Shown: positions 1 through 64,000 of the stretch, one piece after another | Layout: each line of letters begins with the position of its first letter | How positions within the stretch are numbered: position 1 is the stretch's first letter | Assembly (NCBI RefSeq): GCF_003149145.1 | Contig: NZ_QGDQ01000019.1 | Span: 1 to 64,000, forward strand | Length of the DNA stretch: 64,000 nt | Source: Quadrisphaera granulorum | GTDB lineage: Bacteria > Actinomycetota > Actinomycetes > Actinomycetales > Quadrisphaeraceae | Direction: 5' to 3' | Position numbers and translations under genes: made by a program | The notes under the pieces: generated by a model | What the model was told of the DNA's origin: nothing | What the model saw: the letters and a program-made list of their open reading frames with translations, nothing else | The model's database searches: none

Positions 1-59
1 CAGAGCGTTAGCAACTCCATGATGTGGAGGGCCCCGTGCCCGCTCGCAACTCCAGCGGG

Positions 60-656
60 TCACTCGCCAAGATCGCACCTACTGGCGGACGCTCTTAGTC
101 CAGGAGGACCGCTGTGCTCCGCTGCTGCCCCGTGCCATTCGGCCCAGGCGAGCACGCGATGATCAGCGACGTCGACAACCTGCCCTGGGCTGCGCTGGCG
201 AACGCCACCTCCGGCCGCGGCGAGGAATCCCATGGCCGCAGCGTTCGACGGGCGCAGCTTGCTCACGAGGGGCAGCGTCTCGGGCCGCACCTCGCGCAGG
301 CCGTCCAGGAGCCGTCGCCCGACCCCCTGACGGCGCCAGGCGCGGTGGACGTCGATGGCGCAGGAGTACTGGCCCGGGTGGACCCAGTTCCGCGCCACGG
401 TCGCCGCCCCCACGACCTTCCCCTCCCGGTCCCCTCTGACGGCGACCAGCGTGCGGCGCCACCGCTCGCCCTCGCGCGGTGGCCCGTGCAGCGCGTGGCA
501 CTGAGCGACCCACAGGGGGTCGGCGTCGGGGTCAAGCAGGCCTGCAACGACGGGAGCATCAGCGGGTTCCCAGGCGCGCAGCCACAGCGCTCCGTCCTCG
601 GCTCCCACCCGGAGATCCTCTCCCTGGTGAGGGATACGAGGCCAGCCAGGGAACAC
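60..656 (-). CDS. GNAT family N-acetyltransferase
   Basis: Acetyl-CoA-dependent acyltransferase of the GNAT fold; the acceptor cannot be told from sequence. The protein of about 198 residues has the A-motif region VHRAWRRQGVGRRLLDGLRE, matching the R/Q-x-x-G-x-G/A acetyl-CoA loop, followed by SNAAAMGFLAAAG in the position where GNATs carry N-x-x-A-x-x-F/Y-x-x-x-G. The reading frame stays open to 716, but that extension runs through an intergenic repeat copy (692-712), so I prefer the GTG at 656; no clear ribosome binding site supports either start. It stands alone on the minus strand. Confidence 0.75.
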   Translation of the reverse strand: MFPGWPRIPHQGEDLRVGAEDGALWLRAWEPADAPVVAGLLDPDADPLWVAQCHALHGPPREGERWRRTLVAVRGDREGKVVGAATVARNWVHPGQYSCAIDVHRAWRRQGVGRRLLDGLREVRPETLPLVSKLRPSNAAAMGFLAAAGGGVRQRSPGQVVDVADHRVLAWAEWHGAAAEHSGPPGLRASASRCDLGE

Positions 657-691
657 CGTGGCAGGGGTGTGACAGCCGTTTAGGAGGTTGC

Positions 692-712
692 GGTGAGCGG
701 TCCTTCGTCGGC
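692..712 (+). repeat. Dispersed intergenic repeat, copy 1
   Basis: GGTGAGCGGTCCTTCGTCGG fits the left part of a motif, GGTSAGCGRTCC(CATCTGCGAC), that recurs between genes across the first 21 kb. Confidence 0.4.
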
Positions 713-738
713 ACACCTGTAGATGAGGCCTGGAACCG

Positions 739-1227
739 TTACGGCAGCAGGCGGACGACGCGCTCCCGCAGGTCGGTCAAGTCCTCCAGGTGCAACGTCA
801 TGGCCGTATCAGCGAGCCCGACCTCGGGCCATGAGACACGAAGGTCGATCTGCCCGTCTCGAGGAAGCTCTCCTATCCAGTAGTGAGGTTCTGCGGTGAA
901 AACCTCCTCTCCTCCTGAAGAGCTCCCCCCGCTGGCCTCTGCCACCCCGTTGTGATCGTTAACTCGCACTTCGACACGAAGCGCCGAACCTTGTAACTCA
1001 CTGGCGTGCACCCCAGCTCGGTCACGCCCGAAGGTCTGGCGAACAGCGGCCTCTGCGTGGACGCCACGCGCCCGGATGACGACCGGCAGCAGCAGTCCCT
1101 CCGGATAGGCCCACACGCATCGCAGCCCAGCTGCGACGTCGCCATCGCTGGCAAGCACGACCGGTCCGTGCGCCACGGCCCCCAGGTCCTCGGGAGGAAC
1201 AGCCGGTGGCCAGCGCCAGGTGGTCAT
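739..1227 (-). CDS. Hypothetical protein, beta-rich, actinobacterial
   Basis: Unrecognised 162-residue soluble protein with no signal peptide or membrane segment. Codon use (strong GC at third positions) and a composition with Trp-containing motifs such as CVWAYPEGL, HYWIGELPRDG and LRVSWPEVGL look coding; this spacing of WAYPEG, a central acidic loop, and a WP-x-x-G-L/I strand is a pattern seen in small uncharacterised actinobacterial proteins. A Ser/Gly-rich linker (SGGSSSGGEE) lies near residue 105. It is followed downstream, still on the minus strand, by the GNAT gene but 80 bases away, so co-transcription is uncertain. Confidence 0.6.
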   Translation of the reverse strand: MTTWRWPPAVPPEDLGAVAHGPVVLASDGDVAAGLRCVWAYPEGLLLPVVIRARGVHAEAAVRQTFGRDRAGVHASELQGSALRVEVRVNDHNGVAEASGGSSSGGEEVFTAEPHYWIGELPRDGQIDLRVSWPEVGLADTAMTLHLEDLTDLRERVVRLLP

Positions 1228-1302
1228 GGGCTGGATGGTCTCGACAACTCATCGTGGCCAGCAAGACTCAGGCTCCCGCGGAACGACGACCTGTCCGGAA
1301 GC

Positions 1303-1326
1303 GGATGGTCAGCGCGACGCTGACCC
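1303..1326 (+). repeat. Short palindromic intergenic repeat
   Basis: GGTCAGCG-CGA-CGCTGACC is a perfect 8-bp inverted repeat with a 3-base loop. Near copies occur at 4659 (GGTTAGCG-AGA-CGCTGAC) and, decayed, at 12597 (GGTCAGCGAGACG). Confidence 0.5.
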
Positions 1327-1392
1327 AGCATCGATCGTCAGTGGACCGTTGAGGAGTTGTCCGGGCGCCCTCGGTGATGGCGCTACCGGCGT

Positions 1393-1926
1393 TCACCGCG
1401 TGAAGTGCTCGAGCACCTCCTGCGCGAGCACGTGCGGTTGAAGGTCATCGGTCTGGACCACCAGCTCATCGAGATCTGCTGCTCTGAGGCGCTGGGCCAG
1501 CGTCTCGTGCCGCGCCAGGTGCCACTGCAGAGCCGCGTGCTGGGCTGAGGTGTACCGGCGCCGCAGTCGCGCCTCACGCACACCCGGGTCCGCCTCCAAG
1601 CGCACCGAGCGCACCGCGAGCCCCGTGGCCCGTTCGTACCGAGCACGGTCCTCAGCCGTCTCAATGACCCCGGCCAGCACGAGCTGACGGGGACCGCCGC
1701 GCTGGTAGGCGGCCCACACAGCGGCGATGTTCTCGGCCTCGACCACCACGTTGCTCGGGTCGTGCGGCGCCGGTGGCCAGCTGCGGTGGAACCAGTCGAC
1801 GTCCATCAAGGCGAACGGCGTGCCGGCTGCCGCGAGCTGATCACCCAGGTGCTCCAGCAGCGTGCTCTTGCCGATCCCGTAGCTGCCGTTCAGGAAGATC
1901 GCGTGAGCCGGGCGCACCTCGGTCAC
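1393..1926 (-). CDS. P-loop NTPase, shikimate/adenylate-kinase-like
   Basis: Small nucleotide-binding protein, about 177 residues from the GTG at 1926. A Walker A motif is clear near residue 12 (NGSYGIGKSTLLEHL), with an acidic DVDWFHRSWP after strand 2 and a lid-like basic segment RLRRRYTSAQ, the layout of AAA_18/shikimate-kinase-type small-molecule kinases. The substrate is unknown. An upstream in-frame methionine (2070) would overlap the next gene's 3' end by about 80 bases, so the GTG is preferred; it opens with VTEVRPAHAIFLNGSYGIGKST-type sequence right before strand 1, as is usual. It lies directly after another kinase-like gene on the same strand. Confidence 0.7.
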   Translation of the reverse strand: MTEVRPAHAIFLNGSYGIGKSTLLEHLGDQLAAAGTPFALMDVDWFHRSWPPAPHDPSNVVVEAENIAAVWAAYQRGGPRQLVLAGVIETAEDRARYERATGLAVRSVRLEADPGVREARLRRRYTSAQHAALQWHLARHETLAQRLRAADLDELVVQTDDLQPHVLAQEVLEHFTR

Positions 1927-1988
1927 GCTAGTGAGCGTCGTGTCGGGACGTCGCTGGTGGTCAGCGTGTCGCCGGTCGCACAGCGACG

Positions 1989-2626
1989 CTACGAAGCGAT
2001 GACCACTTCGATGGACGGGTCGTGGGTGAGCTGCGACGTGCCGTTCAGCACGATGGTCGCGCGTTGCCACGGCTGCTCAGCCAGCAAGAAGGGCAACTCC
2101 TCTTGCAGCCAGGAGGCGATGTGGTCCCTGATGGCCGGGGAGTCCCCGTCGCGCTCGACCAGGCGCCGCTCCTGGACGTCGAGATCGCCCTGCACGTAGA
2201 TCGAGGCATCGATCCAGGGGGCGAGCTCGCGGCGAATCACGCCGGTCCCCTCGACCCACACCGCCTCCAGTCCAGCAGGGACGGTGATGGCGCCCTCCTT
2301 GCCGTTCGGTGCCCACGCCGGTGGCGTGAAGTGCACCGCCTCCCCGCGGTGGAGGGGCTCGAGGACCCCCTGGGCGAGCAGCCCACCCCAGTCGAAGTAG
2401 GCCTGGAACCAGGCGACGTCATCGGTGTGGACCACCGCCGAGGCCGGAACCGAAGAGGTCAGCCGCTCAGCGAGGGTCGACTTGCCGTGCCACCGCGCCC
2501 GTCGATGGCGACGATGCGCGGGCGACCGGAGATCTCCGGCGAAGCCGCGACGAGTCGTTGCACGAAGTCGGTCAGTGTGGTGACCTGCCAGCCGCCGACC
2601 TCGATCTCTCCGGGGTGCAGTCGCAT
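1989..2626 (-). pseudogene. Uridine-kinase-like P-loop protein, frameshifted
   Basis: Nucleoside/uridine-kinase-like P-loop protein split between two frames. One frame reads through RPRIVAIDGRGG from the ATG at 2626 (MRLHPGEIEVGG); the next frame continues HGKSTLAERLTSS to the stop at 1989. Joined, they give IDGRGGHGKSTLAERL, a textbook strand-1/Walker A. Adding one base near 2489 (GGTGGCACGG to GGTGGCCACGG) restores a protein of about 212 residues. Downstream features, including TDDVAWFQAYFDW and the lid QERRLVERD, fit the family. Either a real inactivating deletion or a sequencing error; as read, the kinase cannot be made. Partner gene 1393-1926 lies downstream. Confidence 0.7.
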
Positions 2627-2736
2627 GCTGCATTCGACCAGCAGGTCAGGAGCCCGACGAGTCTCCCCACGGGGGACGCTTGCGACCTGCACCGACACCG
2701 GCCGCTCATGCGGCGGGGCAAGCGCGTCTTGTCGCG

Positions 2737-2773
2737 GTGAGCGATCCCATCTGCAACGAGCGGCGGGCTCGTT
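2737..2773 (+). repeat. Dispersed intergenic repeat, copy with hairpin
   Basis: GGTGAGCGATCCCATCTGC followed by AACGAGC-GGCGG-GCTCGTT, a perfect 7-bp inverted repeat (2755-2761 and 2767-2773). It sits between the frameshifted kinase and comB-like gene. Confidence 0.5.
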
Positions 2774-2934
2774 CGTCGAGACGCCACGACGTGCCCGATG
2801 CGGACGGCCAGCGGTGGTCATCGCGACGTTCCCGCGTACGGCTGCCTGCCAGCTGGCCTGCCCGGAGCCCGAGCTGTCGGGGATCCATCGACGAACCCGC
2901 CTTGGCGAGCGCCAACAGCCTAGGTTGATCAGCC

Positions 2935-3708
2935 GTGGACCCCCGCCGGCTCCAGCAGGCACACCGCCAGGACAACCATCGGATCCGTCACGACTGGGGC
3001 CTACCGGGCGCCCACGCGATCAGCACCGGCGCTGACGTCGCCGTGGTGATCGACGTCCTGTCCTTCACCACGACCCTCAGCGTGGCCACCGACGCAGGAA
3101 TCGAGGTCCTGCCCTACCGGTGGGCCGACGACGGCGCCACGAAGCTGGCCGCCGACCACCAGGCTGTCCTCGCGGTCGGGCGGCGCACCGCCCGCCCCGG
3201 ACAGATCAGCCTGTCCGCGTCCACCGTGCGAGCAGCTGACCCACCACCGAAGCGATTGGTACTGCCCTCCCCCAACGGATCGATGATTGCTCACCACCTC
3301 GCGGACAGGGCAGGGGTCGTCATCGGTGCCTGTCTGCGCAACGCCACATCCGCAGCAGCCTGGATCAACGCCCACTACGACCATCAGACCGCATCTGTGG
3401 CGGTCATCTCCGCCGGGGAGCGGTGGCCCGACGGGTCCCTGCGCCCTGCGGTGGAGGACCTCTGGGGCGCCGGTGCCGTGCTCGACGCTCTGACCGACCT
3501 CGGGTGGCGAGACCTCTCACCCGAGGCTGTGGTGGCAGGTGGGGCCTTTCGAGCCGTCGCTGCCGAGGTGCCCCGCCAGCTCGCTGCTTGCGCAAGTGGA
3601 CGTGAGCTGGGCGAAGCCGGCTTTGGCAACGACGTCGATGTTGCAGCTGAAGTAGACGAGGGCAGCACCGTGCCGGTCCACGACGGCCACGCCTTCATCG
3701 CCGGATGA
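2935..3708 (+). CDS. ComB-like 2-phosphosulfolactate phosphatase family protein
   Basis: Member of the ComB fold, which in methanogens removes phosphate from 2-phosphosulfolactate during coenzyme M synthesis using Mg2+. Visible family signatures: AVVIDVLSFTTTLSVATDAG (strand plus acidic metal site), LPSPNGSMIAH, an ISAGERWPDGSLRPAVEDLWGAG block and the C-terminal CASGRELGEAGFGNDVDVAA. Length 257 residues is normal. The start is a GTG; the first 25 residues are poorly conserved in character and a later start is possible. No other coenzyme M or sulfolactate gene is nearby, and bacterial homologues often have no assigned substrate, so only the family is claimed. Confidence 0.8.
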   Translation: MDPRRLQQAHRQDNHRIRHDWGLPGAHAISTGADVAVVIDVLSFTTTLSVATDAGIEVLPYRWADDGATKLAADHQAVLAVGRRTARPGQISLSASTVRAADPPPKRLVLPSPNGSMIAHHLADRAGVVIGACLRNATSAAAWINAHYDHQTASVAVISAGERWPDGSLRPAVEDLWGAGAVLDALTDLGWRDLSPEAVVAGGAFRAVAAEVPRQLAACASGRELGEAGFGNDVDVAAEVDEGSTVPVHDGHAFIAG

Positions 3709-3830
3709 CCCAGCGCCATCAACACTCCGCCTGCCGCAGCCGACCAGCACCGGACGTCCGGTTGACGATCTCATCTACGACGGACGACGGCCTTGAGCGG
3801 CAGGGCGCCGCGACGCGCACCGACGCGGGC

Positions 3831-3864
3831 GGTCAGCGGTCCCATCTGCGACGACCACCGTCGG
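3831..3864 (+). repeat. Dispersed intergenic repeat, full core
   Basis: GGTCAGCGGTCCCATCTGCGAC, preceded by GACGCGGGC. The same GCGGGCGGTCAGCGGTCCC block recurs at 16627-16653. Confidence 0.5.
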
Positions 3865-3936
3865 GGGGGGCGAAGCGCCCCCGGACGCGTCACCGGGTGC
3901 AGTGACCGGTCGTCGAGTGACGGAGGCGCGCCGGCC

Positions 3937-4653
3937 ATGCATTGGCGACTCCCCGCAGCACGCCCCGGACCATCCGAGGAAGTGGCCCACGATCGCACTT
4001 CCGAGGAACCAGCCGCGGATGATGTCTCGATGACCGCGATGGAGCTGGCCCGCCAGGAGCGAGCCGACCTGCTCGAGCTCCTGTCCTCCTTGCCCCTCGA
4101 GCAGTGGGAGCAGCCGACCCTGTGCGACGGCTGGACCGTGCGCGACGTGGTCGCCCACGTCCTCAGCTACGACGACCTCACAGCCGGCCAGACCCTGCAC
4201 CGCTTCATCTCCGGCCGCCTCAGCACCGCCCGCATCAACGCGACCGTCCTGGCCGAGTTCGACGGCACCAGCCCTGAGCAGCTGCTGCAACGGCTGTCCA
4301 CCCACCTGCGACCAGCGGGACTGCCGGCTGGGATGGGCGGACGCATCGGACTGACCGACGCGCTCATCCACCACCAGGACATCCGCCGCCCTCTGGGACT
4401 GCACCGCTCGATCGCGCACGAGCGGCTGCGGGTCGCGCTGCCGACGGCGATCTTCGCCCCCGTGGTCCAGGGCATCCGTCGCGTTTACGACGTGCGCCTG
4501 GTCGCCACCGACATGGAGTGGCAGTTCGGGCGGGGCCCGGAGCTGAAGGGGACCGCCGAGGCGCTGCTGATGACGGTCGCCGGGCGCACGGCGACTCTGG
4601 ACGAGCTGGAAGGGTCCGGCAAGTCCCGGATCCTTGATCGGGTGTCCGGGTAG
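3937..4653 (+). CDS. Maleylpyruvate isomerase family mycothiol-dependent enzyme
   Basis: DinB-like four-helix protein of the mycothiol-dependent maleylpyruvate isomerase family (TIGR03083 type); these use mycothiol as cofactor, the actinobacterial counterpart of glutathione. Diagnostic features are the helix-1 sequence LELLSSLPLEQWEQPTLCDGWTVRDVVAHV, where the W-x-x-P-(S/T)-x-C-x-G-W-x-V-x-D-V-x-A-H block carries the metal-binding His, and LTDALIHHQDIRRPLG with the second His cluster. Start choice: ATG at 3937 has GGAGG ten bases upstream; the ATG at 4030 gives 207 residues, closer to the family norm. The frame is open further upstream through an intergenic repeat and should not be used. Confidence 0.8.
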   Translation: MHWRLPAARPGPSEEVAHDRTSEEPAADDVSMTAMELARQERADLLELLSSLPLEQWEQPTLCDGWTVRDVVAHVLSYDDLTAGQTLHRFISGRLSTARINATVLAEFDGTSPEQLLQRLSTHLRPAGLPAGMGGRIGLTDALIHHQDIRRPLGLHRSIAHERLRVALPTAIFAPVVQGIRRVYDVRLVATDMEWQFGRGPELKGTAEALLMTVAGRTATLDELEGSGKSRILDRVSG

Positions 4654-4654
4654 C

Positions 4655-4697
4655 GATGGTTAGCGAGACGCTGACGGGCAGCGATCCCATTTGCGAC
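4655..4697 (+). repeat. Compound intergenic repeat
   Basis: Both motifs occur in tandem: the palindrome GGTTAGCGAGACGCTGAC and then GGCAGCGATCCCATTTGCGAC, the core of the dispersed repeat. Confidence 0.5.
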
Positions 4698-4806
4698 AGT
4701 TGGCAGCCTCGAGCGCCGATGCTCTGCGCCCTCCACCGGGGCGGCCGTCAGCGGTCGCTTCAGGGCATGCTTCGCCGAGTCACTCCACGCTGGGACATGC
4801 TGGGCC

Positions 4807-5580
4807 GTGACCGCTGACCAGCTGCTGCGCCTGCTGCTGGGCGTGGCGGCGCTGCTCGCCGTGGCACTGGTGGTGCTGCGCGTCGCGGGCGTGGCCGTGG
4901 GCCCCCGCGGAACGGCACCGCTGACGGCCGTGCTGCGCGGCGGGCTGCAGCTGGCCGCCATCGGCCTGGTGCTGCGCGGCGTGCTCGACCACGTGCCCGC
5001 CCTGGCCGCCGCCGTGCTCGCGGTGATGCTCACCACCGCGGTGTGGACCGCCTCGCACCGCCTCGCCCCGCTGCAGGGCCTGCGCGCGGCGCGGCGCGCC
5101 GTGGCGGTGGCGTGCGCGGCCGGCGCCGTCGTCGTCCTGGGGGTGGCCTTCTCCCTCGGGGTGCTGCCGTTCTCGGCGCGCTACGTCGTCGCGCTCGGCG
5201 GCATCGTGCTGGGCGGCACCATGACCTCCGCCACCCTCGCCGGGCGCCACCTGCTGGCGGGCCTGCTGGCCCGCCGCGAGGAGGTGGAGGGGTGGCTGGC
5301 CCTCGGCGCGCCACCGCGGCGGGCGGTGCTCGACGTGGCCCGCGCGGCGGTGCGCGAGTCGCTCGTGCCGGTGCTGGACCAGACCCGCACCACCGGTCTA
5401 GTGACGCTGCCGGGCGCGTTCATCGGCGCGCTGCTCGGCGGGGCCAGCCCGGTGCAGGCGGCGCGGTTCCAGCTCATCGTGCTGGCCGGGCTGATCTGCG
5501 CCGGCAGCGTGGTGGCCGTGCTGGTCACCACGCTGCTCGGGGCCCCGAAGGTGCTGCCCGCGCCTCCCGAGCAGCGCTGA
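4807..5580 (+). CDS. ABC transporter permease, UPF0014/FetB family
   Basis: Integral membrane protein of 257 residues with about six to seven hydrophobic segments, belonging to the UPF0014 family whose E. coli member FetB works with the ATPase FetA in iron export. Family marks are the block IVLGGTMTSATLAGRHL, the coupling-helix-like region EVEGWLALGAPPRRAVLDVAR, and RTTGLVTLPGAFIGALLGGASP. The GTG start at 4807 directly precedes TADQLLRLLLG. No cognate FetA-type ATPase is adjacent, so the ATPase partner must be encoded elsewhere. The gene converges with dedA, with three bases between stops. Confidence 0.85.
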   Translation: MTADQLLRLLLGVAALLAVALVVLRVAGVAVGPRGTAPLTAVLRGGLQLAAIGLVLRGVLDHVPALAAAVLAVMLTTAVWTASHRLAPLQGLRAARRAVAVACAAGAVVVLGVAFSLGVLPFSARYVVALGGIVLGGTMTSATLAGRHLLAGLLARREEVEGWLALGAPPRRAVLDVARAAVRESLVPVLDQTRTTGLVTLPGAFIGALLGGASPVQAARFQLIVLAGLICAGSVVAVLVTTLLGAPKVLPAPPEQR

Positions 5581-5583
5581 GGA

Positions 5584-6204
5584 TCAGAACCGGCCGGCCT
5601 CCCGGCGGGCCTTGACCAGCTCCACCGCCACCGGGATGAGCGAGACCACCACGACGACGGCGATGATCGGCAGCAGGTAGGCGACGATGCCGGGGATGCG
5701 CGTGCCCAGCACGTACCCGGCCAGCGCCACGCCCAGGCTCCACATGAGCCCGCCGACCACCTGCCACAGCGCGAAGCGCCCCGCGGGCACCCCGACCGTG
5801 CCGGCGAGCGGGTTCATGAGCGTGCGGACCACGGGGATGAAGCGGGCCAGGACGACGGCGCGGCCATGCCCGTAGCGGTCCAGCACCTGCTGGGCGCGGC
5901 GCACCCCGGCCTGCAGCTTGGGACGGTCGGGGCGGTCCAGCAGCGCCGGGCCCACGCGGCGACCGATGAGGTAGCCGACCTGAGCCCCGAGCAGGGCTCC
6001 GGCCGCACCGGCGAGGAGCACCTGGGCCAGCGGCAGGTGGGCGGCGCTGGTGGCCGAGGTCGCCGCGAGCAGCCCGGCGGTGAAGAGCAGCGAGTCGCCG
6101 GGCAGGAAGAAGCCGATGAGCAGGCCGGTCTCGGCGAAGAGGATGACGAAGAGCCCCACCGCCCCGAAGGAGGAGAGCAGGTGCTGCGGGTCGAGCAGGC
6201 TCAC
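5584..6204 (-). CDS. DedA family (SNARE-associated) membrane protein
   Basis: DedA-superfamily membrane protein, 206 residues; family members are linked to undecaprenyl-phosphate or lipid flipping and envelope homeostasis. Seen here: the re-entrant segment FAETGLLIGFFLPGDSLLF with the acidic E and FLPGD, then RFIPVVRTLMNPLAGT with the conserved arginines, then a C-terminal membrane helix followed by a basic tail. Start GTG at 6204 overlaps the stop of the upstream membrane gene, indicating translational coupling. It is the last gene of the minus-strand unit begun by the two-component system. Confidence 0.9.
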   Translation of the reverse strand: MSLLDPQHLLSSFGAVGLFVILFAETGLLIGFFLPGDSLLFTAGLLAATSATSAAHLPLAQVLLAGAAGALLGAQVGYLIGRRVGPALLDRPDRPKLQAGVRRAQQVLDRYGHGRAVVLARFIPVVRTLMNPLAGTVGVPAGRFALWQVVGGLMWSLGVALAGYVLGTRIPGIVAYLLPIIAVVVVVSLIPVAVELVKARREAGRF

Positions 6205-7091
6205 GCCGCGCCCTCCTCCGCCGGGACGCGCTCACCGCGCTGGACGTCGGCGCGCTGGACGTCGGCGCGCTGGACGTCGGCGCGCGTGACGGCCAGCACC
6301 CCCACGAGCGCGGCGATCGCCACCAGCGCCGCGAGCGTCACGGGGCCGTCGCCCAGACCGACGCCGCCACCGACGTGCGCGGGCTTGCCGAGCCAGTCCG
6401 CGAAGGAGGCGCCGAAGGGGCGGGTGAGCACGTACGCGCTCCAGAACGCCGCCACCGGGCTCAGCCCCAGGCGCCACGCCACCAGCGGCACGACCATCGC
6501 CGCGCCGAAGAGGAGCCCGGACGGCAGGAAGCCCCAGCCCAGCGCTAGCCCGGTGAGGTCACCGGCGGCGGTGCCGAGGGCGAAGGTCGCCAGCACGGTG
6601 GCCCAGTAGAAGAGCTCGCGCCGGGTGGAGTCGACGTCGTGGATCGACAGCGTGCCCTCCACCCTCCACCAGGCGGTGAACAGGACGGCGACGACGACGG
6701 CCCACGCCGCGGTGGTGACCGCGTAGGACAGGCCCGTGACCACGTGGGTGATGTCGGCGGTCATGGTGCCGAACACCGCGACGGCGCTCACGGCCGTCCA
6801 GTAGCGGACCGCGGAGTACTCCCGCGCGCGCAACTGCCAGGCCAGCGCACCCACTAGCGAGCCGACGCCGACCAGGCCGCCGAGCACGAGGCTGGTCTCC
6901 CCGAGGTAGTCCGAGGCCGCCTCTCCCATGCCCGTGGTGAGCACCTTCACCAGCCAGAACACCGCGGTGATCTCAGGCACCTTGGCGGCGCGGGCGGTGG
7001 TCCAGGCGATCGGCAAGCCTCGGGTGCGGGCACGGGGCCTGTGGGCGGGTGGGATGGCGCCCGTGGAGGCGGCGGTCGGTGGCATGGGCAT
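6201..7091 (-). CDS. COG4705-type multi-spanning membrane protein, paralogue 1
   Basis: Uncharacterised inner-membrane protein of 296 residues with roughly eight helices. It shares motifs with the neighbour at 7461-8333: KVPEITAVFWLVKVL, GEAASDYL, TLSIHDVDSTRRELFYWATVL, FALGTAAGDL and FWSAYVLTRPFGASFADWLG. The conserved charged and Trp residues inside helices (W in VFW, E in GE, D in GDL) suggest a shared transport or sensing site, but no substrate is known. The C-terminus ends in an ADVQR repeat encoded by a 15-base tandem repeat. It lies in the operon with the sensor kinase and is coupled to dedA. Confidence 0.8.
   Translation of the reverse strand: MPMPPTAASTGAIPPAHRPRARTRGLPIAWTTARAAKVPEITAVFWLVKVLTTGMGEAASDYLGETSLVLGGLVGVGSLVGALAWQLRAREYSAVRYWTAVSAVAVFGTMTADITHVVTGLSYAVTTAAWAVVVAVLFTAWWRVEGTLSIHDVDSTRRELFYWATVLATFALGTAAGDLTGLALGWGFLPSGLLFGAAMVVPLVAWRLGLSPVAAFWSAYVLTRPFGASFADWLGKPAHVGGGVGLGDGPVTLAALVAIAALVGVLAVTRADVQRADVQRADVQRGERVPAEEGAA
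6238..6288. repeat. 15-bp tandem repeat (about 3 copies)
   Basis: Unit GCTGGACGTCGGCGC repeated head to tail inside the 3' end of the membrane protein gene. It encodes ADVQR three times. Confidence 0.85.
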
Positions 7092-7166
7092 GCGGTGTCT
7101 CCGTTGGTCGAAGAGTGTCAGGGCCGTCGATGGGGCGGGCTGGGCGAGGCTGAGGTCCCTTGCACG

Positions 7167-7289
7167 TCAGCGTTGAAGCAGCGCGAAGGCGACGGTCACG
7201 AGGAAGCCAGCCGTCACCGTCAGCTGCAGGTACGTGGTGCGCCGCCGGAAGCGGCGGGCGTCCAGCCTCGAGGACCTGGTGATCGGCAT
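7167..7289 (-). CDS. Small single-helix membrane protein (40 aa)
   Basis: A 40-residue frame starting MPITRSSRLDARRFRRR and ending in a hydrophobic helix (LTVTAGFLVTVAFALLQR). The Arg-rich N-terminus plus one helix fits a small Nin membrane protein by the positive-inside rule. It lies between the two COG4705 paralogues on the same strand, 76 bases before paralogue 1. Support comes from the leader upstream of its ATG, which matches the leader of paralogue 2 at the same distance from the start codon. No similarity to a named family is recognised; it may be a small accessory subunit. Confidence 0.55.
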   Translation of the reverse strand: MPITRSSRLDARRFRRRTTYLQLTVTAGFLVTVAFALLQR

Positions 7290-7302
7290 GGTCACAGCGT
7301 GC

Positions 7303-7330
7303 GGCGCCGGACCTGTGCGTCGCCTTTACG
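7303..7330 (-). promoter_or_regulatory. Conserved leader/operator, copy A
   Basis: On the minus strand CGTAAAGGCGACGCACAGGT then CCGGCGCC, ending 14 bases before the ATG of the 40-aa gene. A near-identical element lies at the same distance before the 7461-8333 gene (8348-8374). Candidate binding site of the adjacent response regulator, or a duplicated core promoter. Confidence 0.5.
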
Positions 7331-7389
7331 GCCGACCACGACGGCCACCACCGCGCTACCTCCGGAGTCGGCACGCTCGTGGCGCGTGG

Positions 7390-7417
7390 GCGTCCTGCAC
7401 GCGCACGTGCAGGATGC
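7390..7417 (-). terminator. Hairpin after membrane gene
   Basis: GCGTCCTGCACG-CGCA-CGTGCAGGATGC, a 12-bp stem (one G-T pair) with a 4-base loop, about 45 bases after the stop at 7461. No T-tract follows. Confidence 0.45.
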
Positions 7418-7460
7418 CCGCGTCAGGGACCTGGAGGTCCGCCCAGTCCGGGGCTGTGGG

Positions 7461-8333
7461 TCAGTGCCGGACCTTCGGCTCGCTCAGGGACTCCGCAGGG
7501 GTCTGGTCACGCTTGGTCACCGTGAGGTAGGTGACGCAGGCCAGGATCACGCCGAGGAACACCACGCTGGTCCAGGTGGTGCCGAGCCCCAGCCCGCCGT
7601 CGGTGTGGGCCTGGCTGAAGCCGTCACCCAGGGAAGCGCCCAGGGGTCGGGTCAGCACGTAGGCCACCCAGAAGCACGCCACCGCGTTGGCGCCCAGGCC
7701 GTAGCGGGTGGCGGCCACGGCGGCGATGACCACCGCGACCAGCAGCGCCGTGGGCCAGTAGCCCAGCCCGACCTGCTCACTCAGCAGGTCACCGGCGGCG
7801 GTGCCCAAAGCGAAGGTGAGCAGGACCGCCAGCCAGTAGAAGAGCTCGCGCGGCAGGGAGGTCACCGCGTGGATCGACAGGGTGCGCTCTTTGGCGAACC
7901 AGATCGCGAAGGTCGCTGCCAGGGCGACGGCGAAGACGGTGGTGCTCACGACCAGCGGCACGCCGGCGGCGTCGGTGAGGCAGTCGGTCAGCAGCGTGCC
8001 GACGACGCTGACCAGCACCACGGTGAGCCAGTACAGCGGCGCCCGGTACCTGTCGGCGCGCAGCTGGGCGACCAGGACCACGACGAGCACCGCGGTCATC
8101 AGCACGCTGGTGCCTCCGAGGCCGAGGCCGAGGGTTCCGTCGAGGTAGTCCGCGAAGGTCTCCCCGACCGTGGTGGCCAGGACCTTGATGACCCAGAACC
8201 AGGCGGTGACCTCGGGGACCTTGTTGAGCACGGTGCGGGCCCGCGAAAGCCCGTCACCGCGGACGGCGGCTGCGGGAGCGCTGACGTGTGGCGAGGTGGC
8301 CGAGGACCGAGAGGAGGGTGTGGACGTCGACAT
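7461..8333 (-). CDS. COG4705-type multi-spanning membrane protein, paralogue 2
   Basis: 290 residues, the same family as 6201-7091 and clearly a duplicate: KVPEVTAWFWVIKVLATTVGE, TLSIHAVTSLPRELFYW, FALGTAAGDLLSE and FWVAYVLTRPLGASLGDG line up one to one. A Ser/Thr-rich cytoplasmic N-terminus of about 35 residues precedes the first helix. The ATG at 8333 is 87 bases downstream of the sensor kinase stop. COG4705 proteins often sit next to two-component systems; here that association is direct, suggesting the kinase controls or senses the same membrane stress. Confidence 0.85.
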   Translation of the reverse strand: MSTSTPSSRSSATSPHVSAPAAAVRGDGLSRARTVLNKVPEVTAWFWVIKVLATTVGETFADYLDGTLGLGLGGTSVLMTAVLVVVLVAQLRADRYRAPLYWLTVVLVSVVGTLLTDCLTDAAGVPLVVSTTVFAVALAATFAIWFAKERTLSIHAVTSLPRELFYWLAVLLTFALGTAAGDLLSEQVGLGYWPTALLVAVVIAAVAATRYGLGANAVACFWVAYVLTRPLGASLGDGFSQAHTDGGLGLGTTWTSVVFLGVILACVTYLTVTKRDQTPAESLSEPKVRH

Positions 8334-8347
8334 GCTGTGAGGGTGAC

Positions 8348-8374
8348 GGCGCCGGTCTGTACGCCGCCTTTACG
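8348..8374 (-). promoter_or_regulatory. Conserved leader/operator, copy B
   Basis: Minus strand CGTAAAGGCGGCGTACAGAC then CGGCGCC, 15 bases before the ATG at 8333. It pairs with copy A at 7303-7330; the CGTAAAGGCG core and the spacing to the start codon are kept. Confidence 0.5.
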
Positions 8375-8420
8375 CCCCCTCTGCCGCGTCATCCACGTCG
8401 ACGCTGCTTGCGGGACTGGC

Positions 8421-9851
8421 TCACGCCGCGGGAAGCAGCAGGTGCAGCACACCCCCGCCGTCTGCGCCGGCTGCTTGCGGGAGGAGGTCGCCACCGGCGG
8501 TGCGCGCCAGTCGGGCTGCCAGCGGCAAGCCCAGACCGGAGCCGCGGTGCTGCTCACCGGGGTCCGCTCGGAAGCCAGGTTCGAGCACGCGGGCGATCAG
8601 GTCGGCGGGGATGCCGGGTCCGTCATCGGCGATGGTGATGCGTACCTGCGCCTGGTCACGATGTGCCGTGACCAGGACGATGGAGCGGGCGTAGCGGTAG
8701 GCGTTGTCGACCAACGGTGACAGGGCCCGCTCCAGGACCGCCGCCTCGACTCCCACGGCGAGGGTCTGGTCGACATCCGCGCGCAAGGCCACAGCGTTGA
8801 CATCTTCTGTTCGTCCGGGTGCATCGGCTGCTCGGCGCGCGGCGAGTACGCGCTCAACGGCCGGGGCCACCTCACATCGCCCCGGGGCCGCCGTCGCTGA
8901 CCGCGCCGAGGCCAACAGCCCCTCCACGACCCCTTCAGCCCGCCGCAGCGCCGTGTCGAGCTCGGCCAGCGACTCCTGGCGCTGCGCGTCGCTGCGTGCA
9001 GGCTTTCGTACCCAGTCCAGCTCGGCCCGCATCCCCGCCAGCGGTGTGCGCAGCTCGTGAGACAACTCGGCGGTGAGCACCTGCTCGTGGCGCAGCGCCG
9101 CGGCGATGCGGTCCAGCAGCGCGTCCAGCGTGCCAGCCAGAGACGCCAGCTCGGTGGGCCGCGGCCCCTCACCCAGGCGCTGGGTGGGGTCGCTGGTGCT
9201 CCAGGCGTCCACCTGCCGGCTCATCGCCGCCACCGGCATCAACGCGCGCGCGACCGCGGCCCGCAGCACCAGGTGGACACCCACGACCAGCAGCAGCGCC
9301 AGCACGGTCACGGCGACCAGCGTCAGCTCGCGCAGCTGCTGGTAGGGCACCAGGGACGCCGCGGTGACCACAGCGGCGACGGGCTGACCGCTCTGGTCAT
9401 GAACGGGCAGCCCGAGCAACCGGGTCGGGGCGTCGGCGTCGACGGTGTCCACCAGCTCACCGTCCGCACCCAGGACCCGTGCTGCCAGCTCGGCCACGCG
9501 AGGAGGTGCCGCACCAGCTCCGGCGGGCCCCTCAACCAAGGCGCCATCGGCGGCGATCACCCAGGTGTCGGTGTCCAGCGCCTGGTCATCGGGTCCCTCC
9601 AGCACGGTGACGGACCCGTCCGCGCGCACCTGAGCGGTGGCGGTGACCGCCTGCGCGCGAGCTCGCAGGGAGTCGTCGGCGGCGCGGTCCAGGGCCACCC
9701 CCACCACGACGACGGCGAGCGCGGCGAGCACAGCCATCCACGCCGCGACCACGACCGTGGCCGACCAAGCCACCGAGCTGCGCAGGCTTCTGGCGCGCCA
9801 CCACCGCCTGACCGCGCCCTGTCGCGCTGGTGCGTGCGCCTGTGCCTTCAT
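8421..9851 (-). CDS. Sensor histidine kinase
   Basis: Membrane-bound histidine kinase of about 476 residues that phosphorylates the regulator encoded just upstream. Domain order: first membrane helix about residues 30-52, extracytoplasmic sensor of some 120 residues, second helix about 170-195, HAMP region, dimerisation/phosphoacceptor helix with LSHELRTPLAG (phosphorylated His), then the ATPase domain with N box DNAYRY, G1 DDGPGIP and G2 GSGLGLPLA. Start ATG at 9851 overlaps the regulator's stop as ATGA, so translation is coupled. The sensor domain has no recognisable ligand motif. Confidence 0.92.
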   Translation of the reverse strand: MKAQAHAPARQGAVRRWWRARSLRSSVAWSATVVVAAWMAVLAALAVVVVGVALDRAADDSLRARAQAVTATAQVRADGSVTVLEGPDDQALDTDTWVIAADGALVEGPAGAGAAPPRVAELAARVLGADGELVDTVDADAPTRLLGLPVHDQSGQPVAAVVTAASLVPYQQLRELTLVAVTVLALLLVVGVHLVLRAAVARALMPVAAMSRQVDAWSTSDPTQRLGEGPRPTELASLAGTLDALLDRIAAALRHEQVLTAELSHELRTPLAGMRAELDWVRKPARSDAQRQESLAELDTALRRAEGVVEGLLASARSATAAPGRCEVAPAVERVLAARRAADAPGRTEDVNAVALRADVDQTLAVGVEAAVLERALSPLVDNAYRYARSIVLVTAHRDQAQVRITIADDGPGIPADLIARVLEPGFRADPGEQHRGSGLGLPLAARLARTAGGDLLPQAAGADGGGVLHLLLPAA

Positions 9852-10546
9852 TCGAAGCGGTACCCGACGCCATGGACCGTATGGATCGCACTGGTGCCAG
9901 CGGAGGCGGCCTCGACCTTGCGGCGGATGCGGGAGATGTACTGGTCGAGCACGTTGTCGGTGACCATCGCGCCGGCAGACCACCCGGCCACCGCCAGCGC
10001 CCTGCGGCGCAGCGCCTGTCCGGGGGCGTTCATCAGCGGCGCCAGCACCCGGTACTCCGTGGGGGTCAGGGACTGGTCCTGCCCGCCCGGGGAAGCCAGC
10101 AGGCGCAGGTTCACCGGGTCCAGGCGAACTGCGGTGACCTCCCGCGGCGGTGTACTGCCAGCGCGGCGCACCAGCGCGCCGGTGCGCACGAGCAGCTCAC
10201 GGGTGTCGAAGGGTTTGGGCAGGTAGTCGTCCCCGCCTGCGGTAAAACCCGAGAGGCGGTCGTCGACCTGCCCGCGTGCGGTGAGGAACAGGACCGGGGT
10301 GGTGATGCCGCGGGCACGGACGGCTGCGCACACGTCGCGTCCGTCGGCGTCGGGCAGCCCGATGTCCAGAATGACAGCCGAAAAGTCGCAGTCCGGTCCA
10401 GGACCAACAACCTCCAGGGCCTCCAGACCGGTACCGACAGCAGTCACCTCGGCGTGCACCTCTTGCAGGGCGCGGCTGATGGCCCGGCGCAGCAGGGCGT
10501 CGTCCTCGACGAGGAGCACCGCAGCGCCCTCAGTGCCGATGCTCAC
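9848..10546 (-). CDS. OmpR/PhoB-family response regulator
   Basis: DNA-binding response regulator, about 232 residues. The receiver has the acidic pair LVEDD, the phospho-accepting Asp in VILDIGLPDADG, Thr in FLTARG and Lys in YLPKPFD. The C-terminal winged helix shows LTPTEYRVLAPLMNAPGQ and the recognition-helix/wing segment DQYISRIRRKVEA...HTVHGVGYRFE typical of the OmpR family. The GTG start at 10546 has GGGGAGG a few bases upstream, better than ATGs further upstream that run through an intergenic repeat. It is the first gene of the unit kinase, COG4705 genes, dedA. Confidence 0.92.
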   Translation of the reverse strand: MSIGTEGAAVLLVEDDALLRRAISRALQEVHAEVTAVGTGLEALEVVGPGPDCDFSAVILDIGLPDADGRDVCAAVRARGITTPVLFLTARGQVDDRLSGFTAGGDDYLPKPFDTRELLVRTGALVRRAGSTPPREVTAVRLDPVNLRLLASPGGQDQSLTPTEYRVLAPLMNAPGQALRRRALAVAGWSAGAMVTDNVLDQYISRIRRKVEAASAGTSAIHTVHGVGYRFE

Positions 10547-10660
10547 CGGACCTCCCCGCCGTCGCCATGCCCTCCAGCGCCGCCCATTGTGACCGCGGCC
10601 ATCTGCCGGCCCGGCGACGACGTCAGACGGCGGGCGCGACGCAGGTCCTTCGGTGGTTCG

Positions 10661-10680
10661 GTGAGCGATCCCTTGTGAGA
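10661..10680 (+). repeat. Dispersed intergenic repeat, decayed copy
   Basis: GGTGAGCGATCCCTTGTGAGA; matches the repeat core up to GATCCC and then diverges. Lies between the divergent regulator and VOC genes. Confidence 0.35.
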
Positions 10681-10724
10681 TGTTGCGCGCCGGCAAGCAG
10701 GGCACCGAGGAGCACACTCGCTCG

Positions 10725-11153
10725 GTGATCGGTCACCTGGAGAAGACGGTCCTCGACTGTCCAGACCCCCGGGCTCTAGCAACGTTCTACTGCGAAGTGC
10801 TCGGCATGCAGGTGAACCAGGATCTCGGCGACTGGACGGTGATCGGCCGAGGTCCCGACCGACGCGACTTGGCCTTCCAGCGCGTGCACGACTACTCACC
10901 GCCCACCTGGCCGCAAACTGGCCAGCCGCAGCAGATGCACCTAGACATCCGCGTTCAGGACCCCGACCGGGCCGAGGCCGAGCTCTTGCGCTTGGGGGCT
11001 CGCCGTCGACCGACCGCCGCCGAGGCGGTTCACGGCAGCTTCCGCACCTTCGTGGACCCGGCCGGACACCCCTTCTGCATTGTCTTCGGAAGACCACCGC
11101 GGGGGCTGAGCGCAGAGGGCCAGACGCTGGCCCCTACCAGCCCGTCAGCCTGA
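10725..11153 (+). CDS. VOC family (glyoxalase-like) protein
   Basis: Single VOC module of about 142 residues, a fold used by glyoxalases, dioxygenases and antibiotic-binding proteins. Signs are the opening DCPDPRALATFYCEVLGM, the metal-side HLDIRVQDPDRAEAELLRLGA and the C-terminal FRTFVDPAGHPFCIVFG, in which the E/H pattern of the second half-module is only partly kept (Q or I at expected Glu). GTG at 10725 has a GAGGAG about 15 bases upstream; an ATG at 10680 is also in frame but sits on the repeat. Substrate unknown; could be an antibiotic-resistance-type binder or a glyoxalase I relative. Confidence 0.8.
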   Translation: MIGHLEKTVLDCPDPRALATFYCEVLGMQVNQDLGDWTVIGRGPDRRDLAFQRVHDYSPPTWPQTGQPQQMHLDIRVQDPDRAEAELLRLGARRRPTAAEAVHGSFRTFVDPAGHPFCIVFGRPPRGLSAEGQTLAPTSPSA

Positions 11154-11322
11154 GCCTCACTCACCAGATGGGCATCCGGTCCGCGACGAGCGGTGGCCCA
11201 GGCGCCGGGGGGGGGCGCAAAACACGGCCAGGCGGGCATCAGCGGTCGCTGGGTGGACGTCGGTGACGGCAGCAGGGCGATGACGCCGTGTCAGCGATAC
11301 CGCCTGCGCCCGTCAGCGCCCG

Positions 11323-12003
11323 TCAGCTGGCCAGTGGGTGCTCCGGCTCGCGCCGCTCCGCGCGGCGCAGCCCTACCCACCGCGCGCCCACCAAGGCGAG
11401 CACCAGCGGCACGAGCACGACCATCACCTGCGCGGCCACGCTGTGCGTGCTGATCGAGGCGGTCGTGGTCAGCACCACCACGTTGCCCACGGCCCCAACC
11501 GCGGCGGCGGCGCTCACCGTCGCCCGCGCCGCTCGCGCGGTCTCCCGCGCCGCGAGGCGACCGCGCAGCAGCACCGCCAGCAGGGCGAGCACCACCAAGA
11601 CACCCATCGTCGCGATGCCCACCAAGGCGACCAGCGGGCCCAGCACCGGCGCGCGAAACGGAAGGTCGAACAGCGCGACGAACAACGGGAAGACCACCTC
11701 GAAGAAGAACAGGTAGCTGGCCACGACGGCTACCGGCGCGCCGACCACGCCGAGCAGCACCATGCGAGTGATGTCACGTGGGGCCCGGGCGTAGCCGCCT
11801 TCTTCCACGGTGCGGCGTACGAACGCCTCGACATCACCACCGATCAGCGCGCGCGGGTCGCGGCCGTCAGCGTCAGCGGCGAGCAGGTCGGCTCTGACCT
11901 CTGCCAGGACCGTGTCGCGGTCGGCCCGGCGCACCCGGTGCCGGCGCAGCTCGCGGTCGATCTCTCGCAGCAGGTCATCGGCAGTGCGGGGCGGCTCAGG
12001 CAT
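11323..12003 (-). CDS. DUF1700/permease-prefix-type membrane protein, PadR partner
   Basis: About 226 residues. The N-terminal 90 residues form a soluble helical domain (DDLLREIDRELRRHRVRRADRDTVLAEVRADL) like the HAAS/permease-prefix domain that precedes many membrane proteins encoded next to PadR regulators. It is followed by four hydrophobic segments with a basic loop (LLRGRLAARETARAAR). The start overlaps the stop of the padR gene, so the two are translated together. The pairing PadR plus HAAS-domain membrane protein is a known arrangement; its physiological role is unclear. Confidence 0.7.
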   Translation of the reverse strand: MPEPPRTADDLLREIDRELRRHRVRRADRDTVLAEVRADLLAADADGRDPRALIGGDVEAFVRRTVEEGGYARAPRDITRMVLLGVVGAPVAVVASYLFFFEVVFPLFVALFDLPFRAPVLGPLVALVGIATMGVLVVLALLAVLLRGRLAARETARAARATVSAAAAVGAVGNVVVLTTTASISTHSVAAQVMVVLVPLVLALVGARWVGLRRAERREPEHPLAS

Positions 12004-12418
12004 CGACACGGTTGTGGACCTTTGGGGCGGGCAGAGCGGACGGGAGGAGCGGGGCGGGCGTGGTCGGTGCGGTGGGCAGGGCCCCCGCTGCCGTCAACAG
12101 GTAGGTGATGGTGGCGGTGGTGCTGCTCCACTGCTGGACCCAGGTCGCAAGGGCTGAGCGGCCCTGGGCGGTGAGGTGGAAGACCTTGCGGGGTGGTCCG
12201 CTGGCGCTGGGCTCGGGTTGTTCGCTGACCAGGCCCTGGCGGCGCAGCCGGGTCATCAGCGGGTAGACGGTGCCGTAGCTGATGTCGGGCAGGCCGTGGC
12301 GCTCGAGCTGGACTACGAGGTCGTAGGCGTGGGTTGGGGTGTGGTCCAGCAGGGCGAGCAAGCAGGTGTCCAAGGATCCCCGCAGCAGCTGCGTGCGGCG
12401 ATCGGCGTCCGCTGTCAT
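11996..12418 (-). CDS. PadR family transcriptional regulator
   Basis: Winged-helix repressor of about 140 residues. Typical PadR sequence: LLRGSLDTCLLALLDHTPTHAYDLVVQLERHGLPDISYGTVYPLMTRLRRQGLVSEQ, in which GTVYPLMTRLRRQGLV is the recognition helix and start of the wing, followed by PRKVFHLTAQGRSAL and a long C-terminal helix for dimerisation. Start ATG at 12418; the open frame continues upstream but lacks family similarity. It probably represses itself and the coupled membrane protein through the palindrome just upstream. Confidence 0.88.
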   Translation of the reverse strand: MTADADRRTQLLRGSLDTCLLALLDHTPTHAYDLVVQLERHGLPDISYGTVYPLMTRLRRQGLVSEQPEPSASGPPRKVFHLTAQGRSALATWVQQWSSTTATITYLLTAAGALPTAPTTPAPLLPSALPAPKVHNRVDA

Positions 12419-12425
12419 GCAACGC

Positions 12426-12435
12426 ACAGTACTGT
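12426..12435. promoter_or_regulatory. Candidate PadR operator
   Basis: ACAGTACTGT is a perfect 10-bp palindrome 8 bases upstream of the padR start codon. Position and symmetry suggest an autoregulatory operator; no binding consensus was applied. Confidence 0.4.
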
Positions 12436-12651
12436 CACGTAGTGGGTGTCGCCTAGTACCGCGTTGCCGAACTTCGGATCCCGTGATCAGTCGAGATTGC
12501 TGCGGCACTTGGCGGAGCTGAGCGATGACCTGACGGATGACCTGCACCGAAGAGCACCGCAATTCGCGGCGGCCTGGCGCTGGCCGGATGAGGATGGTCA
12601 GCGAGACGTAATCTGATGACACGACAAGGCGGATCGTGCCACTATGAGCGC

Positions 12652-12894
12652 ATGGATGCCACGCTTGTGCTCGGCCAGCAGGGCCGGCTCGTCATCCCCG
12701 CCGAGGTCCGCTCCGCCCTCGGACTCAGCGCCGGTGACCGACTGCACCTGCACCTGACCGGGCGCCGCCTGGTCCTGGAGAGCTCCCAGGACGCAGCCGC
12801 GGAACTGCGCGGTCTCGCCGCCTCAGTACCGGCCTCCCGCTCTCTGGTCGATGAGCTCCTGGCTGAGCGCCGCCGAGCCGCCATCGACGAATGA
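12652..12894 (+). CDS. vapB: AbrB/SpoVT-family antitoxin (VapB-type)
   Basis: 80-residue swapped-hairpin AbrB DNA-binding protein: [35 protein letters not shown] covers the whole AbrB fold, with G-R-L-V-I-P-A-x-V-R as signature. The C-terminal tail ([17 protein letters not shown]) would wrap around the toxin. The stop codon overlaps the start of the PIN toxin gene (ATGA), the usual antitoxin-first arrangement. It should neutralise the toxin and, as a complex, repress its own promoter. The ATG at 12652 is preferred over an earlier in-frame start. Confidence 0.88.
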
Positions 12895-13271
12895 CGGTCC
12901 TGGACGCCTCGGCGATCCTCGCCCTCGTCCACGACGAGTCCGGCGCTGACGTCGTCGCCGCAGCCCTGCCCGGGTCTGTGCTGGGAACGGCCAACCTCGC
13001 CGAGGTCATCGGCAAACTGATCGACGAGGACGTCGACCCTTCGCGCCTGCGCCAGCTCCTGGCGGCCGCCGGCGTGAGGATCGAGCCGGTGACCGAAGCC
13101 GACGCCGAGCTCGCTGGGGCCCTGCGTGGACTGCCCGGTGGCCGGCAGCTCTCCCTCGGTGACCGCTGCTGCCTCGCGCTGGCCGTGCGCAGCGACCCAG
13201 CGTCTGTCCTCACAGCCGACCACGCCTGGGCCAAGCTCGACCTGCCGGTCGAGGTCCGACTGCTCCGCTAG
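12891..13271 (+). CDS. vapC: PIN-domain toxin (VapC-type ribonuclease)
   Basis: 126-residue PIN-domain nuclease. Acidic metal-binding residues are visible at [16 protein letters not shown] (Asp-5), NLAEVIGKL (Glu), [12 protein letters not shown] (Asp) and VLTADHAWA (Asp), the four positions of the VapC active site. VapC toxins cleave tRNA or rRNA and stop growth when the antitoxin is lost. Paired and overlapping with the AbrB antitoxin. Such modules commonly accumulate in accessory regions, in line with the surrounding gene content. Confidence 0.9.
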
Positions 13272-13578
13272 TTGATGGTGGCGAGCCTCTCGGGCGGGAG
13301 GTCACAGCCGAGCGAGTGAGGCTTCGCGAGGGCCATCGTCGACGGCCGACGACGCGCTCACCCTGAACGGGCAACGGCTCTCACCTCAGCCTGACAGGGA
13401 GGGTTGCGCTGACGGAGTAGCCGGGAGTCAATCCTTCACCGTCTTCCAGGAGCGTGCAGCTGAGGATCCAATCAGCGACGACCAGCGCCGTCGGCCGGTG
13501 AGGCGACCCGGCGGCTTCACAGCGTCCGGTGAGCGGTCCTCGGTGAGACGGCTCGGACAGGTTGGCTAGCGTCCGGGC
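13272..13578. other. Intergenic stretch with repeat remnants
   Basis: No gene seen. It holds GTCGACGGCCGACGACGCGCTCA near 13338 and GGTGAGCGGTCC at 13528, both relatives of the dispersed intergenic repeats, and otherwise no recognisable signal. Confidence 0.5.
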
Positions 13579-13998
13579 ATGGACGTCGAGCGGACCCGCT
13601 TGGTCGAGGCCTACTGGCGGAACAACCGGCGCCTCACCGCCCGTACAGACGCCCCCGGGTCCCAGCCTGCTTCGTCGGCGGACAACACCGCCGACGAGGA
13701 CGCCGACTTTTGGGCTGTCGAAGCCGTCGACGAGGCATCTCAGAGGTGGAGCGCCGCCGATGTCGTCGACCTGCTGGAGGACCTGCTCTCAGCCGACGAC
13801 GCAGACCCCATCTACGTCGGCGCTGGCCCCCTCGAGGAGCTGCTCCATGAACGCCCCGAGGTGAGTTCCGTCGTCGCCGAGCGGTGTCGACGTTCGGACC
13901 TCGCTGAAAGGTGGCACGCCGCCCTGTCGACAGTCATATGGGACGAGCGGCATCTCCAAGAACTCGCACCGCTACGGCCCTGGCTGCCTTTGCCCTAA
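13579..13998 (+). CDS. DUF6869-like hypothetical protein
   Basis: 139-residue acidic soluble protein. The central segment RWSAADVVDLLEDLLSADDADPIYVGAGPLEELLHERPEV resembles the pattern of DUF6869-type proteins, where a predicted helix pair precedes an A-G-P-L-E-x-L-L motif; the assignment is by eye and tentative. WHAALSTVIWDER near the end adds a Trp-rich helix. Such proteins often appear in polymorphic-toxin immunity neighbourhoods, but no toxin is seen here. Surrounding DNA on both sides is repeat-like and non-coding. Confidence 0.55.
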   Translation: MDVERTRLVEAYWRNNRRLTARTDAPGSQPASSADNTADEDADFWAVEAVDEASQRWSAADVVDLLEDLLSADDADPIYVGAGPLEELLHERPEVSSVVAERCRRSDLAERWHAALSTVIWDERHLQELAPLRPWLPLP

Positions 13999-14206
13999 CC
14001 CTGCCCTCCACGAGGAACGGGCGAAGGCGCCGCGAGTTGGGACGGCTCCGGGCCGCCGGGGCGTCCGGGTGGCGGTCGCTATGCGGGCGCGTCTGTGGCG
14101 CGGGGCGGCGGAGCCTCCACAGGTGAGCCTCGCCAGGGGACGTGGACGGAACGGCAGGCGTTGGCGAGTGTCCTTCGCTCATAGCTGTTGCGGGCGTCTT
14201 CTCAGC

Positions 14207-14782
14207 TCATGGCACCACTCCGCCGGCAGCACCGCGGGCATTGGTTGCTGAGACGGGATAGACCCCGCGCCCTTCCATGCACGCCGGCGAGGCCGCCCGC
14301 CACCGATCTTCACGCTGTTGGTCCACGCCCCCGCCGGCTCCGCCGAACACCGTGTCCCCCACGCGAATGGTCACACCGTTAGGCGTGAGTACTCCTCGCC
14401 CGTCCGCAGTCACGGTGGAGCCGTGGTCGACCACCAGAACCCAGGTGCCCTGGCTGTTGGCGTACCCCCAGCACGCTGTACCGATGCGAACGATCTGACC
14501 GCTGATCGCGACCGCGGGCACCGAACCACGATTCTCCGACCCGACCAGGACGGCGGCGCCATCCGCGAGCTGGAGGGCGTCCGGCACCTGCGGCTGCTCC
14601 TTCACGGAGGGCGCACCCCCGGATGGGTCCTGCCACGAGGTCGCCGGTGTGGACGTGTGCGCACCGAGGCTTTCCTGGGCGGGCGACACAGCGCCGACAG
14701 CGGAGGGATCGGTGGCTCCGCACGCGGTGGTCAGCGAGAGCGCGGCTGCTGTCGCGGCGGTGGCCAGGTATCGCGGTCGCAT
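14207..14782 (-). CDS. Lipoprotein, third gene of a sigma-factor unit
   Basis: About 191 residues with a lipoprotein signal: MRPRYLATAATAAALSLTTAC with lipobox LTTAC, so anchored on the outer face of the membrane. The mature part is Ser/Thr/Gly-rich with a beta-type core (VPAVAISGQIVRIGTACWGYANS...VLTPNGVTIRVGDTVFGGAGG) that I do not recognise. ATG at 14782 is preceded by AGGA seven bases upstream. An in-frame GTG at 14827 would overlap the upstream stop but would put 15 residues ahead of the signal peptide. Likely co-transcribed with the sigma factor and membrane protein upstream. Confidence 0.65.
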   Translation of the reverse strand: MRPRYLATAATAAALSLTTACGATDPSAVGAVSPAQESLGAHTSTPATSWQDPSGGAPSVKEQPQVPDALQLADGAAVLVGSENRGSVPAVAISGQIVRIGTACWGYANSQGTWVLVVDHGSTVTADGRGVLTPNGVTIRVGDTVFGGAGGGVDQQREDRWRAASPACMEGRGVYPVSATNARGAAGGVVP

Positions 14783-14823
14783 GGTGGCCGTCCTGATCAG
14801 GCCTCGGGGGTCGGTGTGTGACG

Positions 14824-15834
14824 TCACGGCGCGGAGGTGCTCTGCCCAGCGCCACCGGGCACGAAGGTGATGGTCAGGGGGACTGAACGTCCAAGCTGGG
14901 CGTTGACGGCCTGCTGCATGCGCTGCGCGGTCTCAGAGTCGGCGCGGAGTCCTGTGGGACCAGGCAGATAACCGACGCGCAGGTGCGCGGTCGTGGCATC
15001 GAACTCCCCGGCTCGGTCGTCGGCGGGCTGGACGAGGTCGTCGAACGTCTCCAGCGCGGCTGCCTGGACGGTGAGGGCATCCGCTGCGCTGAGCGCGGCG
15101 CCGCCGCGCAGCTGTACCGGCTGCGCTAGTCGCTGCGCGGCCTGGATCAGCTGCTCAGGCACAGTGCCGGTCATGGCGATCCAGGCGGGCTGACCGTCGT
15201 AGGTGGCCCCGGATGAGGCGGAGTACTGCTGGGGGTAATCGGCTTCGACCTGTTCCACGAGGGCGCTGAAGGAGTCTTGGTAGCGGATGAGCTCCAGCAG
15301 TCGGTTGTAATCCTGGCCGGTGCTTTGCGCGATGCTGCGGGCCATCTGCTGGTCGTCGGCGGTGATCGCCGGTGGGCTGCCCTCGGGGATGGTCAGGATG
15401 GTCAGCGCCGGATCTGGCCACGTCGAGGTCCGGGAGTTGGGAAATGGCGCTGCGCCAGGTCGAGGTGTCGAGGCCGTCGTCGGGGCCGTTGTCGGGGTGA
15501 AGGTCTCCGGGGAGGGTTCCTGGCTGATCCCGGGCGCAGGGGCAGGCCGGACCACGAAGGAGTCCCGGGAATGCGAAGACAGTCCCGGGCTAGCGACGAT
15601 GACGCCGACCACCGCAGCGGCTGCGGCCAGACCTGCCGCACTCCACAGCAGAGTCCGCTGGATGCGCCGGCGGGGACCATGGGCGGGACCGAGGCCCTTC
15701 AGTCGGTGCTGGGAGTGGTGACTCCGGACCAGGACGCTGGCGACGGGGTCACGATCTTGGGGTTCGACGTCGGCGGCAAGGCGCAGCAGGTCGGTGATGT
15801 CGACCTCCGGGCGGTCACCGCAGTTGGTGGTCAT
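14824..15834 (-). CDS. Membrane protein, probable anti-sigma partner
   Basis: About 336 residues: a cytoplasmic N-terminus of some 65 residues (ITDLLRLAADVEPQDRDPVASVLVRSHHSQ), one membrane helix (TLLWSAAGLAAAAAVVGVIVAS) and a Pro/Thr-rich linker leading to an extracytoplasmic domain. The layout, plus ATGA overlap with the sigma factor stop, is that of a membrane anti-sigma factor. No zinc-binding H-x-x-x-C-x-x-C motif of the ZAS family is present, so anti-sigma activity is inference from position and topology only. Confidence 0.6.
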   Translation of the reverse strand: MTTNCGDRPEVDITDLLRLAADVEPQDRDPVASVLVRSHHSQHRLKGLGPAHGPRRRIQRTLLWSAAGLAAAAAVVGVIVASPGLSSHSRDSFVVRPAPAPGISQEPSPETFTPTTAPTTASTPRPGAAPFPNSRTSTWPDPALTILTIPEGSPPAITADDQQMARSIAQSTGQDYNRLLELIRYQDSFSALVEQVEADYPQQYSASSGATYDGQPAWIAMTGTVPEQLIQAAQRLAQPVQLRGGAALSAADALTVQAAALETFDDLVQPADDRAGEFDATTAHLRVGYLPGPTGLRADSETAQRMQQAVNAQLGRSVPLTITFVPGGAGQSTSAP

Positions 15835-16430
15835 CGGTGGGCTCCCATCCAGGAGTTCAGATCGGTGGCTGGGGGCGGGTCGTCGATGCCGCGCGCAGGT
15901 GTAGTGGGGGTGCGGGCGCGCAAGGTCGCCAGTGCTCGGGAGGTGCGGCTTTTGACCGTGCCGATGGAGCATCCAAGCTCGGCGGCGGTCTGGGCTTCGG
16001 TCAGGTCCAGCCAGAACCGCAAGACCAGGACCAGGCGCTGGGCTGCGGGTAGAGAGTGCAGGAGTCGGCGGGCGTCGATGGCGGTGCCGACCTGGTCGGC
16101 GAACACAAGAGCAGGGGTCTGGTGGGGTTGGCCGCCAGCCTGAAGGAGGTCGGAAGGCTCAGTGGGTTGCTCTGCGAGCCAACGCCGGCGGCTCGCCTTG
16201 CTGGCCAGACGGGTCATGACCGTCCGGGTGTAGGCGGCGGGGTCGCCGTGGGGGTGCAGGCGTGGCCAGGCGCGCAGCGTGTGCACGAGCGCGGTCTGGG
16301 CGAGGTCCTCACCGTGGTGGTGGTCGGCGCTGAGTAGCGCGCCGAGCCGGACCAGGTGTGGGTAGGCAGAGACCACGAAGGCCTCGAACCCCTCGGGCGT
16401 CTCCGGGGGCCTGCTCTGGCGCACGTCCAC
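15831..16430 (-). CDS. RNA polymerase sigma factor, SigE/sigma-70 family
   Basis: ECF-type sigma factor of about 199 residues that directs RNA polymerase to stress promoters. Region 2 is seen in FEAFVVSAYPHLVRLGALLSADHHHGEDLAQTALVHTLRAW (the D-L-x-Q-x-x-L core-binding pattern), and region 4 in LPAAQRLVLVLRFWLDLTEAQTAAELGCSIGTVKSRTSRALATLR with a clear helix-turn-helix. The GTG at 16430 or GTG at 16424 could start it; AGAAGG fits the second better. First gene of a three-gene unit with a membrane protein and a lipoprotein. Confidence 0.88.
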   Translation of the reverse strand: MDVRQSRPPETPEGFEAFVVSAYPHLVRLGALLSADHHHGEDLAQTALVHTLRAWPRLHPHGDPAAYTRTVMTRLASKASRRRWLAEQPTEPSDLLQAGGQPHQTPALVFADQVGTAIDARRLLHSLPAAQRLVLVLRFWLDLTEAQTAAELGCSIGTVKSRTSRALATLRARTPTTPARGIDDPPPATDLNSWMGAHR

Positions 16431-16572
16431 ACCTTCTAAGGGACCTGGACCCCACGAAAGGTTCCTTCCCCGGTGCTCACCGGGTCCTGCCCCGTGACGA
16501 CAGCGACCGCCCTAGAAGCCCATGGGCCCGTGGGTCTCGTCCGAGCCGCTCTTGAACGACTCGAGCGCTCGG

Positions 16573-16660
16573 ATGGGGATCCCATCTGCGACGGGCGGCG
16601 GCCTCGGGCGTCGACGCGTCGCGACATGGACCGAGGCGGGCGGTCAGCGGTCCCTGGGTG
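16573..16660 (+). repeat. Dispersed intergenic repeat, bipartite copy
   Basis: GGATCCCATCTGCGACGGGC at the left, then GACATGGACCGAGG and GGCGGTCAGCGGTCCCTGGG at the right. The right half matches 3826-3843. Confidence 0.5.
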
Positions 16661-16668
16661 CAACAGGC

Positions 16669-17198
16669 TTAGAGCAAGGCGCTACGGCGCTCGAGCAGCA
16701 CCACGTCTCGCCACTGCCCCACCATCGGGCCGTGGCTCATCCGCCCGAGCCGCTGGCGCACGCCGACGGTGCGGAAGCCGGCAGCGGCGTGCAGGGCCAG
16801 GCTGGCGGTGTTCTCGGGGAAGACGCCCGACTGGACCGTCCAGATGCCGGCGGCCTCGGTCGAGGCGATCAACGCGTCGAGGAGCGACCGGCCGACGCCC
16901 CGCCCGCGGGCGTCGGGGGCGACGTAGACGGAGTGCCCCCCACCCCGGCATAGACGCAGCGGTCCGAGACCGCCACGACGGCCGCCCACCCCAGCACCCG
17001 CCCCGCGGGGTCGACCGCGACGAGGCGGTGCTGGGGCGCCTTGGCGGAGTCGAAGTCCTCCCAGCTCGGCGGGGACGCCTCGAAGGTGGCATGGCCGGTG
17101 GCGATGCCGGAGGCGTAGATGTCGTGGACCGCCGGCCAGTCCTGTTCGGTCATCGGCAGAACGGACACGTCACTGCGGCCGACGTCGGTGCTGCCCAT
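16669..17198 (-). pseudogene. Phosphinothricin-type GNAT acetyltransferase, frameshifted
   Basis: Pat/Bar-like N-acetyltransferase broken inside a G run. The first part (ATG 17198) reads VLPMTEQDWPAVHDIYASGIATGHATFE ... SDRCVYAGVGG, the classic family opening; the second part, in another frame, continues HSVYVAPDARGRGVGRSLLDALI ... GFRTVGVRQRLGRMSHGPMVG. The shift lies at the six-base C run 16936-16941 (G run in the gene): seven or four G restore Y-A-G-V-(G)G-H-S-V-Y-V. Intact members acetylate L-amino-acid analogues such as methionine sulfone or phosphinothricin. As read, only a truncated protein of about 109 residues is made. Confidence 0.8.
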
Positions 17199-17246
17199 CG
17201 CTAGGTTCCCCTTTCTGCCCGGGCCCGCTCCGGTCCCTTGGGCTGA

Positions 17247-17624
17247 TCAGCAGGTGGTCAGGACCCCGGCCAAGGAGTCCAGCGCGCCGGGAACCAGGGC
17301 GTAGTAGGCCCACACCCCGCGCTTGTCGCGGGTCAGCAGTCCCGCTTCCACCAGCACCTTCAGGTGGTGACTCACCGTCGGCTGGCTCAGGCCCAGCGGC
17401 TCGGTCAGGTCACACACGCAGGCCTCCCCACCCTCGTGGGCAGCGACCAGGCTGAGCAGTCGCAGCCGCGCGGGGTCGGCCAGGGCCTTGAGGGTGCGGG
17501 CAAGGGCAACGGCGTCCTCAGCTCCGAGGGGCTTACGCGCCAACGGAGCACAGCAGGCAACGCCTGGGCCCGCGCTCTCGCTCGACGAGCGCGCTGACGG
17601 GGCTATCTGCACAGCGGTGGCCAT
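17247..17624 (-). CDS. arsR: ArsR/SmtB-family arsenite-responsive repressor
   Basis: About 125-residue winged-helix metalloregulator. LKALADPARLRLLSLVAAHEGGEACVCDLTEPLGLSQPTVSHHLKVLVEAGLLTRDKRGVWAYYAL is the full DNA-binding domain; the CVC at the start of the recognition region and the N-terminal vicinal Cys pair (GVACCAP) are likely arsenite thiols, an arrangement like actinobacterial ArsR. Divergent from arsM with about 120 bases between. ATG at 17624 is preferred over 17651. It should release the shared operator when arsenite binds. Confidence 0.9.
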   Translation of the reverse strand: MATAVQIAPSARSSSESAGPGVACCAPLARKPLGAEDAVALARTLKALADPARLRLLSLVAAHEGGEACVCDLTEPLGLSQPTVSHHLKVLVEAGLLTRDKRGVWAYYALVPGALDSLAGVLTTC

Positions 17625-17692
17625 CGCCGAAGTCTGACACCGGACATTCACTTCTGTCGATATTGACGCCCGTCCATGTCCGTGGCAGGGTC

Positions 17693-17714
17693 GGCATCGA
17701 TGAACGTCGATGCC
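17693..17714. promoter_or_regulatory. ArsR operator palindrome
   Basis: GGCATCGA-TGAACG-TCGATGCC, perfect 8-bp arms with a 6-base spacer, between divergent arsR and arsM and 21 bases before the arsM ribosome binding site. The ATCGAT-type arms fit ArsR-family sites. Confidence 0.6.
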
Positions 17715-17746
17715 ACCCTCGCGGGGGCCTGCCTAGGAGGACGGAC

Positions 17747-18556
17747 ATGACCAACACGACGCACCGCAGCGACGACGCCGACCTGCGCGAGCAGGTCCGC
17801 GCCCGCTACGCCGACGCCGCCCGCGCTGCCTCCCCGGCCTCCGGCGCCACCACGGGGGACACCGGGGCTAGCTGCTGCGCTCCGAGTCCCGCTGCCGCCA
17901 TCGAGGTCGATGACCGCTTCGGCGCAGCCCTCTACGACGCCGACACCACCACTGACCTGCCCGCCGCTGCGGTGCTGGCCTCCCTCGGCTGCGGCAACCC
18001 CACCGCGGTGGCCGACCTGCACCCCGGCGAGCGCGTGCTGGACCTGGGCTCCGGCGGCGGCATCGACGTCCTGCTCTCCGCGCGCCGCGTCGGGCCCACC
18101 GGCTTCGCCTACGGCGTGGACATGACAGGGGAGATGCTCGACCTGGCCCGCACCAACGCCACCGCCGCAGGCGTCAGCAACGTCGAGTTTCGCGAGGGCA
18201 CCATCGAGGCACTGCCCTTCGACGACGCCAGCATCGACGTGGTCATCTCCAACTGCGTGGTCAACCTGTCCACCGACAAGCCCGCCGTCCTGGCCGAGAC
18301 CTTCCGGGTCCTCGCCCCCGGCGGTCGGGTGGGGATCTCCGACGTCGTCGCCGAGGACGACGTCACTCCCGCCCAGCGCGCCGAGCGCGGCTCCTACGTC
18401 GGCTGCATCGCCGGCGCCCTCTCACGCACGGAGTACCTCGAGGGATTGGCCGCGGCCGGGTTCAGCGACGCCAGCGTGGAGTTCACCCACGAGGTCGCCC
18501 CGGGCCTGCACGGCGCGATCGTCAAGGCCACCAAGCCCACCGCCCAGACCAGCTGA
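17747..18556 (+). CDS. arsM: Arsenite S-adenosylmethionine methyltransferase
   Basis: ArsM converts arsenite to methylated arsenicals with SAM. The 269-residue protein has the SAM loop [20 protein letters not shown], the [13 protein letters not shown] strand 2, and conserved arsenic-binding cysteines in SCCAP (N-terminus), [10 protein letters not shown] and [11 protein letters not shown]. The ATG at 17747 has AGGAGG six bases upstream, the strongest ribosome binding site of the window. First gene of the ars operon. Confidence 0.93.
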
Positions 18557-18590
18557 CCCCTCAGCCAACGAACTACGAGGACCCCACCCG

Positions 18591-19739
18591 ATGAGCGATG
18601 TTGTCTCCGAGCGTCCCGCCGCTGGGCCCCAGGCCCCGGTGCTCGCTCGCCTGTCCACCCTGGACCGCTTCCTGCCGGTCTGGATCATCGCCGCGATGAT
18701 CCTCGGTCTGGCCCTCGGCCGCCTTGTCCCGGGGCTCGATGACGCACTGTCGGCGGTCGAGGTCGGCTCAGTCAGCCTGCCGATCGCCCTGGGTCTGCTG
18801 GTGATGATGTACCCGGTCCTGGCCAAGGTCCGCTACACCCAGCTCGGCCGCGTCACCGGGGACCGCAGGCTCCTCATCGCCTCCCTGGTCCTCAACTGGG
18901 TCCTCGGGCCGGCGCTGATGTTCGCCCTGGCCTGGCTGCTGCTGCCCGACCAGCCGGAGTTCCGCACCGGCCTGGTCATCGTCGGCCTGGCCCGCTGCAT
19001 CGCCATGGTCCTGATCTGGAACGACCTGGCCTGCGGGGACCGGGAGGCCGCCGCCGTGCTGGTGGCGATCAACTCCGTCTTCCAGATCCTCGCCTTCGCC
19101 GCCCTGGGCTGGTTCTACCTGCAGGTGCTCCCCGCCTGGCTGGGCCTGCCGACCACGAGCGCGGACTTCTCCGTGGTCGCCATCGTGGTCAGCGTGCTGG
19201 TCTTCCTCGGCATCCCGCTCGTCGCCGGCTACCTGACCCGCACTCTGGGTGAGCGGGCCAGGGGCCGGGACTGGTACGAGCAGCGCTTCCTGCCCCGCCT
19301 GGGTCCGTGGGCCCTGTACGGGCTGCTCTTCACGATCGTGCTGCTCTTCGCCCTGCAGGGCGACGCCATCGTCTCCGCCCCCGGTGACGTGGCGCGGATC
19401 GCGCTGCCGCTGCTGGCCTACTTCGTCCTCATGTTCGGCGGCAGCTTCCTGCTCGGCCGCCTGATCGGGATGGACTACGCCCGCACCACCACGCTGTCCT
19501 TCACCGCCGCCGGCAACAACTTCGAGCTGGCCATCGCCGTGGCCATCGGCACCTTCGGGGTCACCTCCGGCCAGGCCCTCGCCGGCGTCGTCGGCCCCCT
19601 CATCGAGGTGCCGGTGCTGGTGGCGCTGGTCTACGTGGCGCTGTGGGCCGGGCGCCGCTTCTTCCCGAACGACCCCACCGTCCCTGCCCCTCACATCGCT
19701 GCCTCGACTGCCTCGACGACTTCTGGGAGCACCCGATGA
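18591..19739 (+). CDS. arsB: ACR3-family arsenite efflux transporter
   Basis: Ten-helix arsenite permease (Acr3/ArsB-bile-acid-transporter superfamily), 382 residues, exporting As(III) driven by the membrane potential. Signature VGLARCIAMVLIWNDLACGD carries the conserved Cys needed for arsenite transport; the C-terminal half has FTAAGNNFELAIAVAIGTFG and GVVGPLIEVPVLVALVYVALW. It starts 34 bases after arsM, preceded by ACGAGGA, and its stop overlaps the arsC start. Confidence 0.93.
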   Translation: MSDVVSERPAAGPQAPVLARLSTLDRFLPVWIIAAMILGLALGRLVPGLDDALSAVEVGSVSLPIALGLLVMMYPVLAKVRYTQLGRVTGDRRLLIASLVLNWVLGPALMFALAWLLLPDQPEFRTGLVIVGLARCIAMVLIWNDLACGDREAAAVLVAINSVFQILAFAALGWFYLQVLPAWLGLPTTSADFSVVAIVVSVLVFLGIPLVAGYLTRTLGERARGRDWYEQRFLPRLGPWALYGLLFTIVLLFALQGDAIVSAPGDVARIALPLLAYFVLMFGGSFLLGRLIGMDYARTTTLSFTAAGNNFELAIAVAIGTFGVTSGQALAGVVGPLIEVPVLVALVYVALWAGRRFFPNDPTVPAPHIAASTASTTSGSTR

Positions 19740-20434
19740 GCACCGACCAGGCCACCGCAGCCCCTGCAACCACCGGACTCGTCGACCCCCGCGCGGTGCT
19801 GAACCGCCACGTCGATGACCTCACCACCCGCTTCGCCGGCGTGGTCAGCCGCGAGACCATCGAGCGCGTCGTGTTCGAGTCCTACACCGCCCTCGGGCGC
19901 ACCGCGAAGGTCAAGACTCACGTGCCGGTGCTGGCCTGCCGCTTCGCCACCGAGCGCCTGACCGCCCTCGCCCAGGCCAAGGGCGCCTGGGCCAAGGACG
20001 TGCCCGAGGTCCTGTTCGTCTGCGTCCAGAACGCCGGCCGCTCCCAGATCGCCGCGGCCTACCTGGCCCACCTGGCCAAGGGCCGCGTCCATGTCCGCTC
20101 GGCGGGGTCCCTGCCCGCCGACCAGGTCGACCCCGTCGTGCTGCAGGCTCTCGCCGAGGTCGGCCTCGGACCCGCCGCCGGCGTTGCCAGTACCGACCCC
20201 GAGGAGCTGGCCTTCCCCAAGCCGCTGACCGACGACGTGGTTCAGGCCGCCGACGTGGTCATCACCATGGGCTGCGGGGACGCCTGCCCGATATACCCCG
20301 GCAAGCGATACCTGGACTGGGACGTCGCTGACCCCGCCGGCCAGGACCTGGCCGTGGTGCGCGCCGTCCGCGACGCCATCGCCCGGCGCGTGAGCGCGCT
20401 GGTCGAGGAGATCGCACCGACCGCTGGCCGCTGA
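19736..20434 (+). CDS. arsC: Arsenate reductase with N-terminal three-helix domain
   Basis: Reduces arsenate to arsenite for efflux. About 232 residues: residues 1-95 form a helical domain (VLNRHVDDLTTRFAGVVSRETIERVVFESYTAL) fused to a low-molecular-weight phosphatase-fold reductase with the CX5R loop VCVQNAGRSQIAAAYL, GSLPADQVDP and the second Cys region MGCGDACPIYPGKRYLDW. This N-terminal extension is a hallmark of some actinobacterial, probably mycothiol/mycoredoxin-dependent, arsenate reductases. The ATG overlaps the arsB stop (ATGA). Confidence 0.9.
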   Translation: MSTDQATAAPATTGLVDPRAVLNRHVDDLTTRFAGVVSRETIERVVFESYTALGRTAKVKTHVPVLACRFATERLTALAQAKGAWAKDVPEVLFVCVQNAGRSQIAAAYLAHLAKGRVHVRSAGSLPADQVDPVVLQALAEVGLGPAAGVASTDPEELAFPKPLTDDVVQAADVVITMGCGDACPIYPGKRYLDWDVADPAGQDLAVVRAVRDAIARRVSALVEEIAPTAGR

Positions 20435-20484
20435 GCCACTGAGGCCGCCCGACCTTGCTGACCCACCACGACCCAGGAGTTCTC

Positions 20485-20919
20485 GTGTCCGACCCCACCA
20501 CCGCGCCCACCACTGATCGCCCGAGCGTGATCTTCGTGTGCGTGCACAACGCCGGTCGCTCTCAGATGGCTGCTGGCTACATGAGCGCCCTGTCCGGCGG
20601 CGCCGTCGAGGTTCGCTCGGCCGGTTCCATGCCTGCCGACCAGATCAACCCCGTCGCCGTCGCGGCGATGGCCGAGGTCGGCATCGACATCACCGCTGAG
20701 GTGCCCAAGGTTCTGACCACCGAAGCGGTCCAGGCTTCTGACGCGGTCATCACCATGGGCTGCGGGGACGCCTGCCCCATCTTCCCGGGCAAGCGGTATG
20801 AGGACTGGGCGCTGGCTGACCCCGCCGGGCAGGGCATCGAGGCGGTGCGCCCGATCCGCGATGAGATTCGCGGCCGCGTCGAGGCGCTGCTGGCCGAGCT
20901 GCTGCCGGCGCGCGCATGA
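20485..20919 (+). CDS. arsC: Arsenate reductase ArsC, LMW-phosphatase type
   Basis: Single-domain reductase of about 144 residues: FVCVHNAGRSQMAAGYM gives the CX5R active site, SAGSMPADQINPVAVAAMAEVGID and MGCGDACPIFPGKRYEDW match the previous gene closely. The GTG at 20485 has AGGAG five bases upstream; the TTG at 20455 is less likely. A close paralogue of the C-terminal half of the upstream arsC, implying tandem duplication. Confidence 0.9.
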   Translation: MSDPTTAPTTDRPSVIFVCVHNAGRSQMAAGYMSALSGGAVEVRSAGSMPADQINPVAVAAMAEVGIDITAEVPKVLTTEAVQASDAVITMGCGDACPIFPGKRYEDWALADPAGQGIEAVRPIRDEIRGRVEALLAELLPARA

Positions 20920-21338
20920 GCGCCACCAACAAGCCGCACGTGCTCTTCGTATGCGTGCGCAACGGCGGCAAGTCTCAGATGGCAGCCGGCTTGATGCGCC
21001 ACGCCGCGGAGCAGCGGGGCCTGGAACTGCAGGTCTCCTCGGCCGGCACCCAGGCCGGCGACAAGCTCAACACCCAGTCGGTGGCGAGCCTGGCCGAGGT
21101 CGGCGTCGACATCTCTGCTGAGCGCACCCACCAGCTCACCGATGACGACGTGCGCGCGGCTGACCTCGTCGTCGTGCTCGGGAAGGAAGCCCACGTCGAG
21201 CCCGTGGACGGCACCCCGGTGCAGGTGTGGGAGACCGATGAGCCCTCCACCCGCGGTATCGAGGGCATGGAGCGCATGGCTCTGATCCGCGACGACATCG
21301 CCGCCCGCGTGCAGGAGCTCGTCGACCGCCTCGGCTGA
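20916..21338 (+). CDS. ArsC-like LMW phosphatase with altered P-loop
   Basis: 140 residues, third LMW-phosphatase-fold gene of the operon, overlapping the previous stop (ATGA). The P-loop is VCVRNGGKSQMAAGLM: the catalytic Cys is kept but the CX5R arginine is Lys, and the downstream Cys-G-D-A-C-P resolving region of the first two copies is replaced by VVVLGKEAHVEPV. It keeps STRGIEGMERMALIRDDI. So it belongs to the family, but classic arsenate reduction with an intramolecular Cys is not supported; it may act on another phospho- or arseno-substrate. Confidence 0.8.
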   Translation: MSATNKPHVLFVCVRNGGKSQMAAGLMRHAAEQRGLELQVSSAGTQAGDKLNTQSVASLAEVGVDISAERTHQLTDDDVRAADLVVVLGKEAHVEPVDGTPVQVWETDEPSTRGIEGMERMALIRDDIAARVQELVDRLG

Positions 21339-21360
21339 GTCACCTCGACGGACGACGGCT

Positions 21361-21410
21361 CAGGTCAGTGTCCGGAGAGCGATCCCCGACCGGTCAGTGT
21401 CTCGCGGACC
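21361..21410 (+). repeat. Intergenic repeat remnants after ars operon
   Basis: GGTCAGTGTC occurs twice (21363 and 21391) with GAGAGCGATCCCCGACC between them, related to the dispersed repeat core. Confidence 0.35.
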
Positions 21411-21428
21411 ATCCTGCCCGAACGTCCA

Positions 21429-22625
21429 TCAGCTCAACACGACAGCGCTGATGCCTGCGAGCACGCCTAGAACCGTGAACCCAGCACCGAGAAGCAGCCC
21501 CCGGCTCGCGTTGGCCGCCCATCTCGGCGCGAATCGAAACGGACGTTCGATGAGCACAGCGGTCAGCCAGGCCAGCGCTCCTCCGATGAGGACCTCCGCG
21601 CCCAGCAGGACCAACCACGACTGCACCCCCATCTCCTCAGCGACGTAGATCACCGGAAGGTGCCAGAGGTACCAGACGTAAGACAGGCGCCCCGCGGCCT
21701 GCACCGGCGCCCACGAGAACAGGCGCTGCACCACTCCTGGGGCACCCACGCCGCTGGCGATCAGGATGACGGTGCCCAGCGTGGGGACCAGGGCAGCTGA
21801 ACCGGGATAGTCCACAGCGCCGGTCCAGTGAGCGCTGGTCAAGACCATCGCCAGCCCCACAACACCCGAGCCAGCCGCCGCAGCAGGCCACCACGCCTTG
21901 CGCGCCAACGCCAGCAGAGCCGGGACCGCCAGTGCCAGCAGTGCACCGGCGGCCAGCTGCCAGGCGCGCGTAGGGGTCGAGAGGTAGGCCACCGTGCCGG
22001 ACAGGGGCGTCAGGAAGACCGAGGCGCCCAAGGAGAGCAGGGCCAGTCCGCCGGCGACAGCAGCCAGCCACCTGCGCAGCACCCCCTGGCGCCTGCGCGC
22101 CAGCCACGCCGTCAGGACCACCAGTGGTGGCCAAGCGAGGTAGAACTGCTCCTCAACGGCCAGGGACCAGTAGTGCAGCAGGGGACTACCGACGCCGACC
22201 GGGTTGAGGCCGGACAGGTCGGCGACGACGTAGCGCCAGTTCGCGACCTGCAGGCTTGCAGCGACCGCGTCGATGCCGACGCGCGCCAAGGTCGTCGGGG
22301 CGACCACGGCGACGATGAGCAGAACGGCGATGCTGACGCTGACTGCGCTGGGCAGGATGCGCCGTGCTCGGCGCGCGTAGAAGCGAGGTAGGTCGATGCG
22401 GCCTGTGGTCTCCACCTCGCGCACCAGCAGCCCAGTGATGAGGAAGCCGGAGATGACGAAGAAGACATCGACGCCCAGGCGTCCTCCTGCGGTGCCGGGC
22501 ACTCCGGCCTGGTACAGCAGCACCAGCCCGAGGGCCAGTGCGCGCAGGCCCTCGACGTCAGGGCGAAAGCCCGGGCGGCGCGCAGGTGGCCGGGCACTGG
22601 GGACGGGGACAGCGGTCTGAGTCAC
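21429..22625 (-). CDS. Acyltransferase 3 family membrane protein (OafA/YrhL-like)
   Basis: About ten-helix membrane acyltransferase of 398 residues; relatives add acyl groups to surface polysaccharides or lipids. Family sequence: RPDVEGLRALALGLVLLYQAG, GVDVFFVISGFLITGLLV, RFYARRARRILPS, HYWSLAVEEQFYLAWP and WYLWHLPVIYV. The catalytic-type R-X10-H motif of helix 1 reads R-X10-Q (CAG codon instead of CAC/CAT), so activity is doubtful or altered. It lacks the C-terminal SGNH hydrolase domain found in longer relatives. Monocistronic, convergent with the ars operon. Confidence 0.88.
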   Translation of the reverse strand: MTQTAVPVPSARPPARRPGFRPDVEGLRALALGLVLLYQAGVPGTAGGRLGVDVFFVISGFLITGLLVREVETTGRIDLPRFYARRARRILPSAVSVSIAVLLIVAVVAPTTLARVGIDAVAASLQVANWRYVVADLSGLNPVGVGSPLLHYWSLAVEEQFYLAWPPLVVLTAWLARRRQGVLRRWLAAVAGGLALLSLGASVFLTPLSGTVAYLSTPTRAWQLAAGALLALAVPALLALARKAWWPAAAAGSGVVGLAMVLTSAHWTGAVDYPGSAALVPTLGTVILIASGVGAPGVVQRLFSWAPVQAAGRLSYVWYLWHLPVIYVAEEMGVQSWLVLLGAEVLIGGALAWLTAVLIERPFRFAPRWAANASRGLLLGAGFTVLGVLAGISAVVLS

Positions 22626-22806
22626 GACGTTTCTCCAAGGTCACTGAGCGAGGGCCGCCGCCAGGACCGCTGAGGAAGGAGCGCTCAACGCAGGTCGTGG
22701 CGACGCGAGGTGCCGCGCGCTCGAGGGCAGCGCGCAGGTCAGCGAGTACGAGCGAGGCAGGACGTGGCGCCGGTGAGCGGTGACGTCGCTACAGCGCCGC
22801 GCAGCG

Positions 22807-23664
22807 TCAGTCGCTGGACGTCGCGACGGGGCCGGCGGCGTGCCGCGCGCACTCGGCCGGGGGCACCTCAGCGCCCAGCGCGAGGTGGAAGGGGGAGACG
22901 AAGCTGCCATCTCGGTTGGGTCGCATGGTCGACCTCGACCAGCCGCACTCGTCGTAGAAGGCCTCAGCGTCTGATGCCCATGCGGTCACCAGCTCGGCCC
23001 TGTCGGCCCCGGCCTGGGCAGCCCGGAGGGTGAAGGCGTCCAGGAGCGCTCGTCCCACGCCGCTGCGGCGGACCTTGACGTCGACCACGAGCGCGACGAC
23101 CACGGCCACACGGGCTCGATGGGCCTGCGCCGGGTCCGTGGACGAGGTGGACGTGGGTGGCGGGCAGCCACACGCAGCGTCGGTGGCCGTGGGGCTGGCC
23201 TGGCTTGCGAGCCCGCCGGTAGTGGGGAGATGGGCCATGCGCTGGATGTAGCGACCGGCGCGGGTGCGCAGGAAGCGCACCAACACCGCCGGGCGGCCCA
23301 GCAGGGCGCCCAGACCGAGGACGGTCAGCGACAGCCGGTGGTGGCACAGGACGTGGGCCTGGTGAGCCTGGGCGTCAGTGGCCGCGAGGAGGAAGGCCAC
23401 CGGCTGCGGCGGCAGGACGTCGGTGCGCTCAGCCACCAGCGCGATGGCGTGGGGGGAGTCCAGGTAGGTCTGCTGCCAGCGCCTCAAGAAGCGGGGACCG
23501 AGCCGGGTGAAGAAGGCCTGGGGCAGAGCCGTGCGGTGCCAGAACGCGGTGCGCGGCAGGTCTGCAGGCGTCATCTCGCGGATGTTCATGAAGTGCGTGG
23601 TGTCGGTCGCAGACCAGGTCGCGGCGCGCAGACGCTCGTGCACTCCGGCACCGGTGGGTCGCAT
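22807..23664 (-). CDS. GNAT family acetyltransferase with Thr/Ser-rich insert
   Basis: Probable acetyltransferase, 285 residues from the ATG at 23664. It opens with NIREMTPADLPRTAFWHRTALPQAFFTRLGPRFLRRWQQ, a region common in GNATs that act near the envelope or in glycan clusters, and has the acetyl-CoA loop VDVKVRRSGVGRALLDAFTLRAA followed by DAEAFYDECGW. Between residues about 150 and 190 there is a low-complexity Ser/Thr/Pro insert. The frame is open to 23754 but that part is Pro/Arg-rich; an ATG at 23589 (MNIREM) is also possible. Substrate unknown. Confidence 0.7.
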   Translation of the reverse strand: MRPTGAGVHERLRAATWSATDTTHFMNIREMTPADLPRTAFWHRTALPQAFFTRLGPRFLRRWQQTYLDSPHAIALVAERTDVLPPQPVAFLLAATDAQAHQAHVLCHHRLSLTVLGLGALLGRPAVLVRFLRTRAGRYIQRMAHLPTTGGLASQASPTATDAACGCPPPTSTSSTDPAQAHRARVAVVVALVVDVKVRRSGVGRALLDAFTLRAAQAGADRAELVTAWASDAEAFYDECGWSRSTMRPNRDGSFVSPFHLALGAEVPPAECARHAAGPVATSSD

Positions 23665-24000
23665 CGGGCTCTCTTCACCCGGCTCGGTCCTAGCTTCTTG
23701 AGGCCGGGCGGTGAGGCGGGGGCGGCCGGGGTCGTTGTGCTGGTGGGAGGGCATGGGTCACCTCTGGTGCGTGGGGTCGTCGAATGAGCCGGGCAGCCCG
23801 CGGCGCGACGCAGGGCGCCCGTGCGCTCCAGCAGGCGCTGCATGGGCAGTCGCCTGGGAACGGGGCGCCGGGCGTGGGCCGGAGCGGGAGCAGCGGCAGT
23901 CGCCCGATGTCACAGCCGCACTCAGCGCCCCATGGGGATCGCGATGGCGGTGTGGCGGCAGGCACGAAGAGGCCTGCTGGGCATAGCGCTGCCCGAAGGC

Positions 24001-24492
24001 TCAGTCGGGGTAGGTCAAGGTGACGGCAGCGACCAGCAGCACCGAGAGGTGCCGGGCGGGAGTCAGGGCGAAGACTGGGGCGCCAGCCGAGTGCAGAGCA
24101 CCGGCGCCGACGGGATCCAAGTCGACGTGGTGGTGGTGGTCACCGTTGTGCCCCGAGGGGGCGTCGTGTCCCAGGGCCGGGGTCGCTGAAGCGTCCTGGG
24201 CCGACGTTGACGTCGAGCTCGGTGCCGTGGAGGCCGAGGCATGGGGGGCTTGAGCGAGGGTGGCCAAGTTCGCGTGGGTGTGAGCGGCCACACTCGAGGC
24301 GATCAGCTGCGGTGCGGCGTGCGCGCTGCGCCCGGCGCGATCCAGAGGACTGGCCATGGTCAGCACCAGCAGAGCCAGCACGAGCAGAAGGATGCCTGCG
24401 CCCGGCAGCCCGGACACCTCGACGTGGCCGCGTCGTCGCGGCCGGCCGAGGAGCGCCTGCACCCGAGCAGGCGCCGTGGCTGTGGCGGGCAC
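24001..24492 (-). CDS. His-rich membrane protein next to copper operon
   Basis: Unrecognised 163-residue protein with one helix at about residues 30-48 (GAGILLLVLALLVLTMAS), an Ala/Ser/His-rich extracytoplasmic stretch with GHNGDHHHHVDLD, and a second C-terminal helix (HLSVLLVAAVTLTYPD). The histidine cluster suggests metal binding. It is divergent from copZ, and the two CsoR-type palindromes lie in the shared upstream region (149 bases from its start codon), so copper control is plausible but inferred. Confidence 0.5.
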   Translation of the reverse strand: MPATATAPARVQALLGRPRRRGHVEVSGLPGAGILLLVLALLVLTMASPLDRAGRSAHAAPQLIASSVAAHTHANLATLAQAPHASASTAPSSTSTSAQDASATPALGHDAPSGHNGDHHHHVDLDPVGAGALHSAGAPVFALTPARHLSVLLVAAVTLTYPD

Positions 24493-24640
24493 ACCGGCAG
24501 GCTAACTGCCCTCAACGCGCGGGCGGGTTCAGCCGACCTCTCATCACCCGTCTGAACGCCAGGGGTCAGGTGGAGATGGGCAGGACGGGAGCGGGTGTTG
24601 TTAGAGGCGGACAGCGCCCGGTGCAGACGGGTTTGTGGAA

Positions 24641-24656
24641 TACCCCCGGGGGGGTA
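24641..24656. promoter_or_regulatory. CsoR-type copper operator 1
   Basis: AATACCCCCGGGGGGGTAAT: TACCCC and GGGGTA arms around a CG-rich centre, upstream of copZ and divergent from the His-rich gene. Confidence 0.7.
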
Positions 24657-24673
24657 ATACCTTGATGAGGTGG

Positions 24674-24688
24674 TACCCCCCAGGGGTA
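24674..24688. promoter_or_regulatory. CsoR-type copper operator 2
   Basis: TACCCCCCAGGGGTA within GGTACCCCCCAGGGGTACA, 33 bases before the copZ start codon. It matches boxes at 37212 and 38720. Confidence 0.75.
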
Positions 24689-24720
24689 CACGGTGGATGA
24701 CCGGTCGAGAGGAGCTGACG

Positions 24721-24930
24721 ATGGACAAGCGCTACCAGGTGAGTGGTATGACCTGCGGCCACTGCGAGACCTCCGTGCGCGAGGAGGTCAGCGTCCTGGC
24801 CGGGGTGCGTGAGGTCGAGGTGGACGCCAGCACTGGAGTCCTGGTCGTCAAGGCCACCCAGGACGTGCCCACCTCCCAGGTGCTGGCCGCGGTCGAGGAG
24901 GCCGGCTACACCGCTGTCCCCGTGCCGTGA
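24721..24930 (+). CDS. copZ: CopZ-type copper chaperone (HMA domain)
   Basis: 69-residue heavy-metal-associated domain: YQVSGMTCGHCETSVREEVSVLAGV holds the Cu(I)-binding CxxC, and VLAAVEEAGYTAV is the usual final helix and strand. It carries Cu(I) to the CopA ATPase encoded downstream. ATG at 24721 has GAGGAG about 8 bases upstream. Its stop overlaps the GTG of the next small gene. Confidence 0.93.
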   Translation: MDKRYQVSGMTCGHCETSVREEVSVLAGVREVEVDASTGVLVVKATQDVPTSQVLAAVEEAGYTAVPVP

Positions 24931-25097
24931 ACAGCGCAGGACGGCTCGGCGTCTTCGCCGCCGGCCTCGCGCTGGCCTTCGGCGCCTCCTACGCCACCGC
25001 CTCGGCGCTGGCGCCGCCTGAGGCAGCCCAGCGCTGGCAGCAGTCCTCCGCGGACACCTCACACGGCGAAGACAGCGATCACGCGATGAACCCTTAG
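24927..25097 (+). CDS. Small membrane protein between copZ and copA (56 aa)
   Basis: 56 residues starting NSAGRLGVFAAGLALAFGAS, one membrane helix, then a short polar tail ending HGEDSDHAMNP. The GTG start overlaps the copZ stop (GTGA), implying coupled translation. The tail has two His and one Met and could bind copper. Similar N-terminal helices open longer secreted copper-locus proteins in actinobacteria; here the tail is short, so it is either a genuine small protein or a truncated copy. Confidence 0.65.
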   Translation: MNSAGRLGVFAAGLALAFGASYATASALAPPEAAQRWQQSSADTSHGEDSDHAMNP

Positions 25098-25213
25098 GCC
25101 CACAAGCTGGGTCGATCAGCTGACCGGCTGGACCGGTTGGGCCCGCTGACCGTGGCCGCACCGTTCACTCGGCTGTCGGCCCACCGCTCGAAGACCGCAC
25201 GGAAGGCACCTCG

Positions 25214-27580
25214 ATGAGCACGACGAACCCCTCCGCACCCGCGGACTCGTCCACCCTCGCCCTGCAGATCCAGGGGATGACGTGTGCCTCCTGTGCCATG
25301 CGCATCGAGCGCAAGCTGAACAAGCTCGACGGCGTCAACGCCACGGTGAACTACGCCACCGAGAAGGCCCAGGTCAGCATTCCCAAGGGCTTCGACCCCG
25401 CAGTGCTGCTGACCGAGGTCAGCAAGGCCGGCTACACCGCGGTCCTGCCTCCCGCCCCTGCCCCCAGGCGCCCACCGGTGCCCGGTGGTGGCTCGGAGAC
25501 CGACGCCTCAGCCCCGGCAGCCGGGTCATCGGCCGCGGACGGCGGTGAGCAGACCAGCGCCGAGCGCGAGCTGACCTCGCTGCGCCAGCGGCTCATCGGT
25601 GCGGTGGTGCTGACAGTGCCCGTGGTCGCCATGGCCATGATCCCCGCGCTGCAGTTCACCTACTGGCAGTGGGCCTCCCTGGCCCTGGCCGCCCCCGTCA
25701 TCGTGTGGGGAGCCTGGCCCTTCCACCGGGCTGCGTGGGTCAACCTGCGCCACGGCAGCGCCACCATGGACACCCTGGTCTCCGTGGGCACCGCCGCAGC
25801 GCTGGCCTGGTCGCTGTACGCCCTCTTCCTGGGCACCGCGGGCATGCCCGGGATGGTCCACCCCTTCGAGCTGACCCTGGCCCCGTCGGACGGGGCGGGG
25901 AACATCTACCTCGAGGTCGGCGCGGGGGTGACCACCTTCGTCCTGGCGGGGCGCTACGTGGAGAAGCGCTCCAAGCGGCGCGCCGGAGCCGCCCTGCGGG
26001 CCCTGCTGGATCTGGGTGCCAAGCAGGTCGCCGTCCTGCGCGACGGGGTGGAGCACACCGTCGCCATCGACGATCTCGCCGTGGGCGAGGACTTCCTCGT
26101 CCGCCCCGGCGAGAAGATCGCCACCGACGGTGTCGTGGTCAGCGGCACCTCCGCCGTGGACGCCTCCATGCTCACCGGGGAGTCGGTGCCCGTGGAGGTC
26201 AGCGCCGACGACGAGGTCGTGGGAGCCACGCTGAACGTCGGCGGGCGCCTGGTGGTGCGCGCCACCCGGGTGGGCGAGCAGACCCAGCTGGCCCAAATGG
26301 CCCGCCTGGTCGAGGCCGCCCAGAACGGCAAGGCCCAGGTCCAGCGCCTGGCTGACCAGATCTCTGCGGTCTTCGTCCCGGTCGTCCTGGTCATCGCCGT
26401 CATCACTCTGGGTGCCTGGCTGGGGGCCGGTTTCCCGGCCTCGGCGGCCTTCACCGCCGCAGTGGCCGTCCTGGTCATCGCCTGCCCCTGCGCCCTGGGC
26501 CTGGCTACCCCGACCGCGCTGCTCGTCGGCACCGGTCGCGGCGCCCAGATGGGCATCTTGATCAAGGGCCCGGAGGTACTGGAGTCCACGCGCCGCATCG
26601 ACACCGTCGTCATGGACAAGACCGGCACCGTCACCACCGGCCAGATGAGCCTGGTCCGGACCATCCCCGCCCCCGGCGTCGACGAGGCCGAGCTGCTGCG
26701 CCTGGCGGCCGCACTCGAGGACGCCTCCGAACACCCCATCGCCCGAGCTGTCGTCGTAGGCGCCCGCACCAACGGTCGGGCTGACGATCGGACCAGCGGC
26801 CAGGTGCTGCCCGTGCCCACCAGTTTCACCACCGACGAGGGCCGCGGGGTGCACGGCACCGTGGAAGGCCGCTCCGTCGTCGTGGGTCGGGCCTCGCTGC
26901 TGGCCCAGCACGGCGCGCCCCTGAGCGAGGACCTGGCCGCCACCAAGGCCGAGGCCGAGTCCCGCGGGTCCACCGTGGTCGCCGTCGGCTGGGACGGCGC
27001 GGCCCGCGGCCTGCTCGTCATCGCCGACACCGTCAAGGCCACCAGCGCCCAGGCCGTGGCCGCGCTGAAGGAGCTGGGCCTGACCCCGGTCCTGCTCACC
27101 GGTGACAACGAGGCCGTCGCCCGCGACGTCGCCGCCCAGGTGGGCATCACCGAAGTCATCGCCGAGGTGCTGCCCCAGGACAAGGTCGCCACCGTGCGCG
27201 CCTTGCAGGAGGCGGGCAAGAAGGTCGCCATGGTTGGGGACGGCATCAACGACGCCCCCGCCCTGGCCCAGGCCGACCTCGGCCTGGCGATGGGCACCGG
27301 CACCGACGTCGCCATGCAGGCCTCAGACCTGACCCTGGTGGGAGGGGACCTGCTTGGCGTGGTCGATGCGATCCGCCTGTCTCGGCGGACCCTGGCCACG
27401 ATCAGGTCCAACCTGTTCTGGGCCTTCGCCTACAACACCGCTGCGATCCCGGTCGCTGCGCTGGGGCTGCTCAACCCGATGCTGGCCGGAGCGGCCATGG
27501 CCCTCTCCAGCGTCTTCGTGGTGGGCAACAGCCTGCGCCTGCGCCGCTTCACCGCGACCGAGCCCATGGGCTCCCGTTAG
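25214..27580 (+). CDS. copA: Copper-translocating P1B-type ATPase
   Basis: Cu(I) export ATPase, 788 residues. Order: N-terminal HMA domain ([21 protein letters not shown]), eight membrane helices, the actuator TGES ([11 protein letters not shown]), the metal-site CPC in [16 protein letters not shown], the phosphorylated DKTGTVT, the HP locus [13 protein letters not shown] and [16 protein letters not shown]. Helices 7-8 carry [16 protein letters not shown] and [25 protein letters not shown], matching the P1B-1 (Cu+) class. It follows copZ and the small protein, with csoR downstream. Confidence 0.97.
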
Positions 27581-27796
27581 CACCACCGTGCAGGTGGCCC
27601 CGAGCCCTGCCCGCGGCACGCGTCCAGGTGCTCACGGCCGGCCAACGTCGGACAGGAGCGGACCGGGATCTTGGGCGAGTGACCAGTCCCGGCCTGCGCG
27701 CATGAGCGAGCGCGTGAGCCACCATGGTGCCGCTGAACCACTCCACCCACCCCGTCACCCCTATCCGCACGTCGGTGCAGGCCCAAGGAGTCGTCC

Positions 27797-28129
27797 ATGA
27801 CCGACCACCCCGCCCCCGAGGCGACCGAGGACACCCCGAGCGCCCACCACCACGGCTACATCAGCGACAAGGACCGCTACCTCACGCGCCTGAAGCGCAT
27901 CGAGGGGCAGGTCCGTGGTCTGCAGCGCATGGTGGAGAACGAGGCGTACTGCATCGACATCCTCACCCAGATCAGCGCCATGACCGCGGCCACCGAGAAC
28001 GTCGCCCTCGGCCTCCTGGATGACCACCTCAAGCACTGCGTGGTCGACGCGGCTCGTGCGGGCGGCCCTGAGGCGGAGGAGAAGATCGCCGAAGCCTCCG
28101 CGGCCATCGCCCGGCTGGTGAAGTCCTGA
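27797..28129 (+). CDS. csoR: CsoR copper-sensing repressor
   Basis: 110-residue four-helix repressor of the CsoR/RcnR family. RYLTRLKRIEGQVRGLQRMVE is the DNA-facing helix; Cu(I) ligands follow the C-H-C pattern: Cys in AYCIDIL, His in LLDDHLKHC and Cys in the same motif. It lies 216 bases after copA, with AAGGAG seven bases before its ATG. The TACCC...GGGTA palindromes in the window are its likely targets. Confidence 0.95.
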   Translation: MTDHPAPEATEDTPSAHHHGYISDKDRYLTRLKRIEGQVRGLQRMVENEAYCIDILTQISAMTAATENVALGLLDDHLKHCVVDAARAGGPEAEEKIAEASAAIARLVKS

Positions 28130-28272
28130 TCCTCTTTGCCCGCCCGGCCGTCGCCGGCGGTGAGGCTCAACTGACCGGCAGCGGGCCGGCAGCTGGGCAG
28201 GAGCCTGACCAGTAGGTCACCACACGATCTGGGTCAGCTCACTTGCGGCGGGGAGCTCCAGCCGCCGGCAGA

Positions 28273-29706
28273 TCACCTCAGAACCTGCCCGCTGAGGGCC
28301 GTCCAGAGCGGCCCAGCCCCCACTCCGAGCACGAGGACCACGGCAGCGGCGCTGACTGCTGCGGCCGCAGCACTCGAAGGTCCCCGGCTCACCTGTCCGG
28401 CGTCCTCATCGGCTGGTGCCTTCGCGAAAGCAGCCGCCAACCAGCGCAGGTAAGGGAACAACGAAGCGGCAGTCGCGACCGCGCCCAGCACCACCAGCCA
28501 GGCCAGTCCCCCGTCCCAGGCCGCGGTGAAGGTGGTGAGCTTCCCGACGAAGACTGCGGTGGGCGGTGTTCCCACCAGACCCAGCAGCGACACCAGCAGA
28601 GCTGTACCCACCCAGGGCCGTCGCCGGGCGGCCCCGCGCCAAGCCTCGCGGGTGCGTCGGTGTGGCTCAGCAGCGACCACGGCGAAGGCAGCGAGGTTGG
28701 CGGCGGCGTACCCGGCCAGGTACAGCAGTAGCGAGGGTTGCGCCAGATCGCTGCGGCCCGCAGCCGCCACCGGGAACAGCAGGAAGCCGGCCTGGGAGAC
28801 CGTGGACCACCCCAGAAGTCGGCGCACGTCGTCCTGCCCGAAGGCCGCCAGCACGCCCAGCAGCGCCGTCGCCGCCGCGATGCCGGCAACGACGGTGCCG
28901 GTCTGGACGGCCCCGCTCTGGACGGTGGCATCGACCAGCCGGTAGGCCGCGATGAGGCCGCCGATCTTGGGCACGGTGGTGGCGAAGGCGGCCAGCGCGG
29001 TCCGTGCTCCCTGTGCGGTGTCGGGCACCCAGAAGTGGCCAGGAACCGCCCCGGCTTTGAACAGCAGCCCTCCCAGCGTCGCCACGACCCCGACAGCAAC
29101 CAGCGGTCGTGGCACCTGGCCTGAACGCAGCCCACTGACCAGCTCCGCATAGGTGCTGCCGCCGGCCAGCGCCACCAGCACCACGACGCCGAGGAGCATG
29201 ACGATGCCCAGCAGCGCGCCGAGCAGGTACGTCTTCAAGGCGGCCTCAGCGGCTGCTGGTGTCCGCGCCAGTCCCACCAGCGCGTACAGCGGGATGCTCG
29301 CCAGCAGGTAGGCCACCGCCAGCACGAGCAGGTCGCTGGCGCCGGCGAGGACCACCGCGCCGAGCGCTGCAGCCAGCAGCAGCGAGCAGATCTCGCTCTC
29401 GCGCGGGTCACCCGCCAGCTCATCGCGTCCCAGCAGAAGCACCAGCAGCGTGGCAGCGCAGATCAGCATCCGCGCCGTCGTGGTCGGCGCGTCCAGGGCG
29501 TAGCTGGCCTGGAAGGCTAGTGAACCCATGGCGGGCGAGGCCGGCCCCACCAGCGCGGTGACCGCGGCCGCAACCAGAGCCAGGACGGCGACCACCCGCG
29601 ACCAGCGCTGCCGCTCACGCGCCAGGAAACTGCCCATGAGCAGGCACGTCACGGTGCCGACCAGGAGGCAGACCTCTGGGGTCAGCATGGCCACGTCGTG
29701 CTCCAC
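28273..29706 (-). CDS. nuoN: NuoN-like complex-I-type membrane subunit
   Basis: Antiporter-like subunit of 477 residues with about 14 helices. Family marks are SYALDAPTTTARMLICAATLLVLLLGRDEL, KAGAVPGHFWVPDTAQGA (helix 7 Lys and HFWxPD) and GWSTVSQAGFLLFP. The helix-5 Glu of canonical NuoN (ELISLPL in E. coli) is not kept: the segment reads LLASIPLYALVG. Last gene of an eight-gene unit; three bases separate it from nuoM. No soluble-arm gene is adjacent. Confidence 0.9.
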   Translation of the reverse strand: MEHDVAMLTPEVCLLVGTVTCLLMGSFLARERQRWSRVVAVLALVAAAVTALVGPASPAMGSLAFQASYALDAPTTTARMLICAATLLVLLLGRDELAGDPRESEICSLLLAAALGAVVLAGASDLLVLAVAYLLASIPLYALVGLARTPAAAEAALKTYLLGALLGIVMLLGVVVLVALAGGSTYAELVSGLRSGQVPRPLVAVGVVATLGGLLFKAGAVPGHFWVPDTAQGARTALAAFATTVPKIGGLIAAYRLVDATVQSGAVQTGTVVAGIAAATALLGVLAAFGQDDVRRLLGWSTVSQAGFLLFPVAAAGRSDLAQPSLLLYLAGYAAANLAAFAVVAAEPHRRTREAWRGAARRRPWVGTALLVSLLGLVGTPPTAVFVGKLTTFTAAWDGGLAWLVVLGAVATAASLFPYLRWLAAAFAKAPADEDAGQVSRGPSSAAAAAVSAAAVVLVLGVGAGPLWTALSGQVLR

Positions 29707-29709
29707 GGC

Positions 29710-31317
29710 TCAGCTCCCCGCCGGTGCCGCCACCGAGGCCGCGACCGCGTCCGTCGCGGAGGGGGTGACCACCGAGGTGATCCACGCCGACGTCGGAGCG
29801 ATGACGTCCAGCAGCGGCTGGGGTGCCACACCGATAGCGGTGGCCAGCACCAGCAGCACCACCACGGGCACCGCCTCGGCTGCCCGCAGGTCGGCGAACC
29901 CGCCCCGCGGGGCTCGCGCTGGCCCGGTCAGCAGGTGCTGCAGTGCCCGCAGGAACAGTGCGGCGGTGATCAGGATGCCCAGCAGTGCGACCGCGGTCAC
30001 CGGCGCTGTCGCGATGCTGCCGGCGAAGACCTGCAGCTCGGCGACGAAGCCGCTGAAGGCCGGCAGCCCGAGGGAGGCGAAGGAGGCCACCGCTAACAGC
30101 GCCGCCCACCGCGGCGCCAGCCGTCCCAGGCCGCTGACGGTGCTGCCGGGCCCCATCGCGTAGGTGCCGGTGCGGTCGCGCAGCACCCCGGCCAGCAGGA
30201 ACAACGCAGCGGTGATCAAGCCGTGGCTGACCATCTGCGTCACGGCCCCCATCACCGCCAGCTGCTGGCTGCTGGCCGCGGCGGCCCCCAGGGCGCTGCC
30301 AGCCCCACCTGCGGGCGCGCCGGAAGCCGCAGATGCCGCAGAACCCCCCGCCAGGCCCGCCGCTCCGAGCGCGAGCACCACGTACCCCATGTGGTTCACC
30401 GAGGTGTAGGCCACCATCCGCTTGAAGTCGCTCTGAGCCAACGCCACCAGCGCCCCATAAAGCGCGGAGACGATCCCGAGGGTCACGACGACCCATGCCG
30501 CAGCGCGCCAGGCATCGGGCAGCAGCGGCATCACGACCCGCACCAGGCCGTAGGTGCCCAGCTTGAGCATCACCCCCGCCAGGACCACCGAACCGATGGT
30601 CGGTGCGTCGGTGTGCGCGGGTGGCAGCCAGGTGTGCACGGGCGCCACGGGCGTCTTGATGCCCAACCCGACCAGCGCCGCGACCAGCACCAGCACCCCG
30701 GTGGTCGGTGATCCCTGTAGCGGCGGGTTCGCCGCCAGCTCGACGATGTCGAAGGTGTGCGGTGCCGATGCCAGGTAGAGCCCGATGAAGGCGACCAGCA
30801 GGGCCAGGGAGCCCAGGAAGGTGTAGAGGAAGAAGCGCAGCGCTGAGCGCGCCCGGTCCCCATGGCCCCACCCCGCGATGGAGAAGTACATCCCCACGAT
30901 CGACAGGTCGAAGAAGACGAAGAACAGCACCAGGTCCTGCGCGGCGAAGACGCCCAGGCAGGCGGTCTGCAGGAACAGGAACAGCGCTGCCTGAGCCCGC
31001 GGGCGGTGCGCCTCGCGCAGCGCGTACACCGCACAGGCCAGGAAGACCACACACGTCAGCGCCGCCAGCGGCAAGGAGATGCCATCCAGGCCCACGTGGT
31101 AGCTGGTCCCGACAGCCGGGATCCATCGGACCCGCTGCTCGAAGGTCAGGCCACCGGGGGCGGGGGTGCGGTAGGCGAGGGCCATCGCGACGACCAGGAC
31201 CAGCTCGGCTCCGGCAACAGCCACCCAGGCCCAGCGCGCTGCCGCGTCGGGCACGCGCGGCAGTACAGCTAGGGCACCAGCCGCGACCAGCGGCATGAAG
31301 ACGAGCAGGCTCAACAC
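29710..31317 (-). CDS. nuoM: NuoM-like complex-I-type membrane subunit
   Basis: 535-residue antiporter-like subunit. VGLDGISLPLAALTC, the FFDLSIVGMYFSIAGWG segment (Asp in place of the usual helix-5 Glu), GIKTPVAPVHTWLPPAHTDAPTIGSVVLAGVMLKLGTYGLVR and KRMVAYTSVNHMGYVVL are strong NuoM signatures, including the helix-7 Lys and HTWLPxAHxxAP. An Ala/Gly insertion (about residues 325-345) enlarges one loop. Lies between nuoL and nuoN on the minus strand. Confidence 0.93.
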   Translation of the reverse strand: MLSLLVFMPLVAAGALAVLPRVPDAAARWAWVAVAGAELVLVVAMALAYRTPAPGGLTFEQRVRWIPAVGTSYHVGLDGISLPLAALTCVVFLACAVYALREAHRPRAQAALFLFLQTACLGVFAAQDLVLFFVFFDLSIVGMYFSIAGWGHGDRARSALRFFLYTFLGSLALLVAFIGLYLASAPHTFDIVELAANPPLQGSPTTGVLVLVAALVGLGIKTPVAPVHTWLPPAHTDAPTIGSVVLAGVMLKLGTYGLVRVVMPLLPDAWRAAAWVVVTLGIVSALYGALVALAQSDFKRMVAYTSVNHMGYVVLALGAAGLAGGSAASAASGAPAGGAGSALGAAAASSQQLAVMGAVTQMVSHGLITAALFLLAGVLRDRTGTYAMGPGSTVSGLGRLAPRWAALLAVASFASLGLPAFSGFVAELQVFAGSIATAPVTAVALLGILITAALFLRALQHLLTGPARAPRGGFADLRAAEAVPVVVLLVLATAIGVAPQPLLDVIAPTSAWITSVVTPSATDAVAASVAAPAGS

Positions 31318-31334
31318 GAGGACACCACTTCCGG

Positions 31335-33350
31335 TCAGGCGCTCGGCGCCAGGGCGAGCAAGACAGCAGCCAGCAGCAGCACCACCGCAGCCGCCGCGTA
31401 GTAGCGGTGCAGTTGCCCGCTCTGGGAGCGCCGCGCCAGACGGCCAGCGGCGCGGGCGGCGGCGGCGACGCTGCGCACGGCACCGTCGACGCGCCGGTCA
31501 TCGAAACGAGCAGCGCCGCGCGCCGTCGAGGTAGCGGCGGCCGCAACAGCGCTCACGCCGCGGTCCAGCCCACGGTCATCCCAGCGCGCCAGCACGGTGG
31601 CCAGGCCCACCACGGGGCGCACCACCAGGGCGTGTGCGGCGGCTTCCAGCCCCAGCCAGCCCTGTAGCCAGTCCTGCAGCCGGGTCCGCAGCCCGCTCTG
31701 TCGCCACTCGGCTGTCGGACCCGCCGCAGCCGAGGAGTAAGAGGAGGAGGACGACGATGAGGGCACCGATGAGGTGGTGGGTGACGAGCGGCGCAGTTGT
31801 GCCGCGATGACCACGGCAACTACTACGAGGGCAACCACCCCCGACAGCACCAATTCACCGACGCTCGGTGTGGCCGGTGGAGCGCCAGCACGGTCGAGAG
31901 CCCCTCGCAGTCGCTGCGCCACTGGCGGCAGGGCGAGTGCTCCCAGCACCGCAGCTGCCGCCGCGAGCACCACCAGCGGCACCCGCTGCAGCCCACCGAC
32001 ACCACCGGCGTGGGGTGTCCAGTGTGCTGTGGCGGAGCCGTGGTCCCCGGGGCCCGTGCGGTCCTCTTCCTCGCGGGTCCTAGGGCTCGTGGTGATCTGC
32101 GGTTCGGGACCCAAAAGCACCGCCAACGCCTTGGCGGCGTAAGCAGCCGCCAGGGCAGCGCCCAGCAGACCAGCGAGGTACAGCGCCGGGGAGACCTCTC
32201 GCGCCGCGGCCAGCACGCCGTCCTTGGCGGCCCACAGCGACAGCGGCGGCAAACCCGCTAGCGATGCCAGGCCCACCGCGGCGCACACTCCGATCACTGG
32301 CCATCGCCGCCCGGCTCCGCGCAGGGCGGACAGCTGCCTCGTGCCCAGCAGGGACAACCAGGCGCCCGCCGCGAGGAACAGCAGGGCCTTGGTCGCCGCG
32401 TGGGCGACCAGCTGCACCGCCCCACCGGAGACCGACCCGATGCCCGCGGCCAGCACCACGTAGCCCAGCTGCGAAGCCGTCGAGGCGGCCAGCAGCTGCT
32501 TCAAGTCGCGCTGGGCCAGGGCGACCGCACCGAGCACCACCGCCGTCACCACCCCGACCCAGGCGGCGGTGGCCGACGCCCAGCTCGTGGCAGCCAGCAG
32601 GTCGGTGGTGCGCAGCAGCAGGAAGGTCCCCAGCGCCACCATCGTCGCGGAGTGCAGCAGCGCGCTGACCGGGCTGGGGCCGTCCATGGCGCGTGACAGC
32701 CAGAATGAGACGGGCAGCTGAGCTGATTTCCCGATCGCGGCGGCCAGGACGCCAGCGGCGGCCACCGAGCGCCAGGGCTCGTGCGCTACGGGCAGGTCTG
32801 CCAGGGCCAGCCCTGGAGCCCCTGCCACGGCGGCCGCTACAGCGAGGTAGAGGCCCAGGTCACCGGTCCGCGTCACCAGGAAGGCCGTGGTCCCTGAACC
32901 CACCGTCCGCGCCTGGCGCCACGGATAGCCGATCAGGGCGAAGGAGCAGGCCCCCATCAGCTCCCAGGCCAGCAGCAGCCCGGGGAGGGCTGTCGCCGTG
33001 GCCGTCGTGGCCGCTGCTGCACTGAAGATGAGCAGCAGGCCGAAGAAGCGGGCTCGGTGCTCGTGGATGTCGCCGGCGGCGAAGATGACGACCAGCAGCA
33101 CGGCGGAGGCTGAGGTGACCAGCATCAGCGCGCCCAGGGGGTCCACTGCCAGATCGAGTCCGCCGGCCACCACCAGCGGGGCACCAGCGGAGGGGTGCAG
33201 CACCGCTGCCGTGACCGCCAGCACCAGGCCGGCTGCGGCGGTCACGACCGCTGCTGGCGCAGCTGCCTTGTCCAGCCGGTGCCCGACCAGCGCCAAGACG
33301 GCACCGGTGGCAGCTGGCAACAGCACGACCGCCCACAGCAGTGAGCTCAT
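31335..33350 (-). CDS. nuoL: NuoL-like complex-I-type membrane subunit
   Basis: About 671 residues. LLAWELMGACSFALIGYPW keeps the helix-5 Glu; IGKSAQLPVSFWLSRAMDGPSPVSALLHSATMVALG matches the helix-7 region with Lys and the discontinuous helix (usual AMAGPTPVSALIHAATMV); KQLLAASTASQLGYVVLAAG follows. The long C-terminal part includes a Ser-rich cytosolic stretch (about residues 540-560) and a hydrophobic end, but the lateral helix HL is not obvious. The ATG at 33350 is preferred to the GTG at 33362. Confidence 0.93.
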   Translation of the reverse strand: MSSLLWAVVLLPAATGAVLALVGHRLDKAAAPAAVVTAAAGLVLAVTAAVLHPSAGAPLVVAGGLDLAVDPLGALMLVTSASAVLLVVIFAAGDIHEHRARFFGLLLIFSAAAATTATATALPGLLLAWELMGACSFALIGYPWRQARTVGSGTTAFLVTRTGDLGLYLAVAAAVAGAPGLALADLPVAHEPWRSVAAAGVLAAAIGKSAQLPVSFWLSRAMDGPSPVSALLHSATMVALGTFLLLRTTDLLAATSWASATAAWVGVVTAVVLGAVALAQRDLKQLLAASTASQLGYVVLAAGIGSVSGGAVQLVAHAATKALLFLAAGAWLSLLGTRQLSALRGAGRRWPVIGVCAAVGLASLAGLPPLSLWAAKDGVLAAAREVSPALYLAGLLGAALAAAYAAKALAVLLGPEPQITTSPRTREEEDRTGPGDHGSATAHWTPHAGGVGGLQRVPLVVLAAAAAVLGALALPPVAQRLRGALDRAGAPPATPSVGELVLSGVVALVVVAVVIAAQLRRSSPTTSSVPSSSSSSSYSSAAAGPTAEWRQSGLRTRLQDWLQGWLGLEAAAHALVVRPVVGLATVLARWDDRGLDRGVSAVAAAATSTARGAARFDDRRVDGAVRSVAAAARAAGRLARRSQSGQLHRYYAAAAVVLLLAAVLLALAPSA

Positions 33351-33387
33351 CTGCGCGCTCACTCGGTGGCCGCCGCTCTCGCCCGGC

Positions 33388-33690
33388 TCACTGGGACAGC
33401 TCCGTGGCGGAGTCGGTCATGTCCGAGCCGCGGGTCCGGTGCTGCAGCACCGCCACCGCGAAGCCCATGGCCATGTCGACGGTCATCGCGGCGACCACCA
33501 CCAAGAGCAGCAGGTGGCCGCTGGGGGACGGCGACAGGAACCACCACAGCCCTCCAGCAGCCAGGATGACGCCGTTGAGCATGAGTTCCAGCCCCATCAT
33601 CACCATCACCACGACCTGCTGGGACAGCGCTCCGTACAGGCCGATGCTGAACAGGGCAGCTGCGATCAGCAGCACCGCTTCCAAGGTCAC
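33388..33690 (-). CDS. nuoK: NuoK-like complex-I-type membrane subunit
   Basis: 100 residues, three helices. VMVMMGLELMLNGV contains the conserved helix-2 Glu (Glu-36 type). The second acidic site, usually AAAExAIGL, reads AAMTVDMAMGFAV, an Asp in the equivalent place. Starts inside the nuoJ stop codon, so translation is coupled. Confidence 0.93.
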   Translation of the reverse strand: MTLEAVLLIAAALFSIGLYGALSQQVVVMVMMGLELMLNGVILAAGGLWWFLSPSPSGHLLLLVVVAAMTVDMAMGFAVAVLQHRTRGSDMTDSATELSQ

Positions 33691-34256
33691 CGCCCCACAC
33701 CTCCGTGGTGGGGGTCCGACGGCGCTGAGCGCAGGTCGTCCCCAAAGCGGTCGTAGCGGGTGCGCGGCGCGGCCAGTACGACCGCAGCGACGACGGTGGC
33801 GAACAGGACGGGGCTGATACCCATCATCACCAGCATCTTCGAGCCCATGATCGTCTCGCCCAGTGAGGCGGTGAGGTCAGCGGCGGGGGCCGCGCGTCGC
33901 TGCGGCCACGGCACCGTTACGATCCCCGCGGCGAGCACGAGGAAGACCCCCGCCGAGATGCCCAGAGCCGTGCGCCGGCTGTGGACCATGCTCATGGGCA
34001 TGAGAGCGGGGTTCATCCCCATGAACATGATCATGTAGATGGCCATCACGGCCATCTCCATGACCATCATGAGCACGGTCACCAGCCCCACGTAGTCCAG
34101 TTGCAGCAGGAGCAGCGCAGCGCCCACCGCGATGAAGGAGACGGCCAGGGCGTAGGTGGCACGTGCCATCGAGTCGAAGCGGAACACCAGCGCCCCGCTG
34201 ACGACGGCAAGCACCCCCAGCACCCAGAACACCAGTCCGGTGATTAGGTCGCTCAT
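33687..34256 (-). CDS. nuoJ: NuoJ-like complex-I-type membrane subunit
   Basis: 189 residues, five helices. FWVLGVLAVVSGALVFRFDSMARATYALAVSFIAVGAALLLLQLDYVGLVTVLMMVMEMAVM retains the helix-3 pattern of NuoJ, with an unusual run of methionines from here to MFMGMNPALMPMSMVHS. That Met-rich cluster faces a loop and could bind copper, in keeping with the neighbouring fusion protein. Overlaps nuoK at its 3' end. Confidence 0.9.
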   Translation of the reverse strand: MSDLITGLVFWVLGVLAVVSGALVFRFDSMARATYALAVSFIAVGAALLLLQLDYVGLVTVLMMVMEMAVMAIYMIMFMGMNPALMPMSMVHSRRTALGISAGVFLVLAAGIVTVPWPQRRAAPAADLTASLGETIMGSKMLVMMGISPVLFATVVAAVVLAAPRTRYDRFGDDLRSAPSDPHHGGVGR

Positions 34257-34259
34257 CGT

Positions 34260-35192
34260 TCAGCTCCTCCCCAGGACGACCAGGCTGACGACGAGCAGCT
34301 GCGCCAGTGCCACCGGCAAGCCGACCAGCCATCCCACCTCAGCCAGGCGATCCGGGCGTAGCAGTGGCAACCGTCGGGCCAACACCACCAGCGCCGCCAT
34401 CACCAGCAGCGTCTTGAGCAGCGACCACGCCCAGGCGGGCAGCAACGGGCCGGCGCCACCCCCGAGGAAGAGCGCAACGGCCACCGCCGACCCCGCCGCC
34501 AGCAGTGCCCACCGACCGGCCAGGACCAGCAGCCGGTCCACCCCGGACAGCTCCGCGAGAACGCCACCCGCGAGATCCGGCCCGCTGCCCGTAGAGAAGG
34601 GGCCCCACAGTGAGAAGGCGAGCACGCAGGCGCAGAACAGGGCGAAGGACGCCGGCATCCACACCACGAACCACAGCTGCGACTGCGCCGCCACGATGTC
34701 ACCCACCCGCAGACTGCCAGCGGCTACAGCGGGCGCTACCAGGGCGAACATCAGCGGCAGCTCGTAGGACAGCGCCTGAGCGAGGTAGCGATGGGCACCC
34801 ACCAGCGCGTGCGCGCTGTTCGCCCCCCAGCCCAGCAGCCAGGCCGCCGCCCACACCAGCACGTCGACGGCGTTCACCCAGACGACCCCGACGCCGAGGT
34901 CCGCCAGGGTCCAGTTACCCAGCGGCACGACACCCACCATCAACACCGCAGCCACCAGCAGCGTCCCGCCACCGCCGCGCCACAACGGCCGGTCTGCGCC
35001 CAGCAGCACGCGGCGGCGCTGGCGCATCAACCGCGCTGCTTCGTAGGCGGGAGCGAGCAGGCCGGCCACCGGCCGCTGACCTGTGGCACCCGCGGAGAGC
35101 GCGCCGCTGAACGCTGCGCCGGCCGCGGCCACGCCCATCAGCAGCAATACAGCAGCAGGAGCCCACACCCAGGACACGCCCACGACGTCCAC
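34260..35192 (-). CDS. nuoH: NuoH-like complex-I-type membrane subunit
   Basis: 310 residues. Eight-helix subunit that links quinone site and proton channels in complex I. GANSAHALVGAHRYLAQALSYELPLMFALVAP matches the SYE-type helix; DLAGGVLAELSGVDRLLVLAGRWALL matches E-x-S-G but has Arg-Trp where canonical NuoH has the acidic GEY. So one or more quinone-cavity acids appear altered. Starts next to the stop of the fusion gene upstream. Confidence 0.88.
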   Translation of the reverse strand: MDVVGVSWVWAPAAVLLLMGVAAAGAAFSGALSAGATGQRPVAGLLAPAYEAARLMRQRRRVLLGADRPLWRGGGGTLLVAAVLMVGVVPLGNWTLADLGVGVVWVNAVDVLVWAAAWLLGWGANSAHALVGAHRYLAQALSYELPLMFALVAPAVAAGSLRVGDIVAAQSQLWFVVWMPASFALFCACVLAFSLWGPFSTGSGPDLAGGVLAELSGVDRLLVLAGRWALLAAGSAVAVALFLGGGAGPLLPAWAWSLLKTLLVMAALVVLARRLPLLRPDRLAEVGWLVGLPVALAQLLVVSLVVLGRS

Positions 35193-36692
35193 TCAGGCCA
35201 CCGCCTCGGCCGCCACGGCGCCACCAGCCGCGTCGGCGCCGCCGGCGTCAGGGCCATGCTCAGGCTCGGGAAACACGCCACGGGACTCGAGGTCGAGGCT
35301 GGCCACGGTGAGTCGCACCTCGGCGAGCTCTCGCCCGATCAGCAGGCTCGGAAGGGCCTCGACTGCACGATGGCGGTGCCCGTACGACGTCGGGGCTGCC
35401 GCGACAGGGTCCGCGGCGAGGCGCAGGGAAGCGATCAGTCGGTCGTGAACGTCGCCCTGGTCGCCAGCCGGCAACCCAGCCTTCTCGATCTGATCATCTT
35501 TCAGGTCGCCCAGGCCCCGGAGGGACCAGCGCAGCGTGCGGGAGCGCTGAACACGAGCCAGCAGACCGGCGAGCTCTCCATCAAGATCGATCTGTCGACC
35601 AGTGTCGGCGCTGCCTACCTCGGTGCCCATCTGCAATGCATCGCGCAGGCGCACGGCAGCGGCGGCGTACCGCGAGCCGGCCAAGGCGAGGATCCGCGCG
35701 GCCCGCTCACACGCCGCCACGCGGGCATCGACGCGCTCCGGCGCGGCGGCCTCGTCCAGGTGGTGGGCGTGGGCGTCCACCACCACATCACCTTGAAGCG
35801 TCACCGTGACGACCAGGCCGCTCGGCCACAGACCGAGCACCGGACCGAGCTGGACGTGCAGGACGTCCATCTCCAAGCCATCGCGGTCCTCCCCACCGCT
35901 GGCCAACGCGATGCCACCGGGGCCGGACATGTCCATGCCGCCGTGGTCGGACATGTCCATGCCGCCGTGGTCCATGTCGCCGTGGTCGGACATGTCCATG
36001 CCGTCGTGGTCCATGTCGCCGTGGTCGGACATGTCCATGTCGCCGTGGTCGGACATGTCCATGTCGCCGTGGTCGGACATGTCCATGTCGCCGTGGTCGG
36101 ACATGTCCATGTCGCCGTGGTCGGACATGTCCATGTCGCCGTGGTCGGACATGTCCATGTCGCCGTGGTCGGACATGTCCATGCCGCCGTGGTCCATGTC
36201 GCCGTGGTCGGACATGTCCATGTCGCCGTGGTCGGACATGTCCATGTCGCCGTGGTCCATGCCGCCGTGGTCCATGTCGCCGTGGTCAGACATGTCCATG
36301 TCGGCGTGGCCAGAATCGGTTGGCTGTTCCTGGGGTCGATTGGTTGCGTCGCGGCGCTGGAAGTCGTCGTCAGACAGCCGCTCCAAAACGTGACCCAGGG
36401 CGGACTCGACGCCCATGGGGCTGTCAACGTCCACGCGAGCCCTCGGGCCAGGCAGCTGCTGCCAGACCACTTCCGCGGCTGCGGCCAGTTCTCCAGACAG
36501 CGGGCCGCAAGTGATCAGTGCGTCAGCCTCGGCGGGAGAGTGGGCCATCACCCAGCCGCGCTCAGCGGCAACGCGCTCCAGCGCGAACCGGGTGACGTCA
36601 CGCCCAGGCTCTGCCACCACCAAGTAGTGAGGGCGCTTGAGGGCTGTGCCCTTGAGCCATGCCTTGAGTCCTCGAGCCCTCGTCAGACCCAC
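35193..36692 (-). CDS. Degenerate NuoB/NuoD-like fusion with Met/His/Asp repeats
   Basis: 499 residues, the only soluble-arm candidate of the cluster. Residues 8-90 (GLKAWLKGTALKRPHYLVVAEPG ... ADALITCGPLSGELAAAAEVVWQQLPGPRARV) resemble the NuoB fold but carry a single Cys instead of the four that hold cluster N2. Residues about 129-258 are tandem DMDMSDHG octapeptides with variants DMDHGG and GMDH. Residues about 270-460 (GLEMDVLHVQLGPVLGLW ... LQGDVVVDAHAHHL ... ARILALAGSRYAAAAVRLRDAL) faintly recall NuoD. Start overlaps the nuoA stop by ten bases. Complex-I membership rests on position and weak similarity; Cu or other metal binding by the repeats is inference. Confidence 0.6.
   Translation of the reverse strand: MGLTRARGLKAWLKGTALKRPHYLVVAEPGRDVTRFALERVAAERGWVMAHSPAEADALITCGPLSGELAAAAEVVWQQLPGPRARVDVDSPMGVESALGHVLERLSDDDFQRRDATNRPQEQPTDSGHADMDMSDHGDMDHGGMDHGDMDMSDHGDMDMSDHGDMDHGGMDMSDHGDMDMSDHGDMDMSDHGDMDMSDHGDMDMSDHGDMDMSDHGDMDMSDHGDMDHDGMDMSDHGDMDHGGMDMSDHGGMDMSGPGGIALASGGEDRDGLEMDVLHVQLGPVLGLWPSGLVVTVTLQGDVVVDAHAHHLDEAAAPERVDARVAACERAARILALAGSRYAAAAVRLRDALQMGTEVGSADTGRQIDLDGELAGLLARVQRSRTLRWSLRGLGDLKDDQIEKAGLPAGDQGDVHDRLIASLRLAADPVAAAPTSYGHRHRAVEALPSLLIGRELAEVRLTVASLDLESRGVFPEPEHGPDAGGADAAGGAVAAEAVA
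35921..36308. repeat. 24-bp coding tandem repeat array
   Basis: GTCGGACATGTCCATGTCGCCGTG-type 24-base units (and shorter variants) in tandem, about 390 bases, encoding the DMDMSDHG array. Several units are identical at DNA level, so the array is young and likely to vary in copy number between strains. Confidence 0.95.
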
Positions 36693-37045
36693 CTGAAGGC
36701 TCCCTCACGCCAGGCCCAGACGACCGCAATCAGGAGGACGCCCAAGAAGATGAACATCTCCACCACAGCCGACAGGCCCACGGTGGCGACCACCTCGACC
36801 CACGGGTACATGAAGAGCATCTCCACGTCGAAGGCCAGGAAGACCAGCGTCATCGGGTACCAGCGGGCGTGGAAGCGTGAGAGCGCGTGCTCCTGCGGCA
36901 TCGACCCCGAGAGGAAGGGCAGCGAGAGCAGAGCCTTGCTGTCCACAGCTGTGGACCTACTGACCAGCTGCGCCGCGGCGACGCCCACGATCACCGTCAA
37001 TAGGAGCGCCGCGAGTCCTGCGTACCCGGCCAACGGGACCTCCAC
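36683..37045 (-). CDS. nuoA: NuoA-like complex-I-type membrane subunit
   Basis: 120 residues with three helices. GSMPQEHALSRFHARWYPMTLVFLAFDVEMLFMYPWVEVV is the diagnostic NuoA region, with the conserved FDVE acid pair in helix 2. GTG start at 37045 with GAGGA close upstream. First gene of the complex-I-like unit; a CsoR-type palindrome and a separate perfect palindrome lie 120-180 bases upstream. Confidence 0.92.
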   Translation of the reverse strand: MEVPLAGYAGLAALLLTVIVGVAAAQLVSRSTAVDSKALLSLPFLSGSMPQEHALSRFHARWYPMTLVFLAFDVEMLFMYPWVEVVATVGLSAVVEMFIFLGVLLIAVVWAWREGAFRWV

Positions 37046-37164
37046 TTCCTCGGCTCACACCTGTGCCGCCACCTGCTCGGAACCTGTCCCAACCCGTCCT
37101 GCAGCGAAAGCACGCGACAGGGCACAGCGGGCGCCGCTCTGGTGCGAGCACCTTCCTTCACCGT

Positions 37165-37178
37165 TGCGGCATGCCGCA
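37165..37178. promoter_or_regulatory. Perfect 14-bp palindrome upstream of nuoA
   Basis: TGCGGCATGCCGCA, 120 bases before the nuoA start codon. No known site matches; it could be a second operator or a leader hairpin. Confidence 0.35.
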
Positions 37179-37211
37179 CCGAGAGGTGGCAAAGCACCCG
37201 CGAGTCGTCGG

Positions 37212-37226
37212 TACCCACTGGGGGTA
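37212..37226. promoter_or_regulatory. CsoR-type copper operator upstream of nuo-like cluster
   Basis: TACCCACTGGGGGTA; on the minus strand TATACCCCCAGTGGGTACC, where TATACC could be the -10 hexamer. It shares TACCCC...GGGTACC with the boxes at copZ and at the DUF6153 gene. Confidence 0.65.
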
Positions 37227-37416
37227 TAGCGCGTGAAGTGTCCTTGCGCCTCATGAGAGGGGCATCGCGCCGTCCGGCCGCGACCAGCCGAGTCCCACCG
37301 GCAGCGTCGTCTACTGGAACACCGGATCTTGATCCGTTTCGGGGCCGACAGGATGGTGCGGCGCCGCAGCAGGCGCCGCACCATCCCGTTCTAGGGGTGC
37401 TTCTGCGTGGTTGCGG

Positions 37417-38136
37417 TCAGCCCTGCAGGGTTTGCAGCATCTGGTCCATCTCGGCGATCTCCGCGGTCTGGGAGGTCACGATCGTCCCGGCCAGCTCGAT
37501 GGCCTGGGGGTTGGACCCGTCGGCCTGCTCGGTCTTGGCCATGTCGACAGCGCCCTGGTGGTGCACGGTCATCTGCTCCAGGAAGAGCTTGTCGAACTCA
37601 GCACCGGAGGCCCCCTCCAGCGCGGCCATGTCCTCCTCGCTCATGCCCATCGAGCCCATGTCGTGACCACCCATCGAGCCCTCCTCCATCGTCTCGGGGG
37701 CGTCCCAGGCCTGCAGCCACCCCGTCATCTGGGCTATCTCTGGAGTCTGGGCGGCCTGGATGCGCGAGGCGAGGTCACGGACCGCGGGGTCCTGCGCGCG
37801 GTCGCCGGCGAGCATCGCCATCTGCACCGCGCCCTGATGGTGGACGATCATTTGCTGGGCGAACATGATGTCGGCGTCGTTGTGCTCCGCCGAGACCGCC
37901 GATGATGCTGAGGCCACGGCCGCCGGGTCAGGGGTGACCGCCGCCGAGCTCATCGGAGCGCTCGAGCTGGACGAGGTGCCCGAGTCCGAGGAGCCCATGG
38001 AGGACATGTCGTGGCCGCCGCCGGAGCAGGCGGTCAGGACCACCGCCAGGGCGACGGCGCCGCCGGCAGCGCCCAGGGCGCGCAGGGCGGAGGTGCGGGC
38101 GAGGTGGTGACGCAGGTCGGAACTGGTGCGAGGCAT
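37417..38136 (-). CDS. DUF305 lipoprotein, Met/His-rich
   Basis: 239 residues. The signal peptide ends in lipobox LTACSG. Two DUF305 repeats follow: DIMFAQQMIVHHQGAVQMAMLAGDRAQDPAVRDLASRI and FDKLFLEQMTVHHQGAVDMAKTEQADGSNPQAIELAGTI, each with the M-x-x-H-H-x-x-A-x-x-M-A motif that in this ferritin-like family can hold metal. Met-rich linkers (GHDMSSMG, GGHDMGSMGMSEEDM) add ligands. AAGGAG stands seven bases before the ATG at 38136. Second gene of a unit under a CsoR-type operator; probably an extracytoplasmic copper binder. Confidence 0.88.
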   Translation of the reverse strand: MPRTSSDLRHHLARTSALRALGAAGGAVALAVVLTACSGGGHDMSSMGSSDSGTSSSSSAPMSSAAVTPDPAAVASASSAVSAEHNDADIMFAQQMIVHHQGAVQMAMLAGDRAQDPAVRDLASRIQAAQTPEIAQMTGWLQAWDAPETMEEGSMGGHDMGSMGMSEEDMAALEGASGAEFDKLFLEQMTVHHQGAVDMAKTEQADGSNPQAIELAGTIVTSQTAEIAEMDQMLQTLQG

Positions 38137-38188
38137 GACTCTCCTTGAAAAGGGTGTGCGGATCACAGGGGCGGGGGTGAGCCCGCTC

Positions 38189-38689
38189 CTAGACCCGGAT
38201 CACGCACAGGGAGAGACGCAGAAGCTGGCCGCGAGGAGGACCGCGACGCAGCAGCCACCCGCCCGCTGACGCACCACTGGGCAGCATGACCAGAGCCATC
38301 ACGACGACGGCGACCAGCGCGGCTGCACCGAGCGCCGTCGCGGCGTTCGCCGGCGGCGCCGACAGGTCACACGCGACGGCGTGAGCCGAGGTGGGGGCGC
38401 TGTGACCGGCGCCGTCGGGGTGGCACAACTGTTCGCTGGCTCGCTCGAGCGTCGTGCCGTCGGCTGATCCGACCAGCATCGACGATGCGACGGCGGCAGG
38501 AGCGCTTCTGGCCATCGAGCCGTGCTCGGCCGTTGACGACCCCGAATGCCCGCTCGCGCTGGCTGCGTGCATCGAGCCGTGAGCACCCAGGACGCTCATC
38601 AGCGGTACGTGCATGGTGAGGATCCCGGCCACCAGCGCACCGGCGAGCAGGATCAGCGCTGCGTGAAGCAGTCCCCGCCTGTGCGCCAC
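38189..38689 (-). CDS. DUF6153-type membrane protein
   Basis: 166 residues. N-terminal helix (LLHAALILLAGALVAGILTMHVPL), a His/Met/Ser-rich extracytoplasmic loop with two Cys (EQLCHPDG and AVACDL), a second helix, then a basic tail ending LSLCVIRV. This matches the layout of DUF6153 proteins, which occur with copper-resistance genes and DUF305 lipoproteins in actinobacteria. The stop lies 52 bases before the DUF305 start. A CsoR-type palindrome sits 31 bases before its start codon. Confidence 0.7.
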   Translation of the reverse strand: MAHRRGLLHAALILLAGALVAGILTMHVPLMSVLGAHGSMHAASASGHSGSSTAEHGSMARSAPAAVASSMLVGSADGTTLERASEQLCHPDGAGHSAPTSAHAVACDLSAPPANAATALGAAALVAVVVMALVMLPSGASAGGWLLRRGPPRGQLLRLSLCVIRV

Positions 38690-38719
38690 ACCTGCCTCCT
38701 CCGGATGAGATCACGACGG

Positions 38720-38734
38720 TACCCCACAGGGGTA
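38720..38734. promoter_or_regulatory. CsoR-type copper operator upstream of DUF6153/DUF305
   Basis: TACCCC-ACA-GGGGTA, perfect 6-bp arms; minus strand reads AATACCCCTGTGGGGTACC, almost identical to the copZ and nuoA boxes. Confidence 0.75.
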
Positions 38735-38838
38735 TTCCTCGCATACTCGTGCCCACGCGTGGTACCTGCCGGGCCGAGAAGAAGCGGTGGCCGCCGTCCG
38801 CTGCCTCGTGCCGCCTGGACCTGCCCGAGGAAGGATCC

Positions 38839-39789
38839 TCAGGCGTCGGAGGTGGCCTGCTCGGAGAAGGTGCGGCCTCCGTCGCGGCTCGTGGCGATGC
38901 TAGGGTGCTCCCCTTCGCGGGCGACCGCGACGTGCAGCACGGTGGCCGTCGGCGCCTCCCCCACCGAGGGCGCCTCCGTTGCGGTAGGCGCTGCCGGTAC
39001 GGGGTTCTGTGAGGTGATGGCCTCGGGGGAGCCGCCGACGTCGCCGATGCGGTCCCACGAGGAGCCGGCGTCGGTGGAGTGCAGGACGGCGCCGTCGCCC
39101 TCGATGCCGTACAGATCACCGCCGTTGGTCCACTCCACCACCACCGGCAGGGGCGAGGAGGCCACGACCGACCACGTGCGTCCGCCGTCAGTGCTTCGTT
39201 GCAGGCCCTCAGCTGTGGTCGCCACCACCGTGGCAGGGTTGGAGGGGTCGATCGCCAGGTCACGTGCTGCCAGGTCGCTGCGTGCCTGCCAGGACTGGCC
39301 GGCGTCCTCGGAGGCCAGCAGCTGGCCGCTGATGGAGTCCCAGCCGTAGACCGTGTCGCCACGGGCGCGCAGCACGTGGAAGTCCACCTGCCCGCCCAGG
39401 GAGGTCTGCTCCCAGGACTGGCCACTGTCCCGGCTGACGACCAGGCCCAGGGGGTTGGGCAGGTCGGGGTCCACCGCGGTGTCGGGATGGCCAGAGCCCA
39501 GGAAGGTGCCGGGACCGGTGACGGTGAAGCCCATGGTGTCCTGGCGACGCTGACCCACCGGCCCCTCGACTCCGTCCGAGGTGGAGCGGTAGAGGCCATC
39601 GTGCGCGGCCACGTACAAGACACCGTCCGCGGGATCCACCCCGAGGCCGTGCATGTGGCCCCAGGTCGCCGTCGAGGCCTGCTCGGGTTGCCCTTCGCCC
39701 TGGCTGGGGGCCGAAGCGGTGCAGGCGGTCAGGGTGAGGCTCGCGCTGACGCCGACGACCCACAGCCTGGATGTGCTTCTCATGCTCAC
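38839..39789 (-). CDS. BNR/sialidase-like repeat lipoprotein (F510_1955-type)
   Basis: 316 residues with lipobox LTACTA after an N-terminal signal. Repeated Asp-box motifs SRDSGQSWEQ, SEDAGQSWQA, STDGGRTWSV, STDAGSSWDR and SRDGGRTF form a beta-propeller like exo-alpha-sialidases or YCF48. GHMHGLGVDPADGVLYVAAHDGLYR at the start fits the F510_1955 glycosylhydrolase-like group, commonly found beside copper or DUF305 genes. No sialidase catalytic triad can be made out, so an assembly or binding role is equally possible. Confidence 0.8.
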   Translation of the reverse strand: MSMRSTSRLWVVGVSASLTLTACTASAPSQGEGQPEQASTATWGHMHGLGVDPADGVLYVAAHDGLYRSTSDGVEGPVGQRRQDTMGFTVTGPGTFLGSGHPDTAVDPDLPNPLGLVVSRDSGQSWEQTSLGGQVDFHVLRARGDTVYGWDSISGQLLASEDAGQSWQARSDLAARDLAIDPSNPATVVATTAEGLQRSTDGGRTWSVVASSPLPVVVEWTNGGDLYGIEGDGAVLHSTDAGSSWDRIGDVGGSPEAITSQNPVPAAPTATEAPSVGEAPTATVLHVAVAREGEHPSIATSRDGGRTFSEQATSDA

Positions 39790-40397
39790 CTTCGCGTTGT
39801 TGCTCTTCCGACGCGTGACCAGCTGCGTCAGTCGCCGTCGACCCTCCCCGAGCCTGACCGCGTTCCGCGGCGGGCGCGACGTCTGGGACGCAGCGGGCTG
39901 CGCTCCCTCGCTGCTCGCCGGGTACTGGCCGTGCGCGGGTCAGGGTTCACCGTGCCACGTCGATCACTCCGCACCGCGAAGATCCTCGGGCGACACCGGA
40001 GCGACTGCGCACGCTGCGGACCTGCACGGACACCACCACGCCCGTCGCGACCAGCCCAGCTGCCTGGCCGACCGAGGCGAGAACACATCGGCGGCCCTGA
40101 GGCACCCGGTGGCACGCTCATCCAGCTGTGACCGACGACACGCGCCGCCACAGCGACCGGCCGAAGCCCTGGCTCAAGGGCGGGCCCGGGCGCAGAGGAT
40201 GGGTAGACGGCTCTGAGCGCAGCTGGTGGGCGGTGCGGTGCTCACCCCGGCTCCTCATCGGGCCGGGGTGAGCACCGCAGAGGCTCGCCCTCGCGGATCA
40301 CTATGAAGAAGCGCTGCCCACCACCGGGGTGCGTCGCCTTCTTCACTGGGCCTCGTGGAAGCCCCAGCAAGGCGCGGACGACCCCGGGCGGGGAAGG
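39790..40397. other. 600-base stretch without a recognisable gene
   Basis: Open frames here are Arg/Pro-rich and lack family similarity. The only clear signal is the strong hairpin at 40235-40278. Confidence 0.5.
40235..40278. terminator. Strong hairpin, 17-bp perfect stem
   Basis: Arms GCGGTGCTCACCCCGGC and GCCGGGGTGAGCACCGC around a 10-base loop, 120 bases past the NlpC/P60 stop. No T-tract; probable terminator for the minus strand. Confidence 0.6.
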
Positions 40398-40919
40398 TCA
40401 GACGCGGCCGTAGATGACGTTGTCGCTCCAGATGGAGCGCTCGCTGACCGACTTGCCCGTGCGCGGGGAGTCCATCAGTCGGCCATCGCCGGTGTAGATG
40501 CCCATGTGGTACGGCTTGCCGGAGGCGTTGACGAAGAACACCAGGTCACCGGGCTTGGCCTGGGCCTTGCTGATGCGCGTCACCGCCGCCAGCTGCTGGC
40601 TGGTGGTGCGCGGCAGGCTCACGCCGTGCTGGGCGAAGACGTGCTGGGTGAAGCCCGAGCAGTCGAAGCCGGACGGCGTCGTGCCACCGAAGCGGTACGG
40701 CGTGCCGATGTACTGGCTGGCGGTGGTCAGCACCGCGCCGCTGTTCAGCACCGGTGCAGCGTTGGCCGGAAGCGCGGCGGCGGCCATCAGGCCACCGCTC
40801 AGGGCGATGCCGGCGGCGGCACGGGCCAGGGCACGGCGGGGACGGGAAGAGCCGGCGGGCGAGGAGTCGCAGCGGCGGCAGGAGACGTGGCGCCCGTGAT
40901 GGGCATGGGTCATCGACAT
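40398..40919 (-). CDS. NlpC/P60 family peptidoglycan endopeptidase
   Basis: About 173 residues, secreted: a basic N-terminus is followed by ALARAAAGIALSGGLMAAAALPANA, a signal peptide with a likely cleavage after ANA. The NlpC/P60 domain has the catalytic Cys in GFDCSGFTQHVF and His in KPYHMGIYTGDG, opening with ASQYIGTPYRFGGTTPSG. It cuts peptide stems of peptidoglycan. The frame continues upstream to 41135, but that region is the ydaO-type riboswitch, so the ATG at 40919 (or 40913) is the start. Expression is likely controlled by c-di-AMP, as for other actinobacterial wall hydrolases. Confidence 0.9.
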   Translation of the reverse strand: MSMTHAHHGRHVSCRRCDSSPAGSSRPRRALARAAAGIALSGGLMAAAALPANAAPVLNSGAVLTTASQYIGTPYRFGGTTPSGFDCSGFTQHVFAQHGVSLPRTTSQQLAAVTRISKAQAKPGDLVFFVNASGKPYHMGIYTGDGRLMDSPRTGKSVSERSIWSDNVIYGRV

Positions 40920-40930
40920 GTTGGGGGGTG

Positions 40931-41105
40931 GGCCTCTCCGACGCCTGCGAGGTGAGCTGTCGGGTTCGGGAGGTGAGGTCCCCCGGCTCGCTAGGCGAGC
41001 TTCACCCCGAGGACGCGACGACGCTCCCAAGAGCAGCGCGCCCGGAAGTGGTTCCCCCGTCCCCTGCCACAAAGATCTGTGGACCTCGAACGCGCTGGCA
41101 GGGGC
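40931..41105 (-). ncRNA. ydaO/yuaA-type c-di-AMP riboswitch
   Basis: Leader of the NlpC/P60 gene. On the minus strand the order is GGGGACGGGGGAACCA, then GGGGTGAAGCTCGCC, then CCCGAACCCGACAGCT immediately followed by CACCTCGCAGGCGTCGGAGAGG, which are the conserved blocks of the ydaO motif (GGGGAACC, GGGTGAA, CCCGAAyCCGwCAGCTAACCTCGyAGGC, GGAGAGG). In actinobacteria such switches turn off resuscitation-type hydrolases at high c-di-AMP. Ends are approximate. Confidence 0.85.
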
Positions 41106-41229
41106 TCGGCGTGCGCGACGAGAGCACTCGGTCATGTCCGAGAGCGACCGAAAAGTACCTGAAAGTCACAGATTCACTCAAGGGCGCCGTCGCCCGCGCC
41201 CGCCGCACTGCAGCACCTCGCCAAGCTCC

Positions 41230-41739
41230 TCAATGCTGCGGGCCTGACAGCGTCCCCGGCTCATCGAGCTCTCGCCGACTCAACCGCGTCGGCGTGAAGG
41301 TCACGATCTGCACCAGTGACGGCGGCTCGGCAGCAGGCCCACCTGCGACGATCCACCCCACGACGTCGTCGGTGGCGTCTGGGGTCAGCACGTTCCCCAG
41401 CCAGACCGGCGTCATGCCGGCATCGCGTTGGACCTGTCCCGGCACTACGACCACGACGTTGGACATGTCACAGGCATCGAGGCACTTGCTGACGGCCACG
41501 GTGGCGCTGCCCTGCACGCCCTCGCGCACTGCAGCGAGCTGCGCAGCGTGGTCGAAGCCAGGGTGCTTGCTCCTGTTGCCGCAGTCCCCTCCCCTGCAAA
41601 CCACCACCATGGCCTGCTCGGGGGCCGATCCGCTGGGTGCGACCGGCTGGGCTCGACGGCGACCTCGTCTGGGCAGGAACGGCTCCTCGTTCGCACGACG
41701 TGCTGACTGCTCCGCACACCGCGGTGACGCCATCGTCAC
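41230..41739 (-). CDS. Thioredoxin-like 2Fe-2S ferredoxin-type protein
   Basis: 169 residues. The core MVVVCRGGDCGNRSKHPGF ... VSKCLDACDMSNVVVVVPG has four Cys (C-x4-C ... C-x3-C) in the spacing of the thioredoxin-fold 2Fe-2S ferredoxin family, followed by TPVWLGNVLTPDATDDVVGWI. The N-terminal 43 residues are basic and not part of the fold; a start at the internal Met (about 41610) is possible. Electron partner unknown. Stands alone. Confidence 0.75.
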   Translation of the reverse strand: MTMASPRCAEQSARRANEEPFLPRRGRRRAQPVAPSGSAPEQAMVVVCRGGDCGNRSKHPGFDHAAQLAAVREGVQGSATVAVSKCLDACDMSNVVVVVPGQVQRDAGMTPVWLGNVLTPDATDDVVGWIVAGGPAAEPPSLVQIVTFTPTRLSRRELDEPGTLSGPQH

Positions 41740-41951
41740 TCACCCTGGCCGGAGCCTTCCCAGGGGCTCGCTCCAGTCGACGGGATGACCTCCTCGCCAG
41801 GACCCCACCTCGGAGCCGGCACTGCACGCTGTGGGGGCGTCGCCGGCTGGTGGCTGCCACACAGACACCTCCTCTCACCCGGGTCGGCGCACGACCGCGT
41901 CGCTGGATGCGTCTCCTGAAGTGGATCCGCAGCTACCTCCGCCTGTGCCGA

Positions 41952-42581
41952 TCAACCGGCCAAGGCAAGGAGGGAGAGGACGGCGGCGCCGAGCACCGAT
42001 CCCGCCGTCACCTGCGCCGGGGTGTGATCTCCCAGCACGACGCGCCCCCACGAGACCATGACCACCGCAACTCCGGCCGAAAGCGCCCAGGGGCCTAGGA
42101 CGACGACGAGCGCAGCCACTGTCCCAGCCGCCACCGCAGAGTGCATCGAGATCTTCCAGTGCTTGGAGATCACCAGGCAGGCAAGGACGAGGAGCACCTC
42201 GCCCACCAGCAGCCAGACCAGCAGCGCCGGCGCCCCCAGGAGAACGAGCACCGAGATGCCGGCCGCCAGACACAGCAGGACGGCGACCAGGACCTTCGGG
42301 CGGTCCTCGCGCCGGGACACGTGCCTGTCGGTCGCTCCGCCGGTGCGGATGAGCCAGGCGATGTAGGCGTAGGGCAGCCCGATGGCGAAGACGGCACCCA
42401 GCAGCCCCAGGCCCGCGCCGCGCCACGCGTTCGTGTCGCTGAGCGCCCCGATGGCCACCGGGCAGATCACGCCGACGACTGAGGGGGCCAGCAGCTCGGT
42501 GAACACCCTCGCCAGCCGGAGGCGAAGACCACCGCTCACGCCGGTGGAGGTCCTCGTCTGGACGTCCACCTGGTCGGTCAT
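41952..42581 (-). CDS. PAP2-type membrane phosphatase, degenerate motifs
   Basis: About 209 residues with six helices. Motifs of the PAP2 superfamily are visible but altered: KHWKISMHSAVAAG in place of PSGH, and SWGRVVLGDHTPAQVTAG in place of SR-x5-H-x3-D. The start overlaps the MAB_1171c-type gene stop (ATGA). Relatives hydrolyse lipid phosphates; whether this one does is unclear. Final gene of the XRE-ImmA-MAB_1171c-PAP2 unit. Confidence 0.75.
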   Translation of the reverse strand: MTDQVDVQTRTSTGVSGGLRLRLARVFTELLAPSVVGVICPVAIGALSDTNAWRGAGLGLLGAVFAIGLPYAYIAWLIRTGGATDRHVSRREDRPKVLVAVLLCLAAGISVLVLLGAPALLVWLLVGEVLLVLACLVISKHWKISMHSAVAAGTVAALVVVLGPWALSAGVAVVMVSWGRVVLGDHTPAQVTAGSVLGAAVLSLLALAG

Positions 42582-43825
42582 CGCGTGGCCTCCTTCCGCT
42601 GGTCCTTGACGTGTCGGCGCGCCTGCCTTCGGCGCACCCGGTACCGATTGGCCACCTTGGCCCACCACGCCACTTCCTGCTCGACGGTCGCTGCCGTCGG
42701 AGGCACCGGGATCGTCTCCTTCGGCATCGGCGCCCCCGCGGACTCGGCCACGACGACCTCAGCCAGTGCCGTTGCCGCCCGGTCGGCTTCGATGGCGGAG
42801 GCGTCGGGCGAGGCCATGGCCGCGGGCGTCACCGGCCTGACGGTCACGGAGCGTCCGCCCAGGATGCGCACGGCGTCGAGCAGCTCGATGACGCGCCGGT
42901 AGAGCCGCCACGCGCCGGTGCGAACGGCCAGCACCTCCCGAACCGGCCCCGGGTCGGGCTCCATGGCGACGCTAGGACGCAGGCGCACCAGGTCCCTCCA
43001 CAGCGGGTACAGGCGGATGCTCTTGGTGTGGGCCGTCAGCCCGTCTGAGGCCGCACGTGCTCGGGCCACAGCGGCGAGCCACAGGGTGCCCGCGACCAGC
43101 AGGATGCTGGCGGCCGCAGCGAGGACCGCGCCCGGCCAGGCCAGCGCCTCCAGCACTCCGGAGCGGTCCGCGCTGAGCGCCCCCAGCCCGATCAGGCGCA
43201 GCACCACGTAGAGGCAGCCCGCTGCGGCGCCGAGGGTGATCAGCCAGCCGCTGGTCGCCAGCCGACCGGTCATGGTCGCCCGCATCCGCCAGCCGAGCCG
43301 CAGCAGCTCGGCGAAGGCGCCGCCGACGAAGGCGACGAAGACCAGCGTGTACACCTGCACCGCGGGATCGCTAGCGAAGGTCACCATGTAGGAGCGCACC
43401 TGCTGCCCCTGCGGGCCGAGGGCGAAGCAGGTCCAGAGGATGACGACGGCGACCGCCAGCCACGTCCGCCGTCGCCTGGTCCAGCCCGATCGCCATCGAT
43501 GTGTGGCGAATCCGCCGACGCCGACGCCGGCGCGGACGGCGAAGTGACCCACCATCGCCAGGATGCCGACGGCGCAGGCCATCAGAGCGGTGCGGGCGAT
43601 GGGCTCGCCGATGTTCGCCACCCCCGTCAGTCGCGCCAGTGCCGCGTAGATCGGAGAGACCAGCGCCGTCGTCCCCACTGCCAGACCCGACAGCGCGACG
43701 GCCAGGCCCTGGCGGTCGCGGCGGCTCCCGGGGAGCAGGTCGCGGGCGCGCAGCAGCGCGGCGACGCCGACGAAGGCGGCCACTGCGGGGATGGCGTACG
43801 TCGAGACGACGTCGGCCAGGTTCAC
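42578..43825 (-). CDS. MAB_1171c family membrane protein (DUF6545)
   Basis: 415 residues: seven to eight helices in the first 240 residues, then a cytoplasmic domain starting SIRLYPLWRDLVRLRPSVAM with GAWRLYRRVIELLDAVRIL, which is the DUF6545 signature. A basic C-terminus follows. The family is labelled putative transporter, without proof. It nearly always follows an ImmA/IrrE-type gene in actinobacteria, as here (4-base overlap), so it probably works with the XRE/ImmA pair, perhaps as a signal-receiving membrane component. Confidence 0.85.
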   Translation of the reverse strand: MNLADVVSTYAIPAVAAFVGVAALLRARDLLPGSRRDRQGLAVALSGLAVGTTALVSPIYAALARLTGVANIGEPIARTALMACAVGILAMVGHFAVRAGVGVGGFATHRWRSGWTRRRRTWLAVAVVILWTCFALGPQGQQVRSYMVTFASDPAVQVYTLVFVAFVGGAFAELLRLGWRMRATMTGRLATSGWLITLGAAAGCLYVVLRLIGLGALSADRSGVLEALAWPGAVLAAAASILLVAGTLWLAAVARARAASDGLTAHTKSIRLYPLWRDLVRLRPSVAMEPDPGPVREVLAVRTGAWRLYRRVIELLDAVRILGGRSVTVRPVTPAAMASPDASAIEADRAATALAEVVVAESAGAPMPKETIPVPPTAATVEQEVAWWAKVANRYRVRRRQARRHVKDQRKEATR

Positions 43826-44349
43826 CGGGCGTCTCGGCGGCGGGAGCCGAAGGTGGCGGTGAGGTCCGCTGCCTGGCGGCGAGCTTCAGCAGGCAGCGCA
43901 GCGAGGTCGTCGGCCGCGGGGCGGGCGGACAGCTGCAGCAGCATGGAGGCGAACACCTCGGCCTCGCGCTCCTCAGCCTCGCTGTACTCCTTGCGCGCCA
44001 GCATCCGACGCACCCGCGACGGGTCCAGGAGAGGGAACAGGGCTTTGAGGACGTCCGGAGCGAGCACCTCGTCGTGACCGTGGCCGAAGGCGATGTGCGC
44101 GAGCTCGTGGGCGATGACGTGCTCCAGGTGCACACCTGTCAGCGCGTCGTCGAAGAAGACGACGTCAATGTCATCCAGGCCGACCCAGAACCCCGACATC
44201 TCCCCGAGGCGCGGGTGCGCCATGAGGCGGATGGGTCGGCCGCGCAGATGTCTGAGCTGCTCAGCGAGCTGCTCGACGCTGGTGGGTCCGTCGATGCCGA
44301 GGTCGTCCAGCATCCGGACACAACGAGCACGCACGACGCTCAGCCGCAC
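43822..44349 (-). CDS. ImmA/IrrE-family metallopeptidase
   Basis: 175 residues with the zinc site HVIAHELAHIAFGHGHDE (HExxH plus downstream acid in YSEAEEREAEVFASMLL). ImmA-type proteases cleave a cognate XRE repressor to derepress mobile elements or phages. The neighbour upstream is such a regulator. Its start lies 13 bases after that gene's stop. Predicted role: proteolysis of the 44362-44892 regulator. Confidence 0.88.
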   Translation of the reverse strand: MRLSVVRARCVRMLDDLGIDGPTSVEQLAEQLRHLRGRPIRLMAHPRLGEMSGFWVGLDDIDVVFFDDALTGVHLEHVIAHELAHIAFGHGHDEVLAPDVLKALFPLLDPSRVRRMLARKEYSEAEEREAEVFASMLLQLSARPAADDLAALPAEARRQAADLTATFGSRRRDAR

Positions 44350-44361
44350 CCGGCCACCCCC

Positions 44362-44892
44362 TCACCCGGGGGTGCGACTGCCCTTCGTCCGACCCTCGGG
44401 CGCAGATCCGGCGTCGGAGCCGTCCGCACCGTCGGGGAGGCCCTCAAGGGCACGCACCCGTTCGATCATGTCCACGATGGTCCCGAGGCTCTCCGAGGAG
44501 AGACCTGACGCCCTCATGGCGATCTTGCGTACCCCGGCGTCACGCATGGCCGCAACCACAGCGAGCTGCTCGTTGACGGCCTGGGAGACCTCGTCGTCGA
44601 AGAAGTAGGCCGCCGGAACCCCGAAGAACGACGCCAGCGCCTCGAGGTGCTTCATGGTCGGGTTGTCGCGCTTGCCGTTGCGGAGCATCCAGACGTACGC
44701 AGCGCTGATGGTCGGTCCCCCAGCGTCACGGATCTCGCTGGCGACCTGCTCGTAGGTGTACTCGCCACGCGAGGAGCGGACGGTCCGGAACAGGTGGTCG
44801 ACCTTCTCAGCCAAGGTCCGCGAAGATCCCCCGTTCGGAGCAGCCTCGTCCGCGGTGACATCGACGTCGGTGTCGACCGCATCCTCGGCCAC
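44362..44892 (-). CDS. XRE-family repressor, ImmR-like
   Basis: 176 residues with a helix-turn-helix at about 45-100 (YTYEQVASEIRDAGGPTISAAYVWMLRNGKRDNPTMKHLEALASFFGVPAAYFFDDE), of the EspR-like XRE class. The C-terminal part (VNEQLAVVAAMRDAGVRKIAMRASGLSSESLGTIVDMIERVRAL) is likely the dimerisation/protease-sensitive region. Divergent from the xis-int unit, with a promoter and a palindrome in between. Likely repressor of excision genes. Confidence 0.85.
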   Translation of the reverse strand: MAEDAVDTDVDVTADEAAPNGGSSRTLAEKVDHLFRTVRSSRGEYTYEQVASEIRDAGGPTISAAYVWMLRNGKRDNPTMKHLEALASFFGVPAAYFFDDEVSQAVNEQLAVVAAMRDAGVRKIAMRASGLSSESLGTIVDMIERVRALEGLPDGADGSDAGSAPEGRTKGSRTPG

Positions 44893-44951
44893 GTCTCGCC
44901 CCTCTCAGCCCTGCGACGGCGCACGGGCGCACTGGTCGTGCGCCCCGCGTC

Positions 44952-44979
44952 TTGACAGCGGTTCATCTGGGCTTAGCAT
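44952..44979 (+). promoter_or_regulatory. Sigma-70-type promoter of the xis-int unit
   Basis: TTGACA, 16 bases, TAGCAT, directed rightward. A consensus -35 is rare in this GC-rich window. Confidence 0.6.
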
Positions 44980-44988
44980 CTGGAGCGT

Positions 44989-45002
44989 CATCACAACTGA
45001 TG
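44989..45002. promoter_or_regulatory. Candidate operator for the ImmR-like repressor
   Basis: CATCA-CAAC-TGATG, nested in CGTCAT...ATGACG (44986-45011), ten bases after the -10 hexamer. Low GC around it stands out. Confidence 0.5.
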
Positions 45003-45171
45003 TAAATGACGGGGAGCCGGACACCTACCCGGAGCGCCGGTTCGCACCGCCACCCCTGCATCCACACCCGCCGACGAGACGCCGGTGGGCATCGATCCAT
45101 CCACAGTGCCGCCTCTGCGCAGATGCGTCGAGAGCGGCACCTCAAGGCTAGCCGCATGGGGGTGACCGACC

Positions 45172-45759
45172 GTGAGTACAGCGACCACCTCGACGACGAC
45201 GTGGGCCGCCGCAGCGGCGCTCGGCCTCATCTCCATGGTCGTCCTGATCGGCGGGGTGATGAGCCAGGACGCTGCGCAGGTGGACGGCCCGCCCGCAGGG
45301 ATGGTTTCCGACACCGGCGACGCCGCTGCCTTCACCGGCGCGAGCGGCGGCTGCACCGTCTCCGATCCCACGGGGACCGGTGGCTGCGTCACCCCGGCCA
45401 CGGCGTGGCTCCTGCAGCAGGCCGGCGCGCACTTCGGCCGACAGCCGACCAGCTGCTGGGACGCCCACGCCTGGAACCCGACGTCCGACCACCCCGAGGG
45501 CCGCGGCTGCGACGTCACCTTCGGGACAGCTGGCCGCTTTCCCGGCGAGGCCGACAAGGCGGCCGGCTGGACCTTCGCCACGTGGCTCGTGTCGAACGCG
45601 AAGGCGCTGCGGGTCTCCTACGTCATCTGGCAGGGCCAGATCTGGTCGACCGCTCGCTCCGACGAGGGCTGGCGCACCTACACCGGCGGAGGCGTCTACG
45701 ACCCGACGAGCCCGGTCGGTGGCCACTACGACCACGTCCACGTGTCGGTGCTGCCGTGA
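45172..45759 (+). CDS. Secreted ARB_07466-like/VldE-type wall-active protein
   Basis: 195 residues. One N-terminal membrane helix (TWAAAAALGLISMVVLIGGVMS) is followed by an extracytoplasmic domain with GCVTPATAWLLQQAGAHFG, SCWDAHAWNPTSDHPEGRGCDVTFG and GGHYDHVHVSVLP, the conserved DHPxGxxxD and H-x-D-H-x-H set found at the C-terminus of ARB_07466-type and conjugative-element endolysins. These H/D residues suggest a D,D-peptidase-like metal site. First gene of the rightward unit, 54 bases before xis. Here it lacks the NlpC/P60 or lysozyme partner domain. Confidence 0.75.
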   Translation: MSTATTSTTTWAAAAALGLISMVVLIGGVMSQDAAQVDGPPAGMVSDTGDAAAFTGASGGCTVSDPTGTGGCVTPATAWLLQQAGAHFGRQPTSCWDAHAWNPTSDHPEGRGCDVTFGTAGRFPGEADKAAGWTFATWLVSNAKALRVSYVIWQGQIWSTARSDEGWRTYTGGGVYDPTSPVGGHYDHVHVSVLP

Positions 45760-45812
45760 ACGCTGCTCCCCCACCCGGCCCACGACCAAGGGCGCGCATC
45801 CCAGGAGTTCCG

Positions 45813-46022
45813 ATGTCCACTCTCCAGCTCTCCCATGAGGACCTGCAGGTCCTGCCACCGCTGGTCAACGTGCCGACCGCAGCCGCCGCTCTCGGCATCA
45901 GCCGCTCGACGGCCTACGAGCTCATCAGGACCGGCGGATGGCCGACGCCGGTCCTGCACCTCGGAACGGTCATCCGGATTCCGTCCCGCGACCTCAAGAG
46001 GCTGATCGGCCTCGAGCCGTGA
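45813..46022 (+). CDS. xis: Excisionase-type helix-turn-helix protein
   Basis: 69 residues: NVPTAAAALGISRSTAYELIRTGGWPTPVLHLGTVIRIPSRDLKRLIGL is a MerR-like winged HTH of the excisionase family (YELI...W-P...V-R-I-P-x-x-x-L). ATG at 45813 has AGGAG seven bases upstream. Its stop overlaps the integrase GTG, the standard xis-int layout. Confidence 0.85.
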   Translation: MSTLQLSHEDLQVLPPLVNVPTAAAALGISRSTAYELIRTGGWPTPVLHLGTVIRIPSRDLKRLIGLEP

Positions 46023-47218
46023 AGGAGGGCACTGTCCGACCACGACACACCCGGCAGTGCCCGGCGGCTGTCGACGGTCGTAGACCACCGCACCGTTGCC
46101 GCGGCGGCTGGGAGTACGTGGTGGACCTCGGATCCGACTCGACAGGGCGCCGTCGGCAGACGACGAAGGCTGGCTTCCCCACCAGGGCGGCCGCGAGCAA
46201 GGCCCTGCGCGAGCTGACGAAGACGCTGGCCAGCGACGTCCAGATCACCGAGACGACCGTTTCGGACTACTTGGCCACGTGGTTGCTCAGCAAGCACTCC
46301 CTCCGACCCACGACGCGGGCGATGTATGAAGACCTCGCCCGTCTGTACATCACCCCGCACATCGGCGGCGTCCAGCTCGTCGAGCTCCGAGCCCACCACC
46401 TCGACCGCATGTACGTCGCCATCTCCATCGGCGTCCGCGGCAAGGCGCTCAGTCCAGCGACCATCCGGCGCATCCACGCAGTGCTCCGCTCAGCGCTCAA
46501 CAGCGCCGTCCGGCGACGACTCCTTCCCTACAACCCCGCCGACCACATCGAGCTGGCTCCCGAGAACCCCAAGCGCCCCAAGCCCTGGACCGCCGACGAG
46601 TGCCTGCGCTTCCTCGCCGCCATCCGCGAGGACCGCCTCTACCCGCTCTACCGCCTCTACCTCTTCACCGGCCTGCGCCGCGGAGAGGGCCTCGGGCTGC
46701 GCTGGGACGATGTCGACCTCGACGAGAAGGCCCTCTGGGTCAGCGAGCAGATCACCGAGGTCGCTGGCAAGGCCACCGTCGGCTCCCCCAAGACCCGCCG
46801 CAGCGTCCGCAGGGTCGCTCTCGACGAGACGACCGTCCAGATGCTCCGTGAGCACCACGAGGCGCAGCTGGCCGAGCGGAAGGCCTGGCAGCAGCTCGCG
46901 GCGCCCCACGGGCGTGTCTTCACGCGCGAGGACGGCACCTCCTACCGACCGGAGTACGTCACCAAGCACTTCGGCGCCCTCGTGCGGGCCACCGGGATGC
47001 GGCAGGTGCGGCTGCACGACCTGCGACACACCAGCGCCAGCCTGGCACTCAAAGCCGGCGTCCCCATGAAGGTCGTCTCCGACCGCCTCGGCCACTCCAC
47101 GATCGCGGTCACCGCGAACCTCTACACCCACGTCTACGACGACGTGGCGCACGACGGCGCCGACCGCATCGCAGCCCTGCTCGCCGACAAGCCCGCGACA
47201 GATGTGAGCGAAATGTGA
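46019..47218 (+). CDS. int: Tyrosine site-specific integrase
   Basis: Tyrosine recombinase of about 399 residues. Arm-binding N-terminus, SAM-like core-binding domain (VSDYLATWLLSKHSLRPTTRAMYEDLARLYITPHIG), catalytic domain with RHRY residues: Arg in FTGLRRGEGLGLRWDDV, HDLRHTSASLALKAGVP, H in LGHSTIAVTANLYTHV with Tyr in LYTHV. It ends 112 bases from the 3' end of tRNA-Arg, which is likely its attachment site. Confidence 0.95.
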   Translation: MKEGTVRPRHTRQCPAAVDGRRPPHRCRGGWEYVVDLGSDSTGRRRQTTKAGFPTRAAASKALRELTKTLASDVQITETTVSDYLATWLLSKHSLRPTTRAMYEDLARLYITPHIGGVQLVELRAHHLDRMYVAISIGVRGKALSPATIRRIHAVLRSALNSAVRRRLLPYNPADHIELAPENPKRPKPWTADECLRFLAAIREDRLYPLYRLYLFTGLRRGEGLGLRWDDVDLDEKALWVSEQITEVAGKATVGSPKTRRSVRRVALDETTVQMLREHHEAQLAERKAWQQLAAPHGRVFTREDGTSYRPEYVTKHFGALVRATGMRQVRLHDLRHTSASLALKAGVPMKVVSDRLGHSTIAVTANLYTHVYDDVAHDGADRIAALLADKPATDVSEM

Positions 47219-47270
47219 GCGCAGGACACGCTCCAGCGCCCCTCCGGGGCGGTCGGGCTCCACCACACAA

Positions 47271-47308
47271 GAAGCCCCCTCACAACGTCTCCGCTGTTCA
47301 GGGGCTTC
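47271..47308. terminator. Bidirectional hairpin terminator
   Basis: GAAGCCCC ... GGGGCTTC, 8-bp stem with a 22-base loop, between integrase and tRNA-Arg. Confidence 0.6.
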
Positions 47309-47329
47309 GTGCGTCGCTGTCTCAACGAG

Positions 47330-47402
47330 CGCGCCCGGCAGGACTCGAACCTGCAACCTTCTGATCCGTAGTCAGATGCTCTATCCGTTGAGCTACGGGC
47401 GC
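47330..47402 (-). tRNA. tRNA-Arg (ACG)
   Basis: Complete cloverleaf on the minus strand: acceptor GCGCCCG/CGGGCGC, anticodon stem TCTGA/TCAGA around CTACGGA (ACG), T arm GCAGG-TTCGAGT-CCTGC. Its 3' end faces the integrase. Confidence 0.95.
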
Positions 47403-47655
47403 TGGAGTGCGGAGAGAACGTTACCCGACGCCGGGCAGTGCTCGCGAACGGGTAGTGCCGTCGGCCCCTCGGATGGGCGCCAGAGCCACCTCGACCGGCG
47501 AGTGACGTGAAATCGCTCGTCGGCGCTGGGGGCCGCGCGAGGTGAACGTGATGTGGCGCTCACGTGCTTGATCGTGCCGGGTGTGGGGCGGGGGCGATCA
47601 ACGGCATGACGTGCGCGCTTTGGCGGACTCGTGCCGCGTGGGTGAGGCTCGAGCG

Positions 47656-49236
47656 ATGCATCACCGCCCGTCGTCCACCGTCCTGGCTGCGGGAGCCGTG
47701 GCGCTGGCGCTGGCCCTGGCGGGATGCACCGCGGACAGTCCGTCGCCGGCAACGAGCTCGCCCGCGAATGCCTCGACGACGCAAGCCGCCCCCGCGGACG
47801 GCGACGGCCACGCGGTCGCGGCAGTGCCCGCTCGGGCCACCACGCTGGTCAGCGGCACCTCGGCGGACGCGCTCGCCGCGGGCACCAGCGCGGCGCTGTT
47901 CACCAGCGCGACCCGCGCCCTCTTCGCCGGGTCCGACGACGTCGCCGCGCAGTCCACCGCCGCGGCCGCCGCCGAGCGCCTCCGGATCCCCGTCCTGGTC
48001 ACCGGCGACTCCGGCGCGCAGGAGATCAGCCGCCTCGGCGCCCAGGTGGTGCCGGTGGGCGCACAGGCGCAGGAGTGGGCCTCTCAACGCGGGCTCGTCG
48101 TCGCCGACGACGCCGCCACGCTGCTCCTCGACGCTCAGAAGGAGGACGCTCAGAAGGAGCAGGACGACGACGGCGACGCGCCAGCCGCGAGCACTGCCAC
48201 GCCGACCGCCGTCGTCCTCACCACCGGCGCCCCGCAGGACGCCACAGCGGTGGCCACCGCTGCGGCCGCCGGCGCCAGCGCCGTGATCCTGCCGGGCGGT
48301 GACCCGCGGGCCGACGGCGCGCTGGTGGAGCAACTCGGGAAAGCGCCGCAGGTGCCCGTCGTCGCCCTGGGAGACGCCTTCGGGCCTGCCGACCGGCTGG
48401 AGCAGCGCCTGGGCGTGGTCCGCACGGGCGTGCAGATCCCCGCGCCGGAGGGCTTGGGCGGGCAGCTTCCGCTGGCAGGCCGGCGCCTTGTGGCGCTGTA
48501 CGGGCACCCGGGCACCCCGAGCCTGGGCGTGCTCGGCGAGCAGGACGACGACGCGACCATCGCCCGCGCGCAGCAGGTCGCCCAGCAGTACGCGGGGCTG
48601 GATGCGCTGGCGCCCGCCCCGGCGCTCGAGGTCATCGCCACGGTGGCGAGCAGCTCCCCGGGGTCGGACGGTGACTACTCCACCGAGACGCCCGTCGCCG
48701 AGCTGCGCCCCCTGGTGGACCGGGCGCTAGCGGCCGGACTGCAGGTGGTGATCGACCTGCAGCCGGGCCGCGCGACCTTCCTGGAGCAGGCGAAGGCGTA
48801 CGAGGAGCTGCTGGCGCTGCCGGGGGTCGGTCTGGCGCTCGATCCGGAGTGGCGACTGGCGCCCGGGCAGCAGCACCTGGACCAGATCGGCAGCGTCTCG
48901 GCCGCAGAGGTCGACGAGACGTCGGCGTGGTTGGCGCAGCTCGTCCGCGAGCGCCAGCTGCCGCAGAAGGTGTTCCTCCTGCACCAGTTCAGGACGTCGA
49001 TGGTCACCGGCAGGGCGTCGTTGGACACCAGCCACGACGAGCTGGTCTTCGTCGTGCACGCCGACGGCGCCGGCGCGCCGGGCGAGAAGGAAGCCACCTA
49101 CCGGGCGCTGCAGGCGGGGGCACCGCAGGGCGTGGTGTGGGGGTGGAAGAACTTCTACGACGAGGACTCCCCCACGTTCACGCCGCAGCAGACGGTGGCG
49201 GAGCAACCGAGCCCGGTGTTCGTCAGCTACCAGTGA
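47656..49236 (+). CDS. Secreted lipoprotein, cell-wall-binding-repeat-like
   Basis: About 526 residues with lipobox LALAGCTA after MHHRPSSTVLAAGAVALALA. The mature part has two Rossmann-like segments (AALFTSATRALFAGSDDVAAQSTAAAAAERLRIPVLV and AVILPGGDPRADGALVEQLG), recalling the pattern of cell-wall-binding type-2 repeats, then a barrel-like end with VVIDLQPGRATFLEQAKAYEELLALPGVGLALDPEW and VFLLHQFRTSMV. Whole function unknown; such proteins are common in actinobacteria. ATG at 47656 with GAGG upstream. Confidence 0.7.
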   Translation: MHHRPSSTVLAAGAVALALALAGCTADSPSPATSSPANASTTQAAPADGDGHAVAAVPARATTLVSGTSADALAAGTSAALFTSATRALFAGSDDVAAQSTAAAAAERLRIPVLVTGDSGAQEISRLGAQVVPVGAQAQEWASQRGLVVADDAATLLLDAQKEDAQKEQDDDGDAPAASTATPTAVVLTTGAPQDATAVATAAAAGASAVILPGGDPRADGALVEQLGKAPQVPVVALGDAFGPADRLEQRLGVVRTGVQIPAPEGLGGQLPLAGRRLVALYGHPGTPSLGVLGEQDDDATIARAQQVAQQYAGLDALAPAPALEVIATVASSSPGSDGDYSTETPVAELRPLVDRALAAGLQVVIDLQPGRATFLEQAKAYEELLALPGVGLALDPEWRLAPGQQHLDQIGSVSAAEVDETSAWLAQLVRERQLPQKVFLLHQFRTSMVTGRASLDTSHDELVFVVHADGAGAPGEKEATYRALQAGAPQGVVWGWKNFYDEDSPTFTPQQTVAEQPSPVFVSYQ

Positions 49237-49243
49237 GACGCAC

Positions 49244-49276
49244 GAAGGCCCCGGCTCGCAGGGAGCCGGGGCCTTC
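49244..49276. terminator. Hairpin terminator, 14-bp perfect stem
   Basis: GAAGGCCCCGGCTC-GCAGG-GAGCCGGGGCCTTC, just after the lipoprotein stop and before tRNA-Ser (convergent). Confidence 0.8.
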
Positions 49277-49290
49277 ACGCACCCGAAGGG

Positions 49291-49381
49291 CGGAGGTGGC
49301 GGGATTTGAACCCGCGATGGGCTTTAACACCCAAACCCGCTTAGCAGGCGGGCGCCATAGACCGGACTAGGCGACACCTCC
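49291..49381 (-). tRNA. tRNA-Ser (GCT)
   Basis: Minus strand, class II with long variable arm. Acceptor GGAGGTG/CACCTCC, anticodon loop CTGCTAA (GCT), T loop TTCAAAT. Confidence 0.95.
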
Positions 49382-49505
49382 TTGCGCCACGGGAACACGC
49401 GTCGCCGCGCTGCGCACCCGTGAGCGCCCCCTCACCCTACGCCGTCCTCGTCGTCCGCGTGCAGCACTCCCCAGGAACAGGTGCTGCAATGGACGGCAGC
49501 AGGGA

Positions 49506-51137
49506 GTGACGATCACGAGACCAGGTCACGCCCCACGCCCGCGAGCACCACCCACCGAATACGGAGGCCCTCCGCTGGACGCGACCACACGGACCGGCGC
49601 GACGGCCGCTACCCCGCCCTCGCAGCACGGCCGGCACGCCCAGCCGGGCTTCGGTCGCGCCGTCGGCTGGACGGTGCTCGGCACCGTCGTGCCCGGCACC
49701 GGGCTGCTCAACGCAGGCCGTCGCGCCCTGGGGTGGCTCGCGCTGGTGCCGTTCGCGTTCGTCGTGGGAGCCGCTGCGGTGCTGTGGTTCTCCGGGCGCG
49801 CCGTCGAGGTACTGCAGCAGTACGTGCTCGACGCCGACGTGCTGCTCTACCTGGCCGTGGCCGCCGCGGTGATCGGCGTGGCGTGGAGCGGCGTCGTCGT
49901 CGCGACCCACCTGGCCCAGCGCCGCCATCGCGGCGTCACCGGGCACCGCGTGGCCTCTGCGCTCCTCGTGGCGGTGCTCCTCGCCGTCGTCGTCCTCCCT
50001 GCGGGCACCGCCACCCGGTACGCCCTGGTCTCCCGCTCCCTCATCACCTCCCTGTTCCCCTCCGGGCAGCAGGCGGCCACCGACGAGCCGACCGGCACGG
50101 ACGAGGATCCGTGGGCCGGCATCCCGCGCGTCAACGTGCTGCTCGTCGGCGCCGACACCGGCGCCGACAGGATCGGCACCCGCCCGGACACGCTGATCGT
50201 CGCGAGCATCAACACGGTCAGCGGAGACACGGTGATCTTCGGGTTGCCGCGGCAGCTGTCCGGCAACTTCTTCCCCGAGGGCTCGCCGGCGGCAGAGCTG
50301 TGGCCCACGGCGTGCGAGGCCAACGGTGGCGGCGGCTGCTGGCTCAACGCGGTCTACCTCTTCGGAACCCAGAACCCGCAGCTGTACCCCGGCGCCGAAG
50401 ACCCCGGCCTGGCCGCCACCGAGCAGGCCGCGGCGGGCGTCGTCGGCATGAAGATCGACTACACGGCCATGGTCAACCTCACCGGCTTCCAGGACCTCAT
50501 CGACGCCATGGGCGGCATCCGGCTCACCGTCGAGCGGCGCATCCCCATCGGCGGCGGCGAGCGGCTCAACAGCGCCGGCCGCGTCGTCGGCCTCTACCCC
50601 GTCACCGGGTACATCGAGCCCGGCCGCAACCAGCTGCTCGACGGCTACCACGCCGAGTGGTACGCCCGCTCCCGCTGGCAGTCGAACAACAACGACCGCA
50701 TGGACCGCCAGCGCTGCCTCATCAACGCCGCGGTGCAGCAGTACAGCGCGCTCGACCTCGCCCGCGCGTTCCCGCAGCTGGCCGCCTCCGCCGAGCGCGA
50801 CGTGAGCACCGACATCCCCGCGAGCCGCCTCTCCGCCTTCGTCGACCTGGGCCGCAAGGTCAAGGAGGCACCGCTGCGGTCACTGTCGTTCACGGAGCCG
50901 CTCGTCAACACCGGCGACCCCGACTACGACCAGATCCACCAGCTCGTGCAGCAGGCGCTGGTGCCCCCGCCGCCCGCGCCGTCGCCTGCTCCGACGACGA
51001 CGTCTGCGTCGCCGTCCCCCTCGGACACCTCATCCGCGAGCGCCTCGCCGTCGGGCAGCACCTCACCGAGCGCCAGCGGAACCGAGAGCACGCCCAGCGG
51101 GGAGGCCGTGGACGCCGCGAGCGTCTGCCCGGCCTGA
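49506..51137 (+). CDS. LytR-CpsA-Psr (LCP) family protein 1
   Basis: 543 residues. LCP enzymes move glycopolymers from undecaprenyl carriers to peptidoglycan. Cytoplasmic N-terminus, four hydrophobic segments (about residues 50-165), then the LCP domain: RVNVLLVGADTGADRIGTRPDTLIVASI, GLPRQLSGN, IDYTAMVNLTGFQDLIDAMGGIRL and DGYHAEWYARSRWQSNNNDRMDRQR with the R/D catalytic set. A Ser/Pro/Thr-rich tail ends in DAASVCPA. Paralogue of the next gene. Confidence 0.93.
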   Translation: MTITRPGHAPRPRAPPTEYGGPPLDATTRTGATAATPPSQHGRHAQPGFGRAVGWTVLGTVVPGTGLLNAGRRALGWLALVPFAFVVGAAAVLWFSGRAVEVLQQYVLDADVLLYLAVAAAVIGVAWSGVVVATHLAQRRHRGVTGHRVASALLVAVLLAVVVLPAGTATRYALVSRSLITSLFPSGQQAATDEPTGTDEDPWAGIPRVNVLLVGADTGADRIGTRPDTLIVASINTVSGDTVIFGLPRQLSGNFFPEGSPAAELWPTACEANGGGGCWLNAVYLFGTQNPQLYPGAEDPGLAATEQAAAGVVGMKIDYTAMVNLTGFQDLIDAMGGIRLTVERRIPIGGGERLNSAGRVVGLYPVTGYIEPGRNQLLDGYHAEWYARSRWQSNNNDRMDRQRCLINAAVQQYSALDLARAFPQLAASAERDVSTDIPASRLSAFVDLGRKVKEAPLRSLSFTEPLVNTGDPDYDQIHQLVQQALVPPPPAPSPAPTTTSASPSPSDTSSASASPSGSTSPSASGTESTPSGEAVDAASVCPA

Positions 51138-51258
51138 TCGTTACCACACGTAGTCGTTCCAGCGCGTCACGTGGCGAATCCGGCGTGGCTGGGCGATGCC
51201 GGTGGTGCAATGGCCTTCCGCCGTGCGCGACCGAGCCGCACGGGCGCGAAGGGGTCTG

Positions 51259-53031
51259 GTGACCGTGACAGAACCGGGAAGCTACCCGCGGCGACGCGAC
51301 GTCCGCGACATCCGCGACGGACGCACCGCGAGCGGTGGACGCGGCTCACGCGACCCGCGCTCAGCCGCGGCCAGCAGTACAGGGGCGACGGCGACAGCCA
51401 CCGCCGCCAGCGACGCCGCCACGATGGCTGCGACGAGGACGACGACGAGCGCCGCGCCGTCCGTGATGCCGCCGGCGCCGCGGCGCCCCGCGGAGGCACC
51501 CGCCTCCCGGCCTTCAGACGAGGTGACCCTCATCCACGCCGGAGACGACCCCCGCGGACGTCACGCCAGCAGCACCGGAGAGGGCTTCACGCGCCTCGTG
51601 CTGCTGACCGTGCTCGGCGCCGCCGTGCCCGGCACCGGCCTCATCGCGGCGGGACGCCGCGCCCTGGGGTGGACGGTGCTGCTGCCGGTGCTCGCGCTCC
51701 TGGGGGCGGCCGCCGCGGTGCTGTTCACGGGCCGGCTCGTGCCCCTGCTGCGCAGTGTCGTCTTCGATTCGACGGCCATGCTCGTGGTGGCCGCGGGCGC
51801 CGTCGTCGTCGCTCTCATGTGGTGTCTCGTCATCGTGGCGAGCCATGCCAGCCTGCGCCGCTCCCCCGGCGTCGGCCGTCTCTCGCGCGCGCAGCGCCTC
51901 GGGTCCCTCGTGCTGGTGACGGCGCTCATGGCCGTCGTGGTGGCCCCCTCGGCAACGACGGCGCGCTACGCCATGGCCAATCACGACCTGCTGAAGAACC
52001 TCTTCGGCTCGGAGTCGAGCGCCGGCAACGGCCCTGACACCGGCGCCGAGAACCCGTGGGCCAACGTGCCCCGCGTCACCGTGCTCATGCTCGGCGCGGA
52101 CACCGGCATGGACCGCGTCGGCACGCGCCCCGATACGATCATGGTGGCGAGCATCGACACCAAGACCGGTGACAGCACCCTGCTCAGCCTGCCCCGCCAG
52201 CTCGAGGACGTGCCCTTCCCGCCCGGCAGCAAAGCCGCGAAGCAGTGGCCGACTGCCTGCAAGGAGGACGGTGCGGGCGGCTGCATGCTCAACGCCGTCT
52301 ACCTTTTCGGCACGCTGCACCCCGAGCTGTTCGGCGGCACCGCGAACGGCAACGACCCGGGCGTCGAGGCCACCAAGGAGGCCGTCGCCACGGCCACCGG
52401 CCTGCAGATCGACTACTACGCCATGGTCGACCTCGAAGGCTTCGAGCAGCTCGTCGACGCCATGGGCGGCATGACGCTCAACGTGCCCCGCGACATCCCC
52501 ATCGGCGGCGGCACCAACCTGGAGACGGGCAAGAAGTACCCCATCACCGGCTGGATCAAGAAGGGCCAGGGCCAGGAGCTCACCGGGTACGAGGCGCTGT
52601 GGTTCGCTCGCTCACGCGAGGGTTCCGACAACGACGACCGGATGGCCCGCCAGCAGTGCGTCATCTCAGCCGCGGTGAAGCAGTACGACGCCGTGCAGCT
52701 CGCGGCGAAGTTCCCGGCGCTGGCGGCAGCGGCGGAGAAGAACATCCAGACCGACATCCCCGCGAAGGAGCTCAACGCCTTCGTCACCCTCGGGGAGATC
52801 GTCAAGGGCGGCGACATGCGGGCGCTGCCCTTCACGAAGGCGAACATCTCCACGGGCGACCCCGACTACGGCCAGCTCCGCGCGATGGTCGCCGACGCGC
52901 TGCGCCCGGCGCCCGCGCCGACGGCAGCTCCCAGCGCCTCGGCGTCGCCGTCGGCGTCGTCCTCGGTGAACCCGGCCCCCTCGGCCTCGGCTGACCCGAA
53001 GGAGGCCGTCGACCCGACGGCCACCTGCTGA
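51259..53031 (+). CDS. LytR-CpsA-Psr (LCP) family protein 2
   Basis: About 590 residues, a duplicate of the gene before it (122 bases apart). A longer, Arg/Ala/Thr-rich N-terminus precedes the four helices; then RVTVLMLGADTGMDRVGTRPDTIMVASID, SLPRQLEDV, MVDLEGFEQLVDAMGGMTL and ALWFARSREGSDNDDRMARQQ. The tail is again Ser/Ala/Pro-rich and ends in Cys. GTG at 51259 has AAGGGG upstream; an ATG at 51196 is an alternative. Confidence 0.92.
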   Translation: MTVTEPGSYPRRRDVRDIRDGRTASGGRGSRDPRSAAASSTGATATATAASDAATMAATRTTTSAAPSVMPPAPRRPAEAPASRPSDEVTLIHAGDDPRGRHASSTGEGFTRLVLLTVLGAAVPGTGLIAAGRRALGWTVLLPVLALLGAAAAVLFTGRLVPLLRSVVFDSTAMLVVAAGAVVVALMWCLVIVASHASLRRSPGVGRLSRAQRLGSLVLVTALMAVVVAPSATTARYAMANHDLLKNLFGSESSAGNGPDTGAENPWANVPRVTVLMLGADTGMDRVGTRPDTIMVASIDTKTGDSTLLSLPRQLEDVPFPPGSKAAKQWPTACKEDGAGGCMLNAVYLFGTLHPELFGGTANGNDPGVEATKEAVATATGLQIDYYAMVDLEGFEQLVDAMGGMTLNVPRDIPIGGGTNLETGKKYPITGWIKKGQGQELTGYEALWFARSREGSDNDDRMARQQCVISAAVKQYDAVQLAAKFPALAAAAEKNIQTDIPAKELNAFVTLGEIVKGGDMRALPFTKANISTGDPDYGQLRAMVADALRPAPAPTAAPSASASPSASSSVNPAPSASADPKEAVDPTATC

Positions 53032-53064
53032 CCCTCGGCCTGCCCCTCGACGGTCACGCGCCTG

Positions 53065-53106
53065 CGCGCCATCTCCCCCGCTCCTGCAGCGGTGGGAGAT
53101 GGCGCG
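53065..53106 (+). terminator. Strong terminator after LCP pair
   Basis: CGCGCCATCTCCC ... GGGAGATGGCGCG, 13-bp stem extended by an inner CCGCT/AGCGG, followed by GTCGTTTAT. Confidence 0.85.
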
Positions 53107-53145
53107 CCGTCGTTTATCCGGGCCGCCCGGGGGTAGGGGCGGCGC

Positions 53146-53721
53146 ATGACCTCACAGCTACAGGGACGGAAGATCGCCGTGCTCGCCGCCGACGGCGTGG
53201 AGCAGGCCGAGCTCGTCGAGCCGGTGCGCGCCGTCCGGGACGCGGGCGCCGAGGTGGTGATCCTCTCCCTGGAGAGCGGCACCATCCAGGCCTACGAGCA
53301 CGACGTCGAGCCCGCGGACACGTTCGACGTCGACGTCGTCGTCTCCTCCGCCGACCCGGCCGACTACGACGGGCTCGTGCTGCCCGGTGGCACCACCAAC
53401 CCCGACCACCTGCGGATGGACGACGGCGCGGTGAGCTTCGTCAAGCGGTTCGTCGAGTCCGGCAAGCCCGTGGGCGTCATCTGCCACGGCCCGTGGACGC
53501 TGGCGACTGCCGACGTCGTCAGGGGCCGCACGCTGACCTCCTGGCCCAGCCTGCGCACCGACCTCGTCAACGCCGGTGCCACGTGGGTGGACGAGGAGGT
53601 CGTCATCGACGGCGGACTCATCTCCAGCCGCAACCCCGGCGACCTGCCGGCGTTCTGCGCGACGCTGGTCTCGGAGTTCTCCCGCGGCTCCGTCGCTGCC
53701 GGCGCTGGTCCTCGCACGTGA
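53146..53721 (+). CDS. DJ-1/PfpI family protein (type 1 GATase fold)
   Basis: 191 residues. KIAVLAADGVEQAELVEPVRAVRDAGAEVVILS, DYDGLVLPGGTTNPDHLRMD and GKPVGVICHGPWTLATADVVRGRTLTSWPSLRTDLVNAGATWVDEEVV are typical of the YhbO/PfpI subgroup; catalytic Cys-His is VICHGPW, the Glu is in DGVEQAE. Relatives act as glyoxalase III or protein/nucleotide deglycases. Stop overlaps the next GTG. Confidence 0.9.
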   Translation: MTSQLQGRKIAVLAADGVEQAELVEPVRAVRDAGAEVVILSLESGTIQAYEHDVEPADTFDVDVVVSSADPADYDGLVLPGGTTNPDHLRMDDGAVSFVKRFVESGKPVGVICHGPWTLATADVVRGRTLTSWPSLRTDLVNAGATWVDEEVVIDGGLISSRNPGDLPAFCATLVSEFSRGSVAAGAGPRT

Positions 53722-54038
53722 CATCGAACCTGGGTGGCGGACCGGGCCGCGGGCCCGGAGAGGGCCCTGACGGGGGCCACGGCGACGACGGAGCCGACCG
53801 CGAGCGCCCGGGCAGCGCCAGTGAGGTGACCGACCCCGATCCCGCCACCACGCCCGGCCTGGAGCCTGGCGGCGGGGTCGCCCCCGGTGACACCCCGCCA
53901 TCGGAGGCGGGGACGTCGGGCCTGTCGGCTCCCGAACCGAAGTTGCCGGGACGGCGCACCAACCTCGTCATCGCGCTCGTCGTCGCGGTGCTCGTGGCGG
54001 CGGCAGCGCTGGCGTTCTTCGCTGGCCGACTCGGGTAG
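53718..54038 (+). CDS. DUF6480 family membrane protein
   Basis: 106 residues, coupled to the PfpI gene (GTGA overlap). A Gly-rich N-terminus leads to DPDPATTPGLEPGGGVAPGDTPPSEAGTSGLSAPEP, the near-invariant DUF6480 segment, and one C-terminal helix (LVIALVVAVLVAAAALAFFAG). Role unknown. Confidence 0.85.
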   Translation: MTSNLGGGPGRGPGEGPDGGHGDDGADRERPGSASEVTDPDPATTPGLEPGGGVAPGDTPPSEAGTSGLSAPEPKLPGRRTNLVIALVVAVLVAAAALAFFAGRLG

Positions 54039-54144
54039 CGACTCAGGTAGCGCCTCTCGTAGCGCACGGGGTGGAGACGTTCTTCGCTCGATCGACTCGG
54101 GCGGACGTGCAACGCACCGGGTCGGCGTGTGCTGAGGTGACGGG

Positions 54145-55326
54145 GTGACCACGCCGTCCCTCGGGCCGCACGCACGCCGCGGTGCGCTGCCCTTCCGCCC
54201 CTCCGCCCGTCCCACGCTGGGCGTCGAGTGGGAAGTGGCCCTCGTCGACGCCGCCACCGGCGACCTGGCCCCCAAGGCCTCGGAAGTGCTCGCCGAACTG
54301 CACGGCCGCCCACCCCACCCCGACGGACGCCAGCGGGTCACCCACGAGCTACTGACCAACACCGTCGAACTCGTCACCGGCATCCACGACACCGTCGCCG
54401 GCGCCGTCGCCGACCTCCACGACGTCATGACCCAGGTCCGCTCCGTGACCGACCCCATGGGCCTGGAGCTGGCGTGCTCCGGCACGCACCCGTTCGCCCA
54501 GTGGTCGGCGCAGACCATGACCGAAGGACCCCGCTACGCCGAACTCATCGAGCGGACCCAGTGGTGGGGCCGCCAGATGCTCATCTGGGGCGTGCACGTG
54601 CACGTGGGGATGTCCAGCGTGCACAAGGTGCTGCCCGTGCTGGACGCGATGCTCACCTACGCCCCCCACCTGCAGGCGCTGTCGGCGAGCTCGCCGTTCT
54701 GGGGCGGGGTCGACACCGGCTACGCCAGCAACCGCGCCCTGATGTTCCAGCAGCTGCCGACGGCGGGGCTGCCGTTCCAGTTCGCCCGCTGGGAGGAGCT
54801 GGAGGCCTACGTCGGCGACCTGCTGCACACCGGCGTCATCGACTCCTTCAAGGACGTCCGCTGGGACGTGAGGCCTTCACCGAGCATCGGCACGCTGGAG
54901 GTACGCGTGTGCGACGGGGTGCCCACCGAGGCCGAGCTGGCGGCGCTGACGGCCCTGACGCACTGCCTCGTCGTCGACCTCGACGCGCGGCTGGAAGCCG
55001 GCGAGCAGCTTGCGGTGCTGCCGCCGTGGCACGTGCAGGAGAACAAGTGGCGCGCCGCCCGCTACGGGCTCGACGCGATCATCATCACCAGCGCCGCCGG
55101 CGACGAGCGCCTGGTCACCGACGACCTCGACGACCTACTGACCCGCCTGGAGCCGGTGGCGCGGCAGCTGGGATGCAGTGACGAGCTGGCGGCGGTGGCG
55201 CAGATCCCCGTGCGAGGGGCGAGCTACCAGCGGCAGCGTGCGGTGGCTGCCGCCGCCGGGGGCGACCTGAAGGCCGTGGTGGGCTCCCTGGTCAGGGAGC
55301 TGCGGGAGGGTCTGCCGGAGGCGTAG
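54145..55326 (+). CDS. ybdK: Glutamate-cysteine ligase, GCS2/YbdK type
   Basis: 393 residues. Weak glutamate-cysteine ligases (carboxylate-amine ligases) of this family join Glu and Cys with ATP. Motifs: PTLGVEWEVALVD, TNTVELVTGIHDTVAGAV, WGVHVHVGMSSVHK (metal/ATP site), PSIGTLEVRVCDG and ENKWRAARYGLDA. GTG start with GAGGTGA upstream. The last 35 bases overlap the 3' end of csrA, convergent. In mycothiol users the product may serve minor thiol or ergothioneine-like paths; that is open. Confidence 0.9.
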   Translation: MTTPSLGPHARRGALPFRPSARPTLGVEWEVALVDAATGDLAPKASEVLAELHGRPPHPDGRQRVTHELLTNTVELVTGIHDTVAGAVADLHDVMTQVRSVTDPMGLELACSGTHPFAQWSAQTMTEGPRYAELIERTQWWGRQMLIWGVHVHVGMSSVHKVLPVLDAMLTYAPHLQALSASSPFWGGVDTGYASNRALMFQQLPTAGLPFQFARWEELEAYVGDLLHTGVIDSFKDVRWDVRPSPSIGTLEVRVCDGVPTEAELAALTALTHCLVVDLDARLEAGEQLAVLPPWHVQENKWRAARYGLDAIIITSAAGDERLVTDDLDDLLTRLEPVARQLGCSDELAAVAQIPVRGASYQRQRAVAAAAGGDLKAVVGSLVRELREGLPEA

Positions 55327-55606
55327 CCGCCGGCTCCCCGTCGGGAGCGGTCTGGCTCGGCACCCCGCCCTGAGGGGTCGGGCGCTTCCGCAGGCCCGCG
55401 AGCACCGCGGGCGAGGGGGCCGCAGCACTGGCGGCCTCGAGGTTGGCAGCGCGCACCGCGTGGAAGACCTCTTCACGGTGCACCTGGACGTCGCGCGGGG
55501 CGTCCACACCGACCCGGACGACGTCGCCGCGGATCTCGAGGACCCGCACCGTCACGTCGGAACCGATCATGACGCTTTCACCGGCACGTCGGGTGAGGAC
55601 CAGCAT
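55292..55606 (-). CDS. csrA: Carbon storage regulator CsrA with long C-terminal tail
   Basis: 104 residues. LVLTRRAGESVMIGSDVTVRVLEIRGDVVRVGVDAPRDVQVHREEVFHAV is the full RNA-binding CsrA fold (R in LTRR and the VHREEV strand). CsrA usually has 60-75 residues; here an Ala/Pro-rich tail of about 45 residues follows. Rare in actinobacteria outside motile lineages, where it lies with flagellar genes, as here; likely represses flagellin or similar mRNA. Lies downstream of the export operon on the same strand. Confidence 0.93.
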   Translation of the reverse strand: MLVLTRRAGESVMIGSDVTVRVLEIRGDVVRVGVDAPRDVQVHREEVFHAVRAANLEAASAAAPSPAVLAGLRKRPTPQGGVPSQTAPDGEPAATPPADPPAAP

Positions 55607-55794
55607 CCCGCCACAGTAGTCGCGCGGTCACGGGCGGCGGGCACGCCGCGCCGATCTGCAGGGTTTCGGCGCCGTCTGACCCGTATTGCCCGGCCACTGC
55701 ACCGCTTCTGCAACGGTCGAGCCCGCTCCCCCGGCGACGATCAAGGACGTTCTGCGCGGCGCGCGGGCTTGGCCACGAGGGTCACGTGACGCCC

Positions 55795-55900
55795 GACGTG
55801 CAGAAGCCCGCCCGCGCCACCTCAGGAGGGCATCGAGCGGACTTCTGCACGTCCGCTGTCACACGTGGGTGGCCGACTGTCCATGATCACGGCGGTGATC
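55795..55900. repeat. Palindromic element between PilZ gene and csrA
   Basis: GACGTGCAGAAG-CCCGC (55795-55811) and GCGGA-CTTCTGCACGTC (55837-55853) form a 12-bp perfect, 17-bp near-perfect inverted repeat with a 25-base loop. It is followed by GATCAC-GGCG-GTGATC (55885-55900). May be a terminator plus REP-like element. The rest of 55607-55910 shows no gene. Confidence 0.6.
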
Positions 55901-55910
55901 CTGGGGAGCG

Positions 55911-56666
55911 TCAGGCGCGGCGACTGCGGCGCTGCCAGGCGAAGACGAGCGCGCGCAGCGCGTCGCCCTGGCGGCGGTCGTCGTGGAGCTGGACGACGAC
56001 GTCGACGGCCTCGTGCGCGCCGCCTGCGGCTGCGCCGTCCGCTGCCGGGTCCTCGTCCAGACGCACCAGGGTGCCGCCGAGCTCGTGCTCGACCACCTGC
56101 AGGGCGAGCCCGTCGCCGTCGCGGTCGACCTCGGAGATGGTCAGACGCACCGCGACGGCACTGCCGGGCGCGCACTCCAGCGCCCACCGCGGGGCGCGGA
56201 TCCGGGCGCGCAGGCCGCCCTCAGAGAGGTCGTGGAGGTCGCCGACGCAGCGGCCCGGCTCGGGGTGCTCCCAGAGCACCTCGACCTGCACGGGCAGCGT
56301 GCTCGCGGCGCCAGCGCGCACGAAGCTGCGCCGCTGGTGGCGGCGAGAGGGGCCGGCGGGCACGAGCCACCACAGTGGCGCGGGCGTGCGCACGCGCTCG
56401 CTCAGCTCCACCGGCAGCGTCACGAGGCCGCGCGGCGTGGCCCACCGCAGCTCGAACGCTGCGCCGTCGGCGGGCGGCTCCAGGTCTCCCGGGCGCGGCG
56501 GCGGCGCGTGGACGGCGATGCGCCCGTCGCGGACGTCGTCGATGCGGGTCTCGACGACGTCGTCGCCCGTCACCTCGACGGAGGCCAGCTCGGCAGGGAC
56601 CAGCTCGGCGGCCGCGCCGATGGCGGGCAGCTCCAGGTCGGCGTCATGACCGGCGGTGGTGCTCAT
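55911..56666 (-). CDS. PilZ-domain c-di-GMP effector (YcgR-like)
   Basis: 251 residues. N-terminal YcgR-like domain (about 1-110) with a C-terminal PilZ domain: RRHQRRSFVRAGA carries the RxxxR loop and DLSEGGLRA the D/N-x-S-x-x-G strand, both needed to bind c-di-GMP. YcgR proteins slow the flagellar motor. Start overlaps the FlhF-like stop (ATGA), so it belongs to the flagellar operon. Confidence 0.88.
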   Translation of the reverse strand: MSTTAGHDADLELPAIGAAAELVPAELASVEVTGDDVVETRIDDVRDGRIAVHAPPPRPGDLEPPADGAAFELRWATPRGLVTLPVELSERVRTPAPLWWLVPAGPSRRHQRRSFVRAGAASTLPVQVEVLWEHPEPGRCVGDLHDLSEGGLRARIRAPRWALECAPGSAVAVRLTISEVDRDGDGLALQVVEHELGGTLVRLDEDPAADGAAAGGAHEAVDVVVQLHDDRRQGDALRALVFAWQRRSRRA

Positions 56667-58198
56667 CGAACGTCCTCATCACGGAGACGGGCCGCGATGA
56701 CCTGGGCCCAGGCCCGCGGGGAAGCTGGCCGCTCGCCGAGGACGACGACGGGCTGCACGAGGCCGAGGGCTGCCGCCGGCGCGCTCGTCGCACGGATGTT
56801 GACGAGGGCGAGGGCATCGACGGTGTCATCACCACCGAAGGAGGCGAGCCAGGCGGCGGTGTCAGGCAGACGGCGCGTCGCGTCGACCACAGCCCACACC
56901 TCGTCGGCGCCGAGGGCGTCGAGCACCTCGACGACGGCGGCCCGGTGGCCGGAGCTCGCGCCGATCGGAGCGGGCAGGGCGACGACGAGCGGGTGGCCGC
57001 CCAGCCGCGCCTGCGCCGCCTCGGCTGCGACGTCGGCCGGATCGGTGAGCACGCGGGCACCCGAGGCCTCCCGGCGCTGGACGACGGCCACGTCTGAGGC
57101 GTGCACACCCAGGCCCGCCCCGAGTCGGCGGGCCAGCTGGAGGGCCGAGGTCGGATCACCCAGCACGCCGATCACGGGTGCCGGGCCCATGGCCGGGCGT
57201 GGCCGGCGGGCCTGCTGCGCCGCGATGTACGCGGCGACGTGCCGCAGGGCTGCGGCACGGTCGGCGGGGAGCCGGTGCAGCCACGCCTCCGGCACGCCGA
57301 GCTCGGCGAGACGTTCGGCCAGCGGGTTGGCGGGCGCGCGGTGCGACGGGGCGTGGTGGACCGGGGCGTGGTGGACCGGAGCGGGCTCGCGGTAGACAGG
57401 CTCCTGGTAGACGGGCTCCTGGTAGATCGGCGCGGGTGCCACGTGAGCGGTCACGACCGGTGTCTCCGGGAGCACCGTGCGGGGTTGCTGCGCAGGAGGT
57501 TGGTACGGCGGACGTGCCGGACGGGTCACCGGCACCGACTTGATGACCTCGGCCTGACGCGGCGGGGTGGGCTGCCGCAGCCCGGCCTGGACGGCGGCCT
57601 GCAGCGCAGCCTGGATCGAGGCCTGGTTGATGGCCGACGTCATCGGCGGGTTCATCGCCGGGTTCATCGCGTGGCCGACCGCCGGTCGTGCCGCCTGCAC
57701 CGGCACCGGCGCCGGGGCGGGGGGCTGCTGGGCCAGCGGAGACGTCGGCGTCGTCGTGATGCTGCTGAGGGCGTCGCTGAAGATGCTGTCGAAACCGCTG
57801 AGCGAGCCGGGAGCGCGCTCGGCAGCCTCGGCGGCCTCGAGCAGCTGCTCGATGCCCATCGGGCCGCCGGCACCGGCAGACCCAGCAGCGGCCCCGGAGC
57901 CCGTCCCGCCAGCGGCAACCCCCCGCGAGCCCACGGCGAGCGGGGCAGGTGCACGGCGCACGGCCTCAGCGGACGCGGCGGCGGGAACCCGCGGACGCAC
58001 CACCGAGGTGGGCGGCCCGACCGGGCCGTCCACCTCGATGGTCACCTCGAACTGCTCGCGGGCGAAGAACCCGACGAAGCCGCCGACGCGCACACGTTCA
58101 GCTTTGACGATGCGGACACCCGCGCCGTGGTCGGCGCGCACCTGCTGGAGGAGCGGTTCGAGTTCAGGCCCCTCAAGCAGCAACCGCGTTGGCGCCAT
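56663..58198 (-). CDS. FlhF-like protein without intact P-loop
   Basis: 511 residues in the position of flhF, right after flhA (26-base overlap). The N-terminus RLLLEGPELEPLLQQVRADHGAGVRIVKAERVRVGGFVGFFAREQFEV matches the FlhF B-domain start. A low-complexity middle has YQEPVYQEPVYREPAPVHHAP repeats. The C-terminal part keeps the SRP-GTPase shape (VIGVLGDPTSALQLARRLGAGLG ... VWAVVDATRRLPD), but Walker A (GxxGxGKTT) is degenerate and DTAG is not found, so GTP hydrolysis looks lost. May still position or stabilise the basal body. Confidence 0.8.
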   Translation of the reverse strand: MAPTRLLLEGPELEPLLQQVRADHGAGVRIVKAERVRVGGFVGFFAREQFEVTIEVDGPVGPPTSVVRPRVPAAASAEAVRRAPAPLAVGSRGVAAGGTGSGAAAGSAGAGGPMGIEQLLEAAEAAERAPGSLSGFDSIFSDALSSITTTPTSPLAQQPPAPAPVPVQAARPAVGHAMNPAMNPPMTSAINQASIQAALQAAVQAGLRQPTPPRQAEVIKSVPVTRPARPPYQPPAQQPRTVLPETPVVTAHVAPAPIYQEPVYQEPVYREPAPVHHAPVHHAPSHRAPANPLAERLAELGVPEAWLHRLPADRAAALRHVAAYIAAQQARRPRPAMGPAPVIGVLGDPTSALQLARRLGAGLGVHASDVAVVQRREASGARVLTDPADVAAEAAQARLGGHPLVVALPAPIGASSGHRAAVVEVLDALGADEVWAVVDATRRLPDTAAWLASFGGDDTVDALALVNIRATSAPAAALGLVQPVVVLGERPASPRAWAQVIAARLRDEDVR

Positions 58199-60221
58199 GG
58201 ACGACTCCCACTGTCTCGATCACCAGCTCAGGCCCAGAGACCTCGGAGTAGGACAGCACCGAGACGGCTGGAGCTGACATCGCGACCAGGCGGCGCAGCG
58301 GGGCTCGAAGCGCCGGCGCGCACACCAGGACGGGTGTGAATCCCGCATCCTCGGCCATACGGACCTTACGGGCCGCCTCCTCCACGACGGCCTCGACACG
58401 CCCTGGGTCCATCGAGATCTGGGCGCCGACCTCGGTGACCCGCAGGGACTCGACGAGCTGGTGCTCGAGCAGCGGGTCGAGGGTGAGCACGCGGAGCTTG
58501 CCGTCGCGGATGTGCGGGGCGGCCACGGCCGGGCCGAGAGCGGCGCGGGCCGCCTCGACGAGGGAGGCCTGGTCGGTGCCGACCTTGGCGCGCAGGGAGA
58601 GTCCCTCGTAGATGCGGGCCAGGTCGCGGACCGGAACGCCCTCCTCGAGCATCGCCTGGAGCACGCGCTGCACCTCACCGAGAGTGAGCAGGGAGGGCAC
58701 CAGCTCGTCGACGACGGCGGCGTCGGTGGTCTTGAGGGAGTCCGTGAGGGACTTGACGTCCTCGCGGGAGAGCAGGCGGGCGGCGTTGGTGCGCACGATC
58801 TCCGCCAGGTGCGTCACGAGCACGGAGGCGCGGTCCACCACGGTGGCGCCGGTCATCTCCGCCTGGTGGCGCAGCTCCGCAGGAACCCACTTGCCGGCCA
58901 GTCCGAACACCGGCTCGGTGGTCGAGGTGCCGGGCAGGCCCTCGAGGTGGTCGCCCAGGGCCAGCACCTTGCCGGCGGGCGCCAGGCCGGTGCCGACCTC
59001 GACGCCGGAGATGCGGACGGCGTAGGTGGACAGCGGCAGGTCGAGGGAGTCGCGGGTACGGACGGGCGGGAGCACGATGCCCAGCTCCAGGGCAATCTTG
59101 CGGCGCAGCGAGCGCACCCGGTCGAGCAGGTCGCCGCCGGAAGCCGCGTCGACGAGGTCCACGAGGTCGGGCGCCAGCACGATCTCCAGCGGGTCCACGC
59201 GCATCTGCTGCATGAGCTGCTCGGGGGTCTCGGGCGTCGGGGCGACCGGACCGGCGTCGACGTCCACGACCTTGTCCGTCGTCTCCGTGGCCGGGACACG
59301 CTGGGCGAGCAGCAGCAGGCCGGCGCCGAGCACGAGGAACGGGAGCTTGGGCAGGCCGGGGATGAGGGCGATGACGATGGCGCCGCCACCGGTAATGCGC
59401 AGTGCGGTGCGGTGGCGCAGCAGCTGGGCCGCGGCGTCCGTGCCCATGTCGCCCTGGGAGGTGGCACGGGTCACGATGAGGCCGGTGGCGACGGACATGA
59501 GCAGCGCCGGGATCTGGGTGACCAGACCATCGCCGACCGTCAGGAGGCTGTAACGGTGCAGCGCCTCGGCCGGGTCGAGGCCCTTCTGCACCATCCCGAT
59601 GATGAAGCCGCCGATGAGGTTGATCAGGATGATGATGATGCCGGCGATCGCGTCGCCCTTGACGAACTTCGCACCACCGTCCATCGCACCGTAGAAGTCC
59701 GCCTCGGCGGTGACCTCGGCGCGGCGGGTGCGGGCGGTCTCTTCGTCGATGAGGCCGGCGTTGAGGTCGGCGTCGATGGCCATCTGCTTACCGGGCATCG
59801 CTTCGAGGGTGAACCGGGCGCCGACCTCGGCGACACGGCCCGCACCGTTGGTGATGACCAGGAACTGGATGACCACGAGGATCGTGAAGATCACCAGTCC
59901 GATGACCAGCGACCCGCCGACGACGAAGTCACCGAAGGCGTGGATGACCTTGCCGGCCTCGCCGTCGCGCAGGATGAGGCGCGTGGAGGCCACGTTGAGG
60001 CCGAGCCGGAACAGGGTCGCCACCAGCAGCAACGACGGGAAGATCGAGAAGTCGAGCGGGCGCTTGACGTACATCGCCGTGAGCAGGATCAACAGCCCGG
60101 TCACGATGTTGGTGGCGATGAGGAAGTCCAGCAGCTCCGACGGCAGCGGCACCACCAGCAGGAGGATGATGCCGACGACGCCTAGCGGCAGCGCCAGCGT
60201 GCTCAGGCGGCGGAAGTTCAC
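58173..60221 (-). CDS. flhA: Flagellar export gate protein FlhA
   Basis: 682 residues. Eight helices in the first 330 residues, the FHIPEP region SIFPSLLLVATLFRLGLNVASTRLIL, cytoplasmic loop FTLEAMPGKQMAIDADLNAGLIDEETARTRR, then the FlhAC domain. Membrane core of the flagellar type III export gate, driving proton-coupled export. Starts 189 bases after flhB. Confidence 0.97.
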   Translation of the reverse strand: MNFRRLSTLALPLGVVGIILLLVVPLPSELLDFLIATNIVTGLLILLTAMYVKRPLDFSIFPSLLLVATLFRLGLNVASTRLILRDGEAGKVIHAFGDFVVGGSLVIGLVIFTILVVIQFLVITNGAGRVAEVGARFTLEAMPGKQMAIDADLNAGLIDEETARTRRAEVTAEADFYGAMDGGAKFVKGDAIAGIIIILINLIGGFIIGMVQKGLDPAEALHRYSLLTVGDGLVTQIPALLMSVATGLIVTRATSQGDMGTDAAAQLLRHRTALRITGGGAIVIALIPGLPKLPFLVLGAGLLLLAQRVPATETTDKVVDVDAGPVAPTPETPEQLMQQMRVDPLEIVLAPDLVDLVDAASGGDLLDRVRSLRRKIALELGIVLPPVRTRDSLDLPLSTYAVRISGVEVGTGLAPAGKVLALGDHLEGLPGTSTTEPVFGLAGKWVPAELRHQAEMTGATVVDRASVLVTHLAEIVRTNAARLLSREDVKSLTDSLKTTDAAVVDELVPSLLTLGEVQRVLQAMLEEGVPVRDLARIYEGLSLRAKVGTDQASLVEAARAALGPAVAAPHIRDGKLRVLTLDPLLEHQLVESLRVTEVGAQISMDPGRVEAVVEEAARKVRMAEDAGFTPVLVCAPALRAPLRRLVAMSAPAVSVLSYSEVSGPELVIETVGVVHGANAVAA

Positions 60222-60410
60222 GGTGAGTCGCTCCCTCGTTGTCGCGTCGACCCGTAGGTCGAGCGCGATCGGTGGCTGTCCGTGGCCCTGCGTCGCCGTC
60301 CTGGCTCGATGTGCATCGGCAGACCGCGCCGTTCACTTGAACGGAGCAGTGCCATCACCCCTGCGGGCTACTGGTGAAGCTGGTCAGACCCTTGAGAACC
60401 GTCAGACGGC

Positions 60411-61517
60411 TCAGACGGGAACGGGCAGCGCGTTCGTCACGGGACTGGTGTGCACGCCCTTGACGCTCCCCCGCTGCCGCAGGGCCATGACGAAGGCGAG
60501 CACCTGCGCCACCGCGACGTACAGGTGCGGCGGCACCTCCTGGTCGACCTCGCAGGCCGAGTGCAGCGCACGGGCCAGCGGGATGTCGGCGACCATCGGC
60601 ACGCCGTGCTCGGCGGCCTTCTCGCGGATCTTCGCTGCGACGAACCCGGCACCCTTGGCGACGACGCGGGGCGCACCGCGCTCGGCGTCGTACCGAAGCG
60701 CCACGGCGACGTGCGTCGGGTTGACCATGACGACGTCCGCCGTCGCGACGTCGGCCATCATGCGGTTGCGGCTCATCTGCCGCTGCTTGGCGCGGATGGT
60801 CCCCTTGATGAGCGGGTTGCCCTCGGAGGACTTCATCTCGTCCTTGACCTCCTGCCGCGTCATCCGCAGCTCCTTGAGGTTCTTCCGCTTGGCGACGGCG
60901 TAGTCGACCACCGCAAGCACGAGACCGGCGATGACGGCGGTGCGGATGAGCGAGACGGCACTCCCCTGCACGGTGCTGAGGATGTTGGCCAGCGGCATCA
61001 TGTCCGAGGTCAGGAGCACCGGGAGCACAGCCTTGATGCTCATCCAGAGCACGGTGCCGATGACCACGGTCTTCAGCAGCGACTTGGCCATCTGCCACAG
61101 CTGCTGCGGGCTGACCATCTGCTTGATGCCCTTGATGACGTCGAGCCGCTTCCAGTTGGGCTTGGCCGCCTGGGTGGCCAGGTGCATGCCGCCCTGGGCG
61201 GCGCCGGACGCGATCGCGATGATCACCGTGACGACGGCGAGCGGCGCCAGCATGGGCACGATCGCCCCGCCGGCCAGCGCGAGAGCCTGCATGACTCGGG
61301 CCGGCTCCGGGTCGGCGGCCACGGTGTCGAGCAGACCGAACAGCGGCATGAGGTGCTCGCGCCCCGCGGACAGCGCCATCGGCACCGTCATGACGGCTCC
61401 GGCGAGGCCCAGCCACGCGCCGAGGTCCGGGGTCTTGGCCGACTGACCCTTCTTGCGGGCTTCGGCGAGCCGTTTGCCAGTCGGAGCTTCGGTCTTCTCC
61501 TGTCCCCCCTCGCTCAC
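60411..61517 (-). CDS. flhB: Flagellar export gate protein FlhB
   Basis: 368 residues. EKTEAPTGKRLAEARKKGQSAKTPDL at the N-terminus, four helices, then ADVVMVNPTHVAVALRYD with the autocleaved NPTH site that switches export from rod/hook to filament substrates. Overlaps the fliR stop by four bases. Confidence 0.97.
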   Translation of the reverse strand: MSEGGQEKTEAPTGKRLAEARKKGQSAKTPDLGAWLGLAGAVMTVPMALSAGREHLMPLFGLLDTVAADPEPARVMQALALAGGAIVPMLAPLAVVTVIIAIASGAAQGGMHLATQAAKPNWKRLDVIKGIKQMVSPQQLWQMAKSLLKTVVIGTVLWMSIKAVLPVLLTSDMMPLANILSTVQGSAVSLIRTAVIAGLVLAVVDYAVAKRKNLKELRMTRQEVKDEMKSSEGNPLIKGTIRAKQRQMSRNRMMADVATADVVMVNPTHVAVALRYDAERGAPRVVAKGAGFVAAKIREKAAEHGVPMVADIPLARALHSACEVDQEVPPHLYVAVAQVLAFVMALRQRGSVKGVHTSPVTNALPVPV

Positions 61518-62317
61518 GGCTCACCCCCCTCGGAGGTTGCGGCAGTGGCAGATGCGCTGAGCACCTGCTGCTGCTGGGTCGCGGCGCTCTCGGTGAGAGA
61601 GCGGGAGATCGAGGGGAGCATCGCGACGGCCAGCGCGGCCACGCTCAGGGTGACGAACACCTTCAGCGGGAAGCCGAGCGAGAACGCCTGCAGCGACGGG
61701 GCGGCGCGCGTGAGCAGGCCCAGCCCGACGTCGGTGAGGAAGAGGATGGCGATGAGCGGCCCGGCGATCTGCAGCGCGGCGACCACCACCTGGCCGGTGC
61801 CGTCGGTGACCACGCGGGAGAGCACCTCGAGCGAGAGCGGCTCGGACAGGCCCAGCACCCGGAAGCTGCTGGTGATGCCGTGCAGGAGGATGAGGTGGCC
61901 GTTGCTCGCGAACAGCAGCGTCATCGCGATCAGCTGGTAGGTACGGCCGAAGACTGCCGCTCCCGACTGCATCTGCGGGTCGAACGCCTGGGTGAGCTGG
62001 AAGCCGCCGAACAGGTCGATGAGGTTGCCAGCCGTCTGCACCGCCGCGAAGACGAGGTAGCAGACGAATCCCAGGGCCGCTCCGATGAGCACCTGCCACA
62101 CCGCCGAGGAGACGAGGGCGTCGGTGTCCAGGGAGAGGGTGGAGAAGTCCTGCGTGCCTCCGACGGCCAGGGTCAGGGCGAAGCCGATGAGGGCCTTCAC
62201 CCGGGCCGGTATGGCGCGGTGGGCGAACGGCGGGGCGATCACGAGCCACGCGGTGATGCGGAGCATCACCAGCAGGTAGCCCACGATGATCTGCATCGAG
62301 ACGTCCGGCATGGTCAT
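61514..62317 (-). CDS. fliR: Flagellar export gate protein FliR
   Basis: 267 residues, about six helices. LVMLRITAWLVIAPPFAHRAIPARVKALIGFAL, QTAGNLIDLFGGFQLTQAFDPQMQSGAAVFGRTYQL and GLLTRAAPSLQAFSLGFPLKVFVTL are standard FliR blocks. Helps FliP/Q form the export pore. Thirteen bases after fliQ. Confidence 0.95.
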   Translation of the reverse strand: MTMPDVSMQIIVGYLLVMLRITAWLVIAPPFAHRAIPARVKALIGFALTLAVGGTQDFSTLSLDTDALVSSAVWQVLIGAALGFVCYLVFAAVQTAGNLIDLFGGFQLTQAFDPQMQSGAAVFGRTYQLIAMTLLFASNGHLILLHGITSSFRVLGLSEPLSLEVLSRVVTDGTGQVVVAALQIAGPLIAILFLTDVGLGLLTRAAPSLQAFSLGFPLKVFVTLSVAALAVAMLPSISRSLTESAATQQQQVLSASATAATSEGGEP

Positions 62318-62330
62318 GGCGGTCCGGCCC

Positions 62331-62603
62331 TCAGCCCAGTGCGAGGAGGTCGGGGATCCTGTCGAACAGGCCGGTGGTGAAGCCGGTGATCTCCGCGAGC
62401 ATCCAGTGCCCGGTGATGAGCAGCACCACCCCGACGCCCACGGCCTTGGGCACGAAGCTGAGCGTGGGCTCCTGGATCTGCGTGACGGACTGGAAGAGGG
62501 AGATCGCGAACCCGATGACCAGGGCCGTCACGAGGAACGGCGCGGAGAGCTTGGCGCAGATCAGCATGGCCTGCACGGCGATGTCCATGATTGCGGAGTC
62601 CAT
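62331..62603 (-). CDS. fliQ: Flagellar export gate protein FliQ
   Basis: 90 residues, two helices: AVQAMLICAKLSAPFLVTALVIGFAISLFQSVTQIQEPTLSFVPKAVGV is the whole signature. ATG at 62603, two bases after the fliP stop; a longer upstream extension overlaps fliP and is not used. Confidence 0.95.
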   Translation of the reverse strand: MDSAIMDIAVQAMLICAKLSAPFLVTALVIGFAISLFQSVTQIQEPTLSFVPKAVGVGVVLLITGHWMLAEITGFTTGLFDRIPDLLALG

Positions 62604-62605
62604 GA

Positions 62606-63562
62606 TTACGCGTAGCTCCCCACCAGGGCCGTGACGATGAGGCCCCATCCGTTGACGAGCACGAAGAGCAGCAGCTTGAAGGGCAGCGACACGGTGACCG
62701 GCGGGAGCATCATCATGCCCATCGCCATCAGCGCGCCGGAGACGACGACGTCGATGACGAGGAACGGCACGAGGATGACGAAGCCGATGATGAACGCCGC
62801 CCGCAGCTCGGAGAGCACGAACGCGGGGATCAGCGTCAGCAGCGGCACGTCGGCCGGGTTGGCCGGGTTGGGCCGGTCGGCAGCGCGGGTGATGAGCGCC
62901 AGGTCCTCGCCGCGGGTCTGGGCGAGCATGAAGGTCCGTAGGGGCTCCACACCGAGGTGGTAGGCCGTCGTCTGATCCATGGTGCCCGCCAGGAACGGCT
63001 GAACAGCCACCTGGTTGATGTCGTTGATGACCGGCGCCATGACGAACAGCGACAGGAACAGCGCCAGACCGGCGAGCACCTGGTTGGGCGGCACCGTCAT
63101 GAGGCCGAGGGCGTTGCGGGTGATGCTCAGCACCACGATGATCTTGGTGAAGGCCGTGCACATGAGCAGCAGGGCCGGCGCCGCCGAGAGCAGCGTGATC
63201 ACGATGATCATCGTGATGGTCGAGCTGGGCTTGCCGTCGACGCCGTTGATGTTCACCGACACCGCCGGGTCGGTGGGAGCGCCGGGCGCCACCGGGGCTG
63301 CCGGGGCGGTCACCCCGGCGACGAGCTCCACGGGCGGCAGCTGGACCACGGGTCCCTCAGAGCTGACCGAGGAGCTGCTGGACGAGCTGCTCGTTGCCGG
63401 GCTGGCGGCGGCCGAGGGGGCCGAGACCAGCGAGGCGGCGCCAGCACCGAGCACGGCGAGCACGAGGGCGATCAGGACGACGGCGGAGCGGGTGCGGGCA
63501 GGGCGGGTCGCCCGCTGCGCGGCGGCGAGGAGCCGGCGCAGCGGGGAGGTGCTGGAGGTCAT
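62606..63562 (-). CDS. fliP: Flagellar export gate protein FliP
   Basis: 318 residues. An extended N-terminus with a signal-like helix and Ser-rich linker (about 90 residues) precedes the conserved core: TMIIVITLLSAAPALLLMCTAFTKIIVVLSITRNALGLMTVPPNQVLAGLALFLSLFVMAPV ... FVLSELRAAFIIGFVILVPFLVIDVVVS. FliP forms the pore pentamer with FliQ/R. Overlaps the fliO stop. Confidence 0.96.
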   Translation of the reverse strand: MTSSTSPLRRLLAAAQRATRPARTRSAVVLIALVLAVLGAGAASLVSAPSAAASPATSSSSSSSSVSSEGPVVQLPPVELVAGVTAPAAPVAPGAPTDPAVSVNINGVDGKPSSTITMIIVITLLSAAPALLLMCTAFTKIIVVLSITRNALGLMTVPPNQVLAGLALFLSLFVMAPVINDINQVAVQPFLAGTMDQTTAYHLGVEPLRTFMLAQTRGEDLALITRAADRPNPANPADVPLLTLIPAFVLSELRAAFIIGFVILVPFLVIDVVVSGALMAMGMMMLPPVTVSLPFKLLLFVLVNGWGLIVTALVGSYA

Positions 63563-64000
63563 CTCCTCGTCGTCCTCTCACGGATCACGTCGAGCGCCTG
63601 AGTCCAGGTCGCGGGAGACAGAGCGGTGCCGGCCAGCAGGGAGGAGCTGGTCTTGCGGGATCCTGCGGTGGTGCTGGCGACGACGCGGCGGCGTCCCCAG
63701 AGGGACTCCCCCACAGCCGATGCACCGGCGAGGGCGTCGCCGTCGTCCTCGCCCCCCAGGCGGGGGGCGGGGACGGCGTCGGCGATGCGGACGGGCTCGC
63801 TCACCGCGGACAGCGGCGTGCGGGCCAGGAGCTGCACGGACTGCTCGGTGACCCCGAGCACGAGGGCCTCGTCGCCGACCCGCAGCACGGTGACGCCGCT
63901 GGAGCGGCCGAGCGACTGGCGCCCCACCACTGCGAAGCGGCCGGAGTCCAGGCCGGCGCCTGCGCCGCGACGGCGCATCGTCCGGTACAGGAGCCACATG
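63559..64000 (-). CDS. fliO: FliO-like protein, 5' end beyond the window
   Basis: At least 146 residues. Starts within WLLYRTMRRRGAGAGLDSGRFAVVGRQSLGRSSGVTVLRVGDEALVLGVTEQSVQLL, the FliO cytoplasmic domain after its single helix; the helix and true start lie to the right of the window, so the methionine at 63999 is probably internal. FliO helps assemble FliP. First visible gene of the export operon. Confidence 0.8.
   Translation of the reverse strand, partial: MWLLYRTMRRRGAGAGLDSGRFAVVGRQSLGRSSGVTVLRVGDEALVLGVTEQSVQLLARTPLSAVSEPVRIADAVPAPRLGGEDDGDALAGASAVGESLWGRRRVVASTTAGSRKTSSSLLAGTALSPATWTQALDVIRERTTRR

Follow-up and report, generated by a model that had tools for sequence, protein, structure and literature searches.

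It has long been asked how complex I couples its proton-pumping arm to the driver, and the 64,000-nucleotide stretch of Quadrisphaera granulorum DNA analysed here (the window) raises the matter from another side: what does a full set of membrane-arm genes do in a cassette that holds no NuoC, NuoE, NuoF, NuoG or NuoI? The cassette comprises eight genes in the order NuoA-[BD]-NuoH-J-K-L-M-N, the second encoding a protein with NuoB-like and NuoD-derived parts, here called BD (Table 1). All P-module subunits (NuoA, H, J, K, L, M and N) are present, and the best Pfam and NCBIfam model of each membrane subunit is a Nuo and not an Mrp model. This mobile eight-gene cassette, we propose, may encode a copper machine driven by protons that has so far gone unrecognised.

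Table 1. Features of the cassette and its surroundings in the window.
Feature	Position	Strand	Evidence and remarks
HMA-domain CopZ-like chaperone	24670..24930	+	PF00403 E 1.9e-14
CsoR-operator-like palindrome, upstream of CopZ-like gene	24641..24656	+	perfect match to consensus
Heavy-metal P-type ATPase with HMA domain	25214..27580	+	shares a neighbour cluster (that of L104) with copper-type ATPase
CsoR-type metal-sensitive repressor	27797..28129	+	PF02583 E 7.5e-30
NuoN-like antiporter subunit	28273..29706	-	K158, K217, K247, K395 kept; E133->Leu, K295->Arg, H305->Gln
NuoM-like antiporter subunit	29710..31317	-	E144 equivalent = Asp; K234, K265, E407 equivalents kept
NuoL-like antiporter subunit	31335..33362	-	channel residues kept; H334 position = Gln
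NuoK-like	33388..33690	-	PF00420 E 1.4e-12; E36 kept, E72 position = Asp
NuoJ-like	33687..34256	-	PF00499 E 2.5e-11; TM3 Met ladder, new E67
NuoH-like	34260..35192	-	PF00146 E 6.2e-44; E157 equivalent kept, quinone-site charges largely lost
BD protein (499 aa)	35193..36692	-	NuoB-like N-terminus, D/M/H/G/S repeat linker, NuoD-derived C-terminus
Repeat array (~residues 128-258; 9 exact DMDMSDHG octads + variants)	35919..36311	-
NuoA-like	36683..37045	-	PF00507 E 6.8e-23; gained H53, H59, M76, M79
CopM/DUF305 metallochaperone-family protein, next to cassette	37417..38166	-	NCBIfam CopM 105.7 bits (cut-off 90); PF03713 E 6.2e-50
Small protein	38189..38689	-	no Pfam family match
F510_1955 family protein, recurrent neighbour	38839..39789	-	242 bits, cut-off 175

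The cassette occurs widely, predominantly in Actinomycetota and at times on plasmids, and 80 of 207 relatives were listed for comparison. Before the window was added, subunits found and then used by a length filter numbered 81/80 for NuoA, 82/82 for NuoH, 82/76 for NuoJ, 80/80 for NuoK, 79/78 for NuoL, 78/78 for NuoM and 78/77 for NuoN. Most proton-channel residues are conserved in these sequences. NuoA D79/E81 (81/81), NuoH E157 (83/83), NuoK E36 (81/81), NuoL E144/K229/H254/H338/K399 (79/79), NuoM K234/K265/E407 (79/79) and NuoN K158/K247/K395 (78/78) are kept throughout, with NuoN K217 present in 72/78 and NuoL H334 in 49/79. Changes were seen at NuoM E144 (to Asp) and at NuoN E133 (to Leu), H305 (to Gln) and K295. 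In the quinone site of NuoH, the equivalents of E216 and E218 are lost and R37/R46 are mostly lost.

The BD gene begins with GTG, overlaps the end of NuoA with its 5' part and abuts NuoH at its 3' end. An 812-aa plus-strand frame at 34791-37229 was rejected as a gene because it lies antisense to NuoA, BD and NuoH. BD had been described in an initial annotation as a NuoB/NuoD-like fusion, to be checked against PF01058 and PF00346. Taken alone, the window protein matches NCBIfam NuoB only weakly (E 0.016-0.11), reaches E 0.017 with the best NuoB chain of the PDB and matches no Pfam family. The BD family, for which 83 members were found and 73 of 300-520 aa were kept, making 74 with the window (G112 matched through the repeat only and was excluded from later counts), gives a stronger signal: its profile matches a solved NuoB chain in the PDB at E 2.7e-6, and the N-terminal profile aligns with NuoB in hhalign at 94.9% (E 4.8e-8), against E > 0.1 for five unrelated or reversed controls. 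The hhalign input was 56 N-terminal and 60 C-terminal pieces out of the 74, motif extraction having failed for the rest. A Pfam scan of 55 members returned scattered weak matches, PF01058 appearing in 2/55 with a best E of 0.11.

NuoD likeness was undetectable in the window BD with Pfam, NCBIfam and the PDB, a PDB search with the family profile did not reveal it either, and the C-terminus compared with a profile of 13 canonical NuoD sequences in hhalign reached 3% (E 0.015), though this was the best of six comparisons. Two remote members, L206 and L207, supply the link to NuoD instead: each stands where BD stands in the cassette, and they match PF00346 at 48.4 and 49.9 bits (cut-off 24). Judged from these matches, the BD C-terminus is a degenerate NuoD derivative that PF00346 recognises in L206 and L207 only. 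The fusion assignment was borne out; in the HMM check, PF00346 matched these two members and not the window protein by itself. In one of four remote loci, BD carries the heavy-metal-binding domain PF19335. The window genome has no match to PF01058 (NuoB) or PF00346 (NuoD). BD of the window holds two cysteines (C62, C328). With a single one in the NuoB-like part, it lacks the cysteines of cluster N2, as first annotated.

Between the two parts of BD lies the metal-ligand-rich repeat of about 130 residues that had drawn attention to the locus, and its composition (residues 128-260: D44 M31 G25 H18 S13) agrees with that description. Eight of the nine exact octads are DNA-identical 24-bp units, MDHGG-type variants occur besides, and the array has a TRF score of up to 450, the next-best array in the window scoring 100. 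A nearly identical relative has two exact octads and another has none, although draft assemblies may collapse repeats; the recent expansion suggested earlier is upheld by these data. Repeat units differ between BD members, and the repeat is the least conserved part of BD in sequence, its composition being mostly retained. The densest 40-residue window of the linker contains a median of 14 His plus Met (range 6-19, n = 74) and at least 10 in 67/74 members, compared with 5-8 in canonical NuoB (n = 13) and NuoD (n = 13). Poor linkers (6-7) were found in L088, L090 and L098, and in some members a His-rich stretch is C-terminal. No signal sequence was recognised in BD by eye.

Met/His gains in the membrane subunits are concentrated in NuoJ (16 columns, 14 of them in 77/77), NuoK (8 columns, 4 in 81/81) and NuoA (4 columns, all 81/81). 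Gains of Met, His or Cys extend beyond these three subunits, with 10 columns in NuoM, 5 in NuoL and 3 in NuoH. The Met fraction is raised in NuoJ, K and A alone, the other four membrane subunits showing no increase; it is 0.097 in NuoJ compared to 0.034 in canonical sequences, and 0.018-0.022 in NuoL/M/N, below the canonical 0.030-0.039. At least 95% conservation was found for 15/18 Met columns of NuoJ versus 20/93 columns of Leu, Ile, Val, Ala or Phe. Exact Met columns are invariant across 76 loci with 36 genus labels, slightly more than the true number of genera because plasmid records have labels of their own; all genus labels were assigned by hand from record titles. Glu67 in TM3 of NuoJ is present in 77/77 cassette sequences, in contrast to Ala in 13/13 canonical ones. 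The core of the TM3 Met ladder recurs in four remote loci outside the class of the window. In the window, NuoK has gained Met at positions 29, 31, 69, 73 and 75. The TM3 methionines of NuoJ gave no significant result when examined for a helical face (p 0.058, 0.085). By homology with complex I, the NuoJ methionines would lie along the E-channel.

The surroundings of the cassette are rich in copper genes. We compared the 60 listed loci with at least 18 kb, which are not mutually independent, with 40 random regions from six genomes. Of seven copper-linked families, one or more occur in 48/60 loci versus 2/40 random regions, and two or more in 41/60 versus 0/40; two control families found in the same way were not enriched. 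Copper families are present in 25/29 genus labels. The copper link of one of the seven, F510_1955, is by co-occurrence only, and every counted locus contains at least one of the other six. Clustering of neighbours blind to function (80 loci, three plasmid stretches and the window, the plasmid records and the window each under a genus label of its own) ranked CopM/DUF305, a Cu-type P-type ATPase and F510_1955 as the commonest non-cassette neighbours, in that order, then a DUF326 copper-storage-like protein, a multicopper oxidase and a second DUF305 group, followed by a potassium-channel-like protein, CsoR, ArsR and CopZ. Two clusters (92 and 638 aa) whose representatives lie inside the cassette span were left out, and a 255-aa cluster (8 loci) is unnamed. 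Thioredoxin/DsbA-like proteins also recur near the cassette.

None of the seven families was found in 12/60 well-flanked loci; in five of these (L037, L040, L054, L095 and L113), a scan of 17 flanking proteins returned no copper family. Among 16 plasmid hits, nine stretches around the cassette were viewed, of which four (Rhodococcus, Gordonia, Streptomyces NBC_00080 and Pseudarthrobacter) lack annotated copper genes in its vicinity and a fifth has a DUF305 gene about 11 kb away. Whole islands were found on plasmids of Curtobacterium sp. C1 (multicopper oxidase, DUF305, CsoR, HMA, ATPase, cassette and DsbA, with recombinase genes on either side), Pseudonocardia alni and Arthrobacter FB24. Since many islands also hold a metal ATPase, the need for another exporter there is not evident. 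The cassette very probably serves copper handling, a confidence that we have lowered because of the plasmid copies without copper neighbours.

Translocation of Cu(I) coupled to protons is the most likely reading of this repurposed membrane arm, and we consider the chances evenly balanced. The fuller proposal, toward which we are slightly more sceptical, is that the complex I membrane arm evolved into a Cu(I) transporter driven by the proton motive force, in which a copper-gathering BD and the Met/Glu ladder of NuoJ would replace the redox and quinone site and the three antiporter-like subunits would supply several protons per copper. BD would be the cytoplasmic subunit of a putative single complex of eight proteins (NuoA, BD, H, J, K, L, M and N). 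Its H/M/D-rich linker may collect cytoplasmic Cu(I) at the heel of the arm, from where the ion would enter the NuoJ TM3 ladder and pass to neighbouring residues of NuoK, NuoA and NuoH, a path that by homology would occupy the position of the quinone-coupled E-channel. Proton flow through the three antiporter-like subunits would power the movement, most likely outward. Co-location with copper genes does not discriminate between export, import, sensing and buffering.

The repeat had originally been taken for a copper buffer or sensor bound to a proton channel. The copper link and the proton-conducting arm of that proposal stand, and a buffer or sensor role is not established. In such a scheme, copper on the BD linker and NuoJ would alter proton conductance, gating a leak or pump with no copper transport. 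A linker that is cytoplasmic by its presumed position and highly variable in sequence, as in buffers, is consistent with this, as is retention of most of the proton path, but an invariant Met chain through a membrane helix would not be needed, and we regard the scheme as unlikely. The invariant Met/His and new Glu in the membrane subunits instead favour a copper path through the membrane. The initial annotation had weighed the repeat and not the membrane subunits.

If copper does cross the membrane, the path could run inward or toward secreted cuproenzymes (multicopper oxidase, CopM, storage protein) in place of detoxification. The recurrence of multicopper oxidase, CopM and thioredoxin/DsbA-like proteins nearby suggests such import or delivery, yet the neighbouring CsoR, CopZ, metal ATPase and storage-like protein indicate copper excess and make it rather improbable. 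A redox machine with copper in place of the iron-sulphur and quinone chain, such as a proton-pumping Cu(I) oxidase or Cu(II) reductase, would suit the complex I ancestry and the presence of potential copper ligands where coupling formerly took place. The NuoH quinone-site charges are largely gone, however, no other cofactor site was recognised in the cassette proteins, and thioethers, the ligands of the ladder, bind Cu(I) and work against a change of redox state; this alternative is very unlikely.

Still less probable is the published role of nuoAHJKLMN, a pump of protons or sodium that serves adaptation to marine or osmotic conditions. The distribution in marine Salinispora, Streptomyces and Kocuria, as given in the parts of the reports available to us (PMC3314556, PMC4018334, PMC6002675), and most channel residues are in line with a pump, but there is no driver, the cassette having no redox subunits and the window genome no PF01058 or PF00346 match. 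Its copper neighbours also speak against this role, and the cassette is found as well in soil and clinical isolates and in strains from a copper mineral and from copper-rich fluids. Methionine can act as an oxidant sink, but the least probable reading, a degenerate remnant or a shield of methionines that merely soak up oxidants in copper-stressed cells, is at odds with the restriction of the Met rise to NuoJ, K and A, the invariance of exact Met columns, the additional gain of His and Glu and the intact reading frames in most loci.

The proposed transporter has partial parallels in known systems. It shares with respiratory complex I its gene order (A-B/D-H-J-K-L-M-N), its subunit families, most proton-channel residues and the NuoB and NuoD origin of BD; it differs in that the cassette holds no NuoC/E/F/G/I and BD no N2 cysteine set, and further in the largely lost NuoH quinone-site charges, the Met/His/Glu gains in NuoJ/K/A and the metal-ligand-rich linker. 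In Mrp Na+/H+ antiporters and DAB-type complexes, antiporter subunits of the complex I type without redox cofactors couple proton flow to another task. Unlike Mrp, the cassette has subunits that match Nuo models best, includes NuoH, NuoA and BD, does not present the MrpA-G subunit set and has a task that appears to be copper; none of the proteins that were named is a DabA, the partner of a NuoL-like protein in DAB-type complexes. CTR1 and CusA are Met-lined Cu(I) transporters with ligands spaced along the membrane path, as the NuoJ methionines would be; the proteins are unrelated and the energy coupling would be different. Copper-resistance proteins of the CopA/PcoA/PcoB type are periplasmic and rich in Met and His, with MDHxxM-like repeats. 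BD has such repeats as well, but fused into a complex I-type subunit. Like copper-resistance determinants, the cassette is located among copper genes, with the exceptions given above.

The same seven Nuo genes have been described as a 'partial NDH-1' or nuoAHJKLMN operon (Penn and Jensen 2012 and followers), the Salinispora operon being likened to the cassette by its published gene set. Two strains that the literature, as far as we could consult it, lists as nuoAHJKLMN carriers, Kocuria marina SO9-6 and K. polaris CD08-4, are L052 and L080 of our set. The nuo genes of L052 are probably this cassette because its genome has no NuoD match. BD as an eighth gene, a copper role and the Met ladder are unmentioned in the portions of these accounts that were accessible. 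A plasmid survey, in its available part, reports Nuo subunits in 57 species, mostly as partial sets, and gives neither BD nor a copper link (PMC12361115). In chiefly open-access texts without supplements, we found no link of nuoAHJKLMN to copper (e.g., PMC8622039, PMC6002675, PMC3314556, PMC4018334, PMC12361115, PMC6676996, 10.3389/fmicb.2016.00998).

If the proposal is true, no transition-metal transporter is known to us in the complex I superfamily before this one, which would be spread over actinobacterial chromosomes and plasmids and already published under the label 'marine adaptation'. The operon would then have to be re-assigned to the handling of copper, and the known bacterial systems for this metal would gain a new type of machine. 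An arm that keeps most proton-channel residues but has no quinone site or iron-sulphur chain, with apparent copper chemistry at the same spot, would also directly test which residues couple the arm.

The window itself holds further features around the cassette. The palindrome before the CopZ-like gene, which we take to be CsoR-operator-like by its consensus, is one of two window matches with at most one mismatch, a number reached in 4/100 shuffles, and none of these precedes the cassette in the window scan. The small protein near CopM/DUF305 presumably resembles DUF6153, and at L197 a DUF6153 protein adjoins DUF305.

The repeat-bearing gene described in the initial annotation proved to be real. 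Its array, at approximately residues 128-258 of the window protein, is far beyond chance and holds nine exact DMDMSDHG octads with MDHGG-type variants interspersed, matching the first description; eight of the nine share one 24-base sequence, in agreement with the DNA-identical units from which recent expansion had been proposed. Copy number varies among relatives (two exact octads in one close relative, none in another), although assembly collapse may contribute to this variation. In the window, NuoA lies upstream of this gene (BD) and NuoH, J, K, L, M and N downstream, all on one strand with overlapping or close-set ends. A plus-strand open reading frame with a GHVHVAVV repeat (34791-37229, 812 aa), antisense to NuoA, BD and NuoH, was taken as a high-GC coding-strand shadow.

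The proposal that BD is a NuoB/NuoD-like fusion was supported by NuoB matches of the family profiles and by NuoD matches of remote members. The top matches of the BD family profile were chains of NuoB in solved structures of complex I (E 2.7e-6), and profile-profile comparison of the N-terminus with NuoB gave 94.9% (E 4.8e-8; five controls, E > 0.1). The alignment covers the SPRQAD...YDQM.EPK core and leaves the cysteine-bearing parts unmatched; the window BD contains two cysteines, one of them within the NuoB-like part. By these sequence profiles, the N-terminus is a NuoB relative. At the C-terminus, hhalign against canonical NuoD reached 3%, and PF00346 was matched by the remote members L206 (8.5e-13) and L207 (2.9e-13) but not by close BD orthologues or the remote L204 and L205. 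The L207 BD (8372-10651) carries a heavy-metal-binding domain (PF19335, 1.4e-14) between its NuoB-like and NuoD-like parts. The genome of the window (99% complete) has no match to PF01058 or PF00346, and its cassette therefore cannot borrow a canonical NuoB or NuoD. NuoD (PF00346) is present in 6/15 cassette-bearing relatives and in 14/16 named genomes, so the cassette occurs both with and without complex I.

Judged by its residues, the BD linker is conserved in composition and not in sequence. When each of 74 near-full-length BD proteins was scored by its richest 40-residue stretch, the median count of His+Met was 14 (range 6-19), with at least 10 in 67/74 and at least 8 in 71/74, compared with 5-8 in 13 canonical NuoB and 13 canonical NuoD. 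The repeat units vary by lineage (DMDMSDHG, MDHGGHEG, GHEEHA and others), and in some members a His-rich stretch is C-terminal. On a Pseudarthrobacter defluvii plasmid (L196, 11998-14453), an IS3 transposase gene sits within the BD position of the cassette.

BD relatives were found in 16/119 genomes, that of the window included, with one further match to the repeat only, and in 33/396 genomes sampled across the phylum (counted by E up to 1e-6 alone). BD was located at 207 places in GTDB genomes, the best 80 of which include actinomycetes of many genera and, outside the actinomycetes, two Lysobacter genomes and a MAG with the label Acidobacteria; BD relatives are also present in 16 plasmid records. 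Both Lysobacter loci (L054, L055) have the cassette with a BD that retains the H/M-rich linker, which suggests transfer out of actinobacteria into Lysobacter. In trees of five subunits rooted on E. coli and including 12 other canonical complexes, the cassette family formed a clade separate from those 12 in every case, with support of 0.98 for H, 0.85 for M, 0.82 for N, 0.59 for L and 0.0 for J.

The membrane subunits were aligned with those of E. coli and of 12 canonical operons. These operons, of actinomycete or Lysobacter origin, all come from genomes that also bear the cassette; one random control region (L123) by chance held a canonical nuo operon and served as a comparator. Of the key residues, numbered and assigned roles as in E. 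coli NuoA/H/K/L/M/N, those unchanged in all aligned members were NuoA D79 and E81, NuoH E157, NuoK E36, NuoL E144, K229, H254, H338 and K399, NuoM K234, K265 and E407, and NuoN K158, K247 and K395. NuoN K217 is retained in 72/78. Other positions are substituted: NuoK E72 is Glu in 77/81 and Asp in 4/81, NuoM E144 is Asp in 79/79, NuoL H334 is His in 49/79 and Gln in 28/79, and in NuoN E133 is Leu (77/78), H305 Gln (78/78) and K295 Arg (62/78). NuoH has lost or mostly lost R37, R38, R46, K70, E71, E216, E218 and other charges, and has gained others.

Columns with Met/His/Cys in at least 70% of the family and at most 30% of canonical sequences numbered 16 in NuoJ, 8 in NuoK, 4 in NuoA, 3 in NuoH, 5 in NuoL, 10 in NuoM and 0 in NuoN. 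The Met fraction rose only in NuoJ (0.097 vs 0.034), NuoK (0.097 vs 0.055) and NuoA (0.052 vs 0.031), and fell in H, L, M and N. In NuoJ, whose TM3 and following loop read VLMMVMEMAVMAIYMIMFMGMNPALMPMSMVH in the window, the position of E. coli Tyr59, presumably in the coupling helix, is Met in 77/77 members, and three residues further on stands a Glu (window E67) where 13/13 canonical sequences have Ala. At least 95% conservation was reached by 15/18 Met columns of NuoJ vs 20/93 aliphatic or Phe columns. By eye, L204-L207 retain the core of this Met ladder but lack some of its positions. NuoJ C-terminal tails are His-rich in L035 and L204-L206.

Open reading frames from the surroundings of 80 loci, from the window and from three plasmid stretches were clustered blind to function. 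Beyond the cassette itself, the commonest neighbours (loci, genus labels) were CopM/DUF305 (30, 20), a Cu-type ATPase (26, 18), F510_1955 (23, 14), a DUF326/Csp-like copper-storage protein (22, 14), multicopper oxidase (19, 13), a second DUF305 group (17, 8), a potassium-channel-like protein (15, 5), CsoR (14, 10), ArsR (12, 6), CopZ (12, 7) and a TlpA-like protein (9, 7). Seven copper-linked families (CopM, ATPase, F510_1955, Csp-like, MCO, CsoR, CopZ) were then counted at 60 well-flanked loci and in 40 random 20-kb regions from six cassette-bearing genomes. At least one occurred at 48/60 loci vs 2/40 random regions, at least two at 41/60 vs 0/40 and at least three at 24/60 vs 0/40, whereas control families picked alike were not enriched (ABC ATPase 7/60 vs 14/40, histidine kinase 10/60 vs 5/40). 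A copper-linked neighbour was present for 25/29 genus labels. Twelve of the 60 loci had none of the seven, and a scan of 17 proteins encoded next to five of the twelve turned up no copper family.

Compact plasmid copper islands hold the cassette in Curtobacterium sp. C1, Pseudonocardia alni and Arthrobacter FB24; on M. avium pMAH135, genes for a heavy-metal ATPase and an HMA protein lie 3-6 kb from it, and an Ornithinimicrobium plasmid has a DUF305 gene at ~11 kb. The Rhodococcus, Gordonia, Streptomyces NBC_00080 and Pseudarthrobacter plasmids have no copper gene annotated near the cassette in an incomplete gene table. The cassette very probably serves copper handling, a judgement held a little short of greater confidence because 4/9 plasmid copies viewed are without copper neighbours.

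Features of the window
Feature	Position	Strand	Remark
BD gene	36692 to 35193	-	start codon GTG, product 499 aa
CsoR-operator-like palindrome TACCCCCGGGGGGGTA	24641-24656		13 bases upstream of CopZ-like gene
CopZ-like/ATPase/CsoR set	24670-28129		one flank of cassette
CopM, DUF6153-like protein, F510_1955	37417-39789		other flank of cassette; DUF6153-like label, for the small protein near CopM, is presumed
c-di-AMP (ydaO) riboswitch	40929-41091	-	start of NlpC/P60-looking gene 40398-41135 (gene named by eye)
tRNA gene	47330-47402	-
tRNA gene	49291-49381	-

At the level of sequence and gene order, these comparisons show that most of the proton path is retained, that redox features are gone, that metal-type ligands have been acquired at the junction, and that copper genes are neighbours. 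We give an even chance to proton-coupled Cu(I) translocation, in which BD would gather cytoplasmic Cu(I) and pass it into the Met/Glu ladder, and proton influx through the arm would move it, most likely outward. With several protons spent per copper, a very steep Cu(I) gradient could be built, in keeping with how very little free Cu(I) bacteria leave in the cytosol. The initial annotation had read the repeats as a copper buffer or sensor bound to a proton channel; the dense His+Met linker is common to that reading and to translocation, and copper sensing or buffering seems rather unlikely. Delivery of copper inward, with the same ligands and proton path, is unlikely, and a copper redox machine, set beside the lost redox features, very unlikely.

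A salt role comes from the published record, where, in the available parts of the accounts, seven nuo genes form an operon called 'partial NDH-1', which was probably acquired horizontally and is regarded as a gene set for marine or osmotic adaptation (PMC3314556, PMC4018334, PMC6002675, PMC6676996, PMC8622039). Strain SM254, from copper-rich fluids, carries the operon, with osmotic stress offered as the reason (PMC6676996); heavy-metal resistance is elsewhere attributed to copD and czcD, not nuo (PMC6002675), and partial Nuo sets are described on plasmids (PMC12361115). Neither the eighth gene, BD, nor a copper role of the operon appears in the parts of these six accounts available to us. Beside the copper neighbourhood, we consider the salt role highly improbable, and an antioxidant role the least probable of all. 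Kocuria marina SO9-6 and K. polaris CD08-4, counted as operon carriers (PMC6002675), are both BD-cassette loci here (L052 and L080), and the nuo genes of L052 are probably the BD cassette, because its genome has no NuoD match.
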